Part shown: positions 1-64,000 of the stretch, piece after piece | Position numbering within the stretch: position 1 is the stretch's first letter | Layout: each line of letters begins with the position of its first letter | Origin: Bacteroidota bacterium | GTDB taxonomy: Bacteria; Bacteroidota; Bacteroidia; Bacteroidales; F082 | Assembly (NCBI GenBank): GCA_018830105.1 | Contig: JAHJTC010000004.1 | Span: 434,001 to 498,000, forward strand | Direction of reading: 5' to 3' | DNA length: 64,000 bases | Notes under the pieces: model-generated | What the model saw: only the letters and a program-made list of their open reading frames with translations | Told to the model about the DNA's origin: nothing | The model's database searches: none | Position numbers and translations under genes: made by a program

Positions 1-103
1 TTTGTATTCAAAAAATAATATGTTTGCAAAATCATTTTGAGCCCTTGGAGTGTTCATTATTAGTGAAAATATAATTTAAACCAAATTTCAAATCTTAGAA
101 AAC

Positions 104-460
104 ATGAAATTTTATGATGTGGATGCCAGATTTACCTTCGGAAAATACGAAGGCATGAGTTTGGCAGAAGTATTCGCTAAAGATCCTAAATACATTGATT
201 ATTGTAACGACAATATCGATGAATTTTATGTCTCAAAGGATGTATTAAAGGAGTTAAAAGCCGGAAAGTTAGTTCAAAATGTGAATGACGATCTGGAGGA
301 TGAGGATGATCAGTTTTCAGATGAAGATTTGAATGGCCTGTCGGAGGACGTTTTGGACGACGAAGAGATCGATTGGGAAGAGGATTTTGATCTGATTGAT
401 GACGACTTTGATGACGATTTCGATATCGGCTTCGATGATGACGATGACGACGATTTTTAA
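104..460 (+). CDS. Small acidic protein with ExoX C-terminal-like domain
   Basis: A 118-residue protein. Residues 8-45 (FTFGKYEGMSLAEV, then DPKYIDYC) resemble the short 'FGKYKGKTLEEVAxxDPxYLxW' module found at the C-terminus of exodeoxyribonuclease X-like proteins and as stand-alone small proteins in Bacteroidota. From about residue 62 onward the protein is overwhelmingly Asp/Glu, ending in runs of Asp and a final Phe. No nuclease domain is attached, so catalysis is not expected. The acidic tail could mimic nucleic acid or bind basic protein or metal, but that is inference. The ATG at 104 is the only good start. The gene converges on the glycosyltransferase gene, with a shared terminator hairpin between them. 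Confidence 0.75.
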   Translation: MKFYDVDARFTFGKYEGMSLAEVFAKDPKYIDYCNDNIDEFYVSKDVLKELKAGKLVQNVNDDLEDEDDQFSDEDLNGLSEDVLDDEEIDWEEDFDLIDDDFDDDFDIGFDDDDDDDF

Positions 461-482
461 TTAAGCGTCAAAAAAACCTTTT

Positions 483-517
483 AAAAACCGACATTTTATA
501 ATGAAATGTCGGTTTTT
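483..517. terminator. Bidirectional intrinsic terminator
   Basis: A perfect 14-bp inverted repeat (483-496 with 504-517, 7-nt loop) has an A-tract on the left and a T-tract on the right. It can end transcription from both the acidic-protein gene and the converging glycosyltransferase gene. Confidence 0.85.
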
Positions 518-522
518 TTAGT

Positions 523-1791
523 CTATTCAATTAATTTCAAAATGCGTTCAGCATAATTCTCCCAGCTCATTTCAGTCGCTGTTTTTCGAATATTTTCTCT
601 TGCAACCGGATTCTTTATAGCCTTTTCCATCACTTCAACCATTGATTGGATGTTATTCTGAGCCAGATAGCCATTAAAACCGTCTTTTACGGTATCAGGA
701 AAATGACCAACACTGGTAGCGAGCATCGGCATCCTGAAGTTGTATCCAATCGATTCAACGCCCGATGGTGTTGCTGTAAGATAAAATAAAACAAGGTTGT
801 CGCTTACCTGAAAATAGCGATGCACTTCCTCATTCGGGACAAACTCATTCACCACAACTACCTTATCTTTGATGCCCAGGCTTTCAATCAAATCCAGTGG
901 ACGATAGTTTCGTTCGTCATCCTGTTTCTTCAGAAATAGTTTTTTTGCTGTGCCAAAAAGTTGATTTTTGATTTTCGTGGACCATTTCGATTGATCGAGG
1001 GTTTGCCAAAACGACTCCCCCACAATCAGCAGACTCACATCATTTCTTTCTGAAGCCAACTGCGCAAAGGCTTCGATAGCCTGATGCAATCCCTTATATT
1101 TTCGGATAAAGCCAAAAAAGAGAAATACATGCTTATTCAAACCCAGTTTGGCTTTTTCTGCTGTTGTATCAAAATTTGGATCAGGTTTAAACATGTCATA
1201 TACAGGGTGATACAACTGAAGAACAGGCTTGGAATTAGGCTGTGTTGCTGCAAAAGTTTTATTTATTTCGAATATCTGCTTTGGAAATAATACCTTAAGC
1301 TCCTCAGCAGTTTGCCTGGCATGCACCACATAAGCCCCGGCATTTTGTATGCCATAGGCAGTAAGCCTGTTATCCAGGGCACTTCCCTCCTTCTGAATTA
1401 CAAAATGCAAGTCGAAAACTACTTTGATTCCCAGTTTTTTGAGTCGCCTTGCAATATATCCTAAAGGAATTCCCTGCACCGCAATGGCCCATTGAAAAAT
1501 AACCAAATCAGCATCAAGCTGTTTGATCAGGTTTACAGTAGCCATCCAGGAAAAGGGATTATTGTAATTGGTAACATAATGCAATTTGATATCAGTTCCT
1601 TCGAGCTGATTGGCCTTGCTTTTTCTATCGATAAAATCTCTGGGGATTATTGCCGGATACTGTTGTGTCCAGGAAACAATATGCACTGAAGTATCAGCTT
1701 GTTTATCAAATGCTTTTGCCAGTGAGGTGTTATAATTTGCGATACCACCTTTGAATTGTGGACCTGGACCAAAACAGACAATTTTTTTCAT
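523..1791 (-). CDS. Glycosyltransferase, GT-B fold (GT4/GT1 family)
   Basis: A 422-residue cytoplasmic glycosyltransferase. The N-terminal half begins with a Rossmann strand and a glycine loop (CFGPGPQFKGGIANY) typical of the acceptor domain of GT4-like enzymes. The C-terminal half starts near residue 220 with a strand reading FLFFGFIRKYKGLHQAIEAF. It ends with a nucleotide-sugar site (PSGVESIGYNFRMPML) that has the spacing of the family's EX7E element, followed by DGFNGYL. It should transfer a sugar from an NDP-sugar to a glycan or lipid acceptor; neither substrate can be read from the sequence. It is monocistronic, with a TAnnTTTG promoter element just upstream. Confidence 0.85.
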   Translation of the reverse strand: MKKIVCFGPGPQFKGGIANYNTSLAKAFDKQADTSVHIVSWTQQYPAIIPRDFIDRKSKANQLEGTDIKLHYVTNYNNPFSWMATVNLIKQLDADLVIFQWAIAVQGIPLGYIARRLKKLGIKVVFDLHFVIQKEGSALDNRLTAYGIQNAGAYVVHARQTAEELKVLFPKQIFEINKTFAATQPNSKPVLQLYHPVYDMFKPDPNFDTTAEKAKLGLNKHVFLFFGFIRKYKGLHQAIEAFAQLASERNDVSLLIVGESFWQTLDQSKWSTKIKNQLFGTAKKLFLKKQDDERNYRPLDLIESLGIKDKVVVVNEFVPNEEVHRYFQVSDNLVLFYLTATPSGVESIGYNFRMPMLATSVGHFPDTVKDGFNGYLAQNNIQSMVEVMEKAIKNPVARENIRKTATEMSWENYAERILKLIE

Positions 1792-1815
1792 ATTTTATGA
1801 GCGTATTTTCGGCAG

Positions 1816-1823
1816 CAAAGGTA
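1816..1823 (-). promoter_or_regulatory. Bacteroidota -7 element for the glycosyltransferase gene
   Basis: On the minus strand the octamer reads TACCTTTG, a full match to the Bacteroidota primary sigma -7 consensus TAnnTTTG. It lies 25 bp upstream of the ATG at 1791. The -33 TTTG box is not well placed. Confidence 0.6.
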
Positions 1824-1884
1824 GGGCTTTCAGGCTGCCAAAAAAACACCAGAAATCATACAAAAGCCTTATTCTTTCACATTT

Positions 1885-2913
1885 TTAGCCAGAGATACCG
1901 CAAAGCTGAAATAAGATTCGAGCTCCAACATTGCCATCCCAGTCATCATTTCCAGGAGCAACTTCGCAAAGATCGAAGCCAATAATTTCCTTTCCTGATT
2001 CTTTAAGCATATTGAGCAAATATATTGTTTCCTCGTATTTTAAGCCGCCGGGAACCGGTGTTCCTGTATTAGGACAAAGCGTGGGGTCAAGTCCGTCGAT
2101 ATCGATTGAAATATAGACTTTTGGTGGGAGGTGCGAGACCATTTGCTGTACTTGTTCTGCCCAGGTGCGGCCTTCGAATTGTTGCTTTCTCACTTCACGA
2201 TCATAATAAACACTGATACGTTCCTGCTTAAGGTTCGCAAAATCAGCTTCCTCGTGGCAATAGTCGCGGATACCCACCTGAACCAGCTTTTTAACATTGT
2301 TAAAATGCATGATCACATTGTAAAAAATGGAGGCATGCGAATACTTAAACCCTTCGTAGGCACTGCGCAGATCGAGGTGTGCATCAACAGTTAACAGGCC
2401 ATATTCTGTTTGCTGTTCGGCAAGGTATTGATGAAAAGCCAACGGAATGCTGTGGTCGCCTCCCAATAAACCAACTATTTTCCCCTGTTCTTTCCAATAG
2501 GCTATTCTTGCTTTGAGCCATTCGTTTTTTTTAACGGTTGCCGTTTCAATCTGCTCATATAGAGGCTGAAAATCAGCTGCTTTCGTTTCCAGATCGCCGG
2601 TTTCAGCTGCACGGATAATTTGCTCCGAAACAGGCAATAAGTTATTGTGAAGCGTTCGCAAGGAAGCTGGAAACTCATCCAGCCAGATTCCTTTTTCCCA
2701 TAATTCGGGATAATCATGATGATGCAGATCTACCTGCATGGAAGCCGATTTAATGGCCGCTGGTCCTTTGGCTGTGCCTTTGCCGTAGCTGGTGGTAAGT
2801 TCCCACTCAACCGGTATAATAATAATTTTAGATTGAGCTGCATCGAAAGGAAGGCCGAAAATTCCGGCATTTTCAGTTGCTGCAGCGTTGGGATTAAAGT
2901 TTAGATCAGACAT
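1885..2913 (-). CDS. Arginase/agmatinase-family ureohydrolase
   Basis: A 342-residue protein with all the di-manganese ligand motifs of the ureohydrolase superfamily in order: GGDHS, DAHLD, SIDIDGLDP and a distal Glu in DLCEVAP. These enzymes hydrolyse guanidino or formimino substrates (agmatine, arginine, guanidinobutyrate or formiminoglutamate). The DAHLDLR variant occurs in agmatinase-like and HutG-like branches, so the exact substrate is undecided. The long N-terminal extension with YGKGTAKGP is typical of Bacteroidota agmatinase-family proteins. No polyamine or histidine-degradation gene adjoins it. It lies downstream of a small unidentified gene on the same strand, 78 bp away. Confidence 0.85.
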   Translation of the reverse strand: MSDLNFNPNAAATENAGIFGLPFDAAQSKIIIIPVEWELTTSYGKGTAKGPAAIKSASMQVDLHHHDYPELWEKGIWLDEFPASLRTLHNNLLPVSEQIIRAAETGDLETKAADFQPLYEQIETATVKKNEWLKARIAYWKEQGKIVGLLGGDHSIPLAFHQYLAEQQTEYGLLTVDAHLDLRSAYEGFKYSHASIFYNVIMHFNNVKKLVQVGIRDYCHEEADFANLKQERISVYYDREVRKQQFEGRTWAEQVQQMVSHLPPKVYISIDIDGLDPTLCPNTGTPVPGGLKYEETIYLLNMLKESGKEIIGFDLCEVAPGNDDWDGNVGARILFQLCGISG

Positions 2914-2991
2914 AAATTATTAAAAAAATGAGTAAATAATGCGTTTGATTGCTGGTGTACCTTAACAAAAGCTGACACCATAAAGCAATGA

Positions 2992-3225
2992 TTACAAATA
3001 ACCTTCATACAATTTGTCTGCAATGTTTTGGCGCTTTTGGGAATCTTTCTCAAGTTGCATCAACTTCTGATGTACAACCTCAAGTTCATCAGCGCGAAGC
3101 AGCTGTGACCAATCGGGGGCATAGGATTGCACCGACCTGATTTTACACAAATACCTGATTAAATCTTTGTCTTCCGAGCTGATGATCCATTCGATCAGAT
3201 CCAGTTTTTGCGCTTGAATATTCAT
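2992..3225 (-). CDS. Small hypothetical protein
   Basis: A 77-residue protein with the start taken at the ATG at 3225; an upstream extension to 3255 is possible but would begin inside the promoter region of the divergent gene. It opens with a helix (QAQKLDLIEWIISSEDKDLI) and ends with a charged helix rich in Gln, Lys and Glu. The N-terminal pattern, a hydrophobic helix followed by SxxD, recalls short antitoxin-like or addiction-module proteins of Bacteroidota. No toxin gene adjoins it, so I make no functional call. Confidence 0.6.
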   Translation of the reverse strand: MNIQAQKLDLIEWIISSEDKDLIRYLCKIRSVQSYAPDWSQLLRADELEVVHQKLMQLEKDSQKRQNIADKLYEGYL

Positions 3226-3308
3226 GATAGCAGTATTTGTTACAAAAATAAACAATATTTGATAGCCCCGTATTGGAAAAAGGAGGTTAAAAACCTGATG
3301 CTTTTCGT

Positions 3309-3316
3309 TACTTTTG
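3309..3316 (+). promoter_or_regulatory. Bacteroidota -7 element, short leader
   Basis: TACTTTTG is a full match to TAnnTTTG. Transcription would begin near 3322, leaving only about 11 nt before the TTG start at 3334, so the mRNA of the downstream gene would be almost leaderless. Confidence 0.6.
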
Positions 3317-3333
3317 CAGCCTAAACAATCATT

Positions 3334-4149
3334 TTGGATCTCTTTTCAAGTCTCTATCCTTTTGTTTTTTGCAGTCTGGCCAGCGGTAGTAGTGGAAACA
3401 GTTATTATGTAGGCTATGGCGAAGAAGGCATTTTAATTGATGCCGGAATTAGTGCGCGGCGCATTGTGAAAGCGCTGGCAGATAATGGCGTGAGCATCGG
3501 ACAGGTCAAAGCTGTATTCGTAACCCATGATCACGGGGATCATATTAAAGGATTGGCAGTTTTGGCTAATAAATACCAACTTCCGGTGATGGCTACTGAG
3601 GCATGCTTGCAGGGGATAATGAGGCATTACCTGGCCAGTGAAATCAACCCGGAGCTATTAGTTCCCATTAGCACTAATCAAAAATATTTACTTTCCGGAC
3701 TGGAAATCAGTGCATTTAAGGTCTCACACGATGGCGCCGGAAATGTTGGTTTTCATCTTAGAAATAGCTATGCCAGCCTTACCTTAGCCACTGATCTCGG
3801 TTATATTAATCAGGAAGCCATTAAATTCCTTAAAAAGGCCTCTGTTATCATTCTGGAGTCAAATTATGATGAAGAGATGCTTGAATACGGAAAATATCCC
3901 TACCATTTAAAACAACGTATCAAAGGTGATCAAGGGCATTTGAGCAATACTGATGCTGCCAATTTTTTGAAAAGCCATTTTCACAAAGGAATAAAAAAGG
4001 TATTTTTATGTCACCTTAGTCAGCACAACAATTCACCTGAACTTGCCCATGCCAAAGCGGTAGAAGCCTTAAACGAAAATGGTCACACCCTGGGTGAATT
4101 TGTGCAAGTTCTGCCACGAAACAGGCCTACTCCCCTATTTCATCTATGA
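3334..4149 (+). CDS. MBL-fold metallo-hydrolase, WalJ/YycJ-like
   Basis: A 271-residue cytoplasmic metallo-beta-lactamase-fold protein. It carries SLASGSSGNS near the N-terminus, the metal-binding THDHGDH at residues 64-70 (H65, H67, D69, H70), a DLG strand and a late CHLSQHN. This is the arrangement of the WalJ/YycJ family, implicated in Firmicutes in coordinating cell division with replication and suspected to act as a nuclease. The start is a TTG at 3334; there is no in-frame ATG before the conserved SLASGSSGN block, so TTG initiation is required. It is divergent from the small gene ending at 2992 and has its own -7 element just upstream. Confidence 0.85.
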   Translation: MDLFSSLYPFVFCSLASGSSGNSYYVGYGEEGILIDAGISARRIVKALADNGVSIGQVKAVFVTHDHGDHIKGLAVLANKYQLPVMATEACLQGIMRHYLASEINPELLVPISTNQKYLLSGLEISAFKVSHDGAGNVGFHLRNSYASLTLATDLGYINQEAIKFLKKASVIILESNYDEEMLEYGKYPYHLKQRIKGDQGHLSNTDAANFLKSHFHKGIKKVFLCHLSQHNNSPELAHAKAVEALNENGHTLGEFVQVLPRNRPTPLFHL

Positions 4150-4174
4150 TTAGCCGGATTGCTTAAACGATTTG

Positions 4175-4205
4175 TTTGATAAAAAGCTCAAATGGCTTAA
4201 CTTTG
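4175..4205 (+). promoter_or_regulatory. Complete Bacteroidota promoter (TTTG-N19-TAnnTTTG)
   Basis: A TTTG box at 4175-4178 is followed after 19 bp by TAACTTTG at 4198-4205. This matches both consensus boxes and the usual spacing of the Bacteroidota primary promoter. It lies 36 bp upstream of the ATG at 4242. Confidence 0.75.
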
Positions 4206-4241
4206 TGCTGAAAGTTATTATCAATCAAAACCAGTTTTATT

Positions 4242-7088
4242 ATGAAAAACCTTTTTACTTTTTTCCTTGCAGCGTTTTTGATGATTTTTAATTACGCCAG
4301 AGCGGAATGGACAATAGTTGCCAGCTATGATATTCCCGGAAAGGCCTCAGGATTGGCAACCGACGGCAATATGCTGTATTTTGGAATTTACGGTGCGAAC
4401 GGAAACAATGTTTACCAGTTCGATCCGGTTCTGGGGCAGGAAGCGTTGCTGTTTACCAGTCCGGAAATTGGCGACAGCTATGGCATGACCTTTAAAGACG
4501 GCAGCCTCTGGATTTTAGATCGCGAAAACAGCAGCAACGCCTATGCTTTGGAATTAAGCTTATCCGGCGAAGTGTTGTCTCAAATTGATTTACAGGACAC
4601 CTATATGTCAGGAATTGCTGCAAAGCCCGATGGATTTTGGGTTTCAACCTATTATCCTGATCCCGGTACAGTCTATGAAATTGATGAAAGTGGCACTGTG
4701 CTCTCCCAGTTTACTCCTCCTAACAATCAAGTTTGGGATCTTTGTTTGCAGGATAACGACCTTTGGATGGCTGATTACAATGCCAATATGCTTTATAAAA
4801 CCACTTCTGACGGAACCCTGCTCGAAAGTCAGAGCTGTGAAAACGAAAAACCTGCAGGCATTGTTTATGACGGCACCTACCTTTGGTATGTTGACGGACC
4901 GCTGGGAGGCAACAGCACCCTCTACAAGGTTGACCTTTCGGGTGCCGGCACACCCGCCATCACCCTGCCGCAAACTGCTTTTCAGTTTCCCAACACCACC
5001 ATTGGCGAAAGCAGCAGCTGGCAGATGAGTGTTTTCAATGATGGCTCTGCTCCGCTCGAAATCAGCGAGATAACTTTTACCAATAATATCCCGGTAACAG
5101 CCAATGTTAGTTTTCCTGTTACGATTAATGCCGGCGAGAACACAGAAATTGAGCTGATTTTTGCTCCTGCCGAACATGGCTTTTTTGAAGGAGAAGCCAT
5201 TATTTCATCCAACGACCCTATCAATCCCACGGTTGAAGTGGAGTTGAGCGGTCACGGACTTTTTGATGGCCCGGCGCTAATCGCTGAATTCGATCTTGTT
5301 GATTTTGAAACCATTCGTACAAAAGCCAGCAAAAAACAACACATTATCCTGCAAAACTATGGAGACGAAATACTCACCCTTGATGCTATTGACCTTTTTG
5401 ACGAGAACTTTTATCTCGAGTCTACTTTTCAAATACCCATTAATATTTCCTCGCTGGGGATGGTAGAACTGATTGTATGGTTTATTCCGCAATCAGCGGG
5501 TGATCATAATGCCACTATCCTCATTACCAATAGCGGCAGTGACAACCCCTACCCCATTCAGCTCGAAGGAAGTGCACTAACACAGGCCTATGAAATTGGC
5601 GCACAGCTTTGGTCCTATCAGGTGCCTGAGTCATTTGACGAGAGTCCAAAAGCCATGACACCGATAGCAGATATCACCGGTGACGGGAAATCAGATTTAG
5701 TTGTATGCACCGAAGACAACATCATAAGGGTGATCAATGGAAATGCCTCAGGCACTTCGCAGCAAATCTGGGAACGGGAAATCTATTCAGGTGCTGTTTA
5801 CCAGCAGGATGGGTTGTCAACAATTCCTGATATGGATGATGACGGCTATGAAGATATTATTGTTGGAACTGCCTGGGGAGATCGTTCAATCGTGGCCCTT
5901 AGTGGAAAAACCGGACAGCAAATCTGGAAACACAGCACCTCAAATTATGGCGGCGGTGGCTGGGTTTATCAGGTTGATGCCAGCACAGACTATAACGGCG
6001 ATGAATTCCCTGATGTGCTTGCTGCTGCCGGAAACAATCAGGATAATAATGGCCCTCGGCGGGCTTATTGCCTAGATGGAAAAACAGGCGATGTGATTTG
6101 GGAAGCCTTTTTGGGAGGAGCAGGTTTTTCTGTAATCGCTATTGAAGATGTAAACGGCGATGATATTCCAGATGCGCTTGCGGGCTGCTCTGATGCCGGC
6201 GAAACACAAGGATTTACCAAAGCCATTGATGGAAGCAACGGCAGTATTTTATGGACTTATTCCACTTCCGGAACCTCGGTTTGGGCGCTGGCACAACTTG
6301 ATGACATCAACCAGGATGGCGTGAAAGATGTGATTGCAGGAAGCTTCAATGGTCAGCTGTATCTGCTTGATGCTACAAATGGCGATTTGCTGGCACAAGG
6401 CTTTGCCGGTAACAATATTATTTTGCGTCTTATTCCGCTGGGAGATATCAATGCTGATGGACTTACCGATATAGCGATGGCCTATAGTGGCAACTCACTC
6501 ATTGTTTATGATGGACAAAATGGCGATCAGCTTTATAGCAAGGCTATGCCGGATAAGGTGTGGAACGTGCAACCTATTCCGGATATAACCGGAGATTTGA
6601 TTGCTGATTTGGCTGCCGGAACGCTTTATCAGAGCAATTATGCCGGATTTTATGATGGTAGTGACGGAGCAGAGCTTTTTTCGGCACCATTTGGTCAGGC
6701 CGTGGATGGGTTAACTGTAATTCCAGATATGACCGGCGACTATTCATGGGAAATGGTAGTCGGCGGACGAGAAGGGAAAATCGTTTGCTATTCAGGTGGT
6801 TTGAATGCGCCTGTTGGTTTGGCACCTCTACAGCAAGAAAAAAAGCAGCTGAGCTTTTATCCGAATCCTGCAAAGACGGTGTTGTGGATTGAAATCCCTG
6901 CTGACTTTAGCCATAATGGTGAGTTAAGCCTGCGAGCAGTAAACAATCAAATTGTTTATAGACAGCCCATTGATGCATCAAAAAATACTCTTCAGCTTGA
7001 TGTTAGCTGGCTTGCAGCTGGTGTTTATACGCTTGAACTTAAAAACGCATTCGAAACACGCATAAAGAAACTGATTATAGCAGAATAA
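4242..7088 (+). CDS. T9SS-secreted multidomain beta-propeller protein
   Basis: A 948-residue exported protein. Residues 1-21 form a signal peptide ending near ARA. Residues 22-230 form an NHL/SMP-30-like propeller with repeated D-x-LW and GTYLW strands. Residues about 240-450 hold two ASPM-SPD-2-Hydin-like Ig domains (FPNTTIGES, then VELSGHG). Residues about 447-865 form a second propeller built of FG-GAP/VCBS-type repeats with calcium-binding-like loops such as DITGDGKSD, DMDDDGYED and DINADGLTD. Residues 870-948 are a type A T9SS sorting domain beginning FYPNPAKT and ending KKLIIAE. It should be secreted through the type IX system and anchored or released at the cell surface. No enzymatic motif was seen, so the role is probably adhesion or surface structure (inference). 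Confidence 0.85.
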   Translation: MKNLFTFFLAAFLMIFNYARAEWTIVASYDIPGKASGLATDGNMLYFGIYGANGNNVYQFDPVLGQEALLFTSPEIGDSYGMTFKDGSLWILDRENSSNAYALELSLSGEVLSQIDLQDTYMSGIAAKPDGFWVSTYYPDPGTVYEIDESGTVLSQFTPPNNQVWDLCLQDNDLWMADYNANMLYKTTSDGTLLESQSCENEKPAGIVYDGTYLWYVDGPLGGNSTLYKVDLSGAGTPAITLPQTAFQFPNTTIGESSSWQMSVFNDGSAPLEISEITFTNNIPVTANVSFPVTINAGENTEIELIFAPAEHGFFEGEAIISSNDPINPTVEVELSGHGLFDGPALIAEFDLVDFETIRTKASKKQHIILQNYGDEILTLDAIDLFDENFYLESTFQIPINISSLGMVELIVWFIPQSAGDHNATILITNSGSDNPYPIQLEGSALTQAYEIGAQLWSYQVPESFDESPKAMTPIADITGDGKSDLVVCTEDNIIRVINGNASGTSQQIWEREIYSGAVYQQDGLSTIPDMDDDGYEDIIVGTAWGDRSIVALSGKTGQQIWKHSTSNYGGGGWVYQVDASTDYNGDEFPDVLAAAGNNQDNNGPRRAYCLDGKTGDVIWEAFLGGAGFSVIAIEDVNGDDIPDALAGCSDAGETQGFTKAIDGSNGSILWTYSTSGTSVWALAQLDDINQDGVKDVIAGSFNGQLYLLDATNGDLLAQGFAGNNIILRLIPLGDINADGLTDIAMAYSGNSLIVYDGQNGDQLYSKAMPDKVWNVQPIPDITGDLIADLAAGTLYQSNYAGFYDGSDGAELFSAPFGQAVDGLTVIPDMTGDYSWEMVVGGREGKIVCYSGGLNAPVGLAPLQQEKKQLSFYPNPAKTVLWIEIPADFSHNGELSLRAVNNQIVYRQPIDASKNTLQLDVSWLAAGVYTLELKNAFETRIKKLIIAE

Positions 7089-7092
7089 ATTT

Positions 7093-8577
7093 TCAGGGTG
7101 CAGCCGGTGAATTTAATTTGCCGGCTGCCCTATAATCTGCATAATTCCAGGATAGCCACGACTTCTCCTGCTGCTCATTCAAAAAAACTGTCTTTTGTTT
7201 TTGAACAACCTTATGAAACTCATCCGCATTCATAAAATCACCTTCCAGAAAAAATAGTTGCTGTTGCGCCTCTTCTATGCGGTAAAGTTCAGCTTTTGTT
7301 TTATCTAAAACAGGCAGTGTTTTCCCTGATAACTGAACCAAAAAATCGAAATGGACAAAGGATTTTTGGTAATGCGCAAGATTGTAGCGCGCAATTATTC
7401 CATCCCAATTAAAAATGGCGGCAATTCCGAAAATCAGAAAAAATACCAGACTACTCTGCTTGATTAGCCAATAAACAGATCGCTGGTTTTTAATTTTCCA
7501 CAGCAGTAAAACAAGTCCGGCGAGCAATAAAATAAGCACGAAAACAACGGCAATGCGCTTGTAGGCCAAAGCAAAATAACTCATATACCAGTAGTTACGC
7601 ATTCCAACAGAGAAAACCAGGAAGATATTTTGTGCGATCCAGAAATAGCTTAAACCAGCCAACCATTTATCCTTTTGAATAGTGGTAGAAGCATTTGAAT
7701 AGATGACTAGCATGATAGCTGCAGCAAGAGCGACAGAAAAAAGCAGCATATAGGTACCCTCATGAACAAATTGTTTCAAAAAATCGCCATTCCACTCAAA
7801 GAATAACCAAACATTTTTCAGATCAAACCAATTTACGATCAATAGCATCAAATTCAAGGAGATCACCAAAACGATTGCTCCACCACGAAAAAGCTTCGTG
7901 CTTTCAACCGGAGCTTTTAACGGCATCGCATCGGGCTTTTGTTCAAAATAGGACAATAGTTTCTCAGCTCCGGAAAACAGAAATAAGGATGTAAGTAGTA
8001 TTCCTAAAATAAAGGTGGGCAACCATTCGATGTTGATTTGTACTATCCACTCATTTATTCGCTCAAGAAAAGCCTCTGACAACTTACCAAACCAGGGACT
8101 TGCACTGGCATACACACTTATAAACAAGAAAAGTGTGACAAGTAAAACAATCAGAAAGAGAAAAATTCGGACAGCGCGAAAACGTCCATCCTGTTGTTTA
8201 CTTATCACATTTAATAAGCCGATAGCTCCTTTGATTGGTGCCGTAAAAATATTACGCACCACCGACAGGGAGGCCAGCATAAGATTTGGAAGCTGATGCT
8301 GAGCAAGCCAGCCGGCCAATAACAATAGAAAAATGATATTGGCGACAATAGCAAGCGCCGAATTAACGATAACTACTGCTATCAAGCTACTAAGTAATAA
8401 GATCAAGAGAATTTTTGCCTGCACACTTTGAATGAAACACCCATAAATATTTCTGGCTGTAAAAAGCAGCAATAGCTCAAAAAATAAGAAGTTTAATCCA
8501 ATATATTGCTTATAAAAAAGCAAAGTAAACACCACTGATAGCAGTATCCAGCTGATAAAAGGCTTGGTCTTGATCAT
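7093..8577 (-). CDS. Polytopic membrane protein, DUF4153/DUF4173-like
   Basis: A 494-residue inner-membrane protein with about 11-12 hydrophobic segments and a soluble C-terminal tail of about 90 residues. The last membrane segments and the element ARYNLAHYQKS followed by FDFLVQLSGKTLPVLD match the conserved end of the DUF4153/DUF4173 families, which have ARYNL and a 'D-YL-LS-DALP-L' run. The function of these families is unknown. The gene stands alone: its stop codon is only 4 bp from the convergent propeller gene and the next gene upstream starts elsewhere. Confidence 0.75.
   Translation of the reverse strand: MIKTKPFISWILLSVVFTLLFYKQYIGLNFLFFELLLLFTARNIYGCFIQSVQAKILLILLLSSLIAVVIVNSALAIVANIIFLLLLAGWLAQHQLPNLMLASLSVVRNIFTAPIKGAIGLLNVISKQQDGRFRAVRIFLFLIVLLVTLFLFISVYASASPWFGKLSEAFLERINEWIVQINIEWLPTFILGILLTSLFLFSGAEKLLSYFEQKPDAMPLKAPVESTKLFRGGAIVLVISLNLMLLIVNWFDLKNVWLFFEWNGDFLKQFVHEGTYMLLFSVALAAAIMLVIYSNASTTIQKDKWLAGLSYFWIAQNIFLVFSVGMRNYWYMSYFALAYKRIAVVFVLILLLAGLVLLLWKIKNQRSVYWLIKQSSLVFFLIFGIAAIFNWDGIIARYNLAHYQKSFVHFDFLVQLSGKTLPVLDKTKAELYRIEEAQQQLFFLEGDFMNADEFHKVVQKQKTVFLNEQQEKSWLSWNYADYRAAGKLNSPAAP
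7095..7131. terminator. GC-rich hairpin between convergent genes
   Basis: AGGGTGCAGCCGG at 7095-7107 pairs with CCGGCTGCCCT at 7121-7131, with one bulged T and a 13-nt AT-rich loop. It lies within the last codons of the minus-strand gene and just after the plus-strand stop. There is no clear T-tract, so terminator function is only probable. Confidence 0.4.
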
Positions 8578-8650
8578 TGAAAAGAAGTTTTAATTCGTTA
8601 ATAAACGAAAGGATTAAACTTCTTAGTATAACTGGGAATTAATTTAAAAC

Positions 8651-9577
8651 TTATTGCAAGGCTTTCACGGTTTCTCGTATTCCCCTTACATAAGGTGTCG
8701 GTTCGAACCTGAATTTCCGTTCAAACTTTGTGCTGTCGAAAACATAAGGCCGATCATATTGATAGAGCATTTCGGGCATTTCCTTCAATATGGGAATAAA
8801 CCAGCCCAGGATTTTAATAAGTCCTTTACCTGAAACATTGTAACGACATTTTGTTCCTATTTCTGCGGCAATATTCTCCATCCATTCAATTCCTGTGAGC
8901 GGATCAGGAGCTGTGGGTAAATGCCAGACCTGACCCCAGGCATCTTTTGAATTACCCAGCATGGCAGTTGCTTTTGCAGCATCAGGCACATAGGTAAACG
9001 AATGTGGAACATCCACTTTACCCATCCAATTTGCTTTTTTTCCTTTGGCAAAATTCTTAAGCACTGTTTCATTCAGGATACTATTAATCTCGCCGGGTCC
9101 GTAAAAATCAGCTGCTCTGGCTATCAATGCCTGTAAGTTACCTGCTTTTACCTCATCCATCAGCTGTTGGGCTATCTTGGCACGTACTTTTCCTTTAACA
9201 CTTTGTGGCGCAATGGGTGTATCTTCTGTCATCAATCCAATCTGCTCAGGATCATACATATAAACATTGTCGAAAAATACCAGTTTACAATTATGTTTCT
9301 TACAAGCTTCGATTGTATTGGTCATAATTTGAGGCCATTGCAGCTCCCAAACTGCAGCCTTGTACTCCAATCCAACCGTGAGATAGGCCACCGAGCAACC
9401 TTCAACCGCTTCCATTACCTTCTGTGGGTCGAGCAAATCGGCTTGCATGGTTTCATCTGTATCATTTACTTTTTTTGGGTTACGAGCTACCAATCGAATA
9501 TCAGTCTTAAAACGCACCAATTCTTTAGCCAGCAAATAACCAATGCTTCCTCCTGAACCTAAAATAACCTGTTTCAT
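8651..9577 (-). CDS. NAD-dependent epimerase/dehydratase (SDR family)
   Basis: A 308-residue extended or atypical SDR. The N-terminal dinucleotide-binding loop is GSGGSIG at residues 7-13, followed by the expected R of an NADP-type beta-2 loop (LVARNPKK) and an acidic DLLDP. The active-site region has VYMYDP in place of the usual YxxxK, so catalysis of the standard SDR type is uncertain. A later AADFYGPG is typical of extended SDRs that act on nucleotide sugars or isoflavone-like substrates. It is probably a cytoplasmic oxidoreductase or epimerase of unknown substrate. Confidence 0.8.
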   Translation of the reverse strand: MKQVILGSGGSIGYLLAKELVRFKTDIRLVARNPKKVNDTDETMQADLLDPQKVMEAVEGCSVAYLTVGLEYKAAVWELQWPQIMTNTIEACKKHNCKLVFFDNVYMYDPEQIGLMTEDTPIAPQSVKGKVRAKIAQQLMDEVKAGNLQALIARAADFYGPGEINSILNETVLKNFAKGKKANWMGKVDVPHSFTYVPDAAKATAMLGNSKDAWGQVWHLPTAPDPLTGIEWMENIAAEIGTKCRYNVSGKGLIKILGWFIPILKEMPEMLYQYDRPYVFDSTKFERKFRFEPTPYVRGIRETVKALQ

Positions 9578-9600
9578 AATGATTATTGTTTTATCTAACG

Positions 9601-9608
9601 CAAATTTA
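9601..9608 (-). promoter_or_regulatory. Possible -7 element of the SDR gene
   Basis: On the minus strand this reads TAAATTTG, matching TAnnTTTG, 23 bp upstream of the ATG at 9577. The -33 box is weak. Confidence 0.4.
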
Positions 9609-9852
9609 ATCTGTTTTCTGAATAAACCAGTTTAACGCAACTATTTTTGAACTTTTTAAAAGCAACATACTGCCAGAAAACAAAATTGCTAAAATTTTTT
9701 CGCATAGCAAACATTGATTAAAAGTGACCTGAAATGATTGGTTCTTGGAATAAAAAAAATGAAATTAATAATAATAAGGTCTAGAAATTTGCGCTAAAAA
9801 ATGTAAAACCACAAAATAGTAAGCAGATTTCAGCCAGGAAGAATAATGGTGC

Positions 9853-9860
9853 TACCTTTG
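9853..9860 (+). promoter_or_regulatory. -7 element of the esterase/CYTH operon
   Basis: TACCTTTG is a full match to TAnnTTTG, about 52 bp upstream of the ATG at 9913. A weak TTTC lies in the -33 position. An intact promoter argues that the operon is still transcribed despite the stop codon in the first gene. Confidence 0.5.
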
Positions 9861-9912
9861 CAATCTCATTGCATTACATTTGGTGCAATTACAAATTTAC
9901 ACCCTTTTAGTC

Positions 9913-10785
9913 ATGCCGTTGAGTGTTCAATTTGGTTACCAGCGTCAGCAGCCCCAAGCTGGAAAATTGCACAGTGTAGCTATGTTCCCTTCCGAATATG
10001 TGGAGGCGCGCCGAATAGATGTTTGGTTACCCAATAAATTCGATCATTAAAAAAAATATGCTGTGCTCTATATGCACGACGGCCAAAACCTATTTGATTC
10101 CGAACACGCCTTTAATGGGATTAGCTGGGCCGCCGATCGTGCTATGCAAAAGCTGATTGATGAAGAAAAAGTGAGACCAACAATAATTGTCGGCATCTGG
10201 AATACCGACCTCAGGTACCAGGAATACTTTCCGGTGGCAGCCTATGAAAAACTACCGGCAGCCCTAAAGCGAAAAATCCACTTCAAAAATGGAAATATTC
10301 CTTTGAGTGATGCGTATCTGAAATTTTTAGTGACTGAACTAAAACCATTTATCGATGCCAATTATGCAGTTCAAACTGATGCTGATTCCACCTTTATTGC
10401 CGGTTCAAGTATGGGAGGACTGATATCGGCTTATGCGCTGGCAAGTTATCCTGAAATTTTTGGCGGAGCAGCCTGCCTGAGCACCCATTGGCCTTTGGGA
10501 GAAGAACTGGACGACAAAGGCTTTTCAAAACCTTTCATTAACTGGCTTGGAGCACATCTTCCTGCTCCAGGAAAGCATCGCATATATTTCGATTATGGCA
10601 CGGACGGCTTCGATACTACGTATCAAATTCACCAGGAGGAAATGGATCGCCAAATGAGCGCAATTGGTTATTCTGTAGGCAAAAACTGGCTGACCTACAG
10701 GGCAGAAGGCGACAAACACAACGAGATTTTTTGGAGGGAGCGGCTGCACATCCCTTTACACTTTTTACTCAGAAACACGCTATGA
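9913..10785 (+). pseudogene. Alpha/beta-hydrolase esterase with in-frame TAA
   Basis: Reading from the ATG at 9913, the frame encodes 45 residues (MPLSVQFGYQ..., then RRIDVWLPNKFDH) and meets TAA at 10048-10050. It then continues in the same frame through KKYAVLYMHDGQNLFD to the natural stop at 10785. Both halves belong to one putative-esterase (enterochelin-esterase/esterase D-like) domain. The catalytic Ser is in GSSMGG at codon 166, and a late GDKHNEIFW supplies a candidate His. The 'R-x-DVWLP...YAVLYMHDGQ' junction is a conserved core strand, so the TAA most simply arose from CAA by one substitution. A shorter product could restart at GTG 10063 or ATG 10072 but would lack the first beta strands. 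The stop overlaps the start of the CYTH gene, so the pair is an operon. Confidence 0.75.
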
Positions 10786-11264
10786 TGGAAATTGAAAGAA
10801 AGTTTTTAGTCGAAGGCAATTTTCGCTCCTTTATTTTGCAAAGCATCGCCATAAAACAAGCTTATCTTTGCAAAGATGAACAACATACGATACGCATTAG
10901 AATAGCAGAGCCTAAAGCCTGGATCACCATCAAAGGCAAACCAGAGGCAGACGAAATCAGCAGGTTTGAGTGGGAAAAGCCGCTTGATATGGATGAGGCC
11001 ACAATACTTTTTGAGCGCTGCACTTTGGGAAAAATAGAAAAGATCAGACATCTCATTCCACAGGGAGGCCACACCTTTGAAGTGGATGAGTTTTTAGGCA
11101 ATCTAAAAGGACTTATCATCGCCGAAATCGAATTGAAACATCCCGCAGAAATATTTGAAAGACCAGAATGGCTTGGGAATGAAGTAAGTGAAGATATTCG
11201 ATACACCAACGCGGCCCTGGCCGAAAGCCAGCAAATTCCGCAGACCCACAAAGAAAAGAATTAA
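10782..11264 (+). CDS. CYTH-domain protein (triphosphatase/adenylate-cyclase fold)
   Basis: A 160-residue protein that begins with the CYTH signature EIERKFLV (ExExK). It has later basic and acidic strands (IRIRIAEPKAWITIKGK, EWEKPL, FEVDEF, IAEIEL) that line the triphosphate tunnel of the fold. Members bind inorganic triphosphate, thiamine triphosphate or nucleotides with a divalent metal. In short bacterial forms like this one the usual role is inorganic triphosphatase. The ATG at 10782 overlaps the TGA of the esterase gene (ATGA), and a second ATG follows at 10785; either start retains the whole domain. Translation may depend on ribosomes terminating on the esterase message. Confidence 0.85.
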   Translation: MMEIERKFLVEGNFRSFILQSIAIKQAYLCKDEQHTIRIRIAEPKAWITIKGKPEADEISRFEWEKPLDMDEATILFERCTLGKIEKIRHLIPQGGHTFEVDEFLGNLKGLIIAEIELKHPAEIFERPEWLGNEVSEDIRYTNAALAESQQIPQTHKEKN

Positions 11265-11297
11265 TGCTGACTTAAAGTTAATAACAAGTGAACAACT

Positions 11298-11305
11298 TAC
11301 TTTTG
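11298..11305 (+). promoter_or_regulatory. -7 element of the giant secreted-protein gene
   Basis: TACTTTTG is a full match to TAnnTTTG, followed by a 5' leader of about 110 nt before the ATG at 11420. The -33 box is weak. Confidence 0.5.
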
Positions 11306-11419
11306 CAAACACTTTAAGCATTCAAAAATATCTTTAACTTGCTCATCCTTTTGCGTGCACTTTTAAAAGTATAATTAATTATAATTCAATAGCTTATCAT
11401 TATTTTCAAAACAAAACTT

Positions 11420-14400
11420 ATGAGACAAAAACTACGATTGATGGCCGTGATGGCCATGATGTTCATGTTTGTTTCAACACAAGGCCAGATTATCAGCCAG
11501 TATGTTGAAACAAATTCAGGCACAACTCCAAAGGGTATTGAAATATGGAATAATACCGGAGCTACACTCGATTTTGCTACTAATAATCTTGTGATTGAGA
11601 AAGGCTCGAACGGTGGTGCTCCTTCACAAGATTATTTGCTTGATGCTGGCACCCTTGCAGACGGAGAAGTAATAGTTATTGGCACCTCTGACATGCAAGC
11701 TGTTACCGAAGGAAATGGTGCTACATTCTACGAAAAAGGCTTCAATTTTAACGGTGATGATGCTTTGGTGGTAAAATATGGTGGCACAATTACAGATGTT
11801 CTGGGCACACCCGGAAGCGACCCGGGTTCATCCTGGAGTGGAAATGGAGTTTCTACTGCCAATCAAAACATCCAGTTACTTAATGGTATTACTAGTGGAG
11901 ATACAGACGGCTGGACTGATCCAAGCGAACGATTTGAAACGGTGAGTACTAATCCTGTCAGTGATTTAACCGGATTTGGGATTGCTCCAATTGCAGGGGG
12001 TAATATTCCTCCTTCAATTACTAATATCGCACAAACACCTTCTGCAGGTATCAGTTCAAGCACAACTGTTTCTGTTTCGGCTGATGCTACTGACAGCGAT
12101 GGCACCCTGAATACCGTTGAATTGAAATGGGGTACAACAAGCGGAGATTATTCCGGTGGCACAATCAACATGTCAAATGGCGGAAGCGGTGATACTTATA
12201 CGACAACAACTGATATACCGGCTCAAGCTGATGGCACAACAGTTTATTATGTGATTGAAGCTACTGATGATGAGCCAGCAACAACAACCTCAGCAGAGCA
12301 AAGCTATGCGGTTACTGATCCAGCTACTACCAGCCTGCCTTACACTGAAACTTTTGACACAGATTTAGGTGATATTTACACTTTTAGTGTATCAGGTAAC
12401 ACCAAAGAATGGAACTGGAATTCAGGTGGTTGGGCTCAAATGAACGGCTATAACAGCGGTGATATTGAGGAAGATTGGCTCATTCTTCCAGGTATAAATT
12501 TAAACAGCTATAGCGATGAAGTATTGACTTTCGATAGTTGGAAAAGATTTGGTGCCGATGATGCAGCAAATTATTTAAAGCTTTACTATTCAACTGATTA
12601 TTCTGGCATTGGGGATCCTGTATCGGCAATATGGACAGAATTGGCCTTTACACAACCAACAAATGAGCAGGAATGGGTTTCATCAGGTGAAATTGATCTT
12701 TCAGCAATTACTGGTACTTCTGTATGGTTTGCTTTAAAGTATCGATACGAGGCAGGGAGTTATCGTTCATGGCAAATCGATAATATTGTTATTGAAGAAC
12801 AAATTGTTGCTACACCAACCTTGGCGATCAACCCAACATCCCTCACAGGCTTTACATACGAAGAAGGCAGTGGCCCATCAGCCTCACAAAGCTTTACTGT
12901 TGAAGGCACTAACCTCACTTCTGATATCACTGTAACACCGCCAGCTAACTACGAAATTTCATCTGATGATGTCAGTTTCCAATCCACAGCAATCACACTT
13001 ACCCAAACAGCGGGAAGCGTTGCTACTACAACACTTTACACACGATTGGAAGCTGGACTTTCAGCAGGAGACTACAACGGACAGCAAATAACTGCTGCCG
13101 CAACAGATGCTGTGGATCAAACTGTGACTTTGGACGGAACCGTAAGCGTTTTCTTCGATGGATTTATAGAAGATTTCACAAATAGCAATGCAACAGGCTC
13201 TTATGCTGACAATACATTTACGGGCAATTACGGAATAGATTGGACTTATATTGCGTCCAGAGATGGCAATGGCGATGCTAATAATTCCGGCATAAATCTT
13301 CCGGCGCTCATGCTTCGCCAGGCTTCTAGTAATAGTTCAATCACTTCTGAAACTATAAGCGGTGGCATAGGCAGCTTCAGTGTTAAGCTTTATAAAGGTT
13401 TTACAGGTGGTGGCGATCGTCAGGTTGAATTATTTATAAACGGCATTTCTCAAGGCACCTCAACACCGTTTGATGATTATGACGAACACATTTTTGAAGT
13501 CAACGACATCAATATTGGAGGAGGTTTCACTATTCAAATTACCAATATAACTGCAAAACAGGTAATTATTGATGACATCACATGGACATCCTTTGACGGC
13601 CCGGCAAATATTCCTCCTGTAATCGCCAACATAACCCAAACTCCTGCTACCGACATCATGGATGATCAAACAGTGAGCGTTTCAGCCGATGTTACTGATA
13701 GCGATGGTACGATTGCTTCTGTTATTCTCAACTGGGGAACTACCAGCGGCAACCTTAGCAACAGCATCTCGATGAGTGTAAGCAGTGGCGACACTTATAC
13801 AACTGATACTGATATACCTGCCCAGGCTGGTGGAACTTCAGTTTACTATGCCATCACTGCCGCAGATGATCTTGCAGCCGAAACGACCTCTGCCGAGCAA
13901 TCATACACCGTTGTCATTCTGGATCCTGCTCTCGTGCTTACCCCTGATGCACTTAGCGGCTTTGAATATGAATTGGGCGAAGGCCCTTCAACTTCTCAAA
14001 GTTATACCGTTAGTGGATTCAATTTTGTCGGAAGTGGATTGGTTGATGTTACGGCTCCTGCAAGTTTTGAAATTTCAATTGATAATAGTGACTGGTTCAA
14101 TAGTCTTGTTCTTCAATATGCAGATGGTGAGTTGATTGCACAGCCACGTACGATTTACGTTCGTATGAAAGCCGGTTTAACTGCTGGCGAAAAAGATGAA
14201 GCCATTTCGCATCAAGATGTGAATATTGGTTTGGTTGAACTTCCTGTTTCCGGCGAGGTAACTAGCGTTACACAAGTAGCTGATATTGCTGCACTCCGCC
14301 AGGGAGCAACTGATGGAACAGTTTACCAGCTTACCGGAGAGGCAATTCTTACTTTTGCCGGTTCGAGCCGCAACCAGAAATTTATTCAGGATGCCACAGC

Positions 14401-17400
14401 AGGTATCCTCATTGATGATGCAGCCGGAAATATTACCACAGCCTACGAAATTGGCGACGGAATCACAGGATTAACCGGTACTTTATCTGTTTACCAAAAT
14501 ATGGTGCAGTTTGTTCCACAGACCGATGCCGGAGCGCCAACAAGTACAGGAAATACCATCACTCCGGTTGAAGTTACACTCGACGCTTTGGATGCCACTT
14601 ATCAGGCACAGCTGGTAAAGGTGAATTTTGTTGATTTCAATACAACAGGAAACTTCTCGCAGGGAAGCAATTACACCATCACCGATCCTACTGGAAATGG
14701 CGTGATGCGCACCCAATACAGTAATTTGGATTATATCGGAACTCCAATTCCTGAAACAACACAAAATCTAACAGCTGTTATCATGCAATTCAGCAGCACC
14801 ATGCAGCTGATTCCAAGAAGTCTGGAAGACTTTGAAGATGCACCAATTACTGATCCTACTATTTTTGCTGATCCTATGGTAATCAACGGGTTGAGCTATC
14901 CTGTAGGCGGAGGTCCTTCAAACCCGCAATCTTTCATGATCAGTGGTGTTAACCTCACTTCTGGAATTAGTGTTACAACGAGTTCCCCTTATTTTGATAT
15001 TTCGCCCACAGGCGGAAGTAATTTTGTTCCCACAAGCCCTATCATTCTTAACCACACGAATGGCGTTGTTGAAGAAACACCTGTTTATGTGCGCTTGAAA
15101 GCAGGATTGGATCTCGGTAATTACAATGGCGAAGAAATCGTTGCCAATTCTTCCGGAGCCGAAAACGCTGTAATCACTTTAAACGGTACAGTTTATGACG
15201 GATCAGCAGGTGGCGGTGGATTAGAAACTTTTGCCAACCTCGATCTGGAAGGAAGCAGCTATGCTGATGGCAGTTTTCTTGGACAAGACGGCAGTACCTG
15301 GACCTACTTCCAATCGCGTGGTGATGTTGAAATCACTGGAAAAGCGCTCATGCTTGGCCGCAACCGCACACCACAGGCCAATGTATATTCAGGAACCATC
15401 TTCGGTGGAATCGGCACCATCAACTTCGACTATATGCAGGCATTTAGCACAGGCGTAAACCTTAATGTGTTGGTGAATGATGTTGTTGTAGGAAATGTAA
15501 CTTCTGATGGCGAACAAAATGTGATCAAAAACTCAGGAACGATCACTGTCAATGTTGATGGCCCTGTTACAATCAAATTTATCAGTGCCAATAATAGCGA
15601 CGGACAAGTGGTAATTGACAATGTTGCCTGGACAGCTTACGAAGGAGGTTTACCTGTTGCTGCTGCCCCAAGCTTTGACCCGCCTGCCGGAAGCTATGCT
15701 GATCCTGTTAACGTAACTTTAAGTTCTGCCACTGCAAATGCAGATATCTTCTTCAGTCAAAGCTCCGAAAATGGCCCCTGGACTGCTTACTCCACCCCTA
15801 TTGCTGTGGATGATGCCACTACAATCTGGGCTTATGCCACTGCTGATGACCATGAAGACAGCCCGGTAGTGAGTGCAGCTTACACCTTTACAGATGTGGT
15901 TTCAGTTGCAACTATTGCCGAACTCAGAGCAGGCGCAACTGATGGTACAGTTTATCAACTTACCGGCGAAGCTGTTCTTACCTTCCAGACCAGCACCCGC
16001 AACCAGAAATTTATCCAGGATGCAACCGGCGCTATCTTGATTGATGATAATGGTGGTGCCATTACTACCAGCTACAATCTATATGATGGCATAACCGGAA
16101 TTAGCGGTACACTAAGTACTTACAGTAATATGTTGCAGTTTGTACCGGAAACCGATCCGGGAGCGGCTTCAAGCACAGGAAATACTGTTACACCAGTTGA
16201 AGTAAGTCTTGATGAGCTCGACAACACTTATCAGGCGCAGCTTGTAACAGTAAACTTTGCTGACTTTGAAGCTACCGGTAATTTTGCTTCAGGACAGAAC
16301 TATACTATAACTGATCCCAGTGGCAGCGGCGTAATGCGCACCCAATACAGTGATTTGGATTATATTGGTGAGCCAATTCCAACCACTACACAAAACATCA
16401 CCGGTGTGATTCTTCAGTTTTCAAGCACCATGCAGCTTGTTCCAAGAAGTCTGGCTGATTTCGAAGAAGCCAATATCACCGATCCTTTCATCGCTGTTAG
16501 TCCGACCACTTTGAACGGATTCAACTATGAAATTGGCAATGGTCCTTCGGCAGAGCAAAGCTTTGTTGTAAGCGCGCTGAATCTCACAGCCGATCTTAGC
16601 CTTGATGCTCCTGCAAATTATGAAATCTCTTTAGGCACAGGCGGAAGCTTTGTAGCTACAGATCCTGTTTTACTCACACCTACTGACGGAACTGTGGATG
16701 AAACTACTGTTTATGTGCGCCTCAAAGCAGGTTTGGATGTGGGCACTTACAATGGCGAGCAGGTTTTAGCCACTTCAACAGGAGCCACTAACAAGACTGT
16801 TACCCTCAATGGAAACGTAAGTGACCCTTCAGCTGGTGGCGGTTTCGAAACCTTTGCCAACCTGGATTATGATGGCAACTCCTATGTTGATGGAACCTTC
16901 CTCGGACAGGACGGCTCAACATGGACCTATGTTCAGGCAAGAGGCGACCTGCAAATCACAGATGAATCCATTACTTTGGGCCGTAATCGCGACCCACAGT
17001 CCAATGTTTATTCAGGATTACTCGATGGTGGAATTGGTGTGATCAACTTTGATTATATGCAGGCCTTCAGTACCGATGTGAACCTGAATATAATGGTGAA
17101 TGATGTGGTTGTAGGCACTGTTACTTCTGCCGGCGAGCAGGATATCGTGAAGAATTCAGGTGACATCGTTGTGAATGTTCCGGGTCAGGTTGTTATCAAA
17201 TTCATGAATGTAAATAATAGCGACGGACAAGTTGTGATTGACAATATTTCCTGGACTGCTTACGATGGTGGCACACCAGTTGTGTTGGCTCCAACATTCA
17301 ATCCTCCAGCTGGCAATTACTTCGATCCGATTGATGTAACGATCAGTTCGGCCACCAGCGGTGCAACAGTTTTCTACAGCACCGAATCAGCTACCGGCCC

Positions 17401-19528
17401 CTGGACGGAATTTACCGCACCAGTGAATGTATCCGAGGAAACTACAATCTGGGCTTATGGCGAACTCGATGGCTACACCAACAGTGCAGTTAGCAGTGCC
17501 AATTACACCTTTGGTGATGTGGTTCAGGTGGCTACAATTGCCGAACTGCGGCTGGGTTCTACAGACGGAACCGTTTACCAACTGACTGGCGAAGCAATTT
17601 TGACTTTCCAGAGCAGCGAGCGCAACCAAAAATTCATTCAGGATGCCACTGCAGCCATTTTGATTGATGACAACAGCGGTAACATTACTACTACCTACGA
17701 TTTGTATGATGGAATTACCGGAATAACTGGTACCCTTTCAACTTATGCCGAGATGCTACAGTTTGTTCCACAATCTGATCCGGGCGCTGCTACAAGCACC
17801 GGTAATACAGTAGATCCTTTGTTAGTATCACTGAGTGATCTTGACAATACCTATCAGGCACAACTTGTTACTGTTAATATGGTTGACTTCCTCACAGACG
17901 GACTGTTTGAAGATGGCGTTAACTACGACATCACTGATCCAAGTGGCGATGGCATATTCCGCACACATTATAGTGATGTTGATTATATTGGTACTGATAT
18001 TCCTGTTGAATTGCAGAATATCACTGGTGTAATTCTTCAGTTCAATGATGATATGCAATTGGTTGCCCGTAATCTCAACGACTTCGAAGATGCCAACATC
18101 ACTGATCCTTACCTCACAGTGAATCCTGCTACACTCAATGGATTTAGTTATTTCGTTGGTGAAGGTCCTTCAGCATCACAATCCTACCAGCTCTCAGGAC
18201 AGAATCTGGAAGGAAGTGGAAACATCACTGTAGCAGCTCCTGAAAATTATGAGATTTCGATTGATGACAACAGCTTTGTCACTTCGCTCGATTTCCCATT
18301 TGCTGATGGTGTAATTACTGGTCAGCCAATAACAGTGTACGTGCGCATGAAAGCAGACCTGGAAGTTGGACTTTATGAAGGTGAAACAATTGCTCACACA
18401 GGTGGAAATGCGCCTGAAGTACTTGTTACACTTAATGGTGAAGTTACCGGCGAAGTTGTACCAGCGATAAGCTTTGAAATTGTGCCTCAGTACATTCAGG
18501 GTATAAACGGTACCAATAATAACCGTTTGCCTTATGCCTACTGGCTTACACTTAGCAACCTTACAGCCGATGCCACCTATCGCTACATCAATCAGGCAGT
18601 AGTAGCAGGAGATGATGCAACAACAAATGGGGCTGGTAATGTAATCTTTACAAATCTTTCGGGTAATTTCTATCGCAGTACCAGTCCAAGTTTCTCAACA
18701 GATGGATCCTATGGATTATTCACAACAGATAGTGATGGAAGTTATTCGGGCTGGTTCATTACAGAAGCTACCGCAAATTCGCGTTTTACTCCTGGTAATG
18801 AGGTGTTTATGAGGGTTCGCCTGAATGATGGTAATGATGGAACTGCCACTGAAACATACCTTACTACTACAAATGGTGCGACTGTAATCAACTTCGGAAC
18901 AGAAAACGATCCTACACAAGGTACAGCAATCCGAGCTATTTCAGGCGATCTGCCAAAAAGTTTTGCCTTGCTGTACGACAACAACCGCGAAGGACAGCCC
19001 ATTGCTGCAACAAGTATTGAAACTACCGGAATCGACTTTGCCGGTATTTCTCAGTACGCCACCTTCTACAAGGATGAAGTTGCTGGCAATGATGGCCATT
19101 GGGGTACTATCATTCCAAATTCGAATGAAAACGGTATTCAACTTATCGAAATTCGTGATTTGGTTGATGGTGCAGTTTTAAAAACCTACCAAGCAGCTGA
19201 TGGCGTTTGGGGCACTACAAATACGGTGAATCCTGTTGGTGGCCTGGATGAAATTCTTGTGATTGATCTGATCGAAATTGGCTTAGCTGATAATCTGGCA
19301 GCTATTTTGAAAGTCTATGCCACGCAACAGCAGTTTGTCATTGAAAAAGCTAGCACCGAAAAGCTTCGGCTTGATGTTTACAACCTGATGGGTCAGCCAA
19401 TGATGCAGACGGAGTTGAACGGAATCGGCACTCAGAAACTTTCGCATCACCTAAGCTCAGGTGTTTATATCTTACACCTGACTACTGAAAGTGGTTTGAA
19501 ACAAGCTGTAAAAGTGATTATTCGCTAA
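11420..19528 (+). CDS. Giant repetitive T9SS-secreted surface protein
   Basis: A 2702-residue exported modular protein. A signal peptide (residues 1-22) ends near TQGQ. Next come a lamin-tail-like domain (about 25-190, with PKGIEIWN), an Ig-like domain (195-300), a choice-of-anchor-J-like jelly roll (306-465), a further Ig/anchor block (468-735), and a second pair (735-945). Residues about 953-2344 are a tandem array with a unit of about 541-543 residues. Each unit has an OB-like DUF5689-type domain (VATIAELR...GTVYQLTGEA), an 'LNGFxYxxGxGPSxxQSF' Ig-like domain, a jelly roll with QDGSTWTY, and a chitobiase-C-terminal-like Ig domain (PAGxYxDPxxVT). A unique region (2345-2620) precedes a T9SS sorting domain ending VKVIIR. 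No catalytic motif was seen. It is probably an adhesin or a cell-surface glycan-binding scaffold (inference). It lies just upstream of the polysaccharide locus. Confidence 0.85.
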   Translation: MRQKLRLMAVMAMMFMFVSTQGQIISQYVETNSGTTPKGIEIWNNTGATLDFATNNLVIEKGSNGGAPSQDYLLDAGTLADGEVIVIGTSDMQAVTEGNGATFYEKGFNFNGDDALVVKYGGTITDVLGTPGSDPGSSWSGNGVSTANQNIQLLNGITSGDTDGWTDPSERFETVSTNPVSDLTGFGIAPIAGGNIPPSITNIAQTPSAGISSSTTVSVSADATDSDGTLNTVELKWGTTSGDYSGGTINMSNGGSGDTYTTTTDIPAQADGTTVYYVIEATDDEPATTTSAEQSYAVTDPATTSLPYTETFDTDLGDIYTFSVSGNTKEWNWNSGGWAQMNGYNSGDIEEDWLILPGINLNSYSDEVLTFDSWKRFGADDAANYLKLYYSTDYSGIGDPVSAIWTELAFTQPTNEQEWVSSGEIDLSAITGTSVWFALKYRYEAGSYRSWQIDNIVIEEQIVATPTLAINPTSLTGFTYEEGSGPSASQSFTVEGTNLTSDITVTPPANYEISSDDVSFQSTAITLTQTAGSVATTTLYTRLEAGLSAGDYNGQQITAAATDAVDQTVTLDGTVSVFFDGFIEDFTNSNATGSYADNTFTGNYGIDWTYIASRDGNGDANNSGINLPALMLRQASSNSSITSETISGGIGSFSVKLYKGFTGGGDRQVELFINGISQGTSTPFDDYDEHIFEVNDINIGGGFTIQITNITAKQVIIDDITWTSFDGPANIPPVIANITQTPATDIMDDQTVSVSADVTDSDGTIASVILNWGTTSGNLSNSISMSVSSGDTYTTDTDIPAQAGGTSVYYAITAADDLAAETTSAEQSYTVVILDPALVLTPDALSGFEYELGEGPSTSQSYTVSGFNFVGSGLVDVTAPASFEISIDNSDWFNSLVLQYADGELIAQPRTIYVRMKAGLTAGEKDEAISHQDVNIGLVELPVSGEVTSVTQVADIAALRQGATDGTVYQLTGEAILTFAGSSRNQKFIQDATAGILIDDAAGNITTAYEIGDGITGLTGTLSVYQNMVQFVPQTDAGAPTSTGNTITPVEVTLDALDATYQAQLVKVNFVDFNTTGNFSQGSNYTITDPTGNGVMRTQYSNLDYIGTPIPETTQNLTAVIMQFSSTMQLIPRSLEDFEDAPITDPTIFADPMVINGLSYPVGGGPSNPQSFMISGVNLTSGISVTTSSPYFDISPTGGSNFVPTSPIILNHTNGVVEETPVYVRLKAGLDLGNYNGEEIVANSSGAENAVITLNGTVYDGSAGGGGLETFANLDLEGSSYADGSFLGQDGSTWTYFQSRGDVEITGKALMLGRNRTPQANVYSGTIFGGIGTINFDYMQAFSTGVNLNVLVNDVVVGNVTSDGEQNVIKNSGTITVNVDGPVTIKFISANNSDGQVVIDNVAWTAYEGGLPVAAAPSFDPPAGSYADPVNVTLSSATANADIFFSQSSENGPWTAYSTPIAVDDATTIWAYATADDHEDSPVVSAAYTFTDVVSVATIAELRAGATDGTVYQLTGEAVLTFQTSTRNQKFIQDATGAILIDDNGGAITTSYNLYDGITGISGTLSTYSNMLQFVPETDPGAASSTGNTVTPVEVSLDELDNTYQAQLVTVNFADFEATGNFASGQNYTITDPSGSGVMRTQYSDLDYIGEPIPTTTQNITGVILQFSSTMQLVPRSLADFEEANITDPFIAVSPTTLNGFNYEIGNGPSAEQSFVVSALNLTADLSLDAPANYEISLGTGGSFVATDPVLLTPTDGTVDETTVYVRLKAGLDVGTYNGEQVLATSTGATNKTVTLNGNVSDPSAGGGFETFANLDYDGNSYVDGTFLGQDGSTWTYVQARGDLQITDESITLGRNRDPQSNVYSGLLDGGIGVINFDYMQAFSTDVNLNIMVNDVVVGTVTSAGEQDIVKNSGDIVVNVPGQVVIKFMNVNNSDGQVVIDNISWTAYDGGTPVVLAPTFNPPAGNYFDPIDVTISSATSGATVFYSTESATGPWTEFTAPVNVSEETTIWAYGELDGYTNSAVSSANYTFGDVVQVATIAELRLGSTDGTVYQLTGEAILTFQSSERNQKFIQDATAAILIDDNSGNITTTYDLYDGITGITGTLSTYAEMLQFVPQSDPGAATSTGNTVDPLLVSLSDLDNTYQAQLVTVNMVDFLTDGLFEDGVNYDITDPSGDGIFRTHYSDVDYIGTDIPVELQNITGVILQFNDDMQLVARNLNDFEDANITDPYLTVNPATLNGFSYFVGEGPSASQSYQLSGQNLEGSGNITVAAPENYEISIDDNSFVTSLDFPFADGVITGQPITVYVRMKADLEVGLYEGETIAHTGGNAPEVLVTLNGEVTGEVVPAISFEIVPQYIQGINGTNNNRLPYAYWLTLSNLTADATYRYINQAVVAGDDATTNGAGNVIFTNLSGNFYRSTSPSFSTDGSYGLFTTDSDGSYSGWFITEATANSRFTPGNEVFMRVRLNDGNDGTATETYLTTTNGATVINFGTENDPTQGTAIRAISGDLPKSFALLYDNNREGQPIAATSIETTGIDFAGISQYATFYKDEVAGNDGHWGTIIPNSNENGIQLIEIRDLVDGAVLKTYQAADGVWGTTNTVNPVGGLDEILVIDLIEIGLADNLAAILKVYATQQQFVIEKASTEKLRLDVYNLMGQPMMQTELNGIGTQKLSHHLSSGVYILHLTTESGLKQAVKVIIR
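14276..15904 (+). repeat. Tandem repeat unit 1 (about 1.63 kb, coding)
   Basis: First unit of the in-frame tandem array, 1629 bp (543 codons), running from the OB-like domain (VADIAALR) to the end of the chitobiase-C-terminal-like Ig domain. It is clearly homologous at protein level to units 2 and 3 but has diverged at synonymous and some replacement sites. Confidence 0.8.
15905..17527 (+). repeat. Tandem repeat unit 2 (about 1.62 kb, coding)
   Basis: Second unit, 1623 bp (541 codons), with the same domain order as unit 1. Within it the segment QDGSTWTY...GQVVIDN is almost identical in protein sequence to that of unit 1. Confidence 0.8.
17528..18450 (+). repeat. Tandem repeat unit 3 (partial, coding)
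   Basis: Third unit, cut short after its OB-like and 'GPSASQSY' Ig-like domains (about 308 codons). The jelly roll and chitobiase-like domains are absent and a unique C-terminal region follows. Confidence 0.75.
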
Positions 19529-19549
19529 AACAGTTTGGATTATCTTCCG

Positions 19550-19582
19550 AAAAAAGGCTGCCTCAAAAGGGTGGCCTTTTTT
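19550..19582 (+). terminator. Intrinsic terminator after the giant gene
   Basis: AAAAAGGC near 19551 pairs with GCCTTTTT near 19573-19582, extended by wobble pairs in the inner stem, and the right arm ends in a T-tract. It lies between convergent genes and may serve both. Confidence 0.7.
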
Positions 19583-19616
19583 CGTTTTAGAAATGACTGT
19601 TATGCAATGAGATTCT

Positions 19617-22600
19617 CTATTTATGCTTGTGCATTTCGCCTGGTGTTTCGTTGAATAGCTCACGATAAGAACGGTAAAAATAGGCGCGATTATTAAAGCC
19701 CGTCATAAACACGATATCACTAATGCTATGATTACCTTCTTTGATAAAATCTCTGGCTTTTATTAACCTGAAATTCTTAATCAACCCATGAGGTGTGAGC
19801 CCTGAAAGCGCTTTGATTTTTCTGTAAAGCTGTGCTTTACTTAAAGCAAGTACATTAGCTAAAACATCAGCGTTCAGATGATCATCCTGGTAATGATTTG
19901 CAATAAAATCATGCGCCTTTTCCAACAATTTACGGTCTCGATCCGACAGATGCTGCTCTTCAATTTCGGCTTGCTTATCAAAATTCTTTCTAATACCCTC
20001 CATTAAAATCTCGCGGGTTTCGAGCAATTTTGCTATGCGCAAATACAGGTGCCGCGGATGAAAGGGCTTAGCTATATAGCCATCAGCACCTGTCTCAAGG
20101 CCCTCAATCACATGCTCATTAGCAGATTTTGCTGTAAGTAGGATTACAGGAATGTGACTCGTAATCAAATCTTCTTTAATGGTTTGAGCTAGTTCGAGAC
20201 CGCTCATATTAGGCATCATTACATCGCTTACTACCAAATCTATTCTTTTCTTGTTTAAAATATCTAATGCTTGTTTTCCATCGCTTGCAGTCTCCACATC
20301 ATAATGCTCTGCCATAAGTTTCTTGATTAGCATCAAGAGTTGAACATCATCTTCAACAATCAGAATTCTGTACTTGGATTTTGATTCTATTGATGAATCA
20401 GATTGTGTTTCGTTTTCAAAAACAAGGCTTTGCTGAATCAAAAATTCCTCACTGATGCTTTCACGCAAATGCTTGAGCAATTCGCTACTTCGTGGATTTA
20501 GTTCAATATTTTTCGGCTTGGCGTTTGATAAAATGGGCAGAAATACCTTAAACAAAGATCCCAAATTTGGTTCACTTTCCACCTCAATTCTTCCTTTATG
20601 AATCTCAACCAGACTTTTAGTATAGGAAAGACCGATACCGGTACTTTTATGCTCTGCCTGATTTCTCTCGGGAATTGGGTTTTGATAAAAATAGCGATCA
20701 AATATTAGTGGTAAGTCTTTACTTTTAATGCCAATCCCATTATCTCTTACGATTATAAGTAGTTCATTCTTAAAACTTTGTATCCCAACATTGATCATTC
20801 CACCAGGTGGTGTGAATTTTACTGCATTGCTGAGTAGGTTTAGCAAAATTCGTTCCAGCTTTTCCGGGTCAAATGGCACATGCTTTTCCTGTTCGTCGGG
20901 TTCAAAAATCAAGTCGATCTCCTTTTCGCTGGCATAAACACGAAAAATTTCTACAATGTCACTTACAAAACCAATCAGATCCAATTGCTGAAGTTTTAGT
21001 GCTTCGCGTCCGGCATCAAGTTTTTGAAAAGCAAGTAGTTCGTCAATCATTTTTTGCAACCGAAGGGCATTTTGGTAAATGCTTTTAAACAGGCTTTGCT
21101 CAACAGGAAACTGTTTTGCTTTGTCCATCAGGTTAGCAGCAGAAGCAAAAATAAGCGTTAAAGGGGTTCGGAATTCGTGGGCTAAATTGGTAAAAAACTC
21201 AAATTTATGCCGGTTAAGCTCTTGCTCCTTCTTTCGGTTTAAGTCATCCAAAGCTTCGCGATGCTTTCTTTTGATGCGATTTGATTGATAACGATAAAAT
21301 AAAAATACAACCAACAGGAAAAACAAGAAGTAAAAAATATAGGCCAATGTAGTTCTCCAAAATGGAGGTGTAATTACAATTTCAAGGGTTCGGATTTTAT
21401 CCGACCAAATACCATCTTCATTAGTAGCACGAAGTTGTAAATTATACGTTCCGGGAGGCACATTGGTGAAATTTGCAAAGCGCTGTTCTCCAACATCTAC
21501 CCATTTTTCGTTGAACTGCGCAAGACGATAACTGAAAAAAATTTTGGCAGGGTTGTCAAAGTTAATCGTAGTAAAAGAGATACTGAAGAAATTCTGATTG
21601 TGTTTAAGATAAATTTTATCTGTGGCATCAATATCCTTTTCCAAAATCTGCGCCTCATCCCCTGGTTCAACAGCTTTATTAAACACACTAAATTCTGTTA
21701 AAATAATTTCAGGTTGGATAGTTGAAAGCGGGATTTGAGCCGGATAAAACCAATCAACGCCGTTGGTGCCCCCAAAAAAAAGTTTGTCAGCATTCCGGCT
21801 TCTGAATGCTGCCCCATCCGTAAATTCACTATTCAGTAAACCATCACCACTGTTGTAATTGACAAAACGGTTTTGATCCCTCAGCAATCGGCTCAGGCCA
21901 TTATTTGTACTCACCCAAACATTCCCCTGTTTATCTTCAAGCATGGAATGAATGGTATGATTTGGAAGTCCGTCTGCCGTTGTATAGTAACTAAATTCAG
22001 GCTTTTGACCATTGTAGTTTAACAGGTTCAAGCCACCGCTTGTTCCAATCCAAAGTTCATTATTTGTTCCTTTAAGCAAACTAAGCACATCTGAGTTATT
22101 CAGACCATTGCTTTGATCATCTGCCTGACCAAAAAACTGTATCTCGCCCGTAAGGCTGTTGTAACGATGCAAGCCCGACATGCGGGTTCCAATCCAAAGT
22201 ACATTAGGTTGCTCTTCAACAATCGAGAACACCACATTTCCCCTGAGGTCATTCGCTCCCCCTCTGCCTTCCAGCTGCGTAAAAGTCTTTACATCGAAGA
22301 AACTTTCTTTGTAATCGGGTGTGATACTGACTACACCATAACCACTTGTGCCCAACCAAATTGTGTTGAAGATATCAATACATATATCGTAAACCGATCC
22401 AAATTGCGGTAAACCAGAAGATTCAAAATCATCCGGAAAATGCCTGAATTCGCCTGTTGCAAGATTTAAAATATCAATACCAGATCCATCGGTTCCTATC
22501 CACAAATAACCAAAATCATCTTCGGCAAGCGACAGAACAGCGTCATTTGATAAGCCGTTTGAAGTGTTAAAAATGATGGTTGGCCCTCCATCGGAAGGGA

Positions 22601-23783
22601 TTTTATTCAGGCCGTTCCCTCTGGTGCCAATCCATAAATTTCCGGATTTATCTTCATAAATGGTTCTTACAATCTTATGACTTAACTTCTGCTCTTGCAG
22701 TGGTCCTTTTTCGATACCCTGAAATGCTAATGGGGAAGTGTTGATTTGAAAAACACCTTCGCCGTCGGTGCCAATCCAGATATGTTTGCCCGATTTGAAA
22801 ACTGACCAGATTTTTACTTTTTTTTCTTCAAGATCAGGAAGCTGATTGAGCAGGCATTTCACCTCGAAATCGTCAAAATTTAAAACTAAAATATTGCCTT
22901 TATCTGTGCCCAGAATAATGTTTTCTAGACTATCGTCCGCAAATAGTGCTGTAACAGGTGACGCAATCACTTCGTTTCCAATCAATTTATAATCGCCTGA
23001 TTTTAGATCCACAATCCACAGACCACCCTGTGAATCAGGAAAAGCAGCATAGGGTTTTTCATGAATGCTGAAAAACCAGTTTAAATCTACTTTAAAGGCA
23101 GAAGATGATTGCATTTGCGGACTTATCTTCCGCAGAAAATTTCCCAGCTCATCAATCACATAAATTTCATTGCTTTGGTGCATCAAATAAATTTGAGAAC
23201 CAAACTTAAACACACCTGTTAATTGCAACAGCACTTCAGGATTGACTTCCTTAATCGTAACAAGATCAAATTCAAACGATTCTGCGTTAAATTTGTACAG
23301 CCCAACACCATATTGTACAAGCCAAACCTGGCCTTGATTATCAGCAAAAGCACGCAGTCCGTTTTCGCGATTCAGTCGTAAGGTATCTTCACCGAACCAG
23401 CTTGTGAATGTTTTAAAATCATAATCATACAAATTTATTCCCCGCTCTGTAACTATCCAAAGCCCAAGTTCCTGTTCAAAAATATCCCAGATGATATTAT
23501 TGCTGAGCTTGTTTTGCGACATCAAATCCGGGTAATGCCTAACAATAGTATGTCCGTCAAACTGGTTAAGTCCATCCCAGCTTCCAAACCACAAATAGCC
23601 TTTTCGATCTTTATAAATAGCACTCACAGCACTATTCGACAGACCATCTTCATTGCTTATCTGCCTGAGTTGCCATTTACTATTGGGTATTCCCTCTTGT
23701 GCAAAAGATTGAAAACCTAACCATAAATATAAGAGCACAACAACGAACACAAGCATTTTTCTCAAGCAACTACTCCAATCCAT
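19617..23783 (-). CDS. Hybrid two-component system regulator (HTCS) of the polysaccharide locus
   Basis: A 1388-residue one-protein sensor-regulator. An N-terminal signal/anchor is followed by a periplasmic two-component-propeller region (about 35-720, repeated 'GLWIGTxGxGL' blades) and a Y_Y_Y domain (about 730-805). A membrane helix lies at about 813-833. HisKA carries H869 in HEFRTPL, then comes HATPase_c with N, G1 (DNGIG) and G2 boxes. A receiver carries the phospho-acceptor D1187 in SDVMMPNMSG. An AraC-type double helix-turn-helix (about 1286-1388) is the output. Such proteins bind an oligosaccharide in the periplasm and switch on the adjacent PUL. It is divergent from the secreted PUL gene, with 171 bp between them, the expected place for autoregulation and target control. 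An alternative start at 23756 gives a cleaner signal sequence. Confidence 0.92.
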   Translation of the reverse strand: MDWSSCLRKMLVFVVVLLYLWLGFQSFAQEGIPNSKWQLRQISNEDGLSNSAVSAIYKDRKGYLWFGSWDGLNQFDGHTIVRHYPDLMSQNKLSNNIIWDIFEQELGLWIVTERGINLYDYDFKTFTSWFGEDTLRLNRENGLRAFADNQGQVWLVQYGVGLYKFNAESFEFDLVTIKEVNPEVLLQLTGVFKFGSQIYLMHQSNEIYVIDELGNFLRKISPQMQSSSAFKVDLNWFFSIHEKPYAAFPDSQGGLWIVDLKSGDYKLIGNEVIASPVTALFADDSLENIILGTDKGNILVLNFDDFEVKCLLNQLPDLEEKKVKIWSVFKSGKHIWIGTDGEGVFQINTSPLAFQGIEKGPLQEQKLSHKIVRTIYEDKSGNLWIGTRGNGLNKIPSDGGPTIIFNTSNGLSNDAVLSLAEDDFGYLWIGTDGSGIDILNLATGEFRHFPDDFESSGLPQFGSVYDICIDIFNTIWLGTSGYGVVSITPDYKESFFDVKTFTQLEGRGGANDLRGNVVFSIVEEQPNVLWIGTRMSGLHRYNSLTGEIQFFGQADDQSNGLNNSDVLSLLKGTNNELWIGTSGGLNLLNYNGQKPEFSYYTTADGLPNHTIHSMLEDKQGNVWVSTNNGLSRLLRDQNRFVNYNSGDGLLNSEFTDGAAFRSRNADKLFFGGTNGVDWFYPAQIPLSTIQPEIILTEFSVFNKAVEPGDEAQILEKDIDATDKIYLKHNQNFFSISFTTINFDNPAKIFFSYRLAQFNEKWVDVGEQRFANFTNVPPGTYNLQLRATNEDGIWSDKIRTLEIVITPPFWRTTLAYIFYFLFFLLVVFLFYRYQSNRIKRKHREALDDLNRKKEQELNRHKFEFFTNLAHEFRTPLTLIFASAANLMDKAKQFPVEQSLFKSIYQNALRLQKMIDELLAFQKLDAGREALKLQQLDLIGFVSDIVEIFRVYASEKEIDLIFEPDEQEKHVPFDPEKLERILLNLLSNAVKFTPPGGMINVGIQSFKNELLIIVRDNGIGIKSKDLPLIFDRYFYQNPIPERNQAEHKSTGIGLSYTKSLVEIHKGRIEVESEPNLGSLFKVFLPILSNAKPKNIELNPRSSELLKHLRESISEEFLIQQSLVFENETQSDSSIESKSKYRILIVEDDVQLLMLIKKLMAEHYDVETASDGKQALDILNKKRIDLVVSDVMMPNMSGLELAQTIKEDLITSHIPVILLTAKSANEHVIEGLETGADGYIAKPFHPRHLYLRIAKLLETREILMEGIRKNFDKQAEIEEQHLSDRDRKLLEKAHDFIANHYQDDHLNADVLANVLALSKAQLYRKIKALSGLTPHGLIKNFRLIKARDFIKEGNHSISDIVFMTGFNNRAYFYRSYRELFNETPGEMHKHK

Positions 23784-23829
23784 AAATAACCCCTTATTGA
23801 TATTTTGAGTAAAACTAACAAAATTGCTG

Positions 23830-23848
23830 AAGACATGAATGATGTCTT
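23830..23848. promoter_or_regulatory. Inverted repeat in the regulator/PUL divergent spacer
   Basis: AAGACAT at 23830-23836 and ATGTCTT at 23842-23848 form a perfect 7-bp inverted repeat with a 5-bp spacer. Its position between the divergent regulator and first PUL gene makes it a candidate operator, but AraC-type HTCS sites are often direct repeats, so this is tentative. Confidence 0.3.
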
Positions 23849-23954
23849 GCAGATTTTATTGTCAGAAGGTTTGAGAACTGTGTACATAAAAAAGATAAAA
23901 TAACACACAGCTTTGTAACTGCAAGCGTGTAATTTAGCTGAAAATTACTCCTTA

Positions 23955-26900
23955 ATGAAAAATTCCTATTTAAAATCGTTGATATTCGTCCTGTTGATTC
24001 TTTTGATTATACCAATAAAAGCACAACAAATTGCGATACCGCGAATTGATCAAATGCCTGATTTCCCGCAGCCTTATGAAATGCGCGACTGGAAAACCAT
24101 TGCACATAAATATGATTCACTCGTTTTTGACCAAAACTTGCAGGGAGAGTTTTTACCCTTAATTTTTTTTAGGGAGCAGGGCGTTAATTATCCTGCAACC
24201 GAAAGTTTTGGTTTGCATACAGCCATCGGAACTAACAGTCCGCTTTCAGGAGAAGCAATAAATGTGCTTCCGGCTTTGGTGGGCGCTTCACTGGCGGGCA
24301 TTGATAAAAGTAATCAGTTTGGCAAAAACTGGGCATTAATGGCTGCCGACTATTTCAACAAACGCCCTCAGGAAAATATTTACCTCAACCATCCTAATGC
24401 TTCATCGGGCAACGATTGGTGGTACGAAACCATGCCCAATATTTTTTACCTGCAATTGAGGGCGCTCTATCCGGATATAACTCGTTTTGACGAACAGCTC
24501 GAGCTTATGGCCAATCAATGGCTCAAAGCCGTTGAACATATGGGCGGCTCTGCTCAGCCCTGGCAGGTTCCGGAAATGAATTTCAGGGCCTGGAATATGA
24601 ATACCATGCAAGGCCTCAATCAGGGCGTGCCCGAACCCGAAGCCGCTGGCGCAATAGGATGGATACTCTATCAAACCTACAAAAGCACCGGAAAAGAAAA
24701 ATACCGCATTGGTGCAGAACAGGCTTTGGATTTTTTGAACCAGCTTAATCAAAACCCATCCTACGAATTACAACTTCCTTATGGTGTATATGCTGCTGCG
24801 CGCATCAATGCCGAACAAAACTACCCGCAATATGATGTAGAAAAAATGCTCAATTGGGTGTTCGATCGCGGTGCGCTCAGAGGCTGGGGAACAATAGTTG
24901 GCAACTGGGGCGGTTATGATGTTTCCGGGCTTATTGGCGAGGCCAATGATGCAGGAAACGATTATGCTTTTTTAATGAATGGATTTCAGCAGGCAGCTGC
25001 TTTAGTTCCGATGGTTCGTTACGACGATAGATTTGCAGCTGACATAGCAAAATGGGTGCTTAATTTGGCAAATGCTTCGAGATTGTTTTACAGACCCTAC
25101 TTACCCGAATCTTATCAGGATAACTTTGATTGGTCAGTAACTTATGACCAACATGCAGTAATTGGTTATGAAGCGCTTAAAGAAGTAAAGTACGAATTGA
25201 GTCCCTATGCCACCGGAGATGCCATTGATGGCGGCTGGGCGCAAACAAACCTCATGCTTTATGGCTCTTCACATGTTGGATATCTGGCCGGATTGATTGA
25301 AGAAACTAATGTGGAAGGAATTCTGAAACTTGATTTGTTAAAAACCGATTTTTATCAAGATCAAGCCTATCCCACTTTTCTGATTTACAACCCACATGAG
25401 CAGCAACATCAGATAGAGCTTCAGCTTGAATCCGGAAATTATTCAGTTTACGATCTCATCACCAATCAGCTTATCAGCAGCGCGCAACAAGGCACAACAT
25501 CGCTGCTGATTCCGGCTAAAACAGCCATAATGCCAGTGGTTTTCCCTTCTGAATATGAAGTAACGACAGCCGGTAACCAGACATTAGTCAATAATATTGT
25601 AATTGACTTTAACAATGGAAATCCCATTCCAAATTATCCGCCCCGCATCAGAGCGCTTGCAGCTCCCGACACAATTGCGCTTCAGCAGAGTATAAGCATC
25701 TATTGCACAGCTGAAAACCCCGAAAATGAAAGCCTGAGCTATGAATGGAAAATTAATGATTCCATGGTGGATGGCAACGAAATTTTAATGTTCAGTACTG
25801 ATACTACCGGCAATTTCCAAATTCAGTGTAAAGTAACAGATGCATTTGGCTTGGCCGATAGCAGCACTGTAAACATTACCGCTGTGACGAAAATCCCCTA
25901 TGCTCCAGAAATTACAGGACTAATTGCCTCTCCCCGTAAAACAGAACCGCTTGCATTTATTCAACTTAGGGTTAATGCCATTGATCAAAACAACGATCCG
26001 CTTTCCTATTTATGGACTGATTTTGAAGGAAATAGCATCGGCAATACGGAATGGATAAATTATCAAGTACCTTCAATTGTAAGCAACTATTGGATATTTT
26101 GTGAAGTTACTGATTCAGATCAGCTTAGCACACGCGACAGCATACAAATTATGGTGAGGCAAATTGAATCATATCCGGAAGCAGCCCTCATTGCAAGCTA
26201 CTGGCTCGATGGAAACGCAAACGATCAAACTGTGAATCAACTTGATGGAACTGCATCCAACAGCGTCAGCTGGACTGAAAATGAGACAGGACATGCTGAA
26301 CAAGCGGCTCACTTTGACGGAAATAGTGCGCGTATCACACTGCCAGCCAGCAGTCTTTTTAATTTTGATGAATACCTGAGCGTTACTTTTAAGTTTAAAT
26401 TAGATGGTAGTGCAGAAAACGAACAGTTTTTAATCTCTCATGGCAGCTGGCAAAACCGCTATAAAATTTCCAGATCTGCAAATAGAATTCGTTTCACCAT
26501 AAACACTACTGATGGAATTGCCGACCTCGACAGTGAAACAATACCTGAAAAAGATCAATGGTATCATCTGGCTGCCATATATAATGGTGAAGATATGGAA
26601 ATTTGGCTTGATGGTGCTTTGGATGCCTTTAAAGCCCATACCGGATTGCTGAACCCGACCACTTATCAAGTTGCAATGGGTCAGCAGTATAGCGAAGCGC
26701 CAGGCTTTAATTTTGAAGGCTCGTTGGACAATGTAAGCATTTACAACTATCCGCTTAATCCACAACAAGTTGAAGCGAGCAGATTTGTTTCACTAACTGA
26801 AATTTCCGAAACTTCTGAAGTTCGGGTTTTCCCAAATCCCAATCGGGGTGATTTTATAATGTTCTCTTCCGAAAAAGAAATCGACCAACCTGTTTCTATC

Positions 26901-27068
26901 CTGCTTACCAATATTATGGGACAACAATTCAAGGTGCAATCGTTTGAAAAAATCAACCCAAATCTTTTCAGAATCGAATTATCAGAAGCACTTTCAGCCG
27001 GAATTTATCAGCTCATCATGCACACAACGAAAAAAACCTACAGAGCAAGCTTAATTTGTACACCATAA
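23955..27068 (+). CDS. T9SS-secreted putative glycan-active protein of unassigned family
   Basis: A 1037-residue exported protein. A signal peptide (1-24, ending KAQ) is followed by a domain of about 530 residues (about 25-555) homologous to the lipoprotein encoded at 29633-31360. Next are two Ig/PKD-like domains (about 560-740), a LamG/concanavalin-like domain (about 747-946) and a T9SS sorting domain (about 955-1037, beginning VFPNPNRGDF). The N-terminal domain is helix-rich with aromatic and acidic patches (DWWYETMPN, YDVSGLIGE, LPYGVYAAARINAEQ, YGSSHVGY). This suggests an (alpha/alpha)-barrel glycoside hydrolase or lyase fold, but I recognise no named CAZy family. Position as first gene of the PUL plus an added LamG domain supports extracellular attack on a polysaccharide (inference). 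Confidence 0.7.
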   Translation: MKNSYLKSLIFVLLILLIIPIKAQQIAIPRIDQMPDFPQPYEMRDWKTIAHKYDSLVFDQNLQGEFLPLIFFREQGVNYPATESFGLHTAIGTNSPLSGEAINVLPALVGASLAGIDKSNQFGKNWALMAADYFNKRPQENIYLNHPNASSGNDWWYETMPNIFYLQLRALYPDITRFDEQLELMANQWLKAVEHMGGSAQPWQVPEMNFRAWNMNTMQGLNQGVPEPEAAGAIGWILYQTYKSTGKEKYRIGAEQALDFLNQLNQNPSYELQLPYGVYAAARINAEQNYPQYDVEKMLNWVFDRGALRGWGTIVGNWGGYDVSGLIGEANDAGNDYAFLMNGFQQAAALVPMVRYDDRFAADIAKWVLNLANASRLFYRPYLPESYQDNFDWSVTYDQHAVIGYEALKEVKYELSPYATGDAIDGGWAQTNLMLYGSSHVGYLAGLIEETNVEGILKLDLLKTDFYQDQAYPTFLIYNPHEQQHQIELQLESGNYSVYDLITNQLISSAQQGTTSLLIPAKTAIMPVVFPSEYEVTTAGNQTLVNNIVIDFNNGNPIPNYPPRIRALAAPDTIALQQSISIYCTAENPENESLSYEWKINDSMVDGNEILMFSTDTTGNFQIQCKVTDAFGLADSSTVNITAVTKIPYAPEITGLIASPRKTEPLAFIQLRVNAIDQNNDPLSYLWTDFEGNSIGNTEWINYQVPSIVSNYWIFCEVTDSDQLSTRDSIQIMVRQIESYPEAALIASYWLDGNANDQTVNQLDGTASNSVSWTENETGHAEQAAHFDGNSARITLPASSLFNFDEYLSVTFKFKLDGSAENEQFLISHGSWQNRYKISRSANRIRFTINTTDGIADLDSETIPEKDQWYHLAAIYNGEDMEIWLDGALDAFKAHTGLLNPTTYQVAMGQQYSEAPGFNFEGSLDNVSIYNYPLNPQQVEASRFVSLTEISETSEVRVFPNPNRGDFIMFSSEKEIDQPVSILLTNIMGQQFKVQSFEKINPNLFRIELSEALSAGIYQLIMHTTKKTYRASLICTP

Positions 27069-27236
27069 TCTCAAATTTGTACACTTATGCTTTTGAATGC
27101 CCACTTTAGAACAGTTTTTTTGAAAATTGAGAATATACTACACGAATATGAAAACCCTGTAAACACAGTTTGCTGTTTCTGGGTGTACTTTTACGCAACC
27201 GTTTGCAAAAAGTATTGCTGAAACAAAAAACTTATA

Positions 27237-28283
27237 ATGGATATTGCAAAAAGATTTTCAGAAAACCCACTGCTCAAACCAACAGACATTAAACCCAGCT
27301 TGCCCGGAATGGAGATTCTGTGCTTGCTTAATCCTGGCGTTTTTACATTTAGTAATAAAACATGGTTGTTGTGTAGGGTCGCCGAACGTCCACCACAAAA
27401 AGAAAACAGCATTCAGGTTCCTGTTTTTGATGAGCAGGGAAAAATTGAAATTCTTGAATTCCTTAATGACGATCCTGAGCTTGATGCTACTGATCCAAGA
27501 GTAATCTTATATAAAGGTGTAAATTATCTCACCTCACTCTCTCACCTACGTTTGCTCTGTAGCGAGGATGGAAAGCATTTCTATGAACCAGAAGGTTATC
27601 AGCCTGTTAATGGAAAAGGAGCGCTGGAGTCATTTGGCATTGAAGATTGCAGGGTTGCAAAAATTGATGACGCTTTTCATCTTACCTATACCCAGGTTTC
27701 AAGCATTGCTGTTGGAGTTGGTTACATGAAAACTACAGATTGGAAGGCCTTCGAACGTAAAGGGATGATTTTTCCACCACACAATAAGGATTGTGCATTT
27801 TTTGAAGAACAGATTGACAATAAATATTATGCGCTGCATCGTCCCAGCAGTCCCGAACTTGGCGGTAATTATATCTGGATCGCTGAATCGGAAGATCTAA
27901 AATACTGGGGAAATCACCGTTGTGTTGCTGTTACACGTCCCGGAAAATGGGATAGCGTGCGTATCGGAGCCGGTGCAGCACCAATTAAAACTGAAAAAGG
28001 CTGGCTTGAAATCTATCATGGTGCCAACGAAGAAAATCGTTATTGTCTCGGAGCTTTATTGCTCGACTTAAACGACCCTTCTAAAGTAATTGCCCGCAGC
28101 GAGGAACCTATAATGGAACCCCTTGCTGAATACGAAAGAACAGGTTTTTTTGGTAATGTGATATTCACTAACGGACATGTAGTGAATGGCGACACGATTA
28201 CCATTTACTATGGTGCCAGCGACGAAGTTATCTGTGGAGCTGAGCTTTCAATCGCTGAAATACTTCAATCACTAAAACTGTAA
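27237..28283 (+). CDS. GH130-family beta-mannoside phosphorylase/hydrolase
   Basis: A 348-residue cytoplasmic protein without signal peptide, with the five-bladed beta-propeller pattern of GH130. Diagnostic elements are LNPGVF near the start, GIEDCRV with the catalytic acid D137, the basic/aromatic LHRPSSP, RIGAGAAPI, and EIYHGAN. GH130 enzymes cleave beta-mannosides, mostly by phosphorolysis to alpha-mannose-1-phosphate; a few are hydrolases. The MEILCLLNPGV start and overall length are closest to the beta-1,2-oligomannan/mannobiose phosphorylase branch as I recall it, but subfamily assignment needs a tree. It starts the run of closely spaced genes that continues into the MFS transporter 13 bp downstream, so transported oligosaccharide is its likely substrate. 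Confidence 0.85.
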   Translation: MDIAKRFSENPLLKPTDIKPSLPGMEILCLLNPGVFTFSNKTWLLCRVAERPPQKENSIQVPVFDEQGKIEILEFLNDDPELDATDPRVILYKGVNYLTSLSHLRLLCSEDGKHFYEPEGYQPVNGKGALESFGIEDCRVAKIDDAFHLTYTQVSSIAVGVGYMKTTDWKAFERKGMIFPPHNKDCAFFEEQIDNKYYALHRPSSPELGGNYIWIAESEDLKYWGNHRCVAVTRPGKWDSVRIGAGAAPIKTEKGWLEIYHGANEENRYCLGALLLDLNDPSKVIARSEEPIMEPLAEYERTGFFGNVIFTNGHVVNGDTITIYYGASDEVICGAELSIAEILQSLKL

Positions 28284-28296
28284 ACCTAAGCTGCAA

Positions 28297-29625
28297 ATGA
28301 AAAACAAGCTCCTGATCGAATACAACTTTTTCCTTTCAATGCCCCGTCCAATGCGGCTGTTGTTGGTTACAAACATGATTTACGCTTTTGTGCTGCCAAT
28401 TATCGACATCTTTGTTGGGGCTTATATCATGCGCAGTTCCGACAATCCATCACTGGTAGCCATCTATCAGCTATCTGTTTATACTGGCATTCCTTTAACT
28501 TTTTTGATTAACGGATACCTCTTAAACCGCATTAAAATTGCACATTTATATAGTTTTGGTATGCTCCTGAGCGGATTATCGATGATCTTCATGATGTCAC
28601 TTGATCAAATCGACATGATTGGGGTGGCTGTTGCAGGCTTGATCATGGGCGGTTCATTTGGCTTTTTCTGGGCAAACCGCGATTTTTTGGCGCTTGACAC
28701 TACAAACGATCAAAACCGCAATTATTATTATGGTGTTGAGACCTTCTTTTATACCATCACAGCAATTATTGTTCCTGTTACGGTAGGCTGGTTTTTAGTC
28801 AGGTCAACAGCAATGGGCTGGTTTGCTGGCAATATTGTGGGGGCTTACAAAGTGATCACTTTTGCGGTAATCCTGCTAACGATCATTTCCAGCTATGTGA
28901 TTCACCTGGAGAAATTTAGAAATCCACGCGAGAAAAAGTTTGTCCACTTCCGTTTTGATAAACTCTGGAATAAAATGTTGGTTTTGGCCGGATTGAAAGG
29001 TCTTGTGCAAGGATATATTGTAATAGCACCTGCCATTCTGATTTTAAGGCTTGTTGGCGATGAAGGTTCCCTGGGAACAATTCAAAGCATTGGCGGAATT
29101 ATAACAGCAATATTGCTTTATTTGCTAGGACGGCTTACAAAACCACAACACCGTATCTATGTATTCTCTGCAGGTTTGGTTTTGTTTTTCGTTGGATCGC
29201 TTTTCAACCTGATCATGTTTTCGGCAACAGGTGTAGTTGTTTTTGTAATTTGCCTGATCATGTTCAGACCATTACACGACATCGCTTATTTTCCGATACA
29301 ATTGCGTGTGATCGACCTGCTTTCGATTAAAGAAAAAAGAAGCGAATTCGCTTATATCTTCAACCATGAATTTGGTTTGTATGTTGGGCGTTTTATCGGG
29401 CTGGTATTATTCATCTCGCTAATGTATTATGTATCAGAAAGCTTCGCATTAAAATATTCTCTGCTAATTGTAGCAGCCATACAGATGTTGTCGATTCCGG
29501 TGGCTAAAAACATTATCAAATCCACACAAAAATCGATTGATGCATTTGATGGCGATATTGATGAGCTAAAATCGCTGCAACAAATTCCGGATGTGAATGA
29601 AATTCCTGTTAAAGAAAAGATATAA
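28297..29625 (+). CDS. MFS transporter of the PUL (oligosaccharide uptake candidate)
   Basis: A 442-residue inner-membrane protein with about 12 transmembrane helices and the MFS layout (two six-helix halves joined near residue 200 by a charged loop, REKKFVHF). The middle of the first half has GGSFGFFWANRDFLAL, a conserved feature of a subgroup of Bacteroidota sugar-related MFS proteins. It lies 13 bp after the GH130 gene and 7 bp before the lipoprotein gene, so it is in one operon. Context suggests it imports the oligosaccharide that GH130 then cleaves. An export role cannot be excluded from sequence. Confidence 0.8.
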   Translation: MKNKLLIEYNFFLSMPRPMRLLLVTNMIYAFVLPIIDIFVGAYIMRSSDNPSLVAIYQLSVYTGIPLTFLINGYLLNRIKIAHLYSFGMLLSGLSMIFMMSLDQIDMIGVAVAGLIMGGSFGFFWANRDFLALDTTNDQNRNYYYGVETFFYTITAIIVPVTVGWFLVRSTAMGWFAGNIVGAYKVITFAVILLTIISSYVIHLEKFRNPREKKFVHFRFDKLWNKMLVLAGLKGLVQGYIVIAPAILILRLVGDEGSLGTIQSIGGIITAILLYLLGRLTKPQHRIYVFSAGLVLFFVGSLFNLIMFSATGVVVFVICLIMFRPLHDIAYFPIQLRVIDLLSIKEKRSEFAYIFNHEFGLYVGRFIGLVLFISLMYYVSESFALKYSLLIVAAIQMLSIPVAKNIIKSTQKSIDAFDGDIDELKSLQQIPDVNEIPVKEKI

Positions 29626-29632
29626 ATTAATT

Positions 29633-31360
29633 ATGAAACAATACACTTATTGGTTTGTGAGCTTTTGTTTTATTACTGTGCTTCTTTTGGCAAGTGCTTG
29701 CTCTAAAATCGAAGAAGTTCCTCAGCAAAGTATCGCACGCATAGAAGCCATGCCTGATATGCCCGAACCATACAAAATGATCGATTGGAAAGAAATCAGC
29801 ACCTCTTTCGATCAGTACATTTTCGATTTTAACCAAACCGGTGACTACCGACCCTTTATCTGGATCGACACCAACAGGAGAAATTTCGATCAGCCTACTT
29901 TTGGTATTTACACTGCAATAGGCGATGTAAGACAGGGTGCCCAAAATAACAATGGCGAGTTTCATGAAGCTATCGGCGGTCTTGGTGCCTTAATGAGTGC
30001 CGGATTACTTGGTATCGATAAGACCAATCAATCGGGATACAATTTCGTGAAAATGGCACAAAACTATTTTAACAGCGAAAATGGATGGAATATCATTATG
30101 AATAACACCAATCCCGAAGTTGCCTCACTGGGCGGCGGTTACGGAAGAGACTGGTGGTATGATATTTATCCCAATGTGCTGTATTATGCCGTTTCGGATT
30201 TATTTCCTGAAGTTGAGCGTGCTGACAGCCTGCAAAAAATTATCGCTGATCAAGTTTTAAAAGCTGATCAGGTACTTAATGGTGATTACCACTTCTCTTA
30301 CTTTGACTATTCCAGCATGGAAGGCAAACAGAATCATATTCCTTTTCAGGAAGATGCGGCAGCAGCACATGCGTGGATTTTATTAGCTGCCTACGAAAAA
30401 TTTGGAGATGAAGCTTACTTAACCGGCGCAATGAGTGCTATGGACGCACTTCAATCGCAAACCGAAAGCAGATTTTATGAAGTGCTGCTTCCTTTTGGAG
30501 TTTACACAGCGGCACGTTTAAATGCCGAACAGGGCACTTCCTATGACGTAAGTAAAATACTTGAATGGAGTTTTGAGGGCACAACGTCAGAAAGCGGAAG
30601 GCTTGGATGGGGCGTTATCTTAGATAAATGGGGCGAGTATGATGTTTCCGGCCTGGTTGGTAGCTGGCATCACGATGGAGGTTTTGCTTTTGCGATGAAT
30701 ACCTTTGATATGGCCTGGCCGCTTGTTCCAATGGTACGTTATGCACCGGAATATGCCAATATGGTTGGAAAATGGATGCTTAATGCGGCTAATGCGGCTC
30801 GCTTGTACTATCCACACGAAATACCAGACAGCAACCAATGGCTGCCCGAAAAGAAAGCGATCACTAGAAATGTAATTGCTTATGAAGGCCTTAAGAAAAC
30901 CACACACATTCCTAAGGAGGGATTGGAAAACACTTCTCCGGTGGCTTTGGGAGACGGTCCATTATGGGTTGAAGGCCAACCCGACGAATCCATGTTTGGT
31001 GTTTACGGTTCTGCACATGCCGGAATTTTTGGCGCGATCATCGAAAGAACTAATGTAGAAGGCATTTTAAAACTTGACTGCCTTGCAACAGATTTTTACA
31101 ACAACGACTCCTACCCTACTTATCTAATCTATAATCCTCACAACGAAGGCAAAATGATTAAATATGCTGCTAAATCGCCTGCTCCTGTCGATCTGTTCGA
31201 TGTAGTAACCAAAAAGGTAATCCTGAAAAATGTCATCAGCGAAACTGAAATATCAATCCCGGCAAAAGCCTCAAAACTTATTGTTGAAATTCCAGCAGGA
31301 CTCGATCTCAAGAAAGTGAATGGTAAGGTAATGGCCGGTAATATTGTTATAGCTTATTAA
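29633..31360 (+). CDS. Lipoprotein paralogue of the PUL's unassigned secreted enzyme candidate
   Basis: A 575-residue lipoprotein. The start is taken at ATG 29633, 7 bp after the MFS stop; it gives a proper signal peptide with lipobox LASAC and a mature Cys at residue 23. The rest aligns end to end with residues 28-555 of the protein at 23955. Shared blocks include 'MPDxPxPYxMxDWK', 'GIDKxNQxGxNxxxMAxxYF', 'DWWYxxxPNxxY', 'LPxGVYxAARxNAEQ', 'YDVSGLxG', and 'TNVEGILKLDxLxTDFYxxxxYPTxLIYNPH'. It lacks the Ig, LamG and sorting domains. Strong conservation of acidic and aromatic residues suggests an enzyme. A surface or periplasmic partner acting on shorter products than its secreted paralogue is a plausible inference. 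Confidence 0.75.
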   Translation: MKQYTYWFVSFCFITVLLLASACSKIEEVPQQSIARIEAMPDMPEPYKMIDWKEISTSFDQYIFDFNQTGDYRPFIWIDTNRRNFDQPTFGIYTAIGDVRQGAQNNNGEFHEAIGGLGALMSAGLLGIDKTNQSGYNFVKMAQNYFNSENGWNIIMNNTNPEVASLGGGYGRDWWYDIYPNVLYYAVSDLFPEVERADSLQKIIADQVLKADQVLNGDYHFSYFDYSSMEGKQNHIPFQEDAAAAHAWILLAAYEKFGDEAYLTGAMSAMDALQSQTESRFYEVLLPFGVYTAARLNAEQGTSYDVSKILEWSFEGTTSESGRLGWGVILDKWGEYDVSGLVGSWHHDGGFAFAMNTFDMAWPLVPMVRYAPEYANMVGKWMLNAANAARLYYPHEIPDSNQWLPEKKAITRNVIAYEGLKKTTHIPKEGLENTSPVALGDGPLWVEGQPDESMFGVYGSAHAGIFGAIIERTNVEGILKLDCLATDFYNNDSYPTYLIYNPHNEGKMIKYAAKSPAPVDLFDVVTKKVILKNVISETEISIPAKASKLIVEIPAGLDLKKVNGKVMAGNIVIAY

Positions 31361-31380
31361 TGGTTCAAAAAATTTAAGAT

Positions 31381-34300
31381 ATGCGTTTATTATACAAATA
31401 CTTATTAATTATCGCGGTGAGCTGGATGTTCGGCGGATTTATTTCCACCAGCATGGCGCAATCCCGAACTGTTACGGGAAATATCACTGACACAAATAAT
31501 GAAAGCCTTCCTGGTGTAAACATCATCATCAAAGGCACTACCATTGGCACCACTTCAGATTTTGACGGGAATTATGCGCTTGAGATCCCTTCAGATGAGG
31601 TAAATCCCGTTTTGGTTTTCAGGTATATTGGCTTTTTAACTCAGGAAGTAGAGCTGGGTAATCAGAACGTTGTAAATGTGGTGTTGCCCGCTGATGTTCA
31701 ATTGCTTGATGAGCTTGTTGTAGTGGGTTATGAGACCCGAAGAAAAGCTGATCTTACAGGAGCTGTAACAAGCATCAAGCTCGATGAAATTAGTTCGCTC
31801 CCTGTAAGCGGTGCAGATCAGGCGCTTCAGGGAAGAGCTGCGGGAATTAATGTCACTTCAAATACAGGCATGCCGGGTGAAGGCGTTCGCATCAGGATTC
31901 GTGGTGTTGGTTCAATAAATAGCAGTAACGACCCTTTGTACATCGTTGATGGAATCCCAACTTCAAACGCATTGAATGTATTAAACCCCAACGATATAGC
32001 CTCGATAAATATTCTAAAGGATGCGGCATCAACAGCCATTTATGGTTCGCGTGCCAATAATGGCGTTGTGCTAATCACCACGAAAAAAGGTGAAAAAGGA
32101 AAACCAAGAGTTGAGTTTAATTCCATGTTTGGACTTCAACAGCATGGCAAGCTGACCGAAATGGCAAACAAAGATCAGTTTGTTGAAATCTACAATGAGG
32201 CTGCAGCCAATGATAACGCATTTATCGAAAACCCACGTCTTCAGCGGAAGTACATCGAACCGGATTTTGCCGCTACACTTCCTGATATCAACCACCTGGA
32301 AGCCATTTTCCGCGATGGCGTGATTCAAAATCAGAATCTTTCCGTCAGCGGAGGCGACGACAAGCTAACCTATATGATTTCTGCGAATTACTTCAGTCAG
32401 GAAGGGATTATCATCGGAAGTGATTACGACAGAAAATCAGGAAAAGTAAGCCTCACAAGCAAGGTTTCAGATGCTATTACAATTGGAACTAACATCAACC
32501 TGATGCAAAGTGATAACGACATCATCGGTAGCAGTGGCGATGGTTATGGTGGTAATGGCGGCGGTATCGTTCGCTATGCATTTTTCCGCACGCCCGGCAT
32601 TCCGATTCATGATGCTGAAGGTAATTTTGTAGATCTGCCCGAGCGACAAGACTTATTGGGCGATGGCTATAATCCGGTTGGATTGGCAACCTATGCCGAA
32701 AACAACATCAAGCAAAACAGATTATTCGGAGATGTTTACCTCAAGGCTCAAATTTTACCAGAAATAGTGTTCACTTCCACTTTTGGAGGGGATTTTATTT
32801 CGATGCAGCACAGGCGCTTCGACAGAAACTGGGGCACAAATAATCGCATCAACAATCCCAACCGACTAACCCTTGAAGATGGCCTAAACCAAACCTGGAC
32901 ATGGAGTAATGTACTGTCATATAACACTACTTTCAACGAGATTCATAATTTCTCAGCCCTTCTCGGCTCCGAAGCCATTAAAGGAAATGGTTATTTACAT
33001 ACCGGCACCCAGCAGGATTTTCCAGATCAATCGCCCATTTTGGTTTTTCTGGGGAATGGATTGGGCAATACACAGGTAAATGAAAATCGCTGGGGATATT
33101 CTTTGCTCTCTGTTTTTGGGAAAGCAAATTATACCCTGAAGGACAAGTATTTATTCTCAGCCACTTTAAGACGTGATGGCTCATCGCGTTTTAGTGAAGA
33201 AAACAAATGGGGTACCTTTTATTCTGTCTCAGCGGGATGGCGCCTTGAAAAGGAAGCCTTTATGAGTCGTTTTGAAAACATGAACCTTTTTAAACTTCGT
33301 TTAGGCTACGGCGCTATCGGTAATCAGGAAATAGGAAATTATGCCTATTCAGATCAAATCGGATACAATTTTAGCTATCCCTTTAACGGGACGCTTTTCA
33401 ATGGATATGCCATCACTGTTTTGGGCAATCAAAACCTGCAATGGGAAACCAGTACCCAAATCAATGCCGGAATCGATATGGGATGGCTGCAGGACAAAAT
33501 CACTGTAACCCTCGATTTTTATCATAAAATCAATGAAAATATGCTGGTAAAAGAACCGATACCACCTTCTGCCGGCTATGCCGAGCCGGCCTGGGTGAAT
33601 AAAGGTAAAATCTTAAACCAGGGTGTTGATCTGGAAATGATTTATCGCGCCAGTGTTGGCAAAGTGGATCTTTCGATAGCAGCCAACGCCAGCTATCTTC
33701 ATAATGAAGTGCTCGAACTTCCTGCACCCATCCTGGGAGGAAGAATTGACAATGGCATCTATGCTACCAAAACAGAAGAAGGACATCCCGTTGGCTCATT
33801 CTACCTTTACGAAATGGAAGGCATTTTTCAGGACGAACTTGAAATATTTACAAGTGCATATCAGGGCGTAAATGTTCGTCCGGGAGATGTGAAATTCATT
33901 GATCAAAATGGTGACGGACTAATTGATGAGAACGATCGCGTTCATGTAGGAAGTGCCATCCCTAAAGTAACTGCAGGCTTGAATATCAATGCTGTGTACA
34001 AACAATTTGATGCAAGTTTGTTCTTTTATGGTGCCACCGGTCACAAGATCTATTATCAGGTTGCCACAGATATCGAAGGTTTCTACAGGTCGTTTAACGT
34101 AACCAAGAGATATTACGATGAACACTGGACTGGCCCGGGAACAAGCAATACCCAGCCCAGAGCCTCCTGGTCATCAAAAGCAAATAATACCAGACCTTCC
34201 ACACGTTTTCTCGAAGACGGCTCATTCATTCGACTGAAAAACCTTCAGATAGGCTACACCATTCCCAAAGCCACAACGAAAAGTATTGGTATCGAACGCA

Positions 34301-34476
34301 TAAGAGTTTATGCATCAGCATATAACCTACTTACCTTAACCAAATATCCCGGCCTCGACCCTGAAATGACTACCAGTAATAATTCAGCCTCAGAAGGCGA
34401 TGCCGCTACGGGAATTGACTGGGGAACTTATCCGGTTGCCCGTTCTTACAATATTGGTGTTCAAGTTAACTTTTAA
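31381..34476 (+). CDS. SusC-like TonB-dependent outer-membrane transporter
   Basis: A 1031-residue outer-membrane protein with a signal peptide (about 1-26, ending MAQ), an N-terminal carboxypeptidase-regulatory-like domain (RTVTGNITD...GVNIIIKGT), a TonB-box region (LDELVVVGY), a plug with IRIRGVGSINSSNDPLYIVDGIP, and a C-terminal 22-strand-type barrel ending in an aromatic residue (GVQVNF). It imports glycan fragments across the outer membrane with energy from TonB. It begins 20 bp after the lipoprotein gene and is followed 11 bp later by its SusD partner. Length and motifs are normal for the family. Confidence 0.95.
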   Translation: MRLLYKYLLIIAVSWMFGGFISTSMAQSRTVTGNITDTNNESLPGVNIIIKGTTIGTTSDFDGNYALEIPSDEVNPVLVFRYIGFLTQEVELGNQNVVNVVLPADVQLLDELVVVGYETRRKADLTGAVTSIKLDEISSLPVSGADQALQGRAAGINVTSNTGMPGEGVRIRIRGVGSINSSNDPLYIVDGIPTSNALNVLNPNDIASINILKDAASTAIYGSRANNGVVLITTKKGEKGKPRVEFNSMFGLQQHGKLTEMANKDQFVEIYNEAAANDNAFIENPRLQRKYIEPDFAATLPDINHLEAIFRDGVIQNQNLSVSGGDDKLTYMISANYFSQEGIIIGSDYDRKSGKVSLTSKVSDAITIGTNINLMQSDNDIIGSSGDGYGGNGGGIVRYAFFRTPGIPIHDAEGNFVDLPERQDLLGDGYNPVGLATYAENNIKQNRLFGDVYLKAQILPEIVFTSTFGGDFISMQHRRFDRNWGTNNRINNPNRLTLEDGLNQTWTWSNVLSYNTTFNEIHNFSALLGSEAIKGNGYLHTGTQQDFPDQSPILVFLGNGLGNTQVNENRWGYSLLSVFGKANYTLKDKYLFSATLRRDGSSRFSEENKWGTFYSVSAGWRLEKEAFMSRFENMNLFKLRLGYGAIGNQEIGNYAYSDQIGYNFSYPFNGTLFNGYAITVLGNQNLQWETSTQINAGIDMGWLQDKITVTLDFYHKINENMLVKEPIPPSAGYAEPAWVNKGKILNQGVDLEMIYRASVGKVDLSIAANASYLHNEVLELPAPILGGRIDNGIYATKTEEGHPVGSFYLYEMEGIFQDELEIFTSAYQGVNVRPGDVKFIDQNGDGLIDENDRVHVGSAIPKVTAGLNINAVYKQFDASLFFYGATGHKIYYQVATDIEGFYRSFNVTKRYYDEHWTGPGTSNTQPRASWSSKANNTRPSTRFLEDGSFIRLKNLQIGYTIPKATTKSIGIERIRVYASAYNLLTLTKYPGLDPEMTTSNNSASEGDAATGIDWGTYPVARSYNIGVQVNF

Positions 34477-34487
34477 AATCAGGAAGC

Positions 34488-35966
34488 ATGAAAAAAATAT
34501 TGATATCAGCAATTATAATCCTCAGCCTCGGAAGCTGCTCCAAATTTCTTGACGAAGAAATGCAAGGCATCTATACCAGTCAAACCTTTTACAAAACCGA
34601 CGACCATGCCGAACTTGCCCTCACGGCAGCTTATCAACCCATGGCATTTAGCAGCATCAACAACTCACTTTGGGTATTTGGTGATGTGGCTTCTGATGAT
34701 GCCATCAAAGGCGGAAATCCGGGTGATCAGAGTGAAATAGAATTTATCGAGCAGTTTACTTATACCCGCGACAATGGCTTTTTACTCAATATATGGAAGC
34801 GTTATTATGAAGGAATTTCCAGATCAAATGATGTAATTCATCGCCTGGGCGACGGTATTAGTGAGGATGTAAGAAATCGCGTGCTGGCCGAAGCAAAATT
34901 TTTGCGGGCCTATTATTACTTTAATTTGGTAAATATTTTTGGAGAAATTCCACTTAAGCTTCAGCCTGCCTATAATACCGATGAACTGCATATTGGGGTT
35001 TCATCAGTGGATGCTATTTATCAGCAAATAGTTGACGACCTTACTGAGGCTGCTACTCAAATTCCTGAATCAAATGCCATTCAATCAGGCAGGGCCACAA
35101 AAGCCGCCGCATACGGTTTATTAGCCAAAGTTGAATTGTTTAGGGAGAATTATGAGGCCTGCCTAACCGCTATCGGCTCGCTTGAAACCAATGGAAGTTT
35201 TGCGCTTGAAAATATTTACAGCAATAATTTTAAATGGCTTACACAGCAAAATCAGGAAATTGTTTTCGCCGTACAACATCTCAGTGGTCAGGATCCTTTT
35301 GCGGGTAATGTTCTAAATCAATGGTTTGCCCCACAACACGAAAATGGTTACTTCTTCAATGCGCCGGTTCAGGCGTTTGTTGATGCTTTCGAAAAAACGC
35401 CTGAAGATGTATATGACCCGCGCCTGGATTATACCCTTGCCAGGGAAGGCTCAAAATGGATCAACGGAGAAGATTACGATCCTTCGTGGTCGCCCACTGG
35501 ATACACCCTTCGCAAACATCAGCAACCCCTGGAAGAAATCCCTGTTGGCACCAAAGGTGACAGTGATTTGCATTACGCCTATATGCGTTATGCCGAAGTG
35601 CTGCTTATGAAAGCAGAAGCGCTTAATGAGCTCAACCGTACATCTGAAGCATTAGACCCACTAAATACAGTGAGAAAAAGAGCACGTGAAAGCTATCTTT
35701 ATGATGAAAATCTTGATGGATTTGGTGCCATTCCCGAAGGGCTCTTGCCCGATATAATCACTGCAAATCAAAATGAATTGCGTGAGCTTATCCGAAACGA
35801 ACGCAGGGTGGAGCTGGGCTTCGAGTTTCATCGCTTTTTTGATCTGATGCGTTACGGAAAAACTTACGCTGAGTCAAAACTCTCCGGTACTTCATTCAAT
35901 TATGACGAACATCGCTATTTTCAGATACCACAAAACGAACTTGATATCAACCTTAATATTAATTAA
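34488..35966 (+). CDS. SusD-like/RagB surface glycan-binding lipoprotein
   Basis: A 492-residue lipoprotein with lipobox LGSC and Cys17, then the SusD N-terminal pattern KFLDEEMQGIYTSQTFYKT. It has the tetratricopeptide-like core element RVLAEAKFLRAYYYFNLVN and a C-terminal block with RYAEVLLMKAEALNEL and ELIRNERRVELGFEFHRFFDLMRYGK, both hallmarks of SusD/RagB proteins. It forms the lid of the SusC transporter and delivers oligosaccharide into it. Adjacent to SusC with 11 bp between them; same operon. Confidence 0.95.
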   Translation: MKKILISAIIILSLGSCSKFLDEEMQGIYTSQTFYKTDDHAELALTAAYQPMAFSSINNSLWVFGDVASDDAIKGGNPGDQSEIEFIEQFTYTRDNGFLLNIWKRYYEGISRSNDVIHRLGDGISEDVRNRVLAEAKFLRAYYYFNLVNIFGEIPLKLQPAYNTDELHIGVSSVDAIYQQIVDDLTEAATQIPESNAIQSGRATKAAAYGLLAKVELFRENYEACLTAIGSLETNGSFALENIYSNNFKWLTQQNQEIVFAVQHLSGQDPFAGNVLNQWFAPQHENGYFFNAPVQAFVDAFEKTPEDVYDPRLDYTLAREGSKWINGEDYDPSWSPTGYTLRKHQQPLEEIPVGTKGDSDLHYAYMRYAEVLLMKAEALNELNRTSEALDPLNTVRKRARESYLYDENLDGFGAIPEGLLPDIITANQNELRELIRNERRVELGFEFHRFFDLMRYGKTYAESKLSGTSFNYDEHRYFQIPQNELDINLNIN

Positions 35967-35996
35967 CCCTTTATTCACTAATCAAATTTAAATGTT

Positions 35997-37064
35997 ATGA
36001 AAAAGTTTAAACCACTTTCTATGATGATGATCATGGTGATTACGCTTCTGGCTGTCACCTTTACAGGCTGTAAAAAAGATGATGACCCTGAAGAAATCAA
36101 AGTAAACAAAACCGAGCTTCAGGCTAAAATTACAGCTGCGGAAAACATGCTTAATGCTGCCGTTGAAGGCACTGCAGATGGCCAGTATCAATATGGTTCA
36201 AAAGCTGTTTTTGAAGGAAAAATCAACCTTGCAAAAGCCGTAAATGACAATGCTGTTTCCACTCAGGTTCAGGTTGATGCTGCTGTTACTGCGCTGGACG
36301 TTGCTATGGCAGAGTTTGAGGCTAAAAAAGTAACGCCTATTGCTCCTGAAGCCCTTGTTGGTCATTGGACTTTCGATGAAGGTGAAGGAACAGTAGCCAA
36401 TGATTTTTCCGGGAAAAATTTCAACGGAACGCTCAAAGCAGGCCATGAGTTCTTTGGCGCCGGATTCCCTGAGTGGACAACCGACCGCTATGGAAATGCT
36501 GCAAAAGCCCTCTATTTTAACGAAGGTGCTAACGTTGAAATCCCTTACAATGCCCAGCTGAATCCTCAGGAAATGACCATTTCATTATGGATGAAACCTG
36601 ATGTACTGGAAACTCCATGGGCTAATAACTATATGGTTTCCTTGAAACGCTGGGATGGATTCAAACTTCAGTTGCAGGATGCACCAAAAGTTTTCTTCAC
36701 CGTGAAAGCTGTAAATGAAGGCGAAGAAGTATGGTACGACCGTGATAATGAGTCACCAACAATCAATTTAGGTGAATGGTATCATGTTACTGTTACCTTT
36801 AAAAGCGGAGAAATGGCCTTCTACCTCGATGGTACGCTCGTAAAACTTTGGGACAATACGCCCGGTGCTGCAATCGCACTTACTGAACCTATGAATCTAA
36901 TCTTTGGACAGGATCTTCCAACAGATGTTTACACTGGTCCCGATGGCGATTTCAACGTTGAATGGGGTGGATATTTCAAAGGCATCCTTGACGAAGTGCG
37001 CATTTTCAATGCTGCTTTGACATCAGCACAGGTTGAGTCGATCTTCAACCTCGAGAAACCTTAA
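35997..37064 (+). CDS. LamG-domain lipoprotein, candidate surface glycan-binding protein
   Basis: A 355-residue lipoprotein (lipobox FTGC, Cys23) encoded directly after SusD, where SusE/SusF-type surface glycan-binding proteins usually sit. Residues about 33-110 form a helical FIVAR/albumin-binding-like module (ELQAKITAAENMLNAA). Residues about 118-352 form a LamG/concanavalin-like beta sandwich (LVGHWTFDEGEGTVANDFSGKNFNG... KGILDEVRIFNAAL). LamG domains bind or, in related folds, cleave carbohydrate; no catalytic residues are evident. It probably presents the PUL substrate at the surface on a helical stalk (inference). Confidence 0.8.
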   Translation: MKKFKPLSMMMIMVITLLAVTFTGCKKDDDPEEIKVNKTELQAKITAAENMLNAAVEGTADGQYQYGSKAVFEGKINLAKAVNDNAVSTQVQVDAAVTALDVAMAEFEAKKVTPIAPEALVGHWTFDEGEGTVANDFSGKNFNGTLKAGHEFFGAGFPEWTTDRYGNAAKALYFNEGANVEIPYNAQLNPQEMTISLWMKPDVLETPWANNYMVSLKRWDGFKLQLQDAPKVFFTVKAVNEGEEVWYDRDNESPTINLGEWYHVTVTFKSGEMAFYLDGTLVKLWDNTPGAAIALTEPMNLIFGQDLPTDVYTGPDGDFNVEWGGYFKGILDEVRIFNAALTSAQVESIFNLEKP

Positions 37065-37099
37065 TAAAAAAGTATTAAGCTTAGCTTAATTAACTGCTG

Positions 37100-37160
37100 A
37101 AGAGTTCCGACTCAGTGCTCATTTTCCAAAGGTTAGTGAGGTGCTGGGTCGACTCTTTTT
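37100..37160 (+). terminator. Probable terminator after the SusCD operon
   Basis: AAGAGT plus CGAC plus CAGTGCT on the left pair, with small internal loops, with GTGCTGGGTCGACTCTT on the right, followed by TTTTTTATT. The imperfect stem and long loop lower certainty. It would separate the SusCD operon from the GH13 gene. Confidence 0.55.
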
Positions 37161-37214
37161 TATTGACAACGATTCGGTTTTGTAATTTTTTGAACTATTT
37201 GTCAGGTAAATACT

Positions 37215-38834
37215 ATGGGTAAAAAATCTGGTATCCTCACTATTGTTTTTGTAGCAATGCTTCACATTGTTAACACGTCTGACACTGACTATCCCTGGTG
37301 GCAAACAAGTGTATTTTATCAAATCTATATGCCATCATTTCAAGATAGCGATGGCGATGGCTACAGTGATTTCAGAGGCATGGCAAACCGACTTGAGTAT
37401 CTTCAATCGCTTGGAATTGAAGGAATTTGGCTAACACCATTTCTTAAATCACCCAAAGTGGACAATGGCTACGACATCGCAGATTATTATCAAATAGATT
37501 TCACTTATGGTAGCATGGACGACTTCAAAAGTTTCCTAACCGAAGCACATGCCCGTAATATGAAAGTGATTATGGATATGGTGCTTAATCACAGTTCTAC
37601 TGATTGTTACTGGTTTCAGGAAGCACGAAAATCCAAAGACAATCCCTATCGCGATTATTACATTTGGCGGGATAAACCTAACAATTGGGAATCATTTTTT
37701 GGTGGTTCGGCATGGGAGTACGATAGCCTAACAAATCAATATTATTACCATAAGTTCGACAAGAAAATGGCCGACCTCAACTGGAACAACCCGAAACTTG
37801 TAGATGAAATGCTTCAAGTGCTTCGTTTTTGGCTCGATTTGGGTGTTGATGGTTTCAGACTTGATGTGATTAATTTTTTGAATACGGACGGCATCCTGGA
37901 AGATAATCCGATAATGAATGGCAAACAGATTCACCTATACGACATTGACCAACCCGGATTGAAAAATACACTTCATAAAATTCGGAAAACCGTTGATGAA
38001 TATGATAACAAATTTCTCGTTGGTGAGGTTGGAAGCGATGATATTCAGGTGCTGAAAATCTATCAATCTCCTGAAATGATGGATGTGGTGTTTAATTTCA
38101 ATTTTGGGAGCATCCCCAAATTTGATATTGAGCGAATCTATCATGAACTTACTGAAATGGAAAACCAAATGCCCGGCATCCCTACCCTCTTCTTTGGAAG
38201 CCACGACAACCCCCGCCTCATGAATAGGCTGGCTGATCTTGATACACAAAAAGCGCTGGCTCTCCATTGTCTTATTCTTACAGCCAAAGGCGTGCCGTTT
38301 ATTTATTATGGAGATGAAATTGGCATGCAAAATATTATTGCCAATGAACCGGTAGAAATGATTGACATTCAGGCAAAAACACAGTACCAACTTGCTTTAG
38401 ACGAAGGAAAAACAGCAAAGCAGGCAATGCAAATTGCGAATCAAAACAATCGCGACAGATCGCGATCACCCATGCAATGGAATGCTGAAAGCTATGCAGG
38501 ATTTTCAACTAACACGCCATGGATTAACGTCCAGGAGCATTATGAAAGCATAAATGTTGAAAAACAATTGGAAGATCCGGACAGCTTTTTAAACAAAATA
38601 AAACAGCTTATTACCCTCAGAAACAACAATATCGCACTGCAAATTGGAGAATACAGCTATTTAAAACTTGCCGATTCCACACTTAAATACGGACGCACCT
38701 ACCAAGGTGACACCATTCATGTTGTGATAAATTTTGGGGATGAAAAATCATTTGAACTGCCTGAAAATCATTCAATACTTCTTGGCAGTGAACTTCTAAA
38801 ACCCAACGATTACCTGATTTACAGGGCAAAGTGA
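37215..38834 (+). CDS. GH13 alpha-glucosidase/amylase-family enzyme
   Basis: A 539-residue enzyme with a hydrophobic N-terminus (signal or anchor, residues 5-20) and a complete GH13 (beta/alpha)8 barrel. Conserved regions are DMVLNHSS (region I), GFRLDVIN with nucleophile D217, FLVGEVGS with acid/base E271, and FFGSHDNPR with transition-state D331. The overall order (YQIYMPSFQDSDGDGYSDFRG, IWLTPFLKSPKVDNGYDIADY) is that of oligo-1,6-glucosidase, trehalose-6-phosphate hydrolase and related alpha-glucosidases rather than endo-amylases. Linkage is undecided. It is the only recognisable alpha-glucoside enzyme in the locus, separated from the SusCD operon by a terminator and 150 bp, but on the same strand and probably co-regulated. 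Confidence 0.85.
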   Translation: MGKKSGILTIVFVAMLHIVNTSDTDYPWWQTSVFYQIYMPSFQDSDGDGYSDFRGMANRLEYLQSLGIEGIWLTPFLKSPKVDNGYDIADYYQIDFTYGSMDDFKSFLTEAHARNMKVIMDMVLNHSSTDCYWFQEARKSKDNPYRDYYIWRDKPNNWESFFGGSAWEYDSLTNQYYYHKFDKKMADLNWNNPKLVDEMLQVLRFWLDLGVDGFRLDVINFLNTDGILEDNPIMNGKQIHLYDIDQPGLKNTLHKIRKTVDEYDNKFLVGEVGSDDIQVLKIYQSPEMMDVVFNFNFGSIPKFDIERIYHELTEMENQMPGIPTLFFGSHDNPRLMNRLADLDTQKALALHCLILTAKGVPFIYYGDEIGMQNIIANEPVEMIDIQAKTQYQLALDEGKTAKQAMQIANQNNRDRSRSPMQWNAESYAGFSTNTPWINVQEHYESINVEKQLEDPDSFLNKIKQLITLRNNNIALQIGEYSYLKLADSTLKYGRTYQGDTIHVVINFGDEKSFELPENHSILLGSELLKPNDYLIYRAK

Positions 38835-39316
38835 TTCTTGGCAGGTACAGCTGTTTTTATTAAAATTACTATAGAATTAGGAAAACAATCGCTTCCATGT
38901 AAAAAAAACAACGTGCTTATTCAAGGCATTGGAGGGATTATGTATAGATTTAGAGGATATGAATAAAAATTACTTTCATATACAGATGCTATAGCAATCT
39001 TTTAAACGACAAACACTTAGGTTAATTGCTGATTGTTCGAAGTTCTAATCTGCTTCAGTTCGCCATTTCGGGATTGAGCAATAAGTGCCAGGATTCATAC
39101 TTTTAACAAAAGGGTAGCGAGCAATAGTATCAGTATTATAAGCCTAACTCAGAATCTGAGAACTGCATATTAACAACAAACCGCAAATTTCATTTTTCCG
39201 GGTTTCTTTTCTGTGCGTTTCTATTCAATAGTGATTTGGGTTAAAACTTTTCTGTATTGAAAAGTTTTGAATATAAGAGGTTGTCTAATAAGTAAGACTG
39301 CTTTTTTCGTTCCTTA
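38835..39316. other. 482-bp gene-free spacer
   Basis: This AT-rich stretch lies between the GH13 gene and the convergent barrel/LRR gene. No frame shows recognisable protein similarity. The only notable string is GAGGTTGTCTAATAAG near 39278-39293, which resembles ends of some insertion sequences, but there is no partner end or transposase. Confidence 0.5.
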
Positions 39317-40465
39317 TTATTTTACAATAATCTCCATCCTGGGGTTAGCCGGACTGAAAGGAATCGGGAATACTGTTGACTCATCAACAATTAAGGTCTC
39401 GAGATTGCCCAGCAAATTTATGGCTTGTGGAATCCTGAGCAGGCCTGCATTATTACTCACATCCAATTCAATCAGGTTTTGAAGCTTCATGATGGATTGT
39501 GGTAATTCTGTCAGGTTGTTATCATTTAACTTAAGAAACTTAAGGCTTGTGAGTTCCCCTATATCGTCCGGTAGTTGACTAAGCCTGTTGTAGCTAAGGT
39601 CTAATTCTTCGAGTGCTTTTAAGTTACCTAGCTGTGGTGGCAGGTAAGCAATTTTATTATTGGCGGCAAACAGGTGTTTCAGCTTAATAAGTTTTCCTAA
39701 ATCATCAGGCAGTGCGCTCAGCTGATTTCCATTCAAGTAAAGGTAGCTAAGCTCAGGCATTTCAAGTATTTCGAGCGGAAAAACGGTTAAGCCTTTACGC
39801 TGTAATATCAAATCGGTGACTACATTGGCATTTGCTATCGCTTCATTGAGGTTGGTAAACTTACCAGTTGGACTTTTCTTAGGATTCATCAAAACAAAGG
39901 TAAATCCAGCATATAAATTTGTATAATCCATATTTTTGAAAGGCAAAGTATATTTGATTTCAAAAGCTAGCCTTTTGGAAATATCATAATTAATACCTGA
40001 AAAAAAACTCAACCTATTACTTTGCATATTTCCGGCCTGATTGGAAATACTTCCATCCGTTCTTTTTTCGATGATGCGACTTTCGTTCAGATTATCCAGT
40101 TGCATACCAACATTTATCCATAAATCTTTGTAAACCCTCACAATTGGACTTAATGCGTATTCCAAATAGTAATAGCGATATTCTAAATGACTACTTGTGG
40201 AATTTCTATAGCTATAGCGCAACCCCAGTTTCAAATCCAAATTCCCATTCAAACCAAACCTATAATCAAAACCTACTGCGAAACCATATGCAGGATCAAG
40301 ATCTACAAAATTCTGAGTACCTGGTGCTTGAATTGGAACAGTTAAAATTCTGGAATGTTGCACCCCTCCTGAAAATGCGAGCCCCTTTTGAGCGCTAGTG
40401 TTTTTACTGCAAAAAAAAGAGATAGCCATCATTACCAAAACCCTTAACAGTAAGTTTCTATTCAT
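39317..40465 (-). CDS. Outer-membrane beta-barrel protein fused to leucine-rich repeats
   Basis: A 382-residue exported protein using the ATG at 40465; a TTG at 40489 would add eight residues ahead of the signal peptide and is unlikely. Signal peptide residues 1-25 end near TSAQ. Residues about 26-200 alternate hydrophobic and polar residues with many Tyr and Phe (YSYRNSTSSHLEYRYYYLEYALSPIVRVY), an OmpA-like/8-strand barrel pattern. Residues about 215-360 hold about six leucine-rich repeats of the 'LxxLPxxIxxLxxLxxLxLxxNxL' type. It probably sits in the outer membrane with the repeats on one side as a binding surface. It follows the hydrogenase cluster on the same strand but has its own promoter. 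Confidence 0.75.
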   Translation of the reverse strand: MNRNLLLRVLVMMAISFFCSKNTSAQKGLAFSGGVQHSRILTVPIQAPGTQNFVDLDPAYGFAVGFDYRFGLNGNLDLKLGLRYSYRNSTSSHLEYRYYYLEYALSPIVRVYKDLWINVGMQLDNLNESRIIEKRTDGSISNQAGNMQSNRLSFFSGINYDISKRLAFEIKYTLPFKNMDYTNLYAGFTFVLMNPKKSPTGKFTNLNEAIANANVVTDLILQRKGLTVFPLEILEMPELSYLYLNGNQLSALPDDLGKLIKLKHLFAANNKIAYLPPQLGNLKALEELDLSYNRLSQLPDDIGELTSLKFLKLNDNNLTELPQSIMKLQNLIELDVSNNAGLLRIPQAINLLGNLETLIVDESTVFPIPFSPANPRMEIIVK

Positions 40466-40496
40466 TGAAATTGTTTTTGTGTGATTCAATTGCAGT

Positions 40497-40504
40497 CAAA
40501 TCTA
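40497..40504 (-). promoter_or_regulatory. -7 element of the barrel/LRR gene
   Basis: The minus strand reads TAGATTTG, a match to TAnnTTTG, 32 bp upstream of ATG 40465. It lies right at the edge of the terminator of the upstream hydrogenase operon. Confidence 0.45.
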
Positions 40505-40540
40505 AAAAAAAATGACCAACACCTTTGTTGATCATTTTTT
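40504..40540 (-). terminator. Terminator of the hydrogenase operon
   Basis: A-tract plus TGACCAAC (about 40506-40520) pairs with GTTGATCA plus T-tract (about 40527-40540), with one mismatch and a 6-nt loop. It lies 35 bp beyond the stop of the last operon gene on the minus strand. Confidence 0.75.
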
Positions 40541-40574
40541 CTCATAAATTGGTCAGGGCCTTTCGGCAAGATTA

Positions 40575-41552
40575 TTAGTCAAAATTTTTGCGCATATATT
40601 GTATGCGTTCAAAGGCTGCCGTATTTTCCGTTTTCTTGTTTACCAGACCGCGAAAATCACCAATAGTTTTGTAATGATGTTTCTTCATCCAATCTTCAAG
40701 TCCGTTCACAATTTCTTTGATATACGGTATCCCGTTTTGATACAATGTAGTGCATATCTGAGTAACTGTAGCACCTGCCAAAAGCTGTTTGGCAACACCA
40801 ATGGAATAGTGAATTCCTGTTGAGGCTGCCAGATCGCATTTGATGCCATCAGCGCTGAGCAAAGCGATCCAACGCATTGGGATAGACTTTTCATCAGGGC
40901 TTGAGAATACATTGTCCGTAACAACTTTCATATTGGCGATGTCCACATCGGGATTATAGAAACGGTTGAACAGCACCAGACCGTCAGCGCCTTCATCAGC
41001 CAATCTGTTTGCCATAGCAAAAATATTGGTAAAATATCTTCCCATTTTTACCGACACAGGAATGCTAACTTCAGCTTTAACCGCTTTGAGTATTTCGACG
41101 ACCATATCTTCGATCTGCAGGCTGCTAACCTTTTTATCGAAAGGAAAAATGGCAATATTAAGCTCAATTGCGTCAGCACCTGCTTCTTGCATTTTAGCAG
41201 CAAATGCGGGCCATTCTATTGGGCTCACGCAGTTAATGCTGGCAATAATCGGGATGTCAACTGCAGCTTTAGCATCACGGATCAGTTTGAGGTAATCATT
41301 TACGCCACTGCCTTTAGAAATGTTGATAACATAATCAGAGGCTTCCGGATACCAAAAATACATTTCATTGCGCCGAAGTCCGCTTTCTGTTTTTGCCACG
41401 ATCTGTTCCTCAAAAAGCGATTTAAGGACAACTGCCCCTGCTCCTGCCTGAGCACATGCTTTAATATTGGCTACTGTGCCTGTAAGCTTTGAGCTACTAA
41501 CTACAATGGGGTTTCTGAGTTTTAGGCCTAAATAGGTTGTTGATAAATCCAT
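40575..41552 (-). CDS. Dihydroorotate-dehydrogenase-like flavoprotein of the hydrogenase operon
   Basis: A 325-residue cytoplasmic TIM-barrel flavoprotein. Its start (YLGLKLRNPIVVSSSKLTGT) and the AGAGAVVLKSLFEEQI block match the 'dihydroorotate dehydrogenase-like' family common in anaerobes. The class 1 PyrD active-site motif (ELNISCPN) is replaced by ELNIAIFPFD, and the loop SINCVSP is kept, so it is unlikely to be a true pyrimidine enzyme. FMN-binding glycines and the late 'STGIHYSIGVAKQLLAGATVTQICT' region are present. It begins 26 bp after the protease gene and is the last gene before the terminator, so it is co-transcribed with the NAD-reducing hydrogenase. A flavin-dependent redox partner role is possible; the substrate is unknown. 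Confidence 0.8.
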   Translation of the reverse strand: MDLSTTYLGLKLRNPIVVSSSKLTGTVANIKACAQAGAGAVVLKSLFEEQIVAKTESGLRRNEMYFWYPEASDYVINISKGSGVNDYLKLIRDAKAAVDIPIIASINCVSPIEWPAFAAKMQEAGADAIELNIAIFPFDKKVSSLQIEDMVVEILKAVKAEVSIPVSVKMGRYFTNIFAMANRLADEGADGLVLFNRFYNPDVDIANMKVVTDNVFSSPDEKSIPMRWIALLSADGIKCDLAASTGIHYSIGVAKQLLAGATVTQICTTLYQNGIPYIKEIVNGLEDWMKKHHYKTIGDFRGLVNKKTENTAAFERIQYMRKNFD

Positions 41553-41578
41553 ATTGCTATTCTTTTTGTATTTGAATA

Positions 41579-42067
41579 TTAAGTGTTAATCACTGACCAG
41601 TTTTTTTCTTGCGTAATTAATTTGGTAAGAAACACAGTGGCTTCTTCCAAATTTTTAGTGGCGTCTGCCGATAATTCTTCTTTAAAATCCCATTCAAAGC
41701 CTTTTAGATGCAACAACCAGGCCTCGGGACTTTTATTGAAAATCTTTCGGCACAGATCCAGCACAAAAGCCGGCGAAACCGCATGCATCGAAAATTCCAC
41801 CTTGGCATCTGAGGGTTTCACCTTTGTAAAATTAAATTGCGCAATATCTTCTATTGTAGCATCTACAAAGATAACTTTTTCGTAAGCAGAAATTAGCTCG
41901 GCATCTTCAATATTCAGCTGATAATTGGTGTCGAGCTGTATATTTTCGACCTTATTTTCAGTAACCCATCGTTCCATCTTCGCGATAAAGGCAGCACCGA
42001 GGCCATCATCCTGACGCCCCGGATTGCCGTATCCATAGATTAGAATTTTAGGTAATGGTTTCATCAT
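41579..42067 (-). CDS. [NiFe]-hydrogenase maturation protease (HoxW/HyaD type)
   Basis: A 162-residue cytoplasmic endopeptidase that removes the C-terminal peptide of HoxH after nickel insertion. The N-terminal GYGNPGRQDDG matches the family signature; D20 stands where E. coli HybD has Glu16, and D69 (VDAT) and H95 (MHAVSP) provide the other nickel-sensing ligands. The start is set at ATG 42067, which overlaps the hoxH stop as TAATG, so translation is coupled to that of its only substrate. A longer frame to 42163 lies inside hoxH and does not belong to the protein. Confidence 0.9.
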   Translation of the reverse strand: MMKPLPKILIYGYGNPGRQDDGLGAAFIAKMERWVTENKVENIQLDTNYQLNIEDAELISAYEKVIFVDATIEDIAQFNFTKVKPSDAKVEFSMHAVSPAFVLDLCRKIFNKSPEAWLLHLKGFEWDFKEELSADATKNLEEATVFLTKLITQEKNWSVINT

Positions 42068-43518
42068 TACGAGCGTTTGCGGTCGATAATGGTATCGTTG
42101 GGGCCAACCAAAGTCAGCTCGAGTGGCATTTTGCCTAAGGCATGTGTAGCGCAACTCAGACAAGGATCGTAAGCTCTGATGGCAACTTCCACGGCATTCA
42201 TCATCGGCTCGGTAATAACTTCTTTTCCCGTCATCACAGATTTTGCCACATTATTCACGGCTTTGTTCATCGGTTCGTTATTGTTGGTCGTGGAAACGAT
42301 GAGGTTGGCCATCTCAATTTGATCGTTATCATTGATACGATAATGATGGAATAAAGTACCCCGAGGTGCTTCAATCACTCCAACACCTTCTTTTTGTTTC
42401 TGTCCTTTTGTTACCAGCTCACCCTTTAGCAAATCGGGATCGTTTAGCAGTTCGCGGATCATTTCGGCTGCATGAAGTGTTTCTATCAGACGAGCATAAT
42501 GCATATGCATACAATGATTATTAGGTTTACCATGGGTAAGTGCCTTATAGATCTCAAACTCTTTTTGAGCCAGCGGTGTAGGGATAAAATCAACAGTGTT
42601 GAGGCGTGCCAGCGGTCCTACGCGATACCATCCCTTTTCCTTTCCGTATTCTTTCAGGTAAGGGAATTTCATATAACTCCAACTTTTTACTTCCTCTTCG
42701 ATATAATGGTTATAATCTTGATAATCAACATCATGTAGGATTTTTTTACCTTCTGAATCAACAGCACGCAACACGCCATGATACAGATCAAGCGCACCAT
42801 CTTTGCGTACAATACTCAAATGATTGCTGGGGAAATAGGAGAAATTATCGATAAAATCTTTATTGGCATGATAATATCCCTTAAAGAAATCCAGTGCATC
42901 CTGAGCCCAGGAAACCATTTTGTCGGCATTAAGCGGATCAGCACCTTTCAGGAACTCATCGCGTTCTTCCAAACTCAGGTGTTTATTGATACCACCAGGG
43001 ATAGCGCCTGTTCCATGAATTTTTTTACCGGCCGTTGCCCGAATTATCTCTTGTCCGAATTTACGCATCATCACACCCTGAACAGCCAGATCAGGTCTGG
43101 TGAGGGCTATTCCGATAATATTTCTCGTTGCTACATCCCCATCTACTCCAAAAAGAAAATCCGGAGCACTCAGGTGAAAGAAATGTAAGGCATGCGACTG
43201 AAAAAATTGCCCGTAATGCATCAGTCGGCGCATTTTTTCTCCTGTTGGCGTAAGGCCATGACCTGTTCCTGCACCAACGATTACGTCGAGGGCTTTGGCT
43301 GCGGCCAGGTGGTGACTTACCGGGCAAATTCCGCAAAGGCGTTGCACCAGCACAGGTGCTTCCCAATAAGGTCGTCCCTGAACAAAGCGCTCAAAACCAC
43401 GAAATTCTACAATGTGCAAACGGCTCTGTTGTATATTGCCCTGGGCATCCATATGAATGGTAACTTTTCCGTGTCCTTCGACACGTGTTACGGGTTCTAT
43501 CGTTATTTTTTTCGACAT
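42067..43518 (-). CDS. hoxH: NAD-reducing [NiFe] hydrogenase large subunit
   Basis: A 483-residue catalytic subunit. The four nickel/iron-ligating cysteines are present: C62 and C65 in RLCGICPVSHH (L1) and C453 and C456 in DPCLSCATH (L2). Maturation cleavage is expected after H459, releasing a 24-residue tail starting ALGKMPLE. The TRVEGHG element near residue 11 is typical. The L1/L2 signatures and partner subunits place it in group 3d, bidirectional NAD(P)-linked cytoplasmic hydrogenases. It lies 18 bp downstream of hoxY and overlaps the protease gene that processes it. Confidence 0.95.
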   Translation of the reverse strand: MSKKITIEPVTRVEGHGKVTIHMDAQGNIQQSRLHIVEFRGFERFVQGRPYWEAPVLVQRLCGICPVSHHLAAAKALDVIVGAGTGHGLTPTGEKMRRLMHYGQFFQSHALHFFHLSAPDFLFGVDGDVATRNIIGIALTRPDLAVQGVMMRKFGQEIIRATAGKKIHGTGAIPGGINKHLSLEERDEFLKGADPLNADKMVSWAQDALDFFKGYYHANKDFIDNFSYFPSNHLSIVRKDGALDLYHGVLRAVDSEGKKILHDVDYQDYNHYIEEEVKSWSYMKFPYLKEYGKEKGWYRVGPLARLNTVDFIPTPLAQKEFEIYKALTHGKPNNHCMHMHYARLIETLHAAEMIRELLNDPDLLKGELVTKGQKQKEGVGVIEAPRGTLFHHYRINDNDQIEMANLIVSTTNNNEPMNKAVNNVAKSVMTGKEVITEPMMNAVEVAIRAYDPCLSCATHALGKMPLELTLVGPNDTIIDRKRS

Positions 43519-43536
43519 TTTATTGCTATTTCTGGG

Positions 43537-44085
43537 TTAATCAAATTTTACAACTTCGTAAGGCAGTTTCATGGGGTCGCCTGTTACGAGTGCCACAACG
43601 GCTTCCCAAATCAGATCGGCACTTGGTGGACAGCCCGGCAGATAATAGTCTATCTTCACGATTTCGTGACAAGGATAAACTCTGTCGAGCAGCATTGGCA
43701 GCTCATCATCATTGGGCATAATACCGTCCTTATTAAGTTGCACTGTAGGCCCTCCTACATAAGCTTCGTGCAAACATTCTTCTATAGGAATTCCATTGCG
43801 CAAGGCAGGTAAGCCGCCCATTATGGCACATTCACCTACAGAGACAAGAATTTTACAGTTTTTTCGAAAAGATTTAAGAACCTCCACGTTCTCGCTATTG
43901 CAGCAGCCTCCTTCGATAAGGCCTATATCAACAGCTTTGGTAAAGGTTTTTATATCATCAACAGGAGATTTGTTGAACTCTACCAGTTCGATTAGTTTTA
44001 GAATACGTTCGTCAATATCAAGAAGTGACATATGGCAGCCGAAACATCCGGCCAGCGAAGTTGTTGCTATTACAGGTTTGCTCAT
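43537..44085 (-). CDS. hoxY: NAD-reducing hydrogenase small subunit
   Basis: A 182-residue small subunit that binds the proximal [4Fe-4S] cluster. The ligands are C14 and C17 in GCFGCHMS, C86 in GECA, and C152 in PGCPP. It is short, without signal peptide or extra clusters, as expected for HoxY of group 3d cytoplasmic enzymes. It passes electrons from HoxH to the HoxFU diaphorase. Encoded 18 bp from both hoxU and hoxH. Confidence 0.93.
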   Translation of the reverse strand: MSKPVIATTSLAGCFGCHMSLLDIDERILKLIELVEFNKSPVDDIKTFTKAVDIGLIEGGCCNSENVEVLKSFRKNCKILVSVGECAIMGGLPALRNGIPIEECLHEAYVGGPTVQLNKDGIMPNDDELPMLLDRVYPCHEIVKIDYYLPGCPPSADLIWEAVVALVTGDPMKLPYEVVKFD

Positions 44086-44103
44086 AGTTTTTTCCTCCCG
44101 GTT

Positions 44104-44799
44104 TTAAAGTTTAATTTCACTGCCAATAGGCGCTTTATCATATTTACGTTTTCCGATGGGCACGGTAAATCCTTTTTCTTTCACCAGGATCGATCCTACC
44201 GGACAGTTTTCCATAGCCAGCTGGGCAGTAGCATCATCTATCTTATTTCCCATTTCTTCATCCAACACCACTTCCAGCTTATGGCCGCGATTTCTGAAGG
44301 CGAAGTACGAACGGCCTTCTTCATCTTTAATGGTTTTGATGCAGCGTTTGCAGAAGATGCAACGGTTTTGGTCTTTGATGATTTTTGCTGATTTGGCATC
44401 CACTGGTTTTAGCGGAAACTCATAAGGAAAACGTGGCACCATCATCTGATAAAGGTAACCCAGCGCTTGCAATTCGCAATTACCGCTTTTTTCACAGGCA
44501 GGGCAAAAATGATTTCCACTTACAAACAACAGCTCAACAATTGATTTGCGCAACTCCTGAATATCTTCGGAATGGCTTTCAATCTCCATACCGTCGGTTA
44601 CTGGAGTTGTGCATGACGTCATCAGTCTGCCATTAATACGAACTGTACAGATGCGGCAAGCTCCCTTTGGTTTCACACCTTTCATATTACATAAGGTAGG
44701 AATAAAGATGCCATTATCAGCAGCAGCTTCAACAATGTATTTCCCGCTTTCGGCCATACATTCTACGCCATCTATTTTAAATTTTATTAAGTCACTCAT
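44104..44799 (-). CDS. hoxU: NAD-reducing hydrogenase diaphorase iron-sulfur subunit
   Basis: A 231-residue protein homologous to the N-terminal part of NuoG. It carries a [2Fe-2S] ferredoxin site (C37, C48, C51, C63), a His/Cys3 [4Fe-4S] site (H97, C99, C102, C108, in HFCPACEKSGNC) and a further cluster site (C147, C150, C153 and C199 in CPVG). It relays electrons between HoxY and HoxF. All ligands are intact. Encoded 24 bp after hoxF. Confidence 0.93.
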   Translation of the reverse strand: MSDLIKFKIDGVECMAESGKYIVEAAADNGIFIPTLCNMKGVKPKGACRICTVRINGRLMTSCTTPVTDGMEIESHSEDIQELRKSIVELLFVSGNHFCPACEKSGNCELQALGYLYQMMVPRFPYEFPLKPVDAKSAKIIKDQNRCIFCKRCIKTIKDEEGRSYFAFRNRGHKLEVVLDEEMGNKIDDATAQLAMENCPVGSILVKEKGFTVPIGKRKYDKAPIGSEIKL

Positions 44800-44823
44800 A
44801 GTTCTGTTTATTTGCTGGTTGAA

Positions 44824-46632
44824 TTAATGATGATTAAAGTTTGGAACACGCCCAACAAAGGTGCAGGCAGCCTGAACCGATTTTTCCATATCAAAGCCCT
44901 CATCAAATTCCTTATCTTTTTGGATGAGCTCATTATACAAATGCGGGAAGTTTTTTAAACTGCTCACAATAGGGTTAGCGGCTGTTTGACCAAGCCCGCA
45001 GCGGCTTGCATTCAGCGTTTTGCTCCAGGTTTTAAGGTCGATCAAGTCTGCCTCCACTCCTTTTCCGGAAAGAATTTTCTTGAGTTTGTTGTTCATCACC
45101 TGGGTCATATTACGGCAAGTGCTGCATGATCCGCATGATTCGTCGATGAAAAACTCCATAAAGTTTACAACAACATCTTTTAGCAGGTTTCGCTGTTTAC
45201 CAAAAATAATCATCGAACCTCCGGTTGAAAGGTCGGAATACCCCAGCGTGCGATGAAACTCCGCCGGTCCGATCAGTGTGCCCGATGGGCCTCCGACCTG
45301 CACGGCCTGCACTTCGTAGGCGCCAACCATATCCAACATATCTTCCACATTAAAACCCCAGTTTACCTCGTAAACCCCGGGAAACATGCAGTCGCCTGAA
45401 ATACTTAGAATTTTTGTTCCCGTGGAATCATCTGTTCCAAATTGTGTAAACCATTCACCACCATTTTGAATGATACGAACGGCCGTAGCAAAAGTTTCAA
45501 CATTATTGATGATAGAAGGCTGTCCCAGGTATCCTTTTTCTACAGGGAAAGGTGGTTTGTCGCGCGGCTCGCCCCGTTTTCCTTCCAGGGATTCGAGCAG
45601 CGCTGATTCCTCACCGCAAACATAAGCACCCGCACCAAACTGAATACGGATGTCGAAATCAAAACCTTCGATACCACTGATGCTTTTGCCCAATAAACCA
45701 TTGTCGCGCATTTGCTGAAGTACCCCATAGAGGTAATTTTTCATATAGCGGTACTCATAGCGCAGGTATAAAATACCTTCATCACCGCCAATGGCATATC
45801 CTGCCAGTGCCATCCCTTCGAAAACCAGTTCAGGTTTTTCTGTTAAGATTACCCTGTCTTTGAAAGTGCCGGGTTCGCCTTCATCAGCATTACATATTAC
45901 ATAATGTTTATCGCCTTTGGCACGCCGACAAAATTCCCACTTTAGGCCTGTTGGAAATCCGGCACCTCCCCTGCCCCGCATGTGCGAATGCTTGATCTCG
46001 GCAATTACAGCTTCTGGCGAAATCTTGGGTAAAATCTCACGGGTCACCGTACCGCTATTGTAATCGTCTGAAAGGATCATGCCCTTGCGACGTATATTAC
46101 TCGAAACCATTGAACGCAAACTGGGAAGGTTGTTTTTGCCATCACCATAACTCTCGTTGCGTAATTCGTCCATATCCTTGCCTTCACGCATGTGCTTTAC
46201 AATCTCACGAATACGGTAGGGTGTCAGGCGGGTAAAAATCTTATTGTTGATAATGGCAGCGGGCTCCTGATCATTCATGCCGATACAGGCCGTATCGTAC
46301 AATCCGATAAGACCGTCGGCTGTCACTTCTCCGAATTTAATGCCAGTCTCTTTTTCCAGAGTCTCTTTAATAGCCTCACGGCCAAACATATACGCTACCG
46401 GACTGTTGTTGAGATAAACAGCATACTTGCCCTGTGGCTTACTGCTGAAAAAGTGATAAAAAGTAATGGTTTGTTCAATGTCGACCTGCGACATATGCAA
46501 CAATTGCGACAGCAGCCCAATAGCTTCCTTACTGATATAACCAGCACTTTCCTGGATATCTATCAGTATATCCATTAGTCTTGTAGGATCGCTCCCGTAC
46601 TTTTCAACAATTTGGTTAACGGTATTTTTCAT
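44824..46632 (-). CDS. hoxF: NAD-reducing hydrogenase NADH-oxidising subunit (NuoE-NuoF fusion)
   Basis: A 602-residue flavoprotein. Residues 1-130 are a NuoE-like thioredoxin-fold domain. From about 170 the NuoF-like part has the FMN/NAD loops GRGGAGFPTG (220-229) and NADEGEPGTFKDR (248-260) and a [4Fe-4S] site of C500, C503, C506 and C545. In the NuoE part the usual four [2Fe-2S] cysteines are reduced to one, C116 (TACIGMNDQEP); the first pair is replaced by YLNNSPVAY. From memory, Cupriavidus necator HoxF has the same degenerate pattern, so it marks this SH-type lineage and is not damage. It reduces NAD+ with electrons from H2 or the reverse. First gene of the hox operon. Confidence 0.93.
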   Translation of the reverse strand: MKNTVNQIVEKYGSDPTRLMDILIDIQESAGYISKEAIGLLSQLLHMSQVDIEQTITFYHFFSSKPQGKYAVYLNNSPVAYMFGREAIKETLEKETGIKFGEVTADGLIGLYDTACIGMNDQEPAAIINNKIFTRLTPYRIREIVKHMREGKDMDELRNESYGDGKNNLPSLRSMVSSNIRRKGMILSDDYNSGTVTREILPKISPEAVIAEIKHSHMRGRGGAGFPTGLKWEFCRRAKGDKHYVICNADEGEPGTFKDRVILTEKPELVFEGMALAGYAIGGDEGILYLRYEYRYMKNYLYGVLQQMRDNGLLGKSISGIEGFDFDIRIQFGAGAYVCGEESALLESLEGKRGEPRDKPPFPVEKGYLGQPSIINNVETFATAVRIIQNGGEWFTQFGTDDSTGTKILSISGDCMFPGVYEVNWGFNVEDMLDMVGAYEVQAVQVGGPSGTLIGPAEFHRTLGYSDLSTGGSMIIFGKQRNLLKDVVVNFMEFFIDESCGSCSTCRNMTQVMNNKLKKILSGKGVEADLIDLKTWSKTLNASRCGLGQTAANPIVSSLKNFPHLYNELIQKDKEFDEGFDMEKSVQAACTFVGRVPNFNHH

Positions 46633-46690
46633 GAAGAAAGAATTTGTGGTTAGGTTTTGTTTCCAAATATTTTAACGGTGTTGTTAATCA

Positions 46691-46725
46691 TTTCACAACA
46701 AAAGTATAATCTTTTCTATGTGAAA
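46691..46725 (-). promoter_or_regulatory. hox operon promoter framed by an inverted repeat
   Basis: The minus strand has a -7 element TACTTTTG at 46699-46706, 66 bp upstream of the hoxF ATG. A perfect inverted repeat, TTTCACA at 46691-46697 and TGTGAAA at 46719-46725, encloses it (arm centres about 28 bp apart). The arms cover the start-site region and the spacer between -7 and -33, a typical place for a repressor or co-activator site. Confidence 0.55.
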
Positions 46726-47027
46726 CAACGCAAACCAAAAATTTAGAATGAATTTAAATTGGACAAAAGGTTTCCAGACTAACATTTGCAAGGGTTTAGC
46801 TATCAAAAACAATAAAGAAATTGTTGGTCATTAACTAATACAATTGTTGTTGCTTCGCAAAAGTTCATTTGTGCGCATCAGTTTCAATCTTCTATGTTTG
46901 CAAATGGAGCTTTAGCAAACAGCACAATATTTCCCCTTTTTTCTGATTTCAGAAAGCAATTTATCCCGCAAAAAAAATGCGATATTTCTATTGTTTCAAA
47001 CTTTTGCAATTAGCTGCAGGGAAATAA

Positions 47028-48737
<1,710 letters not shown>

Positions 48738-48808
48738 CAATGTTTTGTGATAAGAAGAATAAGGCCTGCGCCAATTCATCAGGCTGCTTTCAGCCGTTGA
48801 GTCAGGAG

Positions 48809-49276
48809 TTAAAATGCCGTTTTTTGTATTTTCTGGTGGTACTTATTGATGAGTTTTAAGGCAGCTGAGCCATACCAGGGATACATTTGCGCTTTCAAAA
48901 CACCATGTTTAATTGTCAAATCGCCTTTCAAAAGTTCAGCAACTTCGGTAGAGTCTGTGGTGTTTAAAATGAATATCCCACGAAACTGTTCATCATTGTT
49001 GCTGTAAAATGGTCCTGCTAAAACGAGTTTCCCGGCTTCAGCCATCACACCCATATTGCTCATATGACTTCTGAAAAGGCTGTCGCGAAGCACTTTATCC
49101 TCGATTATAGTGTCGCCTGTACTCAGCATGACAAAGGTGTATGCACAATTTCCATAATCGTCAGCACCGAGTTTTTTGGCCAGCGTTGAATCAAATTGAA
49201 TACTATTCTCCTGCTGTGCGAAAAGCGCTGAACTCGCTACAAGGAGTATTGAAAATGCCAATATAAACGCTTTCAT
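48809..49276 (-). CDS. Exported YCII-like domain protein
   Basis: A 155-residue protein with a signal peptide (1-20, ending LFAQ). Residues about 45-150 have the YCII-like ferredoxin-fold pattern: YTFVMLSTGD, then HMSNMGVMAEAGKLVLAGPF, then RGIFILNTTDSTEVAELL. The conserved His and the GPF turn are present. YCII proteins are small, mostly uncharacterised, and some act as enzymes on phenolic or chlorinated compounds. A secreted version in Bacteroidota is common. It stands alone between the ABC-F gene and a gene-free stretch. Confidence 0.8.
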   Translation of the reverse strand: MKAFILAFSILLVASSALFAQQENSIQFDSTLAKKLGADDYGNCAYTFVMLSTGDTIIEDKVLRDSLFRSHMSNMGVMAEAGKLVLAGPFYSNNDEQFRGIFILNTTDSTEVAELLKGDLTIKHGVLKAQMYPWYGSAALKLINKYHQKIQKTAF

Positions 49277-49652
49277 ATCATGAGTATTTTTGGATTAAAC
49301 TAAGAGCTAAATTAGCCTATTTTGTTGCTGACAGCAAACATGATGTGGCCATATTTACTAAGATCATAGTTATCACTCTCATTCAGGATATTTTCTTTTA
49401 CCTTAAAAACTGCCATACTTTCACTGTTTAAAAGCCTGTAGTTGTTGATAAATTCCTGTGTAGAAAGTTAGTTTAATGGCTTCTATAAATACCTTTAATT
49501 AAGAATTTTTGATAAAGGGAAGTATATCAATAGACCGCAAATTTCTCCCTAAAAATTTTCACAAAAAAACCAGCACTGCTAATTCCAAATGGATTGCAAA
49601 GCTGGTTTTTTAGTGATGACAAAGCATAAATGCCTGCCAACTATACAAACTA
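49277..49652. other. 376-bp spacer with a terminator
   Basis: This stretch carries no plausible gene. It holds the intrinsic terminator of the small coiled-coil gene at its right end and is otherwise AT-rich with no recognised site. Confidence 0.6.
49563..49612 (-). terminator. Intrinsic terminator of the coiled-coil gene
   Basis: A perfect 11-bp stem, AAAAAACCAGC at 49564-49574 with GCTGGTTTTTT at 49601-49611, contains a smaller internal hairpin (AATTCC/GGATT). On the minus strand it follows the stop at 49653 and ends in a T-tract. Confidence 0.85.
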
Positions 49653-49934
49653 TTAGTCGATCAGCGCACCAAGCTCTTTAAGTCCTTGCTTAAAGTGAGC
49701 TGCACTTTTAGAGAAGGCTTCCTTTAATTCTTCCATTTTTTCGTCGGATGCAGCCTTTAATTCGTCATATTTATGCTGAAGCTCAACCTTCTTGAGTTTC
49801 AATTCAGCTATTTTTACATCAAATTTTGCTTTGGAAACTGATTTTGCCTGATCTTTTTTACGTTCAAGCTCATCAATTCTTTCAAAAAGTTCATCTATTT
49901 CTAACTTCGCTTTTTCTTTTACTTCTTTATGCAT
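49653..49934 (-). CDS. Small cytoplasmic coiled-coil protein
   Basis: A 93-residue protein, almost entirely charged helix with Lys and Glu and heptad-spaced Leu/Ile/Phe (LEIDELFERIDELERKK, then IAELKLKKVELQHKYDEL). The last part (FKQGLKEL) could be an amphipathic end helix. It has no signal peptide and no catalytic residue. It precedes its own terminator and lies 86 bp downstream of the coiled-coil lipoprotein gene on the same strand, so the two are probably co-transcribed. Function unknown; similar small proteins are often stress-induced. Confidence 0.75.
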   Translation of the reverse strand: MHKEVKEKAKLEIDELFERIDELERKKDQAKSVSKAKFDVKIAELKLKKVELQHKYDELKAASDEKMEELKEAFSKSAAHFKQGLKELGALID

Positions 49935-50020
49935 AATTATTCTTTTTTAAAAGTTAAACAATTTACGGTTTTTACTTTCATCGGATTTTAATGCCGATTA
50001 GTAGTATCTGCCAGGGATTA

Positions 50021-50455
50021 TTATTCTTCTTTGATTTCCTTCTCAAAAGTATCGATACTCTTATCCAGTGCCTTACGTAATTTTTCTATGTCAGCCTTGA
50101 GTTTTTCCTGTTGTTCTTCGGTGGCTTCATCAAAAGCTTCCAGTTTTTGCTCCAGCTGATCGCCCTCGTCATTGATCTTATCAAGCTGATTCTTGTATTT
50201 TTTCTTTAAATCATCGCTGAGGTTATCATACTTTTCACCAACTTCTTCCATGTTCTCAGCCAGATTTTCACTCATCTCTTCATACCGCTGTTTTAAATCT
50301 ACAAATTTTTGGTCGAGAAGATCTTCGGTCGCATCTGCTGCTTCTTTAAACTCCTTTTTTACCTCCTCTGTGGAGGTTTCTTTGTTTTCGGTATTATTGC
50401 AGGCCAGAAGCCCGAAACTTAGTGCTACAATTAAAATTTTCGTGCTAATTTTCAT
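50021..50455 (-). CDS. Coiled-coil lipoprotein
   Basis: A 144-residue lipoprotein with lipobox LLAC, Cys19, then a fully helical, strongly acidic body (residues 30-144) with heptad repeats (ENLAENMEEVGEKYDNLSDDLKKKY). It has no globular domain. It would be anchored to the periplasmic face of a membrane or to the surface. Its cytoplasmic neighbour downstream has a similar helical, charged composition, and both could be helix-pairing or membrane-spacing proteins; this is inference. Confidence 0.75.
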   Translation of the reverse strand: MKISTKILIVALSFGLLACNNTENKETSTEEVKKEFKEAADATEDLLDQKFVDLKQRYEEMSENLAENMEEVGEKYDNLSDDLKKKYKNQLDKINDEGDQLEQKLEAFDEATEEQQEKLKADIEKLRKALDKSIDTFEKEIKEE

Positions 50456-50583
50456 AATAGGTATCGTTTTTAAGTTAATATTACTCCATTATTTCTGGAG
50501 CCATTTATTTATTAATTATTGTCCAAACACTTGTCTTTATAGACAGACTTTATATTGGGACAATTGACTTATTCATAATATCA

Positions 50584-50862
50584 TTAGTGAGCAATTTCTC
50601 CTTCTTTAAATAGGATTTCTTTAAGCTGCTCGTCCCAGCCATCCATATTGCGCCTAAGCCATTCCAATGTCATACAGGCATGCTCAATTTCTTCTAACAT
50701 ATTGTGATTCAATATCTTTTTTAAGGCTTTATCCTTTTCTAACTCAACACGTTGATTATACCAATCAACGGCTTCAATTTCTTCTTTAAAACTATTCAAT
50801 GCTCTTGTCAATGATCTTGCTTTTTGGCTTAAATCCTTTGTTGGCTCATGATAATCACTCAT
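50584..50862 (-). CDS. Encapsulated-ferritin-like (EncFtn) protein without encapsulin
   Basis: A 92-residue two-helix protein closely matching the EncFtn family of decameric ferritin-like iron oxidases. Key residues align with Rhodospirillum rubrum EncFtn with an offset of four: metal ligands E28, E58 and H61 (their E32, E62, H65), entry-site E27 and E30, and W34 within EEIEAVDWYNQR. The block MTLEWLRRN is near-identical to the family as I recall it. The protein ends soon after the LF(K/T)EG element and lacks the C-terminal peptide that targets EncFtn into an encapsulin shell. No encapsulin gene is in the window. It may oxidise iron in the cytoplasm as a free assembly or dock elsewhere. Confidence 0.85.
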   Translation of the reverse strand: MSDYHEPTKDLSQKARSLTRALNSFKEEIEAVDWYNQRVELEKDKALKKILNHNMLEEIEHACMTLEWLRRNMDGWDEQLKEILFKEGEIAH

Positions 50863-51642
50863 AATTCATTTTTAGTTTAATTAATTTGATTTATTGTAAT
50901 GATTGCAAATATAATAAAATCTCTATGCTTTTCCAAATCTACAACCAGTTAATTTGAGTGTAAGCAAGATAATGCGAGCTGTAATACATTTTATTCTGCC
51001 GAGCAAAAAATCTTAAAATCAAGGATATCGATCTTTTATTTTATGTAAAAAAATCCAGTACATAAAAAAAATGATTGTAATAGGTTAATTTCAAAAAAGT
51101 GTTAACTATCAAAGTATTTATTGAATTAAGAAAGTCTGAAAATCATATGATTTATCTCTTAGTATTTTGTTCTATGGCGTCGGACTTTTTACTATCGATT
51201 CTTAAACAGCTTTGCATGATCAGAATCGGATTTGATATTTTCAGAGCTTAAGTTTGGCCGATTTTGGTGTACTGGACAAAGTTGTTGGATTTTTTTTTGC
51301 TGATACTATGGATAAGGAAAGCTTATTCAGTATTTTTCCGATTTACTCTTTTGAGCAATATTAGGCAGCTAAATCATGCATAAAATGTAGGTTAGTGAAA
51401 CAAACCAGGCATTTAATTACGAACAGGTTTAATTGGAGAGCTTGAATTTTATTACTTTTTTACTATGCGTAAGATATCGCCTTATAAAAAGAATTTGTTG
51501 CAAATTTAATACAATAGCCTAATCCAAATAAAATCAATGGTTTATGATTTGAAAGATCGATTATTAATTAGATCGATTCTAAATAGTAAAAAAAATATGT
51601 TATACTTGTGATTCAAAATTTTTTAAACAAAAGTAAATTAGA
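50863..51642. other. 780-bp gene-free, AT-rich upstream region
   Basis: The largest non-coding stretch of the window separates the divergent EncFtn-like and radical SAM genes. No frame has recognisable protein similarity. Close to the radical SAM gene it contains a 9-bp direct repeat AGATCGATT at 51554-51562 and 51570-51578, starts 16 bp apart. A near-consensus -7 box TATACTTG follows at 51601-51608, so this is probably a long regulatory region or an unidentified RNA. Confidence 0.5.
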
Positions 51643-52926
51643 ATGAGATTTATCACATATAACACTAAAAATTTTAGAAAGATAGAATACATCAGGTACT
51701 TGCCTGAAGAGGTAAAAAGGGAGATCGACATTGTTTCTCGTGTAATACCATTTAAAACAAACAACTATGTTGTAGATCATCTGATTGATTGGGAAAACTA
51801 TTTAGATGATCCTATTTACATATTGAATTTCCCGAACAAGAATATGCTTCATCCGGAGGCTTATCAGAAGGTGAAGCATGCGCTTGAAAATAATTTACCG
51901 ACCAAAGAACTAACAGAAATAATTACAGAGGTGCGCATGGCGATGAACCCCCACCCTGCCAATCAGGTAAGCAATGTCCCTCATCTAAATGGCCGCGAAC
52001 TAACTGGTATGCAGCACAAATATAGGGACGTGACGTTATTTTTTCCAAGTCAGGGGCAGACCTGCCATGCACACTGCACTTTTTGTTTCAGATGGCCGCA
52101 GTTCACTAAAGAACTTGATCTGAAATTTGCAATGCGTGAGATTGATCAGGTGGCTGAATATATACGTCAACATACTGAAATCAATGAAATATTGTTTACA
52201 GGAGGCGATCCCATGATCATGAATCCAAGAACTATTAGCAAGTATATCGACTATCTGATTGAATCAAAAATTCCAAATCTTAAAACCATTCGCTTTGGAA
52301 CGAAATCACTGGCTTACTGGCCTTTCACATTTATTCCGGAATACAATGAAGAAGCAGGCGAAATGCTTGCCATGTTCCGGCGTATTGTTGACAGCGGTTA
52401 CCATCTGGCTTTTATGGCTCATTTTAACCATTATAATGAACTTGGAAATGCTATTTTGAGCCAGGCTGTGCAAAACATCCTCCAAACTGGGGCAACCATT
52501 CGCACGCAGGCGCCGGTATTGAATCATATAAATAATGATAGTGAAGTGTGGGCCAGGATGTGGAAGGATCAGATTGGTCTGGGAATGATTCCATATTATA
52601 TGTTTATTGAGCGCGAGACAGGGCCCTATGATTATTTCAGTGTTCCGTTGGCTGAAGTTTATCGTATGTACCAGCAGGCAGCAATCCATACCGGAAGTTT
52701 TGCCAAAACGGTGACGGGTCCGGTAATGTCAGCAGCAAAAGGAAAGGTTCAAATTCTGGGTATTATAGATAATCCGGTTAATGGACAAAAATATTTCATG
52801 ATGCAGTATGTTCGCCATCGTGATTTCACAAAAACTTTTCAGCCTTTCTTCATGCATTTTGATAAGCAGGCAACATGGGTAGATCAGCTTAAAGAAGTTG
52901 TTCCTCAGGAAGTAATGGCAATATAA
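51643..52926 (+). CDS. KamA-family radical SAM protein (lysine 2,3-aminomutase-like)
   Basis: A 427-residue cytoplasmic enzyme. The radical SAM cluster motif CxxxCxxC is C141-x3-C145-x2-C148 in TCHAHCTFCFRW, preceded by a KamA-like N-terminal region and followed by the SAM-binding FTGGDP. The overall order (KYRDVTLFFP, QAPVLNHIND-like, GPVMSAAKGKVQIL) follows the KamA superfamily, whose members use PLP and a 5'-deoxyadenosyl radical. The acidic residues I associate with lysine binding in the clostridial enzyme are not evident, so the substrate may not be lysine. The diflavin reductase gene begins 18 bp downstream and may supply the electrons that reduce the [4Fe-4S] cluster. Confidence 0.8.
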   Translation: MRFITYNTKNFRKIEYIRYLPEEVKREIDIVSRVIPFKTNNYVVDHLIDWENYLDDPIYILNFPNKNMLHPEAYQKVKHALENNLPTKELTEIITEVRMAMNPHPANQVSNVPHLNGRELTGMQHKYRDVTLFFPSQGQTCHAHCTFCFRWPQFTKELDLKFAMREIDQVAEYIRQHTEINEILFTGGDPMIMNPRTISKYIDYLIESKIPNLKTIRFGTKSLAYWPFTFIPEYNEEAGEMLAMFRRIVDSGYHLAFMAHFNHYNELGNAILSQAVQNILQTGATIRTQAPVLNHINNDSEVWARMWKDQIGLGMIPYYMFIERETGPYDYFSVPLAEVYRMYQQAAIHTGSFAKTVTGPVMSAAKGKVQILGIIDNPVNGQKYFMMQYVRHRDFTKTFQPFFMHFDKQATWVDQLKEVVPQEVMAI

Positions 52927-52944
52927 AATTTAAACAAAACAGAA

Positions 52945-54648
52945 ATGACGATAAATGCAACCGTAACAATGCGGGATCAAAAGACGGACGAACTACATGA
53001 AACCGGTTTTAACTTTGAGAACGCTGACAATAAAAATATTTTGTACGTAATGTTCGGCAGTCGAACCGGAAATTCCGAATCCGCTGCAAATTTGGCATGG
53101 GAATATTCACGATTTCTTGGCTATGAAGCACATTTACTGGATACAAATACTTTTGAACCCAAGAATCTCAAATACATCTGTAATCTTTTGCTTGCCGTTT
53201 CTACTCATGGCGAGGGTGATCCTCCTGAAGTGGTCGAAAATTTTTATGAAGCCCTCAACAGCAAACAATTTGATAATCTTAATCAGCTTAATTACAGTAT
53301 ATTAGCTTTAGGAGACTCAACTTATCAAGATTTTTGCAAAACAGGTCATGATATTGATGCGCAATTCGGGGCATTGGGTGCCTGGCTGATTTCGCCGCTT
53401 GTTGAATGTGATATAGACTACGAAGAAAATGCCAAGATATGGGTCAGGAATTCTGTATTGGCTTTTTCAAAATTACTCGAAAAGAAATTTGTTACTCAAA
53501 CAAAACCATTTGCTTTTGAAATCAATAAACCGGATAGCGACTGGGCTGACGCTTATATTGCACCTGTAATTGATAAAAAGATGCTTACCAAAAAGGGAAG
53601 CGAGAGGCCAACGATGTTAATTTCCCTTTCGCTCGAAAATTCAGGTTTACATTTTCAGCCGGGCGACTCAATAGGAATTTATACGACTAACGCCCGTTTG
53701 CTGGTAGATAAACTGTTGCAGACATTGCGATTTGATGGGACGACTTCTGTTGAAGTCAATGGTAAAACCAAATTACTCAAAGATGCGCTCATTCATGATT
53801 TTGAACTGACTGTGCTCACCCCGTTAGTTATGCGTAACTATGCGAAATTATGCGATCAGCCAACGTTATCAAAAATGCTTGCGAACGAACAGGCTACCGA
53901 AAAGTATTGTGAATACAGCGATATCTTGGATATGATTCAGGATTTTCCTTGTAATCTCTTACCTGAAACATTTATTACGGTGCTTCGCAAACTAAATCCG
54001 CGCTTGTATTCTATCGCCTCAAGTGTAAAAAAGCAGCCTGATCAGTTGGATATTGTGGCAGGATTGATTCGGTTTACCAATAACGACAGATTACATTCAG
54101 GCGTTTGTTCGTCATTGATTTCTGATCGTATAGAACCTGGCGAAAACCTGCCAATTTATTTGGAGAAAAACGCACGTTTCAGGTTGCCCGAAGAAACAAA
54201 TACTCCCTTGATCATGATTGGTGCAGGCACAGGGATTGCACCATATCGTGCATTTCTTCAGGAACTTAGCTTGCGAAAAACACCTAATGTGGCCTGGCTT
54301 TTCTTTGGTGAGAAAAGTATGGAAAATGATTTTCTGTTTCAGGAGGAACTGGAAAACTATTTTATGACAGGCTTGCTCGACAAACTCAACTTTGCTTTTA
54401 GTCGTGATCAGGATGAGAAAAAATATGTGCAGGATGAAATTTTAGCCAATTCAAAGGATGTTTATAGCTGGATTGTGCATAAGAAAGCCATAGTTTATCT
54501 GTGTGGTAACAAGTGGAAAATGGCCAAAGCTGTGCGCAAAGCCCTGGTTGAAGTTTTTATTAGTGAAGGTCAAATGACTTTAGAACAAGCTACAGAAACC
54601 CTGAACCAGCTTAAGAAAGACAGAAGACTACAAGAAGATGTATATTGA
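52945..54648 (+). CDS. Diflavin reductase (CysJ/cytochrome P450 reductase-like)
   Basis: A 567-residue protein with an N-terminal flavodoxin domain (residues about 30-180; FMN loop SRTGNSE, then STHGEGDPP and LGDSTYQDFC). It also has an FAD/NADPH-binding ferredoxin-reductase half (FAD motif RLYSIASS, pyrophosphate/NADPH loops GAGTGIAPYRAFLQE and CGNKWKM). This is the architecture of sulfite reductase alpha subunit and P450 reductase. No sulfite reductase beta subunit or sulfur-assimilation gene adjoins it. Pairing with the radical SAM gene 18 bp upstream suggests an NADPH-to-radical-SAM electron route. It ends at a strong terminator, so the operon is two genes. Confidence 0.9.
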   Translation: MTINATVTMRDQKTDELHETGFNFENADNKNILYVMFGSRTGNSESAANLAWEYSRFLGYEAHLLDTNTFEPKNLKYICNLLLAVSTHGEGDPPEVVENFYEALNSKQFDNLNQLNYSILALGDSTYQDFCKTGHDIDAQFGALGAWLISPLVECDIDYEENAKIWVRNSVLAFSKLLEKKFVTQTKPFAFEINKPDSDWADAYIAPVIDKKMLTKKGSERPTMLISLSLENSGLHFQPGDSIGIYTTNARLLVDKLLQTLRFDGTTSVEVNGKTKLLKDALIHDFELTVLTPLVMRNYAKLCDQPTLSKMLANEQATEKYCEYSDILDMIQDFPCNLLPETFITVLRKLNPRLYSIASSVKKQPDQLDIVAGLIRFTNNDRLHSGVCSSLISDRIEPGENLPIYLEKNARFRLPEETNTPLIMIGAGTGIAPYRAFLQELSLRKTPNVAWLFFGEKSMENDFLFQEELENYFMTGLLDKLNFAFSRDQDEKKYVQDEILANSKDVYSWIVHKKAIVYLCGNKWKMAKAVRKALVEVFISEGQMTLEQATETLNQLKKDRRLQEDVY

Positions 54649-54669
54649 AAAAGTGATTTTGAAAACAAC

Positions 54670-54706
54670 AAAAAGGAAGAATTGTGATAGACCGTTCTTC
54701 CTTTTT
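54670..54706 (+). terminator. Intrinsic terminator of the radical SAM/diflavin operon
   Basis: A perfect 12-bp stem, AAAAAGGAAGAA at 54670-54681 with TTCTTCCTTTTT at 54695-54706, has a 13-nt loop and a T-tract. It lies 22 bp after the stop. Confidence 0.88.
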
Positions 54707-54741
54707 AAGTTCCTCAAAAAAAATATTTAAATCAGGCCACA

Positions 54742-56124
54742 TCAAGCTGCTCTTCTAACAATTCCGCGCTGATAAGAAAAGTAAATTCCTATCAGGCTAA
54801 TTCCAGAGAAACAAATAAAACCGTATTTTACAACTTGCATAAATAAATGGTCATCAACAGCTTCTATAGCTTCATGGCCAATAAATCCTGAAAGAAACAA
54901 GGCTACAATTGTCATGCTGATAATTTGGCCAAGCACTCTTCCTGTGGCTGCAGTACCGGAGGCAATGCCATAATTATTTCTGTCAACTGCGCTCATAATG
55001 GTGTTCATATTGGGCGATGAGAACAATGCGAAGCCGATTCCAACCCAGATTAGCTCAACCACAATTAACCATAACGGAGATGTATTTGTTAAAAACGCAA
55101 AAGCAAGTAATCCGATCGTGCACATACTCATGCCCAGTGTTGTTAAAAAGCGCGGCTGTATCTTATCCGACAGCCTGCCTGCCAGGGGCGAAAACAAGGC
55201 CATCATCACAGGTTGGGCAACAAGAATTGTCCCTGCTTCGCGCGGAGAGAGCTTCAATATTTTCTGCAGATAAAGACTCAGCAAAAATACAATTGCGAAT
55301 GTTGCGCTGTAATTTATCAATGAAGCCAGATTAGAATAGGCAAAAAGTCTGTTTTGTGTGAACAGGCGTGTATTAATTACCGGAAAGCTTGAGCGCGTTT
55401 CCATTTTCCAGAAGATGATCAGAAAGAGTATCCCAACGGCTAACATCATCCAGCCATAAACCTCAGGTATTAAAACCGAACCATACACCAAAGCCAATAA
55501 GCCCGCCATGTAAAAAGCTGTTCCTTTCAGGTCAATTTGCTTGCTGAATTCCGGTTTCTGCTCATCCTTACCCAAAAATAGCAGAGCCACAATTGCCGTG
55601 AGCATTCCCAAGGCGGATGAAACGAAAAAAATAAACCGCCATCCTGCGAATTCTGTAAGCATACCACCCAAAAATGGTCCGGTAGCAAGCCCCAGATAAA
55701 CACCCGATACTGCAATCCCAATTACCCTGCCCCTGTTTTTTGGCCCAAAAGCAGAAACCAGAATAGCCGGGCCGGTTGTGCTGGTGAGTGCTGCGCCAAT
55801 ACCTTGTACAAAACGAAAAAATATCAACCAGAAGCCACTGCTAACCAATCCGCATGCCAGCGAAACAAGACTGAAAATTACAACCCCAATTTTGAACATC
55901 CGCCTTATGCCTGTTATATCGCCCCAGCGCCCAACAGGCAACAAAAACATGGCATTGGCCAGTAGAAACGATGTTAAGACCCAGCTTAACGCCACTGCAC
56001 TTAGGCCAAAACTTTTTTCGATAGCAGGAAGTGCAATATTTACAGAAGAAATAAGAAAAGTTCCCATGAATGAAGTCACGGCAACAATGGCGACAATAGA
56101 AAGCTGCTTTTTGGTCCAGCGCAT
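54742..56124 (-). CDS. MFS multidrug exporter, DHA2 (EmrB/QacA) type
   Basis: A 460-residue inner-membrane protein with 13-14 predicted helices. Typical DHA2 elements are present: NIALPAIEKSFG in helix 1, the loop 2-3 motif GRWGDITGIRRM, and the antiporter motif C-like GVYLGLATGPFLGG in helix 5. Such proteins extrude hydrophobic or cationic compounds by proton antiport. The gene is monocistronic and its leader carries an 11-bp perfect palindrome placed over the transcription start, so expression is probably under direct repression. No regulator gene is adjacent. Confidence 0.88.
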   Translation of the reverse strand: MRWTKKQLSIVAIVAVTSFMGTFLISSVNIALPAIEKSFGLSAVALSWVLTSFLLANAMFLLPVGRWGDITGIRRMFKIGVVIFSLVSLACGLVSSGFWLIFFRFVQGIGAALTSTTGPAILVSAFGPKNRGRVIGIAVSGVYLGLATGPFLGGMLTEFAGWRFIFFVSSALGMLTAIVALLFLGKDEQKPEFSKQIDLKGTAFYMAGLLALVYGSVLIPEVYGWMMLAVGILFLIIFWKMETRSSFPVINTRLFTQNRLFAYSNLASLINYSATFAIVFLLSLYLQKILKLSPREAGTILVAQPVMMALFSPLAGRLSDKIQPRFLTTLGMSMCTIGLLAFAFLTNTSPLWLIVVELIWVGIGFALFSSPNMNTIMSAVDRNNYGIASGTAATGRVLGQIISMTIVALFLSGFIGHEAIEAVDDHLFMQVVKYGFICFSGISLIGIYFSYQRGIVRRAA

Positions 56125-56133
56125 ATCCTTTAT

Positions 56134-56161
56134 TTTTGGTGATATAGTTTTATCACCAAAA
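56134..56161. promoter_or_regulatory. Palindromic operator at the MFS promoter
   Basis: TTTTGGTGATA at 56134-56144 and TATCACCAAAA at 56151-56161 form a perfect 11-bp inverted repeat with a 6-bp spacer. It begins 10 bp upstream of the ATG and abuts the -7 element, so it covers the expected transcription start, an ideal repressor site. Confidence 0.6.
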
Positions 56162-56169
56162 CAAAAGTA
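56162..56169 (-). promoter_or_regulatory. -7 element of the MFS exporter gene
   Basis: The minus strand reads TACTTTTG, a full TAnnTTTG match, 37 bp upstream of ATG 56124 and directly beside the palindromic operator. Confidence 0.55.
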
Positions 56170-56244
56170 ATGATTAAGTTTTAGTTCACGAAAGCAATGT
56201 TGTTAGCTAAGGTACCGTAACTGAAATCGTAGGCCGATAAATAG

Positions 56245-58905
56245 TTATTCTACAAGCAGTTTCTTTTGCTGTTGGATTTGTTCTCCCGTAATCTGAAGCA
56301 GATACAATCCTGCTTTCCAGTTTTCTGCTCTGGGAATCTGTAAATTTCCTATAGAATTAGCGTTATATACCAATTTTCCTTGTGCATCAAACAGCTGAAT
56401 CTGCAGTTCTTGTTGCTGTAGCTCGGCACTTAGAGTGATGTGAATGACATCTTTGGCCGGATTAGGGAATATATCAATGCTGCTTATTGGAGTGACATTA
56501 GCCGATTCACCAACAAATTGCGAAACAACAATATTGTCGATAAGCAGTGGATTGCCATAAAAGCTTACTGTTTCGAAAGCAATACGCACCTCGCTCATGC
56601 CTGCCCAGGGCGACAAATCGAGGCTGTTACAGGCACTTCCCCAGCCATTGCCGCACCAATCTTCTGCCACTTCGGGCCAAAAGACTTCTTCTGTAGGAAG
56701 GTGTGTTGCAAAAATTCCGGTGCCATCTTCACCAAAAGCAGCTATTCTTTCCCAACTTTCGCCGCAATCAGCAGAAACAAGGACAATGAGCGAATCTGTG
56801 ACTTGTGTATAGGAAGCGTTTTGGGCATAAGCATGGTCAAAACTCAGATTGGCATTGGTGTAATTAGTCAGGTCAAAAGGTTTGGATAGCAGTCTGTCGC
56901 GCTGCATGATCGAAAAATAATCCCTGAAATTAACACCTGCAGCCATTGAACCGCTGTTGCCATTTACAGGATAAACATTCCAGGTTTCGCTATCGTCAGG
57001 GTTTTCAACCCTCCACGAACCCTGTGTGAAAGTGCCGCTTTCAAAGTTGTCCTCAAAATACCCTGCCTCTGCACCAATGGTTATATAATTGGTTTGCTGA
57101 ATGGTGTCCTCCCCATTTTCATTGCCAACAATCAGTTCTACACTGTAGTTGCCCAATGCTTCAAAACGAACGACAGGGTCTTTTGAATTGGCATTAGTGC
57201 CCTGCTCGAAGCTCACTGTTGGCGGATCAAATTGCCATTCCCAGCTCTCAGGAATTCCGGCTGAAGCATCGTAAAATCCGATTACATCAGTTATACAAGC
57301 TACTTTTACATCTGAAGTGAAAGCGGCCTGCACTTCACCAGGAAAATCAACCCTGAAAGTCATCTGATCTCCGGTTGCCGATATGGCTGAAATATTGATG
57401 CCTCCCGGGCTTCCATTTTGCAAAAAAGCATTGGGATCAGAGTAATCATTGAATTCGATTCTGTCGTAATTAGCGCCAAAAACCGCCATCGACAGACTTC
57501 CATCAGAAGAAGGAGAACCACCCGGACGGAAAATATACACCTCATCAGGAGGGCCTTGCGCATTGCCATTGCCGGCATTGGTATTGATGCGGTATATCAG
57601 CATTCCGGAGCGAGGCAAAGTGCCATCAAAAGTTCCTTCTTTTTTGCGGTATTCTACCACAAAATATTCAGAAGAAGATTGCTGTGAGGGAATTCTGTAG
57701 GCATTATTCTCAGATGAAGACAATGGATTTAGTGTATAAACACCCGACTCATCAATCCATGGAATATTTTCGATCCAGCCACCATATTTCATGCGCATAA
57801 AAGCATTCATATATTGTGGTGGGTTGTTGTTCGATGCCATCACATCCCAGGTACCCACAGGCGTGATATCATTGTTTACATAGCGATATAAATCAGGTGC
57901 ACTAAGGCTGTGATACAGCTCATGACAAAGTACGCCAACGCCACTGCTTGCCAAACTGGTTTCCAACTGGAAGTTATAGTCGTGTACTTTTTTTCCGTTG
58001 ATATAAACATCTTGTGAGTAAAGACTCCAGCGGTGAGGCCAAAGCAATGTGCTCCAGGCTGTTGTACCTCCCTTAATGATAAAAACAACATTGTCAACCC
58101 GATTGTTGTTATCATAATCCAGGTCTAAACTTGTAGGCACAGGTGAGTTAATGTTCACCCATTCCACTGCATTTACGAGTAAAGTATGCTCTCTGAAAGT
58201 ACGCTGAGAATCATTTGAATAGCCCTCAGGATTGGTAACTGAATTATAAGGCATATAATAAGCGCGAGGGTGCTCATCCTGATAAGATAGGACATATTCA
58301 TCTGGCGGCACAGGAAAAAAGTGAGAAGGAAGCGCCAACTGACCATACGAAACTTCTTCAAAATAATTATAAACGGAGCTCGCCCCAGGCGTTACATTAT
58401 TAAATCGGGAATAATTAAGTAAGGTGTCAGAGGTAAATTCATCCTGATCGCTAAAACGAATATAGATGACCAGATTATTCAGTGTGCCTTCTGCCCTGCC
58501 GTATTCCCGACCTGACTCCACAAACTGCATCTCGTTTTCCATTCTGCTTCTGATTGCCAAATGTTTTTCGGGGCTAATATTTATCTTGGGTTGCAACCCA
58601 ACAGCTGCCGGCTCTACCGTTCCAACACGCCAGACTGAGGGCACAAGCTCTTCGTTTTCTAAGACAGCATAATAGTAAAAACCATCTGATTCGCTTTGAA
58701 TAATGGTAAATTGATCAGCATCATGCAGCCAGTTGTAAAATTCATCACCGGTAGCAAAAAGTGACAGCGTACTACCATCAGGTTGCTTAACATCAACTGC
58801 CTCATTATTAAGCCAGGCAGCGTTCGAAACTGAAGGAAACAGAAACAAAATTGCTGTAATGATCAAAATGGTCCTTTTGATACTTGAATAAGAAATGTCG
58901 CTCAT
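56245..58905 (-). CDS. T9SS-secreted M6-family metalloprotease
   Basis: An 886-residue exported protease. A signal peptide (about 1-29, ending SNAA) leads to an M6 (immune inhibitor A-like) catalytic domain, with the zinc motif HELYHSLSAPDLY near residues 328-340; the family consensus is HExxHxLGxPDLY. A PKD domain (about 526-609), a choice-of-anchor-J-like jelly roll (about 614-796, with EDNFESGTF) and a T9SS sorting domain (about 809-886, beginning IFPNPAKDV) follow. It should degrade extracellular protein. The prodomain of about 140 residues resembles those of other M6 enzymes. It lies divergent from hypC. Confidence 0.9.
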   Translation of the reverse strand: MSDISYSSIKRTILIITAILFLFPSVSNAAWLNNEAVDVKQPDGSTLSLFATGDEFYNWLHDADQFTIIQSESDGFYYYAVLENEELVPSVWRVGTVEPAAVGLQPKINISPEKHLAIRSRMENEMQFVESGREYGRAEGTLNNLVIYIRFSDQDEFTSDTLLNYSRFNNVTPGASSVYNYFEEVSYGQLALPSHFFPVPPDEYVLSYQDEHPRAYYMPYNSVTNPEGYSNDSQRTFREHTLLVNAVEWVNINSPVPTSLDLDYDNNNRVDNVVFIIKGGTTAWSTLLWPHRWSLYSQDVYINGKKVHDYNFQLETSLASSGVGVLCHELYHSLSAPDLYRYVNNDITPVGTWDVMASNNNPPQYMNAFMRMKYGGWIENIPWIDESGVYTLNPLSSSENNAYRIPSQQSSSEYFVVEYRKKEGTFDGTLPRSGMLIYRINTNAGNGNAQGPPDEVYIFRPGGSPSSDGSLSMAVFGANYDRIEFNDYSDPNAFLQNGSPGGINISAISATGDQMTFRVDFPGEVQAAFTSDVKVACITDVIGFYDASAGIPESWEWQFDPPTVSFEQGTNANSKDPVVRFEALGNYSVELIVGNENGEDTIQQTNYITIGAEAGYFEDNFESGTFTQGSWRVENPDDSETWNVYPVNGNSGSMAAGVNFRDYFSIMQRDRLLSKPFDLTNYTNANLSFDHAYAQNASYTQVTDSLIVLVSADCGESWERIAAFGEDGTGIFATHLPTEEVFWPEVAEDWCGNGWGSACNSLDLSPWAGMSEVRIAFETVSFYGNPLLIDNIVVSQFVGESANVTPISSIDIFPNPAKDVIHITLSAELQQQELQIQLFDAQGKLVYNANSIGNLQIPRAENWKAGLYLLQITGEQIQQQKKLLVE

Positions 58906-58946
58906 GTGTGTGGTTTAAAATGTCTGAAACATAAAATTATAGCTCA

Positions 58947-58954
58947 CAAAAATA
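58947..58954 (-). promoter_or_regulatory. Possible -7 element of the M6 protease gene
   Basis: The minus strand reads TATTTTTG, matching TAnnTTTG, 41 bp upstream of ATG 58905. The surrounding DNA is very AT-rich, so chance matches are likely. Confidence 0.35.
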
Positions 58955-59135
58955 TGCATTTATTTTTTAAAGTTGTACTTTGTATTTCTCCGGCAGCCTG
59001 TAGAGATCCCAGATTGCCAGTGAATTCCTATATTTTAGACCTACCACCTATTAAAGCCAAGTAAAACTTGAGGTCAATTCTTACAATTTTAGGATTTGGT
59101 TGACTAAAAACTCATTCAATCTTGTCAAATTCATG

Positions 59136-59143
59136 TACTTTTG
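59136..59143 (+). promoter_or_regulatory. -7 element of the hypC operon
   Basis: TACTTTTG, a full match to TAnnTTTG, lies 19 bp upstream of the hypC ATG at 59163. The -33 box is not evident, which may mean an activator is needed. Confidence 0.55.
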
Positions 59144-59162
59144 AACCTTAAAACTAGAGCTT

Positions 59163-59432
59163 ATGTGTTTAAGTATTCCTGCCCGTATAGAGGAGATTAA
59201 TGGCGAAATGGCGCGTTGTTCTGTGGGACAGGCCGAGTATGAAGCCAGTTTGCAAATGCTGGATATCAATGAACTTGCTGTTGGCGATTATGTATTGCTG
59301 CACACCGGTTTTGCACTGCAAAAGATCAGTGAAGAAGAGGCTATTGAAACGCTTAAACTTTTCGATGAATTTGAAGCTTTCAATGAATCACTTGATGAAG
59401 AAGAAAAACAATCAGGCCAACGAATCGTCTAA
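59163..59432 (+). CDS. hypC: [NiFe]-hydrogenase maturation chaperone HypC
   Basis: An 89-residue protein starting with the HypC signature MCLSIPARI; the Cys at position 2 carries iron with HypD and then binds the immature large subunit. The OB-fold strands and the GDYVLLHTGFALQKI block are conserved, and an acidic tail follows. It works with HypD to assemble the Fe(CN)2CO moiety delivered to HoxH. hypD follows after 9 bp. It is the only HypC in the window, 13 kb from the hox operon. Confidence 0.95.
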   Translation: MCLSIPARIEEINGEMARCSVGQAEYEASLQMLDINELAVGDYVLLHTGFALQKISEEEAIETLKLFDEFEAFNESLDEEEKQSGQRIV

Positions 59433-59441
59433 AATACAAGC

Positions 59442-60521
59442 ATGAAATTTATTGACGAATTTCGCGATAAGGCTGCTGTTTTAGCCCTCAGCGAACAGAT
59501 AAAAAAAGAGTCTCGGCATCCGATTCGCATTATGGAAGTCTGCGGCGGCCACACCATGGCAATACAGCGTTTCGGGATTCCTTCACTCTTGCCCGAAACG
59601 GTTGAACTGATTAGCGGTCCCGGCTGTCCTGTTTGCGTAACCAGTCGTGCTTTTATCGACAAAGCGATTGCATACAGCCGCCTGCCTAACGTGATAATTA
59701 CCACTTATGGCGATCTGATTCGGGTGCCCGGCTCCACTTCCACACTCGACAAAGAAAAAGCGGAAGGCGCTGACATCCGCATTGTTTATTCTATTCTTGA
59801 TGCCCTCGAAATAGCAAAACACAACCGCAGAAAAAAGATTATCTTTTTAGGCATAGGATTTGAAACGACCTCGCCCGCAACAGCTGCAGGCATATTGAAG
59901 GCAGAAATGGCAGGACTGTTTAACTTTTCCGTTTACAGCGCGCACAAAGTCATGCCTCCGGCAATGGCCGCCCTGATTGATGCTGGTGTAAACATACAAG
60001 GATATCTTGGCCCCGGACATGTAAGTACCATCACCGGATCGAAAATTTACGACTTCATCGCACAGGATTATGGTTTAGGAGTGGTCATCAGTGGTTTTGA
60101 GCCTACCGATATTTTGCAGTCGGTATTGATGCTGGTGAGGCAATTTGAAAATCGCAAACCTGCTGTGGAAATTCAATACAGCCGCGCTGTTAAGCCTCTT
60201 GGGAATCCCAAAGCGCTTGCCATGCTCGAAGAAGTATTTTATTTGGCTGATGACTGGTGGCGGGGCTTAGGCGTATTGAATGCCAGCGGCATGAAGATCA
60301 AAAGTAAATTTGCTGCCTTCGATGCCGAAAAACAGCTGGAAGTTGAAGTGGAGCCCACACGCGAAGACAAAGGTTGTATCTGTGGCAGTGTGCTCAAAGG
60401 CGTAGCAAAACCATCAGATTGCAAACTTTTTGGAAAAGCATGTACACCATCCGATCCGGTTGGCTCATGTATGGTAAGCAACGAGGGAGCCTGTGCAGCC
60501 TATTACAGGTTTGTCAGGTAG
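59442..60521 (+). CDS. hypD: [NiFe]-hydrogenase maturation protein HypD
   Basis: A 359-residue scaffold protein that, with HypC, assembles the Fe(CN)2CO unit. Family motifs are MEVCGGHTMAI, GPGCPVC, GFEPTDIL and the C-terminal cysteine cluster (GCICG, CKLFGKACTP, CMVSNEGAC) that binds a [4Fe-4S] cluster. Length is normal. Same operon as hypC. The next gene is an unrelated transporter, so hypE, hypF, hypA and hypB must be elsewhere. Confidence 0.95.
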   Translation: MKFIDEFRDKAAVLALSEQIKKESRHPIRIMEVCGGHTMAIQRFGIPSLLPETVELISGPGCPVCVTSRAFIDKAIAYSRLPNVIITTYGDLIRVPGSTSTLDKEKAEGADIRIVYSILDALEIAKHNRRKKIIFLGIGFETTSPATAAGILKAEMAGLFNFSVYSAHKVMPPAMAALIDAGVNIQGYLGPGHVSTITGSKIYDFIAQDYGLGVVISGFEPTDILQSVLMLVRQFENRKPAVEIQYSRAVKPLGNPKALAMLEEVFYLADDWWRGLGVLNASGMKIKSKFAAFDAEKQLEVEVEPTREDKGCICGSVLKGVAKPSDCKLFGKACTPSDPVGSCMVSNEGACAAYYRFVR

Positions 60522-60587
60522 CCTTGGCTTTAGAGTAAACCACCCAATTAAGTGTTATAAAAACCTGGATAATAAAAATACTACCCC

Positions 60588-61499
60588 ATGAAAAACCAGC
60601 GTAAAGCGACACTTTTTGCCTTGCTCACGGTTTTATTCTGGTCCACGATGAGTTCGGCTTTCAAACTCAGCCTGGGTTATTTTACTTACGACTGGTTACT
60701 TTTTTGGTCGGTAATTTTTGGCTGGTCAGGTCTTGTTGGGTTGCTTGCTTTTCGTTCGCAATTATCCGACATATTTCCCAAAAGCAAAAAAGATTGGATG
60801 CGCTCAGCGCTGATGGGCTTGCTCAATCCTTTCGGTTATTACCTGGTGCTTTTCAAAGCATATGAATTGCTGCAAGCCCAGGAAGCCGGCGTACTGAATT
60901 ATAGCTGGCCGGTTATTTTAAGTTTGCTATCGGTACCATTACTTGGCCAAAAAATTGGCTTTAAAGGTTTTATCGCTATATTGATCAGCTTTTCCGGGTT
61001 GTGGGTAATCAGCACGAAAGGCGCCGTATTCTCGCTCAGTTTCAACTCACCAATTGGTGTGGGCCTTGCTCTTGGAAGCGCATTTATTTGGGCGCTCTAT
61101 TGGATCATAAACATGCGCGATAAGCGAAAGCCTGTTCCGAAAATCACCCTCAACATTAGTTTTGGCTTAGTCTATATGTTGCTCTATAGCACGATTTTTA
61201 ATAATTGGCAGCCACTCAATTTGCAAGGTATGCTGGGAGCTGCATATATCGGTTTTTTTGAAATGGGCTTTACTTTTGTGCTCTGGATGATGGCTTTAAA
61301 TTATTCGGTAAATACGGCCAAAGTGAGCAATCTCATTTTTTTATCTCCCTTTGTGGCACTTTTCTTTATCAGAATATTTGTTGGCGAACAGATACATCCG
61401 AGCACCCTGACAGGGCTGTTTTTAATCGTAGCCGGTATTCTTTTACAACAAACAAAGTCGAACCACTTAAAAAAGTTACCTTATGTATCCAAGAATTAG
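60588..61499 (+). CDS. EamA/DMT-superfamily transporter
   Basis: A 303-residue inner-membrane protein with ten predicted helices in two EamA repeats (first about 5-140, second about 155-295). It has the typical 'LNYSWPVILSLLSVPLLGQKI' and 'GEQIHPSTLTGLFLIVAGI' ends. Substrates of this superfamily are metabolites, often amino acids or nucleotide sugars; none can be inferred here. Its 3' end overlaps lgt by 17 bp. Confidence 0.85.
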   Translation: MKNQRKATLFALLTVLFWSTMSSAFKLSLGYFTYDWLLFWSVIFGWSGLVGLLAFRSQLSDIFPKSKKDWMRSALMGLLNPFGYYLVLFKAYELLQAQEAGVLNYSWPVILSLLSVPLLGQKIGFKGFIAILISFSGLWVISTKGAVFSLSFNSPIGVGLALGSAFIWALYWIINMRDKRKPVPKITLNISFGLVYMLLYSTIFNNWQPLNLQGMLGAAYIGFFEMGFTFVLWMMALNYSVNTAKVSNLIFLSPFVALFFIRIFVGEQIHPSTLTGLFLIVAGILLQQTKSNHLKKLPYVSKN

Positions 61500-62640
61500 C
61501 GACTTTATAAACGATGTTTTTAACACCTCCTTTGAGTGGCCCATTCAGAGTTATGGATTTTTCCTTACGCTGGCATTTTTATTGGCCGCCCTTGTTTTGC
61601 GCTCCGAACTCAAACGCAAGGAAAATGAAGGTTTGATTCATCCTGTTAAGAAAACAATTAACAGTAACAAAGGGCGAATCACGGATATGATGCTTAGTTT
61701 ATTGCTTGGGTTCCTGATCGGGTTCAAGCTTCCCGCAATATTGGGCGACTACGACCTTTTTGTCAAAAACCCACAGGAAGCCCTATTATCGCAGGAAGGC
61801 TCGATTCTTTTTGGTTTACTGGGGATGGCACTTATGGTTGTGGTATTTTATTATCAGGGAAAGAACCTAAAAAAGGAAGCTGTGGTACAAACAGTACACC
61901 CTTACCAGCTTACCGCTATGCTCATACTGATTGCGGCTGTTACGGGAATTATCGGCGCAAAAATATTTCATCAGCTCGAAAACTGGCAATCGTTTATGAA
62001 TGACCCTGTTGAGGCGCTGCTTTCCTTTGATGGACTTACATTTTATGGCGGATTGATTACAGCAGCATTTTTTGTGGCATATTATGGAGAGAAGCAGAAA
62101 ATCAGCTGGCGAATTATGGGTGATACGGTTGCTCCGGCCTTGATATTAGCCTATGGCATCGGACGGATTGGCTGTCACGTTGCCGGCGATGGCGACTGGG
62201 GAATCGTAAACACCATGCCGCAACCCGAATGGCTCAGTTTTTTACCTTCCTGGGTTTGGGCGTATGATTATCCGAATAATGTATTGCGTGAAGGTGTATT
62301 GATACCCGGCTGCACAGGGCCTTATTGCTACAAACTGGCGCAATCCGTGTTTCCAACGCCAATTTATGAAACGAGCATGAGTCTGTTAATATTTGGCATT
62401 TTGATGGGCTTACGCAAAAAACTTGTTATTCCAGGGCAATTATTTGCTATTTACCTGATTTTTAATGGGATTGAACGTGGGCTGATAGAGCAGATCAGGG
62501 TGAATAATCTTATGCACTTTATGGGGATTGAAATCACTCAGGCTCAATTGATTTCAACAATTCTGATTGTACTGGGATTGGCCTTATTTTTTCTTTTTAC
62601 TTTTACAAAAAAACAAAAGAATAACGCTGATGCAACTTGA
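61483..62640 (+). CDS. lgt: Prolipoprotein diacylglyceryl transferase
   Basis: A 385-residue inner-membrane enzyme that transfers diacylglycerol from phosphatidylglycerol to the lipobox cysteine of prolipoproteins. The key region GRIGCHVAGDGDWG corresponds to the Lgt signature, and PTPIYET and the GIERGLIEQIRVNN region match the C-terminal motif. It is longer than E. coli Lgt (291 residues), mainly through loop insertions common in Bacteroidota. It starts inside the last codons of the EamA gene and overlaps the phosphatase gene downstream. Several lipoproteins in this window are likely clients. Confidence 0.9.
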   Translation: MYPRISDFINDVFNTSFEWPIQSYGFFLTLAFLLAALVLRSELKRKENEGLIHPVKKTINSNKGRITDMMLSLLLGFLIGFKLPAILGDYDLFVKNPQEALLSQEGSILFGLLGMALMVVVFYYQGKNLKKEAVVQTVHPYQLTAMLILIAAVTGIIGAKIFHQLENWQSFMNDPVEALLSFDGLTFYGGLITAAFFVAYYGEKQKISWRIMGDTVAPALILAYGIGRIGCHVAGDGDWGIVNTMPQPEWLSFLPSWVWAYDYPNNVLREGVLIPGCTGPYCYKLAQSVFPTPIYETSMSLLIFGILMGLRKKLVIPGQLFAIYLIFNGIERGLIEQIRVNNLMHFMGIEITQAQLISTILIVLGLALFFLFTFTKKQKNNADAT

Positions 62641-63430
62641 AAACTTAACCTACAGGGTATGTGATTTATCACGCACAACAGGACAATTTATTCGCGAACA
62701 ATGCGGGCTTTTTTCTGAAAAAAAAGTAGAGAAAAAAGGCAGGCACGATCTGGTATCCTATGTAGATCGTACCGCAGAGATGATGATTATCAATACCTTG
62801 AAAAAATTCTTACCTGAAGCTGGAATCATCGCTGAAGAAAGTGGCTCTGACATAGCCGATCAGTACAATTGGATCATCGATCCCCTCGATGGAACCACCA
62901 ATTTTGTGCACGGAGTACCGGTTTATGCTATCAGTATCGCACTAAAAAGAGATAACGAACTCATCCTGGGCGTTGTGTATGAAATAAATCAGAATGAATG
63001 TTTTTATGCCTGGGAAGACGGACCAGCCTATTTAAACCTTGAAAAAATTACGGTTAGCACGGCTGATAAGCTCGACAACAGCCTGCTTGCTACCGGTTTT
63101 CCTTACAGCGATTTTTCGAGGATGATACCCTATCTGGCTTTTTTTGAACATCTGATGCAAAACAGCAGGGGGTTGCGCAGACTGGGATCTGCAGCAGTCG
63201 ATCTGGCTTATGTGGCATGTGGTCGTTTTGAAGCTTTTTACGAATATGGCCTTAACCCCTGGGATGTTGCTGCGGGCGCGTTTATCGTGCAACAGGCCGG
63301 CGGAAAAATTACCCGTTTTGATGGCAGCACTGAGGCCGTTTTTGGCAAGGATATCATCGCCTCAAACGGAAAAATTCATCAGGAAATGCTACAAATGATT
63401 CAACAGTTTGAAGGCTTGATAGTGAAGTAA
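62630..63430 (+). CDS. Inositol monophosphatase-family phosphatase
   Basis: A 266-residue cytoplasmic Mg2+/Li+-sensitive phosphatase. It carries the metal site EESG (with the preceding conserved VSYVDRTAE), the core motif IDPLDGTTNF and the late WDVAAGAFIVQQAGG. Likely substrates are inositol-1-phosphate or similar sugar phosphates, and SuhB-like roles are possible. The start at ATG 62630 overlaps the lgt stop by 11 bp; the longer frame from 62567 lies within lgt. Confidence 0.9.
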   Translation: MQLENLTYRVCDLSRTTGQFIREQCGLFSEKKVEKKGRHDLVSYVDRTAEMMIINTLKKFLPEAGIIAEESGSDIADQYNWIIDPLDGTTNFVHGVPVYAISIALKRDNELILGVVYEINQNECFYAWEDGPAYLNLEKITVSTADKLDNSLLATGFPYSDFSRMIPYLAFFEHLMQNSRGLRRLGSAAVDLAYVACGRFEAFYEYGLNPWDVAAGAFIVQQAGGKITRFDGSTEAVFGKDIIASNGKIHQEMLQMIQQFEGLIVK

Positions 63431-63562
63431 ATTGGCGGAATTTAGAGATAGCTGTTTGTGAATTTTTGCTCAAAAGTCAACAGCAACCTAAAGCGTACCT
63501 TGAATTATTATGCGTCTGGATTGTAAACATGCAGAAGCAGCCCCTGAAATTCATCAAAAACA

Positions 63563-64000
63563 CTAATTCCGTCTGCCTTTGAATTTTCCGCGGTGGCTTT
63601 TGTCACGGCTGAATCGTGGTTTCTGAGCACGAACCTGATATTCGGGGCCTTCGCCAAGTTCTGCAGGCAGCGGCAGTTTGCGGATTGTATCACCGATAAA
63701 CTGTTCTATCCGATTAAATTTATAACTCTCGTCTTCGCTGATAAGTGTTATGGCTACGCCGGTTTTTTCGGCACGGGCTGTGCGTCCTACGCGATGAACA
63801 TAATCTTCTGCATCGCCCGGAACATTGTAATTGATTACCAAACTTATATCATCAATGTCTATTCCTCTGGAGACAATATCTGTTGCAACAAGAATCTGGA
63901 TGCTCCTGTTTTTAAAAGCGCGCAAAACCTCTCCCCTTTCTGCCTGACTCAAATCGCTGTGGATAGCTTTGGCATTGAGTTTTTGCTTGATGAGGTGCTG
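63563..64000 (-). CDS. DEAD-box RNA helicase, C-terminal part (runs off right edge)
   Basis: The frame is open from 64000 down to a stop at 63563, giving 145 residues of the C-terminal RecA-like domain. Motif V (VATDIVSRGID) and motif VI (YVHRVGRTARA) are intact, followed by a short basic tail (KPRFSRDKSHRGKFKGRRN) of the kind that binds RNA in RhlE-type helicases. The N-terminal DEAD-box domain lies beyond the window. It converges on the inositol-phosphatase gene. Confidence 0.92.
   Translation of the reverse strand, partial: QHLIKQKLNAKAIHSDLSQAERGEVLRAFKNRSIQILVATDIVSRGIDIDDISLVINYNVPGDAEDYVHRVGRTARAEKTGVAITLISEDESYKFNRIEQFIGDTIRKLPLPAELGEGPEYQVRAQKPRFSRDKSHRGKFKGRRN

Follow-up and report, generated by a model that had tools for sequence, protein, structure and literature searches.

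Mannans with beta-1,2 linkages are found in the cell walls of Candida and in certain O-antigens, and Leishmania uses one as its storage polymer, as stated in the available part of PMC4264767. For this linkage, cytoplasmic phosphorylases and one exo-hydrolase are described in the available portions of the literature, and our literature searches found no enzyme that cuts the beta-1,2-mannan chain. The systems of Lin0857, Teth514_1788/1789 and Uhgb_MS, the last of which makes beta-1,2-mannobiose (PMC8950772, available part), include a cytoplasmic beta-1,2-mannoside GH130 of the type found in the locus described here; the available sections of those reports describe phosphorylases and no enzyme with the domain under study, and the Thermoanaerobacter cluster has, in the section available, a GH5 in its place. 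The yeast-mannan polysaccharide utilisation locus of B. thetaiotaomicron also resembles ours, being of the SusCD type and including a GH130 hydrolase, BT3780, that acts on Man-beta-1,2-Man; however, the available part of PMC4599007 describes BT3780 as an exo-hydrolase that is exported and belongs to an alpha-mannan locus, whereas the GH130 of our locus has no signal peptide. Moreover, our GH130 keeps, by a putative mapping of the residue, a His that GH130 hydrolases are said to lack, and the presumed exported enzyme of our locus is a new domain rather than a GH130.

The window analysed, a stretch of 64,000 nucleotides from a Bacteroidota bacterium, contains a SusC/SusD-type polysaccharide utilisation locus, recognised with Pfam from a SusC-SusD pair accompanied by a regulator and a carbohydrate-active enzyme. 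Its features are as follows.

19617..23783, minus strand: hybrid two-component sensor/regulator (Pfam Reg_prop, Y_Y_Y, HisKA, HATPase_c, Response_reg, HTH_18)
23955..27068, plus strand: SECR, the secreted copy, 1037 aa, with an N-terminal shared domain, a PKD/Ig-like region, LamG and a T9SS tail
24030..25610, plus strand: shared domain of about 530 residues in SECR, about residues 26-552 (BLASTP, alignment A2)
26316..26771, plus strand: LamG (Laminin_G_3) of SECR, residues 788-939 (PF13385, E 2.5e-20)
26826..27041, plus strand: T9SS type A sorting tail of SECR, residues 958-1029 (Pfam and NCBIfam profiles)
27237..28283, plus strand: GH130 of the beta-1,2-mannobiose phosphorylase type, no signal peptide (PF04041, E 6.1e-44)
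28297..29625, plus strand: MFS transporter (PF07690, E 5e-9)
29633..31360, plus strand: LIPO, a 575-aa lipoprotein carrying the shared domain, with lipobox Cys23
29774..31102, plus strand: (alpha/alpha)6 barrel predicted for LIPO, roughly residues 48-490 (AlphaFold2 model)
31103..31357, plus strand: C-terminal beta-sandwich predicted for LIPO, roughly residues 491-575 (AlphaFold2 model)
31381..34476, plus strand: SusC-like TonB-dependent receptor (PF07715, PF00593, PF13715)
34488..35966, plus strand: SusD-like protein (PF07980, PF14322)
35997..37064, plus strand: LamG lipoprotein in the SusE position, probable surface glycan-binding protein (PF13385, E 4.9e-23)
37215..38834, plus strand: GH13 with signal peptide, outside the conserved part of the cluster (PF00128, E 8.8e-129)

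SECR and LIPO (start at 29633, versus 29597 and 587 aa by the ORF tool) align by BLASTP over 587 columns, of which 37% are identical (356 bits, E 2e-115), a similarity far beyond chance that bears out the common domain of about 530 residues proposed in the initial annotation; the conserved blocks it listed (DWWYxxxPN, YDVSGLxG, LPxGVYxAAR and TNVEGILKLD) are all present in both proteins in this alignment. Its statement that the domain belongs to no recognised family also holds for Pfam, NCBIfam and PDB sequences: at E<=1, Pfam and NCBIfam gave no match for LIPO or for the first 550 residues of SECR, and a PDB sequence search with both domains gave no match at E<=10. The two copies are exported by different routes, as had been described. 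LIPO has the lipobox-like motif ASA-C23, while SECR has the C-terminal sorting domain of T9SS cargo, which passes the TIGR04183 cut-off (24.3 bits against 23) and falls just short of that of Pfam (25.8 against 27); its LamG is above the Pfam cut-off and its PKD/Ig-like stretches are below theirs. LamG and TIGR04183 were both detected at E<=0.001 in 59 of 59 full-length SECR orthologues scanned, a set limited to lengths of 1000-1180 aa, which leaves aside 11 of 70 SECR proteins. We propose that the shared domain probably performs catalysis in a family of glycoside hydrolases unnamed in the libraries searched, as an (alpha/alpha)6 barrel that acts extracytoplasmically to degrade beta-1,2-linked mannan or oligomannan.

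One genome scan yielded 146 relatives of the domain, and 78 loci were read; as these were drawn from the best 80 of the 146 matches, they lean to close relatives. The relatives form two orthologous groups parted by one fully supported branch of the tree, and are carried by several FCB phyla (Bacteroidota, Ignavibacteriota, Calditrichota, KSB1, Neomarinimicrobiota and others). In alignment A2, which omits 3 of 98 relative fragments (two from L021, one from L054) and the L060 copy, whose ORF call yielded no single open frame, 26 columns are invariant across 97 sequences, six of them acids, and many are aromatics and amides. Placed on the whole barrel face, the invariant barrel residues showed no significant bias (17 of 24, P 0.11); 10 of the 24 lie no more than 4 residues from the N-terminal end of one of the six presumed inner helices, where 2.6 would be expected (P 5e-5), in a test devised after the whole-face result and with controls of 0 (outer-helix) and 2. 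The best candidates for catalytic residues would be among the invariant acids D173, E283, E112, E418 and D441 (LIPO numbering).

The AlphaFold2 model of LIPO (mdf7d35a0c9e3; pLDDT 96.0, pTM 0.93) is an (alpha/alpha)6 barrel followed by a C-terminal beta-sandwich, so that the earlier guess of an (alpha/alpha) barrel proved right, and among the matches listed the closest folds are all or mostly carbohydrate-active (GH127/146, GH76 and GH88). The GH127/GH146 beta-L-arabinofuranosidases (for example PDB 7exw) gave the best Foldseek E-values (2e-8) and likewise have a barrel followed by a beta-domain, although TM-scores are only 0.28-0.40 and identity about 12%. Their profile, PF07944, gave no Pfam match at E<=1, and hhalign of the shared domain with 7 GH127 proteins returned a probability of 8% over 27 columns. 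GH127 enzymes use a Cys nucleophile and a zinc bound by Cys/Glu; no Cys column is kept in at least 95% of the 97 rows, and the domain does not have this nucleophile/zinc set. We therefore set GH127 membership aside, the likeness being one of fold only with a negative profile-profile comparison. Of the beta-1,2-glucan enzyme families GH144, GH162 and GH189, the first two were not named among the 50 fold matches listed; the shared domain has no Pfam match.

The GH76 endo-alpha-1,6-mannanases (for example PDB 6u4z, 4v1s and 4c1s) share both the (alpha/alpha)6 barrel, with Z-scores of 20.5-21.0 over 315-331 residues, and a mannan-related neighbourhood, but are only 9-11% identical to the shared domain. 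The GH76 Asp-Asp pair (D133, D134), invariant in 13 GH76 rows, presumably precedes an inner helix, as does D173 of LIPO; however, in alignment A2 only D173 is invariant and the residue before it is variable, and the catalytic pair is thus missing. The GH76 profile PF03663 was matched by neither the LIPO nor the SECR domain (Pfam, E<=1), and hhalign with 13 GH76 proteins gave a probability of 1% (E 0.056), so that GH76, too, is alike in fold only. Across Pfam, NCBIfam, PDB and profile comparisons, no sequence link from the shared domain to a characterised enzyme was found, which we count against our proposal.

The GH76-like fold nevertheless suggests another reading, in which the shared domain cuts a mixed mannan, such as yeast-type alpha-mannan with beta-1,2-mannose caps, at alpha-mannosidic bonds, and GH130 handles the caps only. 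Clusters for alpha-mannan normally need several GH92 alpha-mannosidases, whereas among the neighbours scanned only one, in L017, is a GH92. In the available parts of the respective reports, Uhgb_MS is able to extend alpha-1,2-mannobiose (PMC8950772) and Candida alpha-mannan is documented to bear beta-1,2-mannose caps (PMC4599007); set against the missing Asp pair and the negative profile comparison, these leave the reading unlikely.

GH130 genes are present in 51 of the 78 loci and in 27 of the 30 loci that are 18 kb or longer. An independent sample of the phylum agreed with this linkage: the shared domain was found in 19 of 395 genomes (about 5%), and GH130 in all 19 of these as compared with 130 of the 376 genomes that lack the domain (Fisher P 4e-9); in 17 of the 19, GH130 and the domain lie no more than 11 kb apart. 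Orthologues of the regulator occur in 17/78 loci, the MFS orthologue in 23/26 lipoprotein loci, and the LamG lipoprotein in the SusE position (cluster 7) in 24 loci counting that of the window. The smallest relatives, L012 and L015, consist of regulator, GH130, MFS, lipoprotein, SusC, SusD, LamG lipoprotein and a second lipoprotein; besides the shared-domain proteins, the gene calls gave no further enzyme that carries an export signal, and this points to the shared domain as the extracellular depolymerase.

The backbone-cleaving role suggested at first is thus still the best explanation, but not the GH130/GH13 pairing on which it had been built: GH13 was seen in 4/78 loci and 3/30 long loci, several loci ending before the GH13 position, and we reject it as a core partner enzyme. 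A GH26 acting as a hidden endo-mannanase was also rejected, since there is none in the genome of the window and the GH26 genes of 12 of the 19 domain genomes never lie within 190 kb of the shared domain on the same contig. GH2 of the beta-mannosidase type was found as a neighbour in 20/78 loci. There were 132 unclustered neighbour proteins with a length of 300 aa or more; a Pfam scan of 80 of them matched 120 families, of which the best 25 were listed, so that families with a single copy would have escaped notice. Clusters of the ABC-transporter type have two further exported proteins, c3 and c13, which could supply a depolymerase there; c3 is not a distant copy of the shared domain (hhalign probability 0.7%) and has a fold relative of its own (7tem, 43% identity).

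Epimerases and lyases were among the fold-search matches with (alpha/alpha)6 folds, and L020, a Pedobacter relative with 50% identity, adjoins SusCD, a zinc peptidase and DUF4302, the sole GH130 of its genome lying about 0.9 Mb from the shared domain. A non-catalytic glycan-binding scaffold, or an epimerase- or lyase-like barrel, would accommodate both observations, but seems improbable to us given the residues invariant in all 97 sequences (six acids besides many aromatics and amides), the exported location, and the position of the domain as sole enzyme candidate outside the cytoplasm in L012 and L015. Together with L020 and the whole-face result, the long loci L035 and L050, with no GH130 in view, and c3 and c13 as other depolymerase candidates are counted against our proposal.

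The GH130 of the window is identical to Uhgb_MS (9eqq) at 245 of 346 residues (71%), and its next-best match is Lin0857 (328.9 bits). Representatives of the other GH130 types beside the relatives best match 1,2-beta-oligomannan and beta-1,2-mannobiose phosphorylases. Because of the identity to Uhgb_MS and the scarcity of GH13 in the loci, beta-1,2-linked mannan is the better substrate and replaces the beta-mannan or alpha-glucan first put forward, a linkage that we infer from homologues. Uhgb_MS is itself termed a mixed-linkage synthase, and the linkage handled by a GH130 need not match the one cut outside. That the shared domain is instead a beta-1,4- or beta-1,3-mannanase feeding phosphorylases that accept those products draws on the span of GH130 across beta-1,4, beta-1,3 and beta-1,2 linkages (PMC8950772, available part) and on the GH2 neighbours, but is the most doubtful reading, as the window GH130 scores 328.9-584.7 bits against beta-1,2 enzymes and at most 143 against TM1225, RaMP2 and other beta-1,4 enzymes, and all three GH130 types keep the E-D pair together with a lysine that fit the beta-1,2 signature proposed.

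Under the proposed beta-1,2-mannan pathway, SECR would be exported by the T9SS, hold the polymer via LamG and cut chains outside the cell, presumably in endo mode, and SusC/SusD would bring the fragments in. LIPO, at the outer surface or in the periplasm, would trim them to short oligosaccharides, most likely mannobiose, by a hydrolysis that may be inverting. The MFS porter would then move these into the cytoplasm, where GH130 would phosphorolyse mannobiose or oligosaccharides to mannose 1-phosphate and mannose. Whether the domain founds a family of glycoside hydrolases devoted to beta-1,2-mannan, in which a chain cutter secreted by the T9SS and a lipoprotein that trims oligomannan are spread across several FCB phyla, we judge to be evenly balanced.

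The two orthologous groups, the confident fold model, the six invariant acids and the substrate predicted here together make the gap in chain cutting directly testable. If the proposal is true, the domain would provide a tool to analyse or remove beta-1,2-mannan, and genes left unnamed by the libraries searched in about 5% of the sampled phylum genomes would gain a function. It would also mean that the pool of beta-1,2-mannan in sediments, groundwater and gut is big enough for dedicated catabolic loci.

The initial annotation had described two genes with a common domain, and both are present as it stated:

23955-27068, forward strand: secreted protein (SECR), with an N-terminal domain of about 530 residues shared with LIPO
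29633-31360, forward strand: lipoprotein (LIPO), 575 amino acids

Pairwise protein alignment of the two domains gave 37% identity (356 bits, E 2e-115), well outside what chance would produce. LIPO has a lipobox-like Cys23, while profile searches of SECR located PKD/Ig-like, LamG and T9SS-tail regions beyond the shared domain. LIPO had no match to any Pfam or NCBIfam model at E<=1 and the shared domain of SECR matched neither collection; neither domain found a PDB sequence at E<=10, and a profile of 97 relatives reached a best E of only 0.14 against the PDB. Judged by sequence, the shared domain is a real family, unnamed in Pfam, NCBIfam and PDB sequences.

One scan of the genome collection yielded 146 relatives of the shared domain, and the best 80 of these, lying in 78 loci (L003-L080), were analyzed. 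Gene calling placed SECR orthologues in 69 of the 78 loci, LIPO orthologues in 26 and both in 18. In a maximum-likelihood tree of 97 domains, LIPO (27 rows) and SECR (70 rows) were parted by a single branch with a support of 100. SECR ranges over Bacteroidota, Ignavibacteriota, Calditrichota, KSB1, Neomarinimicrobiota, Stahlbacteria and Gemmatimonadota; all LIPO rows are labelled Bacteroidota save L013 (record titled Algicola, a name filed under Pseudomonadota). The domain is present in 19 of 395 sampled genomes of the phylum, the window's own included.

An AlphaFold2 model built from the 97-sequence input (pLDDT 96.0, pTM 0.93) predicts twelve main helices whose connections are by turns long and short, as in an (alpha/alpha)6 barrel, followed by a C-terminal beta-sandwich. 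Foldseek ranked GH127/GH146 beta-L-arabinofuranosidases at the top (E 2e-8), with TM-scores of just 0.28-0.40; a second structure aligner placed first 4mu9, the putative glycosyl hydrolase BT_3782 (Z 21.8, 3.6 A, 321 residues), then GH76 mannanases (Z 21.0-20.5), and then GH88-type and other barrels. Profile-profile comparison found no sequence kinship to GH76 (probability 1%) or GH127 (8% over 27 columns). The predicted fold is common to many carbohydrate-active enzymes, and the activity cannot be named by fold alone.

Twenty-six columns are invariant in the 97 sequences, including the acids E112, D173, E283, E418, D441 and D487 (LIPO numbering). With residues placed from predicted secondary structure rather than 3D coordinates, a broad test put 17 of 24 invariant barrel residues on the presumed active face, which was not significant (P 0.11). 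In a narrower test, picked after that result, 10 of the 24 were at most 4 residues from the N-termini of the six presumed inner helices (expected 2.6, P 5e-5), the controls giving 0 for outer-helix N-termini and 2 for inner-helix C-termini; this placement is compatible with a putative active site and is no proof of one.

The window-type locus reads regulator, SECR, GH130, MFS, LIPO, SusC, SusD and LamG lipoprotein. Directly upstream of the regulator lies a further large gene:

11420-19528: protein of 2702 aa containing CHB_HEX_C_1 repeats as well as three DUF5689 stretches

Among the 26 LIPO loci, the window GH130 type occurs in 22, MFS in 23 and SusC/D in 22; L013, L017 and L021, in which LIPO is present and GH130 is absent from view, are short or cut. 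Two loci (L012 and L015) have two LIPO genes without SECR, and the sole other enzyme called from the regulator to the second LIPO is GH130; the shared domain is therefore the only candidate there for the extracellular step. Outside the window type, SECR is found with an ABC transporter (assigned by Pfam on one member of each cluster), a beta-mannosidase-type GH2, other GH130s of one or two types, and the exported proteins c3 and c13.

Counting all types, 51 of the 78 loci contain a GH130; of the 30 loci spanning at least 18 kb, 27 do (exceptions L020, L035 and L050). In the 395-genome sample, a less biased basis than the loci, GH130 occurred in 149 genomes: 19/19 with the domain vs 130/376 without it (Fisher P 4e-9, with all GH130 types pooled and related genomes not independent). 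Seventeen of the 19 domain genomes have a GH130 at most 11 kb from the domain; the GH130 matches in G246 and G458 lie on contigs other than the domain's.

A GH13 partner had also been proposed, a role that its distribution does not bear out:

37215-38834: GH13 with signal peptide, its retention limited to the nearest relatives (L004, L005, L007 and L008)

In that lineage it may be a sign of a glucosylated substrate.

The proposed substrate, beta-mannan or alpha-glucan, gives way to beta-1,2-mannan, a linkage inferred because the neighboring GH130s resemble beta-1,2-mannoside enzymes. The window GH130 shares 245 of 346 residues with Uhgb_MS (9eqq), whose crystal ligand has a name beginning "1,2-beta-ma"; the second match of the window GH130 is Lin0857 (328.9 bits). 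The relevant passages of PMC8950772 describe Uhgb_MS as a mixed-linkage mannoside synthase forming beta-1,2-mannobiose, with a Man-beta-1,2 product on alpha-1,2-mannotriose, and Lin0857 as a beta-1,2-mannobiose phosphorylase. The other GH130 types, one member of each being searched, were all closest to 1,2-beta-oligomannan or beta-1,2-mannobiose phosphorylases; one of them (c15, L067:15578-16876 and orthologues, 17 loci) has a long N-terminal extension and best matches the Teth514-type 1,2-beta-oligomannan phosphorylase. A Glu-Asp pair (68/68), a Lys (66/68) and a His (68/68) are conserved in these GH130s. Mapped by motif rather than by alignment to BT3780, the pair and the Lys are taken to match the beta-1,2 signature in an excerpt of PMC4599007, and the His fits phosphorylases. 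Natural sources of beta-1,2-mannan are treated in part of PMC4264767.

LamG and the T9SS tail TIGR04183 were each matched (E<=0.001) in 59/59 full-length SECR proteins scanned. A PorV-like protein (PF19572, E 3e-12 in L043) adjoins SECR in 16 loci, which fits T9SS export. Of the 30 LIPO-cluster proteins, 28 fit a loose lipobox pattern, the L020 match among these being doubtful; the two that do not fit it both come from L021, one being truncated at its N-terminus and the other a fragment of SECR.

SECR has two rivals, c3 and c13, for the depolymerase role in the ABC-type clusters:

L024:8662-9966 and orthologues (c3, 28 loci): exported protein of (alpha/alpha)6 fold, unmatched in Pfam, adjoining SECR and GH130s
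L047:13133-15697 and orthologues (c13, 19 loci): exported protein of ~855 aa, akin to GH94/amylo-glucosidase/MGH1-like barrels

By predicted fold, c3 matches 7tem at 43% identity; 7tem is titled as the putative exported protein YPO2471, with no function given. c3 may be a further unassigned enzyme of this pathway. A changed function is possible for the LIPO relative of L020 (Pedobacter sp. PAMC26386, 7921-11707; 50% identical), which adjoins SusCD, the zinc peptidase Peptidase_Mx1 and DUF4302; the single GH130 of that genome is about 0.9 Mb away, thus some relatives may do something else.

Searches of open-access PMC papers turned up none on an endo-beta-1,2-mannanase; the term "2-mannanase" occurs in eight papers, and in one of them, PMC12394665, it concerns alpha-1,2. 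In the pathway we propose, SECR would reach the cell surface via T9SS, where its LamG would grip beta-1,2-mannan while the barrel cuts the chain. SusC/D would import the pieces, LIPO would shorten them to short oligomannosides, MFS would carry these inward, and GH130 would phosphorolyse them. Family knowledge supplies the steps from SusC to GH130; for cutting by the shared domain, the fold, the conserved acids, export and the absence of another candidate uphold an extracellular depolymerizing enzyme, the core of the initial annotation, as the probable reading. We infer that the members of this family are probably extracellular beta-1,2-mannan hydrolases.
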